A stretch of 21,855 nucleotides of DNA. It comes from a virus. The notes beneath the pieces were generated by a model. The model saw only the letters and a program-made list of their open reading frames with translations. It ran no database searches and was not told where the DNA came from. The translations under genes were made by a program, and so were the position numbers. Shown here piece after piece: positions 1 through 21,855 of this stretch. Positions within the stretch are counted from its first letter, which is position 1, and each line of letters starts with the position of its first letter. The stretch spans positions 1 to 21,855 of IMG/VR virus record IMGVR_UViG_3300033153_005890; one strand, 5' to 3'.

Positions 1-318
1 TTTGTCATTTTGTCCTTTTATTTCTGGTTTTTTTTCCTCGGCTCGTCTCGCGGATTGTGTCTTATCGTGCGCGATGGTTTCAATATCTTCCAATTTCTTT
101 TTGCGAATACTTCCAGCCCAATCTACTTGCTTTTCTGTGCCTTGCAGCTCAGGCAGTCCTTTTTCTGTTGCTTCTTTTTTTGCATCCGTGGCCTCTTGAG
201 CATTTTGGCATTCCCAACATACTTGGGTTGCCAGCCATTCCTTTCTGTTTCGTTTAATACTGCCTGTGCCAATGATAGTATGGTGTTGATTGTGTCCGCA
301 AATGTGGTGGATGTTCAT
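1..318 (-). CDS. Zinc-ribbon-like phage hypothetical protein (3' end cut by window edge)
   Basis: The reading frame stays open for 106 codons from an ATG at 318 to the window edge, so the C-terminus is missing. A strong ribosome binding site (AAGGAGG) lies 5 bases before the ATG, which fixes the start. The N-terminus holds a possible metal site: Cys7-Gly-His9 and a CxxC pair at Cys34/Cys37 (CWEC). Residues 54-71 carry LPELQGTEKQVDWAGSIR, a phrase recalled from small hypothetical proteins of phages and integrative elements (usually LPxLxGSxKQIxWAxxIR). The visible C-terminal part is rich in Lys and Glu. A molecular function is not known to me; a nucleic-acid-binding or metal-binding role is only inference. 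It has its own predicted promoter (353-382) and lies downstream of the terminator that ends the late operon, so it is probably expressed separately from the tail genes. Confidence 0.75.
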   Translation of the reverse strand, partial: MNIHHICGHNQHHTIIGTGSIKRNRKEWLATQVCWECQNAQEATDAKKEATEKGLPELQGTEKQVDWAGSIRKKKLEDIETIAHDKTQSARRAEEKKPEIKGQNDK

Positions 319-352
319 GGCTGCCTCCTTGGTGGTTTGGGGTTATCGGCGA

Positions 353-382
353 ATTGTAAATACTGATATTTTATGTAAGCAA
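353..382 (-). promoter_or_regulatory. Predicted sigma-70-type promoter for the gene starting at 318
   Basis: On the minus strand TTGCTT (377-382) is followed after 18 bases by TACAAT (353-358), about 35 bases before the start codon at 318. The -35 hexamer is part of the 10-mer TTGCTTACAT, which recurs at 842-851 upstream of the excisionase-like gene. The call is by eye. Confidence 0.5.
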
Positions 383-460
383 CTGCCGTGCCAATGTGTC
401 ACCAAATAACGACACCTTTCTACAAGTCAATACTTTCGCCACCTGCAAGTGTTTTCCTCA

Positions 461-484
461 AAATGTAGGATATTTTCTACATTT
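461..484. repeat. 8-bp inverted repeat with 8-base loop
   Basis: AAATGTAG (461-468) and CTACATTT (477-484) are perfect inverted copies separated by GATATTTT. They lie in the non-coding stretch 383-486, directly beside the larger inverted repeat at 487-584. This could be a protein binding palindrome or a short hairpin. The octamer CGACACCT at 410-417, also in this stretch, matches the arms of the larger repeat. Confidence 0.6.
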
Positions 485-486
485 GG

Positions 487-584
487 TAGGTGTCGTGTTT
501 TTATGGCACCCCTTTCCCTTTGGATCCTCTTTCATGCTAAGGGGAATAAGGCTTTGCATAGGTGCCATAAAAACACGACACCTA
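487..584. repeat. Perfect 24-bp inverted repeat flanking a 50-bp spacer
   Basis: The left arm (487-510, TAGGTGTCGTGTTTTTATGG then CACC) and the right arm (561-584) are exact reverse complements over 24 bases. The right arm ends in the stop codon of the excisionase-like gene (582-584). The spacer 511-560 has no recognised gene. A further copy of the outer octamer CGACACCT lies at 410-417. It does not look like an ordinary terminator, because the loop is 50 bases and no U-tract follows. Possibilities are paired operator sites, a recombination or replication site, a structured 3' untranslated region or a small foldback element. The stretch 319-581 otherwise holds only the promoter at 353-382 and the small repeat at 461-484. 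Confidence 0.85.
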
Positions 585-797
585 TGAGCAATAGTCATCT
601 TTTTTTTGCACTTTGCTATTATATTTGTTCCTCGACTCTATTAAGACTTTTAGCCCATCCAGATCTTTAGTCCTCCAGATGTGGCGTTTAAGCACACAGG
701 GAAGGGGCATTTCGCCACGTTTAAGCATCCTAAAAACTGACCTCTGAGTAATGCCTAGATAGACGGCTGCCTCTTTAGCGGTAACGACTATATCCAT
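582..797 (-). CDS. Excisionase-like / MerR-type helix-turn-helix DNA-binding protein
   Basis: This 71-residue protein begins MDIVVTAKEAAVYLGITQRS. The segment from Thr6 to about Arg28 (TAKEAAVYLGIT, then RSVFRMLKRGEMP) matches the winged helix-turn-helix of small excisionase or MerR-like proteins, in which 'kEaAeyLgis..tvyrml..GelP' is typical; the following KRHIWRTKDLDGL fits the wing and the end of the domain. A longer frame starts at 851, but the ATG at 797 is preferred because AAGGAG (804-809) sits 6 bases before it. Family members direct DNA excision or act as small regulators. The gene lies downstream of the late-operon terminator, and its stop codon is inside the 24-bp inverted repeat, so that repeat could be one of its targets (inference). 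The motif CCGTTAAA (810-817) abuts the ribosome binding site. Confidence 0.8.
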   Translation of the reverse strand: MDIVVTAKEAAVYLGITQRSVFRMLKRGEMPLPCVLKRHIWRTKDLDGLKVLIESRNKYNSKVQKKDDYCS

Positions 798-841
798 AAT
801 TTTCTCCTTTTTAACGGTATAAAAAAAATTGTATATATATA

Positions 842-851
842 ATGTAAGCAA
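842..851 (-). promoter_or_regulatory. Repeated TTGCTTACAT element upstream of the excisionase-like gene
   Basis: The minus strand reads TTGCTTACAT here and again at 373-382 upstream of the gene starting at 318. In both places an AT-rich stretch with TACAATT follows, 12 bases after TTGCTT here and 18 bases after it at the other site. The spacing here is too short for an ordinary -35/-10 pair, so the element may be a shared activator or repressor site rather than a -35 box. An AT-rich promoter for the 797 gene probably lies between 815 and 860. Confidence 0.35.
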
Positions 852-864
852 AGCCTATGCCGTT

Positions 865-896
865 AAAATAAAAAAAGCTCCCGGGGCAGGGAGCTT
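865..896 (-). terminator. Intrinsic terminator at the end of the late operon
   Basis: Read on the minus strand, an 8-bp perfect stem AAGCTCCC/GGGAGCTT (arms 889-896 and 875-882) encloses a 6-base loop and runs directly into a T-tract (TTTTTTTATTTTAA). It lies about 40 bases after the stop of the last late gene (934). On the plus strand no T-tract follows, so it acts on leftward transcription only. Confidence 0.9.
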
Positions 897-933
897 GAAT
901 CAGAATTGTGCTAGAGTAGGAGATTAGCGATTG

Positions 934-1341
934 TCAAGACAATGTATCTATCTTTGTTTTTATCTTTGCCCGAAACTCTGCGTCTGTATCGTCTGTTACT
1001 GCACCGCTGCCGCCGTAGTCGCGCAGGTAATCGAGCAGCACGTATACCGCAGCACGGGCCATTTTATCTTTGCGTTTGTCGAGGTTTTTTTCTCGATCTG
1101 TTTTTGCTGTCAAAGCCGTATGATTTGTTATATATGTCTCTAATTCTGTATTATTTGGGCTGGCGCCGGTAATTACTATTTTTGTGCTATATGCGCTTAA
1201 ATCGTCGCTGGACAATCCTATTGCTTTTGTCTCTACTACCTCTAAATCTCCACGTGCGGTTATTTCCGCAGAACTATAATCTTTAATTATTATGTCTGCA
1301 AGAGCGTGCAAATCTATCGCTTTTGTGAACTCAAAAATCAT
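934..1341 (-). CDS. Hypothetical protein, last gene of the late operon
   Basis: This 135-residue protein (start MIFEFTKAIDLHALADIIIK) is not recognised. It is soluble-looking and acidic in its first two thirds, with no signal peptide or membrane segment. A charged stretch at about residues 82-95 (DREKNLDKRKDKMARA) and a helical C-terminus follow. Its ATG overlaps the TGA of the upstream gene by 4 bases (ATGA), which points to translational coupling, and GGAGG lies about 8 bases before the start. It is the last gene before the terminator at 865-896 and directly follows a fiber or appendage gene, so a role as a fiber accessory or chaperone protein is plausible but unproven. Confidence 0.75.
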   Translation of the reverse strand: MIFEFTKAIDLHALADIIIKDYSSAEITARGDLEVVETKAIGLSSDDLSAYSTKIVITGASPNNTELETYITNHTALTAKTDREKNLDKRKDKMARAAVYVLLDYLRDYGGSGAVTDDTDAEFRAKIKTKIDTLS

Positions 1342-2186
1342 AGTGTATTCCTCCGCAAATGCAAAAAAGTACTTACAGATCCTGCAAAAATCGTCGTCGT
1401 TGTGCCTCCATAATAAAAATAATCAAGATCATATTGCAATTGTTGGATACTTTCCGAAGTTTTCATAAAGCCATGCATAGCAATAACATCTTGACCAGCG
1501 GTAGGGTTTTGTTTAGAATGTCCCTTCACGATAGTGTTATTTTCTTCAATTTTGGTTAACAGATATTGAGTTACTGATTGAGATCCAAACACTTGTGCAA
1601 TTATAGACAATTCTGTACCGGGCAATAATACAACGCCGGGCAAGGATAAAATATCGTAATATTGCACTGTGCCGCTAGATCTAACAATACCAGACCCAAG
1701 ATAAGTTATAACGGTATCTACTCCCCAACCGCATAAATTCAAATCTCCTGCAATCTGCGTGCTACCGTCAAGATACACCGCGCCGACAAATCGCCAGTGT
1801 GCGCCGTTCCCGCTGCTAGCCAAATACCCGTCAGTCGGCGCAGTCGCTGAAAGCCTTAGAGACGACGCCGCATAGCTTGCCTGTGAATTGCTCATATACG
1901 CATAGTATAATGTACTCGCTGACGGACTTGCGCTCGCGTCAGTCCCATCGCTGGCAATCAAATTTACCGGCGAACCTGAAACGTTGCACGTTTCCGCGCT
2001 AGATAAATCAACCAGTTCATTGTTGACGAAAAGTTTTTTTCCGGTGTACTCCCGCCCGGCAAGTTGAAATTGTGTGACGCTGTTACGTTCTAATTTTGTC
2101 ACTTCCAGGCCCGGGAAGGCATGCGCGCCAATCGCGGCCTTGTGTTTGTGGCGCCCGTCTTCGAGCGCAAAAAGTATATCTGCCAT
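1338..2186 (-). CDS. Virion appendage/fiber-like protein with GRHK N-terminus
   Basis: This 282-residue protein is probably a virion appendage. It begins MADILFALEDGRHKHKAAIG, and the pattern ALxxGRHKxxAA also occurs near the N-terminus of the 435-residue fiber encoded just upstream (2274-3581), so the two may dock on the same virion partner. The middle contains LRLSATAPTDGYLASSGN followed by WRFVGAVYLDGSTQI, a pattern seen in hypothetical phage structural proteins, and the rest is beta-rich with many Ser, Thr and Gly. The start ATG follows GGGGGAAAC. A hairpin terminator (2211-2253) separates it from the previous gene, so its expression may be reduced relative to upstream genes or set separately. 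No enzymatic motif is visible. Confidence 0.7.
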   Translation of the reverse strand: MADILFALEDGRHKHKAAIGAHAFPGLEVTKLERNSVTQFQLAGREYTGKKLFVNNELVDLSSAETCNVSGSPVNLIASDGTDASASPSASTLYYAYMSNSQASYAASSLRLSATAPTDGYLASSGNGAHWRFVGAVYLDGSTQIAGDLNLCGWGVDTVITYLGSGIVRSSGTVQYYDILSLPGVVLLPGTELSIIAQVFGSQSVTQYLLTKIEENNTIVKGHSKQNPTAGQDVIAMHGFMKTSESIQQLQYDLDYFYYGGTTTTIFAGSVSTFLHLRRNTL

Positions 2187-2210
2187 GTTTCCCCCTAGTT
2201 TTTAAAACCG

Positions 2211-2253
2211 TTAAAAGAAAAAGGTTGCGGCATGACAAGCACGACACAACCTT
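2211..2253 (-). terminator. Hairpin terminator or attenuator inside the fiber gene group
   Basis: On the minus strand a 9-bp outer stem (AAGGTTGTG/CGCAACCTT, one G-T pair; arms 2245-2253 and 2221-2229) continues after a 1x1 mismatch into an inner stem CGTG/CATG with loop CTTGT. TTTCTTTTAACGG follows. It starts 20 bases after the stop of the 435-residue fiber gene. The T-tract is broken by one C, so termination may be partial and let some transcripts reach the last two genes. Confidence 0.7.
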
Positions 2254-2273
2254 CTTTTTTAACGATTTTTTTA

Positions 2274-3581
2274 TTACGTGTCAAAAACGACGTAAAGAGT
2301 TACAACAATATCACCGCTATTGTTTGCCCAGGTACCGTCAGACGTAAGCTCAACGCCGATTTTTTGACCAGCGGTAAAGGTTAGGTTAGTTGTTGCCGGT
2401 GCAACTTCTGCTTTTGCGTCGTTGGCCGGGTCGTCATCAACTGTCAGGTCCAAATCGCTTGCAGTAACTGCGGTTCCGTCAAGTGTCGGCTCAACTGTCA
2501 ATGTCCCCGCACTTCTCGCGTCTGTGCTTTGATACGTTATTTTTACAATAGAGCCAGCAGACGGCAAAAGCAACTGTTGCAACACTCCGGTAGCATCATA
2601 AATTTCAATGTTGCTTTGGCTTTCGGCAAAACCGCCGAGATACTGAAAAGTAAACGGTGTCGGCATTTTGTCGCGGTCGTCAAGTGTTTGCGGGGAATTT
2701 GACGCATCAATCGTCGTTGCAGCAGTAATTCCGGCTTGTTCGTCGCTGGTCAAATGATAATTGCCGCTGCCGTCAATGCCTGACAAATTATTATGTGTAA
2801 CAACTGATCCCAATGTTACATAATTAGTTCCGTTGTAGACATACATAACATTCTCATCTTCGGCCCATATCGCCATTCCTTCACTCGCTGCGGTTTCATC
2901 GAAGGTTGCGCCGTTGTATTCGTAGATTTTATCTGATTTTGTTTGAGTTCCAGAATCGCCAGAAGAGTCTGAACCTGTATCTTTATGGACATATCTATCG
3001 CCTGTACTTGAAGCTGATCCAGCATCCCAGCTTGACGTGTAGGAGTATAGCTTGTCCTCATTGGTGTTTAGGCATTTCTCGCCGCTTGTGCCTGTCCCAC
3101 TTGGCGCGCCAGAATCAGTTTTTACATAATCGACAGTATGCTCAACAGATTCCTGCCAATCAATCCCTTGTACAAGCCCGTCAACGTAGGTCTTGTCGGC
3201 AACCGGATTAGCCGCAGAAATAGCGTTCGGGGCTGCTCCCAGCGCGGCCTTTTCATCGGTAGTCGGGAATCTGGAGTCATTGCCAGCAGCAACCGTACTT
3301 GCACTTGTTCCCACGTCGCCGTTGCTGTTAAGGTTTTCGTATGTGACACCTGTGGAAGTGATAAAGGTAGACGTATGCTGTGCGTTTCCGTGACTGCTTG
3401 GTGTTCGTGCGTCTGTCATGCGGGAATCGCTGTCATTTACATATTTGTCGCCGGTCGCCGGTGTCCCGGTGCCGACCAGTGCGTCTTTTTGATCTGTTGT
3501 CGGCAAGAAATCCAAGTCATGCTGTGCCGCGTTAGCCTTATGTCTACCGGCCAGAAGCGCCACATAATAAGCGTTAGCCAT
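2274..3581 (-). CDS. Tail fiber protein (probable receptor-binding fiber)
   Basis: This 435-residue protein has several hallmarks of phage tail fibers. The N-terminus holds ALLAGRHKANAA, matching the neighbour at 1338-2186. Residues 50-64 (DSDSRMTDARTPSSH) match the 'DsRlsdaRtP..H' phrase of fibers. TTDQKDALVG and TTDEKAALGA form an internal repeat near residues 28 and 107. Residues 139-146 (GIDWQESV), followed by paired 'GDRYV...YEYNG...EGMAIW' units, and residues 263-283 (HNNLSG...YHLTSDEQ) are also typical. The C-terminal domain (about 309-435) is paralogous to the protein encoded at 3621-4061. The ATG at 3581 follows GAAAGGG, and CCGTTAAA lies 15-22 bases upstream of it. No protease or lyase motif is visible. 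It probably attaches to the tail tip and contacts the host surface. Confidence 0.8.
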   Translation of the reverse strand: MANAYYVALLAGRHKANAAQHDLDFLPTTDQKDALVGTGTPATGDKYVNDSDSRMTDARTPSSHGNAQHTSTFITSTGVTYENLNSNGDVGTSASTVAAGNDSRFPTTDEKAALGAAPNAISAANPVADKTYVDGLVQGIDWQESVEHTVDYVKTDSGAPSGTGTSGEKCLNTNEDKLYSYTSSWDAGSASSTGDRYVHKDTGSDSSGDSGTQTKSDKIYEYNGATFDETAASEGMAIWAEDENVMYVYNGTNYVTLGSVVTHNNLSGIDGSGNYHLTSDEQAGITAATTIDASNSPQTLDDRDKMPTPFTFQYLGGFAESQSNIEIYDATGVLQQLLLPSAGSIVKITYQSTDARSAGTLTVEPTLDGTAVTASDLDLTVDDDPANDAKAEVAPATTNLTFTAGQKIGVELTSDGTWANNSGDIVVTLYVVFDT

Positions 3582-3620
3582 CTAAAGCCCTTTCTTTTAA
3601 CGGTTTATAAAAAAGTAAAA

Positions 3621-4061
3621 TTAGTCCAAAATATAATAAATGGTTGCCTGGATATCGCTATCATTTGGCGCCCAAGCGAGAGTAGATGTCAAATCAATTC
3701 CTAATTTATCTCCCTGCACAAAGGTAATTGTACCAGCAACAGCGCTTTTTATCGCGTCGTTTGTAGTCGTGCCGTCAAGTTTAACATCCAAATCAGTAGG
3801 CACAACGCCCGTGCCGTTGACCGTTACTTTTGCGGATAATTCGCCAGCCGTGCGGGCAGCTGTTGATCGCAATATTATTTTTGTCACGCTGCCAGCTCCA
3901 GGCATTATAAAATCCTCGCCATAGAGATTCAGCATCGCTACATTTGTTTGACTGCCAGCGAATCCGCCGAGGTAATTCAGTGCTTGTGACTCCAGACCAT
4001 CGGCAACAATACCGCCACCGCCACCAGGAGCAACACCGCCAGCATATTCAGCATATCTCAT
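3621..4061 (-). CDS. Small fiber/appendage protein sharing the fiber C-terminal domain
   Basis: This 146-residue protein has a short Gly-rich linker near the N-terminus (GGVAPGGGGG, residues 8-17) followed by a single beta-rich domain (about 27-146). That domain aligns along its whole length with residues 309-435 of the 435-residue fiber: shared blocks include YLGGFAxSQxN, LPxAGSxxKI (MPGAGSVTKI here), STxARxAGxL, DLDxxxD and the terminal xLxVSx-like strands. One gene therefore carries the domain alone and the other at the end of a fiber. The ATG overlaps the preceding TGA by 4 bases (ATGA), with GGGGAG upstream. Roles to consider are a fiber tip, an alternative receptor-binding domain or a virion surface decoration. 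The homology is seen directly; the function is inferred. Confidence 0.75.
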   Translation of the reverse strand: MRYAEYAGGVAPGGGGGIVADGLESQALNYLGGFAGSQTNVAMLNLYGEDFIMPGAGSVTKIILRSTAARTAGELSAKVTVNGTGVVPTDLDVKLDGTTTNDAIKSAVAGTITFVQGDKLGIDLTSTLAWAPNDSDIQATIYYILD

Positions 4062-4342
4062 GTGACAAACTCCCCGAGTACAGTATTGCCAGCAGTGCCC
4101 TTCACTTGCAAGTTGCGCACATCATGCTTGTAACGCGGTACTCCTTTTAGGGCATAGCTTACGTTCACGGGGTATTCTTCAACCTTCGCCGCTTCTGTTG
4201 AGTTGCGAATTTCCATTGCTGCGTCCGTATTCCGAAATTGCAACTCCATCACAAAATCAGGCAAACTAAATTCTGTTGTAACGTCCGCCCATGTTGACGC
4301 TGCAAGATCTTTGTCGATAAATTTACTTCTTAGTTTTGGCAC
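4058..4342 (-). CDS. Small virion-like beta protein, GTG start
   Basis: A 94-residue protein is read from a GTG at 4342 (VPKLRSKFIDKDLAASTWAD). The frame is open further upstream to 4471, but that part is a shadow of the lysine-rich tail of the overlapping lipoprotein gene. The GTG has the good ribosome binding site AAAGGGGGGA, so this start is preferred. The C-terminal pattern (RNTDAAMEIRNS, then VRNLQVKGTAGNTVLGEFVT) resembles small beta-sandwich appendage domains of phage virions, but I do not recognise the family. The gene overlaps the lipoprotein gene by 20 bases upstream and the next gene by 4 bases downstream, so it is translated from the same transcript. CCGTTAAA lies 17-24 bases before the start. 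Confidence 0.7.
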   Translation of the reverse strand: MPKLRSKFIDKDLAASTWADVTTEFSLPDFVMELQFRNTDAAMEIRNSTEAAKVEEYPVNVSYALKGVPRYKHDVRNLQVKGTAGNTVLGEFVT

Positions 4343-4796
4343 GCTTCCCCCCTTTCTTTTTAACGGTTTTCTTTTTTTTCTTTTTGGTAAACTTTTTTGT
4401 TTTCTTTTTGGTAAAATCCTTGACCTTAAATTGAGGCTTGGCGGGCGTTCCAACCTGTTTTGGTGATACAACCGCTTTAAGGCCGTTAAGAAAAAGATGT
4501 ATCGGACTTATTTTATACCCCTGTGCACGCAGTAATGTTGTTGTGCTTTGTGCGTCGTTGATTTCATTAGCCTTAATTATCTGGTCTTTGCTGACGATGT
4601 AATGTTCTTTTCCTTTATTGTCAGACAGCGTAGGAACTCCGTTTGCCAAACTCGATTTTGGCTCCCAACAATATTGAAAATCTCCTTTGTTCCCCTTGTA
4701 GTCTGCGCCCACCGAAATACATGATTTCCCCATAGACGAACATCCACAGACTAACAAAATCAATGCCGTTAAAAAAACAATCTTTATGGTTTTCAT
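4323..4796 (-). CDS. Lipoprotein with lysine-rich C-terminal tail
   Basis: This 157-residue protein has a classical lipoprotein signal peptide: MKTIK, a hydrophobic core at 6-16, and lipobox V16-C-G-C19 followed by SS. The mature protein is predicted to be lipid-anchored at Cys19. A globular part with Cys26 and Cys43 follows, and the last 30 residues (128-157) contain 18 Lys and one Arg, including two FTKKK units encoded by a DNA direct repeat. Such a tail could bind membranes, nucleic acid or acidic proteins; here the acidic C-terminal coiled coil of the upstream kinase is an interesting possible partner (inference). Its ATG overlaps the kinase stop codon by 4 bases. Phage lipoproteins often serve in superinfection exclusion or lysis (Rz1-type), but Rz1 proteins are usually shorter and proline-rich, so that reading is less likely. 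Confidence 0.75.
   Translation of the reverse strand: MKTIKIVFLTALILLVCGCSSMGKSCISVGADYKGNKGDFQYCWEPKSSLANGVPTLSDNKGKEHYIVSKDQIIKANEINDAQSTTTLLRAQGYKISPIHLFLNGLKAVVSPKQVGTPAKPQFKVKDFTKKKTKKFTKKKKKKTVKKKGGKRAKTKK
4376..4415. repeat. 16-bp direct repeat with 24-bp period
   Basis: TTTTCTTTTTGGTAAA occurs at 4376-4391 and 4400-4415. On the minus strand it encodes two FTKKK units in the lipoprotein tail. The 24-bp period keeps the reading frame, consistent with slippage-type duplication of an eight-residue lysine-rich unit. Confidence 0.8.
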
Positions 4797-6109
4797 TTCT
4801 CTTCTTCCTCTTTTTCGATAAGTGTTTCTTTCGATTCTTCGGCTTTAAACTCTGCGCTTAATACTTTTGCGATCAAATCAATTTTGTACTCTAGTTTTTG
4901 CACTCGCTCCATTAGCTTTACATCCTTCGACTGCACAGCCCCAGACCCTGCCCCATTTGTGGCAACCGTACGTTTTGTTTTTGCGTTATCGTCACCGCCA
5001 AATTCCCTGAATAAATCGTCGTCAAAATATATTCCTTCTGCGTGGTATATGTCTTCAACTTGTCGGATAAAGTCTTCTATGTCAGGTCGTGAATCCATGT
5101 TTTCGCGAGTGGCCGCAATAAATAAATTGCGAAAAACGCCGGGCATTTCGTTTCGCTCGCTGGTTCTCAGCAATTTTTTTTGTATATTTCTGGGCGGCGA
5201 CTTTCTTGTGTGCATAAAATACAAAAACCAACCAAGACTGTACACGTCACTTTTGCTTTTTGCTAACGCTGAGTGTCCTGTATATATCTGTTCTGGCGGG
5301 CTGTAAAGGATGTCTCCGAGATAGGTTTCATCGGCTGTGTTTACGCTTCGCTCAGTGTCTGTTATTTCCTTTGTCAGCGAGAAATCAATAAGATAAGGCT
5401 TTAGGTCACGATAGTTAATGATAATGTTTTGCGGTTTGACATCACGATGCACTATTCCCCAACTATGCAAAACTTTGAACAATCGCAAGATACGCCAAAA
5501 CGTAAGCGCTATTTTTTTAGTAGCTTTGCTGTCACGTGCGCTATAGTTATTTCGCACAAAAGAGGAGAACGTCTCTCCATCAACCCACTCTAATAAGGAA
5601 TACACAGGGGCGTTTTTGCTTAACGCAACCACATTCGGCACGCCAGCTATGTTGAAAAAATTTGACTTTAATAATTTATACGCTTTTCGCTGTGTTTCAA
5701 TCCCGTAAAAAAACCGCTTGCGGAATTCGTTTTGGATTACATTTCGTTCTTTAGACTTAAAGAATATACCGCTTTCCGACTCATTTATCACGTCTGCCGT
5801 GTTAAAACAAGCCTTAGCTATCTTAACAGAAATAAATGAACCTGTAAGACTGTTCTGTCCTAGCAAAAGAAAACATTCACCGCCTATTTCTATCCAGCGT
5901 ACAAAGTTACATCGTGCATTCCCCGGCAATGGTTCCAGATATTGGAACAGAGCCTGTCCGTATTTGCGCCACAAATCACGCCGCTCTAAATGACAACCGT
6001 CTAAATATTGCGATAAGCTATAAATTTGACGGTGCCTAAGTTGCTGGTGGTGCAAATCAAGTTTTTGTAATAAGGCTAAATATATGTCTAATTGTTCGCC
6101 TTGTAGCAT
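4793..6109 (-). CDS. Hanks-type serine/threonine protein kinase
   Basis: This 438-residue protein has a nearly complete eukaryotic-like kinase domain at about 74-353. Visible elements are a glycine-containing nucleotide loop region (76-90), the ATP-anchoring lysine K96 (SVKIAK), the hinge-like YSLLEWVDGETF (170-181), the catalytic loop HRDVKPQN (221-228, D223, K225, N228), the metal-binding DFS (242-244, where most kinases have DFG), the activation-segment end SPPEQ (270-274), DVYSLGW (288-294) and R341. About 70 extra residues precede the domain. After it come a Gly/Ala/Ser linker (382-392) and a predicted acidic coiled coil (396-438). Catalytic residues are intact, so activity is expected. 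It has no membrane segment. The start ATG overlaps the previous stop (TAATG), and the gene overlaps the lipoprotein gene. Known phage kinases (T7 gp0.7, Stk of prophage 933W) modify host proteins or block other phages; which applies here is unknown. Confidence 0.92.
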   Translation of the reverse strand: MLQGEQLDIYLALLQKLDLHHQQLRHRQIYSLSQYLDGCHLERRDLWRKYGQALFQYLEPLPGNARCNFVRWIEIGGECFLLLGQNSLTGSFISVKIAKACFNTADVINESESGIFFKSKERNVIQNEFRKRFFYGIETQRKAYKLLKSNFFNIAGVPNVVALSKNAPVYSLLEWVDGETFSSFVRNNYSARDSKATKKIALTFWRILRLFKVLHSWGIVHRDVKPQNIIINYRDLKPYLIDFSLTKEITDTERSVNTADETYLGDILYSPPEQIYTGHSALAKSKSDVYSLGWFLYFMHTRKSPPRNIQKKLLRTSERNEMPGVFRNLFIAATRENMDSRPDIEDFIRQVEDIYHAEGIYFDDDLFREFGGDDNAKTKRTVATNGAGSGAVQSKDVKLMERVQKLEYKIDLIAKVLSAEFKAEESKETLIEKEEEEK

Positions 6110-6615
6110 TATTTATCCAGCTTGTTTACTTTTGCGTAAACCGATAGCCAAAATCCTTCCTCTTGTTCTTTAAATTCTCTTGCAAGCCCCTCTTTTTCTA
6201 CGTGAGCACGCAATATTTTTCTTACAATTTCAGTTAAAATGAGGCGAAAAGTTTTTGCCAAGTCCCCCCGGAATTGCAACAATACAGCCGGTACACAAGC
6301 AATAATGCCAATGATTGCAGCTATAGCAGTCTTATAATGTTGCACATATAACAATGCAACGGAGGCCCCGGTTAGAGCACAAGCCACGCCAAAAGTAATC
6401 AGGTCAAGGTTCCTTAAGGGATTCAAGGGTTTTAACTTGCGCGTTTTAATCTTTTCTTTAACGGTTTCAGGCCGCATTTGTGACGTGGCTACCTTGGCGT
6501 CGTCATTGCGCATTTTTTTTGTCATTGGGCGCAACCCGTGTTTTTCCTCTGTTGCAAATAACGGTTCTGTGTCTTTTTCAGATCCCGTTAAAGAAAAATC
6601 CTCTGTGTCGCCCAT
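6109..6615 (-). CDS. Two-TM membrane protein of the kinase cassette
   Basis: This 168-residue protein has a charged N-terminal region of about 70 residues rich in Lys, Glu and Thr. Two adjacent hydrophobic segments follow (about 72-92 and 96-114), then an amphipathic, highly charged helix (118-168). The short connection between the segments suggests a hairpin with both ends in the cytoplasm. The N-terminal region has several Ser/Thr next to acidic or basic residues and could be a substrate of the adjacent kinase (inference). A holin is an alternative because of the TM hairpin and charged C-terminus, but no endolysin is adjacent. AAAGGA precedes the ATG by 8 bases. It ends at the kinase start (TAATG), so the two are translationally coupled. 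Within the first 11 codons lies one CCGTTAAA motif copy (6585-6592). Confidence 0.75.
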   Translation of the reverse strand: MGDTEDFSLTGSEKDTEPLFATEEKHGLRPMTKKMRNDDAKVATSQMRPETVKEKIKTRKLKPLNPLRNLDLITFGVACALTGASVALLYVQHYKTAIAAIIGIIACVPAVLLQFRGDLAKTFRLILTEIVRKILRAHVEKEGLAREFKEQEEGFWLSVYAKVNKLDK

Positions 6616-6618
6616 AAT

Positions 6619-7020
6619 CTAATCCTTTGCGAGTATTTGCGAAATTCCTTTGGCCATTTGCCAGAGCTTGTCTTGCTTCTGCGACATAGTGTTTACTTGA
6701 TTTTGCAACGTATTTATTTTTGTATTCGCTGCTTTTTCATGGCTAACAAGCAATTTTCCGATGTCCGTTTTTGTTGTTGCCATGTGGCCTTTTATATCAA
6801 CGATTGTCGCGTCTGTTTTCTTTTCTTGTGCCGCAAACTTGCTATTTATAACGGTGTCCATTCCGTCAAGTTTTTGTTGCGCCTGTGTTTTAGTTTTTTC
6901 AAGGGTTTTGTTTACTTCTGTAGTTGCTTTTGTTGCAGATGCTTTCAAGTCTTGCAAACACTTGTCGATGTGGGCATCAAGCTCGCTCATGCCCTTGTTT
7001 ATTGTATCCATGAAACCCAT
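6619..7020 (-). CDS. Helical coiled-coil protein of the kinase cassette
   Basis: This 133-residue protein looks almost wholly alpha-helical. It is rich in Lys, Thr, Asp, Gln and Ala, has almost no aromatic residues and shows heptad-like spacing (for example MDTINKGMSELDAHIDKCLQ and NTKINTLQNQVNTMSQKQDK). It has one Cys, no signal peptide and no membrane segment. It could be an oligomerisation or scaffold protein; apolipoprotein-like membrane-surface binding is another possibility. It opens the four-gene block with the membrane protein, kinase and lipoprotein. The ATG follows AAAGGAAGGAAAAAC, and CCGTTAAA lies 16-23 bases upstream. A fiber or tail accessory role cannot be excluded, since it directly follows tail-tip genes. 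Function is not recognised. Confidence 0.75.
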   Translation of the reverse strand: MGFMDTINKGMSELDAHIDKCLQDLKASATKATTEVNKTLEKTKTQAQQKLDGMDTVINSKFAAQEKKTDATIVDIKGHMATTKTDIGKLLVSHEKAANTKINTLQNQVNTMSQKQDKLWQMAKGISQILAKD

Positions 7021-7053
7021 AATGTTTTTCCTTCCTTTAACGGTTTACATTTT

Positions 7054-7293
7054 TTACGGCGCAACTTCTTGTACCGCGTCGGTTTCCGAATTATAATACC
7101 AATCTTGTTTTCTAATGGTCGGATAAAAAAAGTAATGTTTGTGAAGCATTGTTTCATTTGTGTTGTCAAAACTACCGTCTGTTTCAAAATTTTCTTTCCC
7201 GTATCGCAAAACTAAATATTGAGCAATACTTTGCCCCTCACCATTTCGGGGATGAACCCCTGTATGATTTTGCTTAGCAAAAACGATATTCAC
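7054..7293 (-). CDS. Small hypothetical protein after the hub-adjacent fiber gene
   Basis: This 79-residue protein starts at a GTG (7293) two bases after the stop of the upstream gene, with GGGGGA spanning that gene's last codons as ribosome binding site. It is polar and rich in aromatic and His residues (for example HKHYFFYPTIRKQDWYYNSE), with no signal peptide or membrane segment. Small genes after a tail-fiber gene are often fiber assembly chaperones or virion accessory proteins, but the sequence itself does not show a family I know. A 33-base gap with a CCGTTAAA copy separates it from the kinase cassette. Confidence 0.6.
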   Translation of the reverse strand: MNIVFAKQNHTGVHPRNGEGQSIAQYLVLRYGKENFETDGSFDNTNETMLHKHYFFYPTIRKQDWYYNSETDAVQEVAP

Positions 7294-7295
7294 AA

Positions 7296-8237
7296 TTATC
7301 CCCCAAAATATCCGATTAAGTATATATCAGTACCTGTTCCAGCCGATGTTTCATATTCAAAAATCCGGTTTGTGTCGAGCAATTGGTTAACAGTGTTTGC
7401 ATGTGCGGCAGGCACAAAATTTTGATAATTTACAGTAGAACCGTTTTTGCGCGTTAGTGTGTCCTTGTTACAATCGATCATCAACAGCGCATCAGTTGTG
7501 CCAGCCGGTACATAATCGGACAAATCTATATTGGTCCAGGATGTAGCAGCGCCACCGATTAGCACTTGAGTTTTACTCGTGTCTTCAAAAAGCGATCTCA
7601 TTGCGCAACACTGATAAAATTCAATAAAGTTATTGATCCCATCATTAGCCACAGAGCCAACCTTACGGCGGTAATCATAACCAGACGGCATAACGGGAGA
7701 GTCACCAGTCATAACAAAAAGCCCGTCGTAGGTGTCGGCGACAGAATGCCAGATCAAATAAATATCATATACTTGGCTTGCTGACTCGCTGCCGGTATCT
7801 AGTTTCGAGCTGATGTCAATAGTTAGGGGGGCCACTGAAAATAAATTAAATGAATTTGTTTCGTCACGAGCTTTGCCAATGTTAATTTTTACGCTGCTGT
7901 CAGACACAAACTCACAATTAAGGCCGCTGCGGTAATCTGGCGGCCAAGGTGGCGCGCCGCTTGTTGTGCCTAGATCTAGTGTGATTATGCCGCCGCCCGA
8001 CTTACGAATCTTGAACTTGAGAATATTGCCGCCTTCATCGACGTACATGTGCAATTTTGAATTAGCAAGCTCCGGATCGGCGGCGGCGGCGGCTGGCGCG
8101 TCAATTATAAAATTATCATCATCATTACGGAAAATAACTTTATCATTTATACGCTCCATGTTACTTGTTATTATTGCGTTCCAGCCCTGCTGTGCGTAAT
8201 CAATTGTTTCTAGGTTGCTTGGGTTTAATATTGTCAT
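7296..8237 (-). CDS. Hub-adjacent tail protein (fiber/appendage-like)
   Basis: This 313-residue protein has the N-terminal phrase NLETIDYAQQGWNAIITSNM, like the 'W....N.N...id' opening of many phage tail appendage proteins. Its C-terminus (FEYETSAGTGTDIYLIGYFGG) ends in the 'lIGY' strand typical of fiber-like domains. A central block YDIYLIWHSVADTYDGLFVM recalls the 'yylyl...' strands of phage fibers. It overlaps the tail hub gene by 4 bases (ATGA), and genes placed immediately after the J-like hub commonly encode proteins bound to the tail tip. No enzymatic motif is visible. The product is probably a minor virion protein that binds the hub or carries another fiber. Confidence 0.65.
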   Translation of the reverse strand: MTILNPSNLETIDYAQQGWNAIITSNMERINDKVIFRNDDDNFIIDAPAAAAADPELANSKLHMYVDEGGNILKFKIRKSGGGIITLDLGTTSGAPPWPPDYRSGLNCEFVSDSSVKINIGKARDETNSFNLFSVAPLTIDISSKLDTGSESASQVYDIYLIWHSVADTYDGLFVMTGDSPVMPSGYDYRRKVGSVANDGINNFIEFYQCCAMRSLFEDTSKTQVLIGGAATSWTNIDLSDYVPAGTTDALLMIDCNKDTLTRKNGSTVNYQNFVPAAHANTVNQLLDTNRIFEYETSAGTGTDIYLIGYFGG

Positions 8238-10492
8238 GCGTAATAATTCCCATCTGGCGCGCTTACTGTTATTGTCAGCCCGGCGCTTGACCGCCCAGAC
8301 ACTCTGTGTTTAACGGTTATTTCAACGTCGCCACTGTAAACTATCAAAACATTTGTGCTTGTACTATACACCGTTGTAGCATTATACGTTAAAACAAAAT
8401 CGCCATCGCGTGAGAATGGTGGCGCTTGATCTGTGTAAGTATCTTCCGGTTGCGCACCTGCGCCGGCTGTGTCTTGTGTGTCTGGAAAAACAATTAAATT
8501 TATCTGATCTGTTGCCGACCGAACAGCCGTTATTCTGCCGGGCCTCCACGGCGTCGCCGCCTTGTCAGATACCGTGAAAGGAATAGCTGAAGCACTTCCA
8601 GCAGCAAGTGTGTTTGTTTGAAATATCGGCAAATATTTAAGATAAAAACTTTCTGCCGAAATCCCTTTGAGAACGTTGTTTTCTGTAATTTCCACAATCC
8701 AAATCGGATCTGTTGCAATGTGCGCCTCGATTGGCGTGTTTAGCACTCCGCGAATAACACCACCGAGCCTATAAGAAACGGGCCCCTCGGGCGTCACCGT
8801 CTGAAAACTTATCATCTCATTACCTATGATAGCTACACGGCGCCTGTAAAATAGATCCGTGCGTGAGATGTCGCCAAAAGCCGGCGCGAAATCCTCCTTG
8901 TAAGGAGTATACAGTATTCCTACACTATCGTCAATCTTATATGTCGATAAAGGATAAGTTTCGTCAAGTAATCCATGCTGCGCCCACGTCGCAAAAATTC
9001 CTTTGTTTTGGTAGTCGCTGCCAGTGTTTGAATATATGACCTGAAAGCTTGTTTCAATCCCTAGCTCACGCGCAGCAAGCAACAGAAAAGCCTTTTCTTT
9101 TAACGTATCGGAATTGTACGGCAGCTCAAACAAATATTGTTTAACAAGCGCAACCGGCTCCACCGTCGGTGCTGTCCATAGAGAACCGCCCGCTTGCTGG
9201 TACACGTCATCAAAAAGAGTTTCTATCATCTGGACAGCCTTAAATTTAAGAGTATTCTTGTTGTTCTCAGAATAGGAAATATCCGTTATTCTGTACTCGG
9301 CGCTGAAAAGCCCATAGTCACTGTGTGCTATGCTTACAACATCGCCAACAATAAGCATATCAAAGCTTAGGTTCGTCTCGAAATCTATCTCAGCTTCGGG
9401 GTAACTATTCTTTTTTCCGATTTCTGTCAATCTTTTCGACGCCGTGTCAACGTCACGGAAAGCAGACAGGTCAACGGATAGTTGCTTTTTGTATCCCACG
9501 AGCCGCTGCACTGCTGGATTAGGCCAGGACACCACGCGGTTTGTGAAATCCATAGCGGAGTCCGTGAAGTTACCGCGAAAATCGTTATAAATTTCGTGAT
9601 AGCTGCGACGTGTAAACTTAAATTTGATAAAATCGTCTTGCGTCATCGCTGCCGCAGGTGTTTCGGCTGGATCATAAGCACGTAGCGCGTACCGCCCGTA
9701 ATCATTGATGTATAACGCGCCGTCAACAAACCCAAGAATTTTCTGAATTATTTCTGCCGCGTCTTGCTGTGCGCTAAAAAGTAAATTTATTCCGTAGTTT
9801 TTTGAATGCCAAAAATCAGCTGCCACGTTAAAGCTTGCCAAATCGATTCCGTTTTGATCTGCGCCAGCCTTGAGAAGCACGTCATACACTGCCGCGGCTG
9901 GATTGTTACCGTTTGTCTCGTTTGCCCAATTTACCGTTAAAGGCAAAATCCGGTCTACAACAAAATGAACGATTGGCAAAACAGTAGTGTTTTCGCCCAC
10001 AAACCAGCGTTTATAGAAAACGTGCGAAACACCAGGCAATTTTGAGGTAAACTCGCCCGGCTCCGTTGGTTTTGTGGTTTCTGTACCGTCGTTAAAATAA
10101 GTGGTTCCCGCCTCAATGGGCTTTTGATCGTCGTTTATATACGTTTCAACAAGTTCGATTTTTCCTAAACTTATGGCTTGCCAGGAGTCGAGATAATAAT
10201 TTATGCCTGTAACGGCTCCACCTCCGCCTCCCATAAAACCTTTGCCTCCGCCGCCTTCTGTAATTTCCTCAGTTTCCAAATTACCGTACCAAAGCAAAGT
10301 CCCATTTATTCTTTTACGACCATATACCAAGGGCAATGCGGCGCCTTCGCGACTTTGAGTTATCCCAAAATCGTCTAAGGATGCGGGCTCCATGCGATTC
10401 TGATTATTCTTGTTTTTCTTCATTAGATACAAAGAATAAGCCAGAGAACCAGCCGCTATTGCAATTGATGCGATTGCAAACCCGATAGCCAT
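8234..10492 (-). CDS. Tail tip hub protein (lambda J / GTA gp15-like)
   Basis: This 752-residue protein is the probable central tail hub, which closes the tail tube and contacts the cell envelope. It begins with a hydrophobic stretch (MAIGFAIASIAIAAGSLAYS), then ITQSREGAALPLVYGRKRINGTLLW (43-68), the usual 'G..lP.vyG..rv.g..iw' opening of J-like hubs. A glycine-rich loop (80-92, GGGGKGFMGGGGG) follows. Residues of about 240-270 (DAAEIIQKILGFVDGALYIN) and 370-400 (EIDFETNLSFDMLIVGDVVSI) match the gp27/hub fold of the phage tail protein family. The C-terminal part is beta-rich and could hold fiber-binding or receptor-contact domains. It follows the NlpC/P60 gene by 5 bases, with GAGGAA before the ATG, in the same order as in lambda (L, K, I, J) and gene transfer agents. 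Confidence 0.88.
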   Translation of the reverse strand: MAIGFAIASIAIAAGSLAYSLYLMKKNKNNQNRMEPASLDDFGITQSREGAALPLVYGRKRINGTLLWYGNLETEEITEGGGGKGFMGGGGGAVTGINYYLDSWQAISLGKIELVETYINDDQKPIEAGTTYFNDGTETTKPTEPGEFTSKLPGVSHVFYKRWFVGENTTVLPIVHFVVDRILPLTVNWANETNGNNPAAAVYDVLLKAGADQNGIDLASFNVAADFWHSKNYGINLLFSAQQDAAEIIQKILGFVDGALYINDYGRYALRAYDPAETPAAAMTQDDFIKFKFTRRSYHEIYNDFRGNFTDSAMDFTNRVVSWPNPAVQRLVGYKKQLSVDLSAFRDVDTASKRLTEIGKKNSYPEAEIDFETNLSFDMLIVGDVVSIAHSDYGLFSAEYRITDISYSENNKNTLKFKAVQMIETLFDDVYQQAGGSLWTAPTVEPVALVKQYLFELPYNSDTLKEKAFLLLAARELGIETSFQVIYSNTGSDYQNKGIFATWAQHGLLDETYPLSTYKIDDSVGILYTPYKEDFAPAFGDISRTDLFYRRRVAIIGNEMISFQTVTPEGPVSYRLGGVIRGVLNTPIEAHIATDPIWIVEITENNVLKGISAESFYLKYLPIFQTNTLAAGSASAIPFTVSDKAATPWRPGRITAVRSATDQINLIVFPDTQDTAGAGAQPEDTYTDQAPPFSRDGDFVLTYNATTVYSTSTNVLIVYSGDVEITVKHRVSGRSSAGLTITVSAPDGNYYA

Positions 10493-10497
10493 ATAAA

Positions 10498-10989
10498 TTA
10501 TTCCTCGCAGAGCCTATAAGCTCTGTAAATATACTTTTCCCAATATCTCAAAGGCGCTATGTGTACGCCTATTTTTTCTGTGCTGTGAACTATATCGCCA
10601 TTACCAATATAAATCGCCGAATGGTTTGCCAGCCGTTTTTGGGATACCCGGAAAATAAGCCAATCACCAAAGGCAAAATTTTCTTCTTTAACGACTTTCG
10701 CTTTTAATCCAGAGCGCAAATGACTAAAATGATTCGCCATGCTACGCAAGAAAACTTCAGTGTTCCCGTGTACGTGCCAGTCAGAAGGCAAGTATTTAGG
10801 CGCTTCCACGGTCGTCAGTATTCCGTATTCGCGCAGAGCTTCCGCCAGGAACAAAGCACAATCAGCGCCCCGTCCTTTTATTCCGCAATTTCTGCGGTAT
10901 GGCGTACCAACCCAAGACGACAGGACGGCAAAAAACGCATCTTTCCTTTTAACGTCGTTAAGAAAAAAAGGTTTTATGTTATCGCCCAT
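10498..10989 (-). CDS. NlpC/P60 tail-tip peptidase (lambda K-like)
   Basis: This 163-residue protein has the NlpC/P60 cysteine peptidase core. Residues 25-45 (SWVGTPYRRN, then GADCALF) give the nucleophile Cys44, and NHSAIYIGNGDIVHS (122-136) gives the catalytic His123, with His135 possible as the third polar residue. Family members cleave peptidoglycan stem peptides. In lambda K and gene transfer agent gp14 this function sits at the tail tip and is thought to help penetrate the cell wall. It overlaps the upstream 59-residue lipoprotein gene by 11 bases and is followed by the hub gene. GAGGA lies before the ATG. No signal peptide is present, as expected for a virion component. Confidence 0.9.
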   Translation of the reverse strand: MGDNIKPFFLNDVKRKDAFFAVLSSWVGTPYRRNCGIKGRGADCALFLAEALREYGILTTVEAPKYLPSDWHVHGNTEVFLRSMANHFSHLRSGLKAKVVKEENFAFGDWLIFRVSQKRLANHSAIYIGNGDIVHSTEKIGVHIAPLRYWEKYIYRAYRLCEE

Positions 10990-11158
10990 TTAAACGGTCC
11001 TCTATGGCCTTTACTTTATGCTGCCGAACATCATCCGACTTGACACGAACCTCGAACGCTCGCCATTTCCCGCCTGTATCCTTGCGAAAAGACACATGGC
11101 CAGGCACGGGGCAGCTTGTCAAGCAAAAAACCGTTAAAAGAAATAATATTTTTTTCAT
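10979..11158 (-). CDS. Small lipoprotein (59 aa) inside the tail-tip operon
   Basis: The 59-residue frame starts at ATG 11158 and ends at TAA 10979. The product begins MKKILFLLTVFCLTSC, a compact lipoprotein signal peptide with lipobox L-T-S-C16. After cleavage only about 44 residues remain (PVPGHVSFRKDTGGKW and a charged, helical C-terminus). The gene lies between the L-like and K-like tail genes and overlaps the NlpC/P60 gene by 11 bases, so it belongs to the late transcript. The upstream sequence GCAGAGTAGAAAAT gives only a modest ribosome binding site. Phage lipoproteins of this size can block the phage's own receptor (for example Llp of T5) or assist lysis (Rz1). Here a superinfection-exclusion or envelope role is plausible but inferred. 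Confidence 0.75.
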   Translation of the reverse strand: MKKILFLLTVFCLTSCPVPGHVSFRKDTGGKWRAFEVRVKSDDVRQHKVKAIEDRLNGR

Positions 11159-11175
11159 ATTTTCTACTCTGCTAT

Positions 11176-11970
11176 TTATCCAAAACCAGAAACCGCTGGA
11201 TTTTTTGATGGGATATAGGGCATTCCCAAGTAATTATCCAAATTAGAAAACTTATCCCTGCACGTCACCGGCGATAAATTACAACCAGGATAAGCCACGA
11301 TGATTGAACCCGTATAAACGCGGGCATCGAAGGGGACTTGCAAAGTAATTGTGCTTGTAAAATGGTTCGTAATTAAGCGAAAATCTGTGTCAGCAACCAC
11401 ATGCCCGCCGGTAAAATAACCATTCGGTTTAGCCGCAAACGCTGCCGAAACAAGCGTCGATGCTGTAACTGTAACGGTTGCAGCCGTGCGGAAATCTTCT
11501 TGGTTGAGCTTACAGCCTGGATCAAATACCCTGTGATTGCAATAAGCCTGGTAAAGGACATTCGGAATCTTCGTGCGAAGCACGTCAGACAAGCTTTCGC
11601 AAGTAGCCCGTGCAACCTTATCCTCTATGTCTACCGTTTTTATTATTCCCGAGAATACCAGACGGAAAGCCGTCAAGTCAGAAAGAAAAGCACGGTATAT
11701 CTTAATGATTACGGGCTCTAAAGGCGTATTTGCAATATATTGAGTCATCGGGAAAATTAAGGGCGCTGAAATCGTTACAGTGATTGCTCTAAACTGTTGG
11801 TCTACGTTAAAAGGTGAACGTTGCAAAGGTTTTGAAACATACTCTTGACCGCCAAATGTTATATTATTTGCGTACGAAGTATAATAATAAATCACGTTAG
11901 CAACAGAAATTTCAAATAACTCTGCAAACCCCGACATTTCTGTCTTAACGGTTTCCGTCTCGTATGTCAC
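11176..11970 (-). CDS. L-like minor tail protein with four-cysteine metal site (DUF2163/BR0599-type)
   Basis: This 264-residue protein resembles the tail-tip proteins of the DUF2163 / BR0599 group and lambda L. The N-terminal part (residues 13-72: SGFAELFEISVANVIYYYTS, then FGGQEYVSKPLQR) is typical. Four cysteines in the expected pattern occur at Cys144 (CNHRVFDPGC, with Cys153), Cys230 (YPGC) and Cys237 (TCRDKF). The conserved ending NLDNYLGMPYIPSKNPA follows. In lambda L and gene transfer agent gp13 such cysteines are known or proposed to bind an Fe-S cluster. The start is GTG at 11970, 4-base overlap (GTGA) with the previous gene and AAAGGAG 8 bases upstream. It lies before the small lipoprotein and NlpC/P60 genes, as in lambda and gene transfer agents. 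Confidence 0.85.
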   Translation of the reverse strand: MTYETETVKTEMSGFAELFEISVANVIYYYTSYANNITFGGQEYVSKPLQRSPFNVDQQFRAITVTISAPLIFPMTQYIANTPLEPVIIKIYRAFLSDLTAFRLVFSGIIKTVDIEDKVARATCESLSDVLRTKIPNVLYQAYCNHRVFDPGCKLNQEDFRTAATVTVTASTLVSAAFAAKPNGYFTGGHVVADTDFRLITNHFTSTITLQVPFDARVYTGSIIVAYPGCNLSPVTCRDKFSNLDNYLGMPYIPSKNPAVSGFG

Positions 11971-12593
11971 GCCGGATACTCCTTTGTCAATTCCGCAAAC
12001 TCAATTTTTGTGCTGCTTATCTGGCTTGATTTATGCGCAAACTCCAATTGGTCCTTATCAAACCGTACAAGATACAATCGGCCAAACTCCTGTATATCAG
12101 CAATTGTAATTGCTCTATCGGTAATCGTGTCAAGCTGCAAGGTTAATTTTCCAGCTCCTGGCCCAGGTATCACTGCAATTATTTTGCGTGTAATCATGTC
12201 ACCGTTTTGTAACAAAATATAAACCCGCTCATATCCTTGATACGCAAGGTCAAACGAATTATCTTCAACATACAAAACCGTTGAATTCATCGGCACATTT
12301 TGCGATAGTGTAAATTCTGCACGGTATCCCGGCAACCAAAATTTTTCTACTCGTCCTTTTCTAGCTGCGTAAAAATCAAGAATTTCTTTTGTCTCCGCCG
12401 GCGTCACGTTGACATAATCAAAGCTTTGACGGCGCGGCACCTGATCGACAAAAGATAAAATATCCTGTACGGAACCAGGGAAGCTCAGAAGCTGATTTGA
12501 CAGCGCATAATTTTGCTCAATTTGATTAGACCAATCAGGCCGAATCCTATATATTATACTAATTGTGCCGAGTCCTGTCAAGTCATCAGCCAA
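11967..12593 (-). CDS. Minor tail-tip protein (distal tail-like)
   Basis: This 208-residue protein is read from the second of two TTG codons (12593), which lies 7 bases after AAGGAG; the first TTG (12599) is only one base away from it and is unlikely to be used. No ATG is available early in the frame. Residues 60-90 hold NVTPAETKEILDFYAARKGR followed by VEKFWLPGYRAEF, the pattern of tail proteins placed just upstream of DUF2163-type proteins. The rest is beta-rich. It probably forms part of the distal tail ring between tube and hub. It overlaps the upstream gene by 8 bases and the L-like gene by 4 bases. Confidence 0.75.
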   Translation of the reverse strand: MADDLTGLGTISIIYRIRPDWSNQIEQNYALSNQLLSFPGSVQDILSFVDQVPRRQSFDYVNVTPAETKEILDFYAARKGRVEKFWLPGYRAEFTLSQNVPMNSTVLYVEDNSFDLAYQGYERVYILLQNGDMITRKIIAVIPGPGAGKLTLQLDTITDRAITIADIQEFGRLYLVRFDKDQLEFAHKSSQISSTKIEFAELTKEYPA

Positions 12594-13647
12594 GAACAAG
12601 CTCCTTAAAATTTAACGACACTTCTGTAAGTGTTGGCGTTTTGTGTTTTGGTGCCACACTATCAATATAAGCCAACATTACCGGGAAAATTAACGTTGTC
12701 GCTTTGTCAAAAGCTTCTGTAATCTCGCTCGTGAAAGTTAAACTCCCGCCCCCAATAGATGAGAGAACTTTTATAGTTGCTATACCCGATGCATAATCGA
12801 GCAAAATAATATTTTCTGTTAACGATTGTAAATTAAAATAATCGCCTATATCCTCTATAATATCTAATGTTGCCGCACCTTGTATGTCTGTGGTCGTTGT
12901 CATGCCTTCCGCGTAGACTGGCACGCCTATGACCTTGTTGTGGGCAAAGCTTAACACGTTAGTAAGTTTTTGCGCTTCTGTTTCTTGCGCGAAAAAATCA
13001 AAACTTTCATCTCTGTAAAACCTTGGCAACATTGGCCTACGTTGTTCTATAAGTCGCTTAGTCGTATCAATAACGGTTTCCATCTTGTACGTTAATTTAA
13101 CATCGGTTGCCCATTGAATATCGAACGGAAACGGTTGCACTCTGGTTCCCGAAACCAGTATAAGAAAGCCTTGCCCGCTCACAAGATACAAGTAAATAGT
13201 GGCCTGGTCGACCGGCCCCGATTGCAAAACCGTTAAAAAATGAATGGTTTCCTCCGTTGGGGTAAGTGTTTCTGGGATAGCGCCGGTTTCTAAAGTGGTT
13301 CCTGTTGCGTTAATTGGCACAATTGCAGTTATTTCCTTGTCTGTGGCCTGGTAAGCGTTCCAGATGCTTATGTTATATACGATATCATCAACAATAAAAC
13401 CAGCATTTATGATTATCGGCTTGAACCAAAGTCTCTCATAAATTTGCTCTGTGCCATAATTATGAGTGGCTACAGCCTGTTTTGTTGTGCCAGTGGACAC
13501 GGGCGAACGCGTCAAAAAAGAAGCTATCCCCTCGAACTTGTCCGTCTCTGCCGTAATTTCTTCCGTGTATCCGCGCGCCATCTCAACCGGTAAACCATCG
13601 CCCGCATTCGGTGCCCGCTCAATTTCAACCCCTGTATGTATCGCCAT
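12586..13647 (-). CDS. Phage tail protein, tail-tip region
   Basis: This 353-residue protein is beta-rich and has no signal peptide or enzymatic motif. Residues of about 188-222 (ETVIDTTKRLIEQRRPMLPR, then FYRDESFDFF) contain the 'EQRrPlr..prr...f' phrase found in siphovirus tail proteins near the tail tip. Its place between two larger virion proteins and the distal-tail-like protein supports a role in the tail tip. The ATG at 13647 lies just after the upstream stop; the ribosome binding site is weak (AAGGA about 13 bases away), so coupling to the upstream gene is likely. The function is inferred mainly from context. Confidence 0.7.
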   Translation of the reverse strand: MAIHTGVEIERAPNAGDGLPVEMARGYTEEITAETDKFEGIASFLTRSPVSTGTTKQAVATHNYGTEQIYERLWFKPIIINAGFIVDDIVYNISIWNAYQATDKEITAIVPINATGTTLETGAIPETLTPTEETIHFLTVLQSGPVDQATIYLYLVSGQGFLILVSGTRVQPFPFDIQWATDVKLTYKMETVIDTTKRLIEQRRPMLPRFYRDESFDFFAQETEAQKLTNVLSFAHNKVIGVPVYAEGMTTTTDIQGAATLDIIEDIGDYFNLQSLTENIILLDYASGIATIKVLSSIGGGSLTFTSEITEAFDKATTLIFPVMLAYIDSVAPKHKTPTLTEVSLNFKELVLG

Positions 13648-13650
13648 AAT

Positions 13651-14607
13651 TTAAGCAATCCTTACGGCAACGCCTATTTGCCTGACATCCAACCGCATAG
13701 GAGGAAAACACAAATATTTTTCTGTGCCAAATTGTATTTCCTCGCCTATCGTAAGCCCCGGATGAAACACTCGATAAATCGGCAATTGCCCAATAGGGAA
13801 AAACACTGAGTCTATATCTCGTTGTAGCCATACCGTAGGTTTTACAAGCATTCTCCTCCCACTATAATTATTATTTCTAACGGCTCTCGAAAGCCTGGTA
13901 TACTCGCCGAGAGCTTCATTTTCCTTGTTTGTATAGCAATTATTGGCATATGCGGTGCTCTCTTTAAGCACACCGTCATAAAGCACGCTTTCGGCACCAT
14001 CATAAGGGCAAAGGTATACAGTCGGATAATTATCGTATTCATACCATTTCGATTGTGCCGGATTCGTATTGTCGCTTGGATGTCCGCACCATGCGCCTTC
14101 CGCTTCGCTTGTGTCGAAAAGCTCAGTTGTGCCAAAAGTTAACATTTGTACAAAATTGGCGTCAAATTGAGCAATCACAATTATGTGTTTGATATCGCCA
14201 AAAATCCAGAGCTTTGTAATATTCGTCGGCTTGAAGCTTGCCGCCTGGCTTGTAGATAGTTTTAGATTGTTCTGAAAAACCGGATGCGTTAAATCAGCCG
14301 TGTTTATTGAGGTTTCGCCAGATTTGTTACAGCCAAAATCTATCCACTCGTGGTTCGCGTCCGTACTTTCAGCCTGCGAACGTAGCCTAAAATGCAAGGT
14401 TTGCGAACCATAGCCCGCGGATTGCATCGCTAGAAAATATTCACTACCCGGGCTCCATCCGTAAGTTCCGCCGCCTTGATCTTCCCATATTTTATCTGCT
14501 TGATATTCTGCAATCGTCCACCCTTGCGCCAGAGCGAACGTTTTTACATGAGAAATAACGTCGTGATGAGTTACGGTAGTGTACAACTGGTAATTCATAA
14601 GCGACAT
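13651..14607 (-). CDS. Virion structural protein, related to its upstream neighbour
   Basis: This 318-residue protein is aromatic-rich and beta-rich. A central stretch (about 135-170, LWIFGDIKHIIVIAQFDANF) matches the layout of YWIYSNKQRIIIVAKVSSRY in the 405-residue protein upstream. Further shared features are a following 'T/G-FG/YG...F' strand and C-terminal segments with 'IQFG...' and 'VQIGGTDY'. The two may have arisen by duplication of a virion protein domain. AGAGG lies 8 bases before the ATG at 14607; a second ATG three codons further in is also possible. The position next to tail-tip genes suggests a tail-associated protein. No fold could be assigned by eye, so the product name rests on context and on the similarity to the neighbour. 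Confidence 0.65.
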   Translation of the reverse strand: MSLMNYQLYTTVTHHDVISHVKTFALAQGWTIAEYQADKIWEDQGGGTYGWSPGSEYFLAMQSAGYGSQTLHFRLRSQAESTDANHEWIDFGCNKSGETSINTADLTHPVFQNNLKLSTSQAASFKPTNITKLWIFGDIKHIIVIAQFDANFVQMLTFGTTELFDTSEAEGAWCGHPSDNTNPAQSKWYEYDNYPTVYLCPYDGAESVLYDGVLKESTAYANNCYTNKENEALGEYTRLSRAVRNNNYSGRRMLVKPTVWLQRDIDSVFFPIGQLPIYRVFHPGLTIGEEIQFGTEKYLCFPPMRLDVRQIGVAVRIA

Positions 14608-14610
14608 AGG

Positions 14611-15828
14611 CTATACCTCTTTGATTGCCATGTAATTGTAGTATTGCGCACGGAACACATCTTGAAAAACTCTATAATCTGTGCCGCCGATCTGGACCAC
14701 ATCTTCCGACTGCATGTTTTGGTTTGCGATTAAATAAACTCCGTCTAAGTCCATGTATACCTCGCCTTCCGGCTCATTCATAAGATAACAAGGAAATAGC
14801 GGGATCTTTGTATCGCTTGTTTTATCTGGCGCGCCGCCTGCTGCGTCGAAATGGTCGTGATAGGGCAAAAAGTATATATCGCCGGGGAACTTGTAAGCAT
14901 TTCCCGGCGATACAATAAACGCGCCGTAATTATCTTGTCCCGTCTGGCGGTAAGGGCCAGCAATAAAAGCGTGTTGATCATCATTACTTGCAGCAATTCG
15001 CTCACCGAAAATGGAGCCTATCGCGCAGAGAGAGAAAGGATATTCTGACGGGGCTCCAAACCGTCTCCCGTAACCAAGATATAGAGACTCATAGCGGCTT
15101 GACACCTTCGCAACAATAATAATTCTCTGCTTGTTGGAATATATCCAATAAGCAATAGTATCGTCAACAACTGGAAAAGTTGGGTGTTCGTTGTAGGTGT
15201 TCCAGTCACTATTGTAAGCGGTTCTTTGGTGTTGTGCCTGGCTCGCGTTCCACGCGGTGCCAGTCTCCCAGAACAAATAAGAATTGAGATTCCAGCCATA
15301 GGCGGCCTGCGCGACATATTCAAATTCTCGTATTCCCACAATTACTTTTTCATCACCTGAAAGCCCTGTATTACTTATAATTACCTCTTTAGGGGCTCCT
15401 GACGGCCATATTTCAGAGCCTGCGGCATTGCGTGTGCGCTGGTCAAGCTCTATTTTCCAATCTTGCCCGGCAACGCCATAAACATGATCGGACAAAACAT
15501 TTGTAGAGCCGTCCGGAGCAGTTGAAAACGTTAATGAATAAGCGCCGCTTGCATACGTGACCGACCCTAATAATAAATGTGTACCTGTTACAACTCCCGC
15601 GCCGTCTGTGCTTGCGGTATATTCTACAGCCCCTACGGTATAACGAAAAAAACACTGTCCAGCCGAAACCGGCGAATTTACAAGGCTACCAGCGAAAACG
15701 GTTTGGCTGCCAGTGCCCGCGCCAATAATTTCACCGGTTACAGACGTGCCGCCGATATAGTTTAAAATAGTGCGCATCAGACCCGAAGCCCCGTCAAACA
15801 CTGATACGCTGCCGCTTGTAGTCGCCAT
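14611..15828 (-). CDS. Virion structural protein downstream of the tape measure
   Basis: This 405-residue protein is rich in Gly, Ser, Tyr and Trp and looks beta-structured. The N-terminus (MRTILNYIGGTS near residue 18) is followed by a repeated Gly/Ser region, and a central block (about 235-275) contains YWIYSNKQRIIIVAKVSSRY and YLGYGRRFGAPSEYPFSL, phrases that I recall from hypothetical virion proteins of several siphophages and myophages. The C-terminus ends with GGTDYRVFQDVFRAQYYNYM. It follows the tape measure gene by 29 bases, which hold a TTTAACGT variant of the dispersed motif 14-21 bases before the ATG. Being just after the tape measure fits a tail-tip or distal tail protein. Confidence 0.7.
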   Translation of the reverse strand: MATTSGSVSVFDGASGLMRTILNYIGGTSVTGEIIGAGTGSQTVFAGSLVNSPVSAGQCFFRYTVGAVEYTASTDGAGVVTGTHLLLGSVTYASGAYSLTFSTAPDGSTNVLSDHVYGVAGQDWKIELDQRTRNAAGSEIWPSGAPKEVIISNTGLSGDEKVIVGIREFEYVAQAAYGWNLNSYLFWETGTAWNASQAQHQRTAYNSDWNTYNEHPTFPVVDDTIAYWIYSNKQRIIIVAKVSSRYESLYLGYGRRFGAPSEYPFSLCAIGSIFGERIAASNDDQHAFIAGPYRQTGQDNYGAFIVSPGNAYKFPGDIYFLPYHDHFDAAGGAPDKTSDTKIPLFPCYLMNEPEGEVYMDLDGVYLIANQNMQSEDVVQIGGTDYRVFQDVFRAQYYNYMAIKEV

Positions 15829-15857
15829 ATTTTTATTTTCCTTTAACGTCCTTTTTC

Positions 15858-18800
15858 CTACGTTGACATCAACGTCTTTACCTCGTATCTATTACGTGTC
15901 AACACGTTCATAATCATGCCTTCGCCTTCGCTAGTCGCGAGAAATTGCTGAAACAAATTAGGATCGACAAAATTTGCAATATTGATTTGCTGTGCTTGTT
16001 GTGACTTGTCCGCTTGTTGACGCGGCGGCAACACAGGGCCGCCGGCGGCAAATGCAACCTTTGGCACATGTACAGGAGACTTGATATTATTGGCAAAATT
16101 GTTAATCGATTCACGATTGATTAACTTGCCTCGCAGCCCATCGAGTAATTGCATACCGTAATATTGAACGCTTCCGCGAGGGATGACATACTCACCAGCA
16201 GTAAGCATAGCTGGCACATTGTCTGTACCACCTGGCCCGGCGACCTCTCCACCGGTCGCGTATTTTTGCGCTACGACCTTGGCGATTTGCGTACCGGTTA
16301 ACGCGGCTATAGAAGCAGCCGCAACCGGACCGCCAATCGGACCAAGTGTGCTAAATGCTTTGACAATTGCCACGGCGCTATTTATAAGTATATCAGCTAT
16401 TGCGGCGGCCTTTTGTGCAATAAGTAATTTTTTATTTTTCTTCCCGGAGAATTCCACCATGTTGTCGATCATTTGTTTTATGTTACTACTAGCCTGTGTC
16501 GCGGTGCGACTTATAACTTCTATGAGTGCAAGAAATTTTTTACGAGTTTTTTCAGCAGATTCATTTATTTTGTCATAGTCTGCAATCATTTTATTTATCA
16601 TATCGGCTGTAGAATCACCCGTGTCTGCGGTTATTTGATCGATCCCTTTTGCTGTTGCTTCGTGCATTTTTTGATATTGCAAACTAAGTTTTTCAATATT
16701 TTCATCGCTTACAGCTAACTGCATTTTTTCAAAAATATCTGGGATTGGTGTATCACTTACGATTCCGGACACCTCGTCAACTAATTTTTTTACATTTTGT
16801 ACAAAAACTGCAATTTGTTTCTCGGCAAATTTTCCAACATCATCCGCCCGAAATCCTTTAATAAAATCTTGTGCGTCTTTTTCAGCCGTTACAAAATAAT
16901 CCTTTGCTTTTTTGCTTACGGTTTTAAAACTATCTGCAACATATTCTGCTGCTTCGTTTGCCGAAGACAATGCGACATTATATGACTCCGCAATAATGTC
17001 GCCACCTTTTAATTTTGCCGCTTGCGTATCCAAAGCTTTTATTTGTTGCAAGAGTGGTCCGACAATATTAACGCTTTTCGTTAAAAAACCAAAACCAGGG
17101 ATCTTTGCCAAAACCTTCGCGTATTTGGATTGCCGAACCGCTTGAATAAACCCAATCAAAACCTCGACTACAAATTTTTTCACAAAAATAACAACTCGAG
17201 CAGTAAAAAAGTTGAAAAATTTAGGAACAAAAGCGCCGGCAAAACCGATTATAAAAAATCCTAAACTAGCAAGACCCCTTGCAATAAAACCATATAAGGC
17301 CGTGCCAAATTTAAAAACAGTACTCTGTACTATTTTTTTGTAAACAAAAACTAATACGGTTACTGCTTTGCTCCAAATCAATTCACCTATTCTTGGAATT
17401 ATACCGGTAACAAAAACTATAACCAACGTAGCTGCAACGTTTTGGAACTGTTTTATAACATTTAAAACAAAGCCAAAAAAGGAGACTATCAACTTTCGTA
17501 AAATCTCAATTGCCCGGGCTGGATTTTGAACGATAAACGTATAGATTTTAATGATACCGTTAAACAAAATATTGATGAGCTGACCAACGATCGCGAAAAA
17601 CACCTGGATTCTTATCCTATTATTTCTGAGTAGAGAAATCAACTTTTCGTTTAACGACGTTAAAATAGGGAGAATTCCTGCAAGGAAATCTCGCTTGATT
17701 GAGCCAAAAACCTTGCTAAATATCGAGAGCTGCGCGCCGACCCGCTGCGCAAAACCAGAAAAGCCATGATCAAAAGCTACGCCGAGCTTTACTGAATCGC
17801 GCAGTAACCCTTGTATTTGCTTGCTTCCAAGACGCATAAGGTTTATAACTTTATTTGTCCCAACTACGCTGATGAGTTTCAAAGCATCTGCCGCTTTTTT
17901 GCTACCAGGAGGTACGCTTTTTATAACGTCAGAAATGGCTAAGAACAAGGCGAGCGCCGGATCTCCCTTTTTCTTTATCTTTTCAAGATCAATTCCAAGG
18001 TCAGCAAAAGCCTGTCTCTTTTTCGGGTCGGCAAGCCCTTCGTTTAGGGCAGTATTCAATCTGGGAAAAATAAGTGTTAAATCTTGTAAGCTTCCACCCA
18101 CGCTCGATATAGCAAAATCAAAAGCCTGTAATCTTTCCGTTGTTGTTCCTATTCTGTCCGCTAGAAATTTTATGTTCGCTGCACGTTTTATGGTAGACCC
18201 AAAAAAACCTGAAGCTTTGCCGAAAGCGTCGGGCAAGGCTTTCAGCGGGTTAAGAATTGCGGAAGCAACAAAGGTCATGGCGCGACTGATAAAACTAACG
18301 CCACGGACCATGCCAGCAGCTAATAACCGGATTAGCTCAACTCCAGAGCGGCCAATTCTTCGCAGCGGTCCTCTTTTGGGTGGAGACGAGGGAAAAAACG
18401 CAGAAATTAAATCGGCTGCATGATTTGCAGCAGCTATAATTTCCGTATCATTGCTTCTCAAACTTTTTGACAACAAACTTGACAACTGCGAGCCGAAATC
18501 ATTTCCTGCAATTTTCCCTTTTCTTACCAAATTTTGCAAGGCGGTTTCTATCGGCTTGAAGGCTGTCAATATTTTTGTCGAAGAAAAAGACTGAAGCGCT
18601 AATCCAAAAGTTTGTCCTATAATTTTGGCGCCATCTGCTGAAGTCTTAAATTTTTCGTTTGTTCTCGTCAAAATTTGACCAACAGAAATTAATGCACTCT
18701 CAAAAGTGCCAAAAACTTTATTTCCAGCTTTGAGACTTACTACAAAATTTCCTACCGCTTGCGCCAGGCCCGCAACTCCTTCGGGCAAGACTTCTAGCTT

Positions 18801-20582
18801 TCCTTGAAATTTAAATATTTGCCCAAAAATCACTTTAATTGCACTAGCCGCACCCGTTACAACTTTTAAAGAAACACCAGTAGTTGTTGCTGTCTGCGTT
18901 GCCGTCCCCAACGCCACCGTTGCAGTTGCAGCCCTGGTTGCTGTTGTAGCCATTCTTTCAAGGCCAGAATTTACTGCCGGCAATATCCGCGATTGTTCTA
19001 CAAGTGCTTGGTTTGTTTGAGTTACTGCCTGGCCTTGTCGAGTTTGAGCTATAGCGGCCTTGTCCGTTGCCGTTGCTGGCCGTTTTTGTAAAGTTGTCTC
19101 TTTTGTAATCTTGGGAGCAAATAAAAATCCTGTTATTTTCCCCGAAATACTTGCGACCTTGCGCAACGAAGATCCAATAAAGCCAGTAATCGCAGAACCA
19201 AAACGCTTTGTACCGCGAATGGCTAAATTAATGCTTGCCTCGTATAACGTAAAAGGAGAACGGATTACCGCCTTCAGAGCCTTTGCAATTGTAGCCGGAC
19301 CTTTGAGAAAAATCTTGGTTTTAGACTCTACACCTTTGGCTACTTGATCTGTAGCCGCTTTGGACTCCTTCGCTATCTCTGCAATTTCACTTTTTGTTAA
19401 ACCCGAGGTTTTTTGTATTGTTTTTGTTAATTCAGTAATTTTTGTAAGTAACTCTGTGATAAAAGCCCTGAATTCAATGAGCGCGAGCTGGAATTGTTGC
19501 GCAAAGGGAAGCTTCGTCCTGGTCAATGCCGTAAATGGTTCAATGTTTCTAGGGCTCGTCGCACGCTCTAATGCCTTGCCTGCGCCTTCTGCCTCTGTTC
19601 GCATATTTGCAAACGCGGGGATAATTTGCGACAGAACCCCCTGTGCGTCCAACAATATTTTGAGAAACCGCGCCCGCGCAGAGCCAAAGAATTCAAGTAC
19701 GCCAAGACGTAAGCGGCGCCCGGTGTTTTGTAATATCGTTATAGATGAATTGATTAGCGGAATAACGCCTAAAATTGGGTTTATAAACGTCAAGACACCA
19801 AAAGACAAAACTTTTAGAACTTGACCGCCGGTAACGCCGATCTGATTAAGACCCTGATCAATAGTGGTTATAAATCTTGTAGCTCTCTCTAAAGGAGTTA
19901 ATGCTTCGGTCCCCTGGCCTATTAGCCTACGAAGCAATATTCTGCCCTCTGACAGAACAGTTCTAAATATAAAAAACCCACTGATTCCAACAACAACAGT
20001 GCCCACCAACCCGAAAGTACTTGCCAGCAATCCATTGATACCAATGAGTGACACAACGCCACGATCCAAAAAGACACCAACAGCCCGAAAAGTCTGAACT
20101 ATCTGTCCGCCTAAAGAAAAAACATCTGTAATTTGTGCTGTAACCGCAGTTAATGTTGCACTTGTAGCATGCAGAGCAATAGAGAGCCCAGATGCGCCAC
20201 TAGCCAAAGCCGGAGCTAAAGTGGTGTAAACCATAGCGGTAAAAGCAGTAATCAAAACGGTAGAGCGTGTAATCCCCGTTTCAATTGACTTTTCAAGCTC
20301 CACACCAATTCGACCGACAGCTGTTCCGGCTATATCTCTTGTCTGCCGCGCAAACGTAGTGACCACTGCAGCAATAGTGTCCTCAATACCAGCAACAGAG
20401 TCCTTTGTTTTTTCAAACGCGGCAGCAACCCGCTCGGCCTTGTTTGACACCTCCTCCAGAGGCTTTGCCAAATCTGACTTTGCAAGCTCTTCGCGCAACT
20501 TTTTAATGTTCTCTAGCAGGCCCTTAATCACTTGATCTCCGACCTGTTTAACTTTTATTATTATATCTAATTGTTGCGCCAT
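15858..20582 (-). CDS. Tape measure protein
   Basis: At 1574 residues this is the largest gene, placed directly after the tail assembly chaperones. The N-terminal 100 residues are coiled coil (for example LREELAKSDLAKPLEEVSNK). Long hydrophobic helices occupy about residues 100-200 and 950-1180, as in many tape measures, where they may cross the inner membrane during DNA injection. Around residue 730 lies FFPSSPPKRGPLRRIG, a phrase typical of siphovirus tape measures, and near 1440 ATGGEVAGPGG followed by DNVPAMLTAGEYVIPRG, the usual C-terminal end. The protein sets tail length; at roughly 0.15 nm per residue the tail would be about 235 nm (estimate). The ATG is 4 bases after the upstream stop codon, so translation is probably coupled. 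No lytic domain was found. Confidence 0.92.
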   Translation of the reverse strand: MAQQLDIIIKVKQVGDQVIKGLLENIKKLREELAKSDLAKPLEEVSNKAERVAAAFEKTKDSVAGIEDTIAAVVTTFARQTRDIAGTAVGRIGVELEKSIETGITRSTVLITAFTAMVYTTLAPALASGASGLSIALHATSATLTAVTAQITDVFSLGGQIVQTFRAVGVFLDRGVVSLIGINGLLASTFGLVGTVVVGISGFFIFRTVLSEGRILLRRLIGQGTEALTPLERATRFITTIDQGLNQIGVTGGQVLKVLSFGVLTFINPILGVIPLINSSITILQNTGRRLRLGVLEFFGSARARFLKILLDAQGVLSQIIPAFANMRTEAEGAGKALERATSPRNIEPFTALTRTKLPFAQQFQLALIEFRAFITELLTKITELTKTIQKTSGLTKSEIAEIAKESKAATDQVAKGVESKTKIFLKGPATIAKALKAVIRSPFTLYEASINLAIRGTKRFGSAITGFIGSSLRKVASISGKITGFLFAPKITKETTLQKRPATATDKAAIAQTRQGQAVTQTNQALVEQSRILPAVNSGLERMATTATRAATATVALGTATQTATTTGVSLKVVTGAASAIKVIFGQIFKFQGKLEVLPEGVAGLAQAVGNFVVSLKAGNKVFGTFESALISVGQILTRTNEKFKTSADGAKIIGQTFGLALQSFSSTKILTAFKPIETALQNLVRKGKIAGNDFGSQLSSLLSKSLRSNDTEIIAAANHAADLISAFFPSSPPKRGPLRRIGRSGVELIRLLAAGMVRGVSFISRAMTFVASAILNPLKALPDAFGKASGFFGSTIKRAANIKFLADRIGTTTERLQAFDFAISSVGGSLQDLTLIFPRLNTALNEGLADPKKRQAFADLGIDLEKIKKKGDPALALFLAISDVIKSVPPGSKKAADALKLISVVGTNKVINLMRLGSKQIQGLLRDSVKLGVAFDHGFSGFAQRVGAQLSIFSKVFGSIKRDFLAGILPILTSLNEKLISLLRNNRIRIQVFFAIVGQLINILFNGIIKIYTFIVQNPARAIEILRKLIVSFFGFVLNVIKQFQNVAATLVIVFVTGIIPRIGELIWSKAVTVLVFVYKKIVQSTVFKFGTALYGFIARGLASLGFFIIGFAGAFVPKFFNFFTARVVIFVKKFVVEVLIGFIQAVRQSKYAKVLAKIPGFGFLTKSVNIVGPLLQQIKALDTQAAKLKGGDIIAESYNVALSSANEAAEYVADSFKTVSKKAKDYFVTAEKDAQDFIKGFRADDVGKFAEKQIAVFVQNVKKLVDEVSGIVSDTPIPDIFEKMQLAVSDENIEKLSLQYQKMHEATAKGIDQITADTGDSTADMINKMIADYDKINESAEKTRKKFLALIEVISRTATQASSNIKQMIDNMVEFSGKKNKKLLIAQKAAAIADILINSAVAIVKAFSTLGPIGGPVAAASIAALTGTQIAKVVAQKYATGGEVAGPGGTDNVPAMLTAGEYVIPRGSVQYYGMQLLDGLRGKLINRESINNFANNIKSPVHVPKVAFAAGGPVLPPRQQADKSQQAQQINIANFVDPNLFQQFLATSEGEGMIMNVLTRNRYEVKTLMST

Positions 20583-20586
20583 GAAT

Positions 20587-21257
20587 TTACTCTTTCAGAA
20601 ACTTATCAATGTCCTGTTTCTTTGCGAATGCAAGGCCTATACCCTGGAGAACCGCTATTGACGCGGCTTTGAAATATTGCTTCTCTTGTTTTTCTAAAAG
20701 CTTACAGGCCCGCATGAAAAAACCAAAACCGAAGGAATCCGCTTGAAAGCCGTTAGAAATAAGAAATACATAAGAGGCTTCGAGCAATTCTTTTATTTCC
20801 TTTAACGTTTTCGCCAATTCTTTTTTAGGATCTGTTTTTATTTTGCGTTTGAATTCTCTTCGTTGTCCTGTTTCGGGATTGACGACAACAACGGTTTCTC
20901 GCTCGGGCTCTCGCTCTCGCTCTGGTTGACTTCCAGCTGTGTCAAGTCCACTCCCAGCCGTTTCAAAATACGTAAAAAAGGCGCGTTCACCACGCGGAAC
21001 GCATCCCATATTTTTTCGATATCTCCGAAACCCAGGGCCTTGTATTCCGCCAATTTTATATTGAGACAGGCAGACACGACACCGTCAAGAACTTCTCGCA
21101 TGTTTAGCAATGCTGTAATGTCTGTTTTCACTGCGTCCCCTGCCTGGTTCATGGAGACAACCTTGTCCAATAAGGACTCGGCATGTCCGTATTGGATCTC
21201 GAAAACAAGCACGGGCGCTCCGTTTACAATTACATCTGTTTTTTTTTCTGCGCGCAT
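20587..21257 (-). CDS. Tail assembly chaperone fusion (G-T-like), made by -1 frameshift
   Basis: The long product is predicted to be read from 21257 to the slippery heptamer T-TTT-TTA (20973-20979), then in the -1 frame to the stop at 20587. It would have 95 residues of the first frame plus 128 of the second, 223 in all. The second frame has an ATG at 21009 but no convincing ribosome binding site and is upstream of the slip point, so independent initiation is unlikely. The T-like half holds a Lys/Glu-rich linker and a helical domain (KTLKEIKELLEASYVFLISN, then FGFGFFMRACKLLEKQEKQY). In lambda and most siphophages such fused products chaperone the tape measure protein, and a programmed -1 shift sets their ratio. 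The gene order (tube, G, T, tape measure) fits exactly. Confidence 0.8.
20838..21257 (-). CDS. Tail assembly chaperone, short form (G-like)
   Basis: This 139-residue acidic, helical protein begins MRAEKKTDVIVNGAPVLVFE and is the zero-frame product that ends at TAA 20838 when no frameshift occurs. It follows the major tail protein gene and precedes the tape measure gene, the place of lambda G. The C-terminal part is low-complexity (SESESPSE) and shares DNA with the PERERE segment of the T-like frame. GAGG lies about 10 bases before the ATG at 21257. The assignment rests on the gene order, the size, the two-frame overlap of 172 bases and the slippery site; the sequence family itself was not recognised. 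Confidence 0.8.
   Translation of the reverse strand: MRAEKKTDVIVNGAPVLVFEIQYGHAESLLDKVVSMNQAGDAVKTDITALLNMREVLDGVVSACLNIKLAEYKALGFGDIEKIWDAFRVVNAPFLRILKRLGVDLTQLEVNQSESESPSEKPLLSSIPKQDNEENSNAK
20973..20979 (-). promoter_or_regulatory. -1 frameshift slippery heptamer
   Basis: The minus strand reads T-TTT-TTA in the zero frame (codons CCT TTT TTA), a canonical X-XXY-YYZ site. After the slip the next codon is ACG and the frame stays open to 20587. A short stem such as GACTT/AAGTC can form in the following 45 bases, but no strong stimulatory structure is evident by eye. Confidence 0.75.
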
Positions 21258-21315
21258 AATTTTTTTTACCTCTATATCTTTGGCTATTTAGTTACAGTGA
21301 TTCTTTTACACTTCG

Positions 21316-21855
21316 CTAAACCGCTGAAACAGCCTGAGAACGCCCGCTCATGTCACGGAAAGTATAGAAACCATTCCTTAGTGCGGTATTCTGTAGAGCG
21401 TCAAAGTTTATTTGAAAGGCCGTAAAATCGTCCGCGATCATTGCAAAATCACCTTCCGGAGCGATTGTACAATAGCAAGAAAAGAAAGCACGATTGCCGG
21501 CAGAAGGATCGCCGTAAAATTCAAGCTCACCGCGAATGTTTGATTTTGTTGCTCCCTCGAATTCGTGCATGGTCTTGTCCGCGTAAACAGCCGTTACAAG
21601 TAATCCATCGCCTGCGGTGATTGCAGAGCCTATGTTATAGAGCAATCCGTGATCGAGATTGATTTCATAATCTGTCGCTGCCGTGAAAAGCTTATGATAC
21701 AGAACAGCCGTACCGTCAGCCGTGAAAGCTTCTACGCCGCCACCAACAGACAACTCTAACTGAAAAGTAGTCGGAGCGGAATTGACAATATAATAAGTCG
21801 TATCCGCTATAATTCCAGTAGGCAATACCGTGCCGCTTATTTCTATTGTGTCACC
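21316..21855 (-). CDS. Major tail (tube) protein, N-terminus beyond the window
   Basis: The frame is open to the right edge of the window; 180 codons including the stop are visible, so the N-terminus is missing. A TTG at 21825 could serve as a start but lies inside the phrase GTVLPTGIIADTTYYIVNSA followed by PTTFQLELSVGG. That phrase is a module common in phage structural proteins (usually 'LPTGLaagTtYyVvnatattFqLs'), so translation certainly begins further upstream. The C-terminal part contains HEFEGATKSNIRGELEFYGD followed by PSAGNRAFFSCYCTIAPEGD, as in tail tube proteins. The position immediately before the chaperone pair and tape measure supports a major tail protein. An alternative is another virion protein that carries the same module. 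Confidence 0.75.
   Translation of the reverse strand, partial: GDTIEISGTVLPTGIIADTTYYIVNSAPTTFQLELSVGGGVEAFTADGTAVLYHKLFTAATDYEINLDHGLLYNIGSAITAGDGLLVTAVYADKTMHEFEGATKSNIRGELEFYGDPSAGNRAFFSCYCTIAPEGDFAMIADDFTAFQINFDALQNTALRNGFYTFRDMSGRSQAVSAV

Follow-up and report, generated by a model that had tools for sequence, protein, structure and literature searches.

The window analysed here is a 21,855-base IMG/VR virus record in which ORF calls and searches against Pfam and PHROGs identified a siphovirus-type tail module on the minus strand. This module encodes a tape measure-like protein (15858-20582), an NlpC/P60 protein (10498-10989), a tail hub (8234-10492; PF13550/Rcc01698-like by both Pfam and PHROG matches), and a first tail-fibre protein (7296-8237), all on the minus strand, along with several further tail proteins that include DUF2460- and BR0599-type members. 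A 59-aa ORF with a small-lipoprotein-like start (LTSC) lies between the BR0599-type and NlpC/P60 genes (10979-11158). The N-terminal segment of the first fibre protein is conserved, having been detected by tblastn in many relatives and in a second locus described below (L352), and its gene forms the upstream border of the gene cassette that is the subject of this study; a 79-aa ORF (7054-7293) lies between the two. Fibre-like genes then run from the cassette down to position 934. Among these, a 435-aa fibre-like protein (2274-3581) has a C-terminal stretch of 123 residues that is 41% identical to the adjacent 146-aa protein (3621-4061), and these neighbours are, on sequence comparison, a duplicated fibre domain.

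The cassette itself comprises four minus-strand genes that encode, in order of transcription, a 133-aa coiled-coil protein with no transmembrane (TM) segment (6619-7020), a 168-aa protein with two TM segments (6109-6615), a 438-aa protein kinase of family PF00069 (4793-6109), and a 157-aa lipoprotein (4323-4796). Successive junctions consist of a 3-base gap, a 1-base overlap, and a 4-base overlap, as described in an earlier note on this DNA, which had reported four tightly packed genes in 4323-7020, neighbours being 1-4 bases apart or overlapping by as much; all four ORFs were recovered at those coordinates. That note had also placed the cassette between the hub and fibre genes. It does lie inside the tail operon, but the first fibre gene and the 79-aa ORF separate it from the hub. 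Further, the overlapping run of genes extends past the lipoprotein gene into the gene for a 94-aa fibre-region protein (4058-4342, minus strand), the L352 homologue of which is 32% identical (E 4e-15) and begins at a matching place, so that the window gene most likely starts at the GTG at 4342. This 94-aa gene adjoins the lipoprotein gene in both the window and L352 and is probably outside the kinase unit proper.

A consensus scan of positions 1-11500 returned 28 promoter-like sites, compared to 22.3 (sd 4.9) in shuffled sequences, and no convincing promoter just before the cassette, where the upstream gap is 33 bases. The same scan identified one strong minus-strand site resembling an intrinsic terminator (896-875; a stem of 8 pairs with a T run behind it), located past the last fibre-region gene, where the tail/fibre operon ends. 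Given the lack of a convincing promoter and the presence of a strong terminator only at this distal site, the simplest reading is that the cassette would share the transcript of the tail genes, with its proteins being produced late in infection. Just past the terminator is a gene for an excisionase-like helix-turn-helix protein (HTH_17; 582-851), and a counterpart is present at the same end of L352 (459-683).

The L352 locus (IMGVR_UViG_3300028827_000081; 13,479 bases), which comes from a related phage, was found through a DNA pattern for the kinase motif HRDxKPxNI, and its genes encode a coiled-coil protein, a 2-TM protein, a kinase, a lipoprotein, the 94-aa protein, and a further fibre protein, which is the gene order of the window. 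Checking whether homologues of the four genes occur together, as the earlier note had proposed, thus showed the same set in the same order, indicating that the unit is real and reflects more than chance. The four genes constitute one conserved phage unit, and this is the firm result of the analysis. Its proteins are 28-37% identical between the two loci (kinase: 31%, E 2e-31), compared to 54-55% for the hub and 36-55% for the other tail proteins, indicating that the cassette proteins have diverged more than most tail proteins.

None of the three partners of the kinase has a convincing match in Pfam, PHROGs, PADLOC, or NCBIfam. The weak hits of the coiled-coil protein are those that any coiled coil gives, and the best lysis-family hits among the partners (PHROGs) are also weak (0.24 for an Rz-like family and, for the L352 2-TM protein, 0.043 for a holin). 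No good match of the partners to known tail, holin, or spanin families emerged. The coiled-coil protein has a homologue in L352 (32% identity, E 8e-12) with a conserved MGF[MI]D start. The 2-TM protein has a charged N-terminus followed by two TM helices that form a hairpin, and by the positive-inside rule both of its ends would be cytoplasmic. Its L352 counterpart (131 aa; TM starts at 38 and 68) has the same place and topology, although sequence kinship between the two is weak, with the score reached by 7 of 500 local shuffles; homology of the 2-TM protein beyond this pair was tested and found to be unsupported. Among 1601 background genes, just 14 have a small 2-TM gene immediately upstream, which makes this arrangement generally rare. 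The lipoprotein carries a VCGC lipobox followed by two conserved cysteines, and its L352 homologue (37% identity, E 3e-17) shares the signal, the two cysteines, and a common YKG..G.F.YC.EP stretch. The lysine-rich tail attributed to this protein is present in the window copy but missing from that of L352. A structural model of the lipoprotein was too poor for use (pLDDT 57) and was set aside.

The kinase matches PF00069 with an E value of 6e-23 (82 bits against a cut-off of 31.7), and PHROG 2361 is the best phage family for both the window and the L352 kinases (5e-22 and 4e-18, respectively). Its layout consists of a helical N-terminus, a kinase domain at about residues 67-357, and a long C-terminal helix (390-437). 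An AlphaFold (AF2) model generated with 28 kinases in the alignment has a bilobal kinase fold (pLDDT 73.9, pTM 0.73) that was matched by Foldseek to PknB (5u94; E 7e-14, TMt 0.76). Despite the 31% identity between the window and L352 kinases, the catalytic residues are kept, with K96 (beta3), H221-R222-D223, K225, N228, and D242 invariant in both; the DFG motif reads DFS in both, with the Asp kept. The column of the alpha-C Glu is occupied by K in the window, Q in L352, and T and S in two further phage kinases (L115 and L242), whereas Glu is found in 22 of the 23 other rows that have a residue there. The L242 kinase additionally has N at the position of the beta3 Lys. The earlier description of an intact-looking Hanks-type kinase is therefore sound with respect to the PF00069 match and the catalytic loop but not with respect to the alpha-C Glu, which is lacking at its canonical column. 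The missing Glu together with the DFS motif implies that activity may be weak or absent. In the predicted helix, E138 lies one turn ahead of the canonical place and might stand in for the lost Glu. The assignment to the PF00069 kinase fold stands despite the missing residue.

Single-protein scans of IMG/VR viral contigs with the kinase, the hub, and the 2-TM protein returned no relative, and a kinase-alignment scan yielded no third copy of the cassette. Tail-gene relatives were recovered on many contigs by alignment-based scans with the BR0599-type tail protein and the hub. When the whole records of 38 such relatives were searched for PF00069, it was detected only in L115 and its near-identical duplicate L175 and was missing from the other 36. 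Likewise, HMMs of the coiled-coil protein, 2-TM protein, and lipoprotein found no counterpart in any collected locus but L352, such that, among the loci collected, these partners occur only alongside the kinase. In all, two true copies of the full four-gene set were identified (the window and L352), a locus count that rests on exact-pattern scans of records that are in many cases fragments, which makes absence weak evidence. In kinase-less relatives, the slot of the cassette is taken by different small genes for membrane proteins, coiled-coil proteins, and lipoproteins, some of them lysis-like, so that part of the set may function in lysis. Downstream of the hub in L181, L184, L187, and L210, glycosyltransferase-like and methyltransferase-like genes were seen by eye past the fibre genes. 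A kinase scan of genome contigs recovered generic bacterial kinases only. Searching sampled genomes from three phyla with the hub did not reveal the phage host; an initial guess at an alphaproteobacterial host was dropped.

Cassettes with a comparable architecture were seen in two other phages. L115 (IMG/VR 3300017987_000186) has its cassette past the hub and fibre genes, in the order helical protein (255 aa), 63-aa protein, 2-TM protein (139 aa), 317-aa protein, kinase (349 aa), caspase (264 aa; PF00656, E 1e-17), and fibre-like protein (529 aa). The kinase gene is directly followed by the caspase gene (L115:16643-18465; the same in L175), and the FHA/GAF-like and 2-TM proteins are encoded upstream. 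No paper on a phage with an FHA protein, a kinase, and a caspase was found in the open full-text literature. The phage to which L115 belongs (G009) also encodes ParA/ParB, repressor-type HTH proteins, and an Acb2/Tad1 hairpin protein (L371:12109-13754 and other ORFs), and is probably temperate and plasmid-kept, with a counter-defence gene. The second example, L242/L365, belongs to a 116-kb phage and encodes a helical protein (229 aa), a 58-aa protein, a TM protein (192 aa), an FHA-GAF protein (494 aa; PF00498, 1.3e-5), and a kinase. Here the TM, FHA-GAF, and kinase genes (L365:11112-15087; beta3 Lys replaced by Asn) lie close to a T4-like portal gene (16914-18662), within a distance of a few genes. 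This FHA-GAF protein has a relative in the 317-aa protein of L115 (BLASTP 2e-10), chiefly in the GAF part. Both cassettes resemble that of the window in having a TM protein with an acidic or charged N-terminus, a kinase that lacks the alpha-C Glu, an upstream helical protein, and a location in a late-gene region, but they differ in having FHA/GAF proteins (and, in L115, a caspase) and in lacking the lipoprotein. The window and L352 kinases form one clade in the wider tree (100/99). The L115 kinase grouped with that of the window in a quick tree and with that of L242 in the wider tree, and an AU test decided neither; a common origin of the L115 or L242 kinase with that of the window is accordingly not claimed.

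Phage kinases of known kinds include the T7 kinase, Stk of 933W, the HipA-type kinase of Gratiaviridae, CotH-type kinases, and KKP (PMC8008677; PMC11341870). The kinase of 933W functions in lysogens, and that of T7 is active at an early stage of infection (PMC8008677). Stk of 933W and T7 gp0.7 resemble the window kinase in being protein kinases encoded by phages, and both target the host, but by their descriptions they are set apart from a late tail-operon unit with these partners. KKP is similar in that Hanks-type kinases are carried by prophages in a small gene unit, but it combines two kinases with a PP2C phosphatase (PMC11341870), whereas the window has one kinase, without a CSD or FHA fusion, together with membrane and lipoprotein partners. 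Searches of Pfam and PHROGs returned no phosphatase match in the genes neighbouring the window kinase; elsewhere in the sample, many phage kinases resemble KKP in that the next gene is a second kinase or was judged by eye to be phosphatase-like (PP2C). The HipA-type kinase of Gratiaviridae is encoded among late structural genes, as is that of the window, and has been proposed to keep out other phages (PMC8008677), but it belongs to the HipA family and is found beside an ATPase and a glycosyltransferase, whereas the window kinase is of the PF00069/PknB type. The match to PHROG 2361, a serine-threonine kinase family for which kinase is the only function given, spans just the middle of the window protein. 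Similarly, PADLOC hits span the kinase domain only and the NCBIfam MADS6 model scores 70.7 bits against a cut-off of 460, and the kinase is not assigned to PD-T4-6, MADS6, Stk2, or the other kinase defence families tested. By the features tested, the window unit is none of the named phage kinase systems, and the earlier statement that no known system has these four partners holds within the libraries and open literature searched.

As the favoured but tentative reading, itself short of an even chance, it is proposed that the cassette encodes a late-expressed, membrane-anchored kinase module that acts at the host envelope, either excluding other phages or holding the cell until lysis. The 2-TM protein, as an inner-membrane hairpin, would recruit the cytoplasmic kinase, aided by coiled coils in the kinase C-terminus and in the 133-aa protein, and the lipoprotein would work either on the external face of the inner membrane or at the outer one. 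The kinase could then phosphorylate a host protein at the envelope, with the most likely benefit being that other phages are kept out or that the cell is held until lysis. The conserved unit, the kinase fold, the kept catalytic loop, and the membrane and lipoprotein signals are observed; late timing, complex formation, activity, targets, and benefit we infer from anatomy and gene position. Such a module is favoured by the two other phages in which late regions combine a kinase with TM and FHA/GAF proteins. Exclusion genes are usually expressed from a prophage by their own promoter, and the lack of one at the cassette counts against exclusion.

The main rival is a cassette for lysis or its timing, in which the 2-TM protein would be holin-like, the lipoprotein and coiled-coil protein would target the envelope, and the kinase would adjust when lysis occurs, because the slot of the cassette holds lysozyme-, holin-, and spanin-like genes in related phages. 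Inspection by eye of kinase-less relatives showed lysozyme-like, 2-TM, spanin-like, and lipoprotein genes right past the first fibre gene, no endolysin, holin, or spanin was seen elsewhere in the window, and the L352 2-TM protein gave its weak holin hit to phrog_2359 (E 0.043). This explanation is nevertheless unlikely: the partners lack sequence matches to the lysis-like genes of the relatives, the long cytoplasmic ends of the 2-TM protein are unlike those of small holins, the lipoprotein does not resemble a spanin, and the kinases of L115 and L365 are paired with signalling domains instead of lysis genes. Packaging of the proteins in or on the tail, for delivery at infection as early host modifiers, is improbable. 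It would fit the position among tail genes and a coiled coil that could be a tail component (the L352 copy has weak tape-measure-type hits), but siphovirus tails do not usually contain proteins with a lipoprotein signal or a TM hairpin, and the kinase has no tail-family match.

Abortive infection mediated by a prophage-expressed defence system, as for Stk of 933W or KKP, is quite unlikely. Known roles of phage kinases do include this kind (PMC8008677; PMC11341870), and the L115 cassette, from a phage that is probably temperate given its ParA/ParB and repressor-type genes, ends in a caspase; caspases are typical suicide effectors. However, the window has no adjacent PP2C phosphatase or second kinase, scores are far under the cut-offs of defence models, the cassette lies within the tail operon and no convincing promoter precedes it, and no integrase or repressor is encoded in the window, although an excisionase-like HTH protein is. 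It is decidedly improbable that the kinase is a pseudokinase scaffold that binds without phosphorylating. Replacement of the alpha-C Glu in all four phage kinases, the Asn at the beta3 Lys of L242, and the DFS motif of the window and L352 would be consistent with such a role, but K96, the HRD motif, K225, N228, and D242 have been kept in the window kinase through strong divergence, and E138 might replace the Glu.

A membrane-anchored kinase module of the kind proposed could belong to a wider and so far undescribed class in the late genes of tailed phages, a rather doubtful possibility in which each module would comprise a helical protein, a TM hairpin as the anchor, in some cases an FHA/GAF reader, an atypical kinase in which the alpha-C Glu is missing, and an output protein that can be exchanged (lipoprotein for the window and L352, caspase for L115). 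Known roles exist for only a few phage protein kinases, and the small size of the four-gene unit lends itself to direct testing. A conserved tail-operon unit in which a kinase is linked to a membrane hairpin and a lipoprotein would suggest signalling at the envelope or at a late point of infection, which has received little study. Further, the FHA/GAF-like protein, kinase, and caspase encoded side by side among the fibre genes of L115 suggest that phages may carry complete signalling chains.
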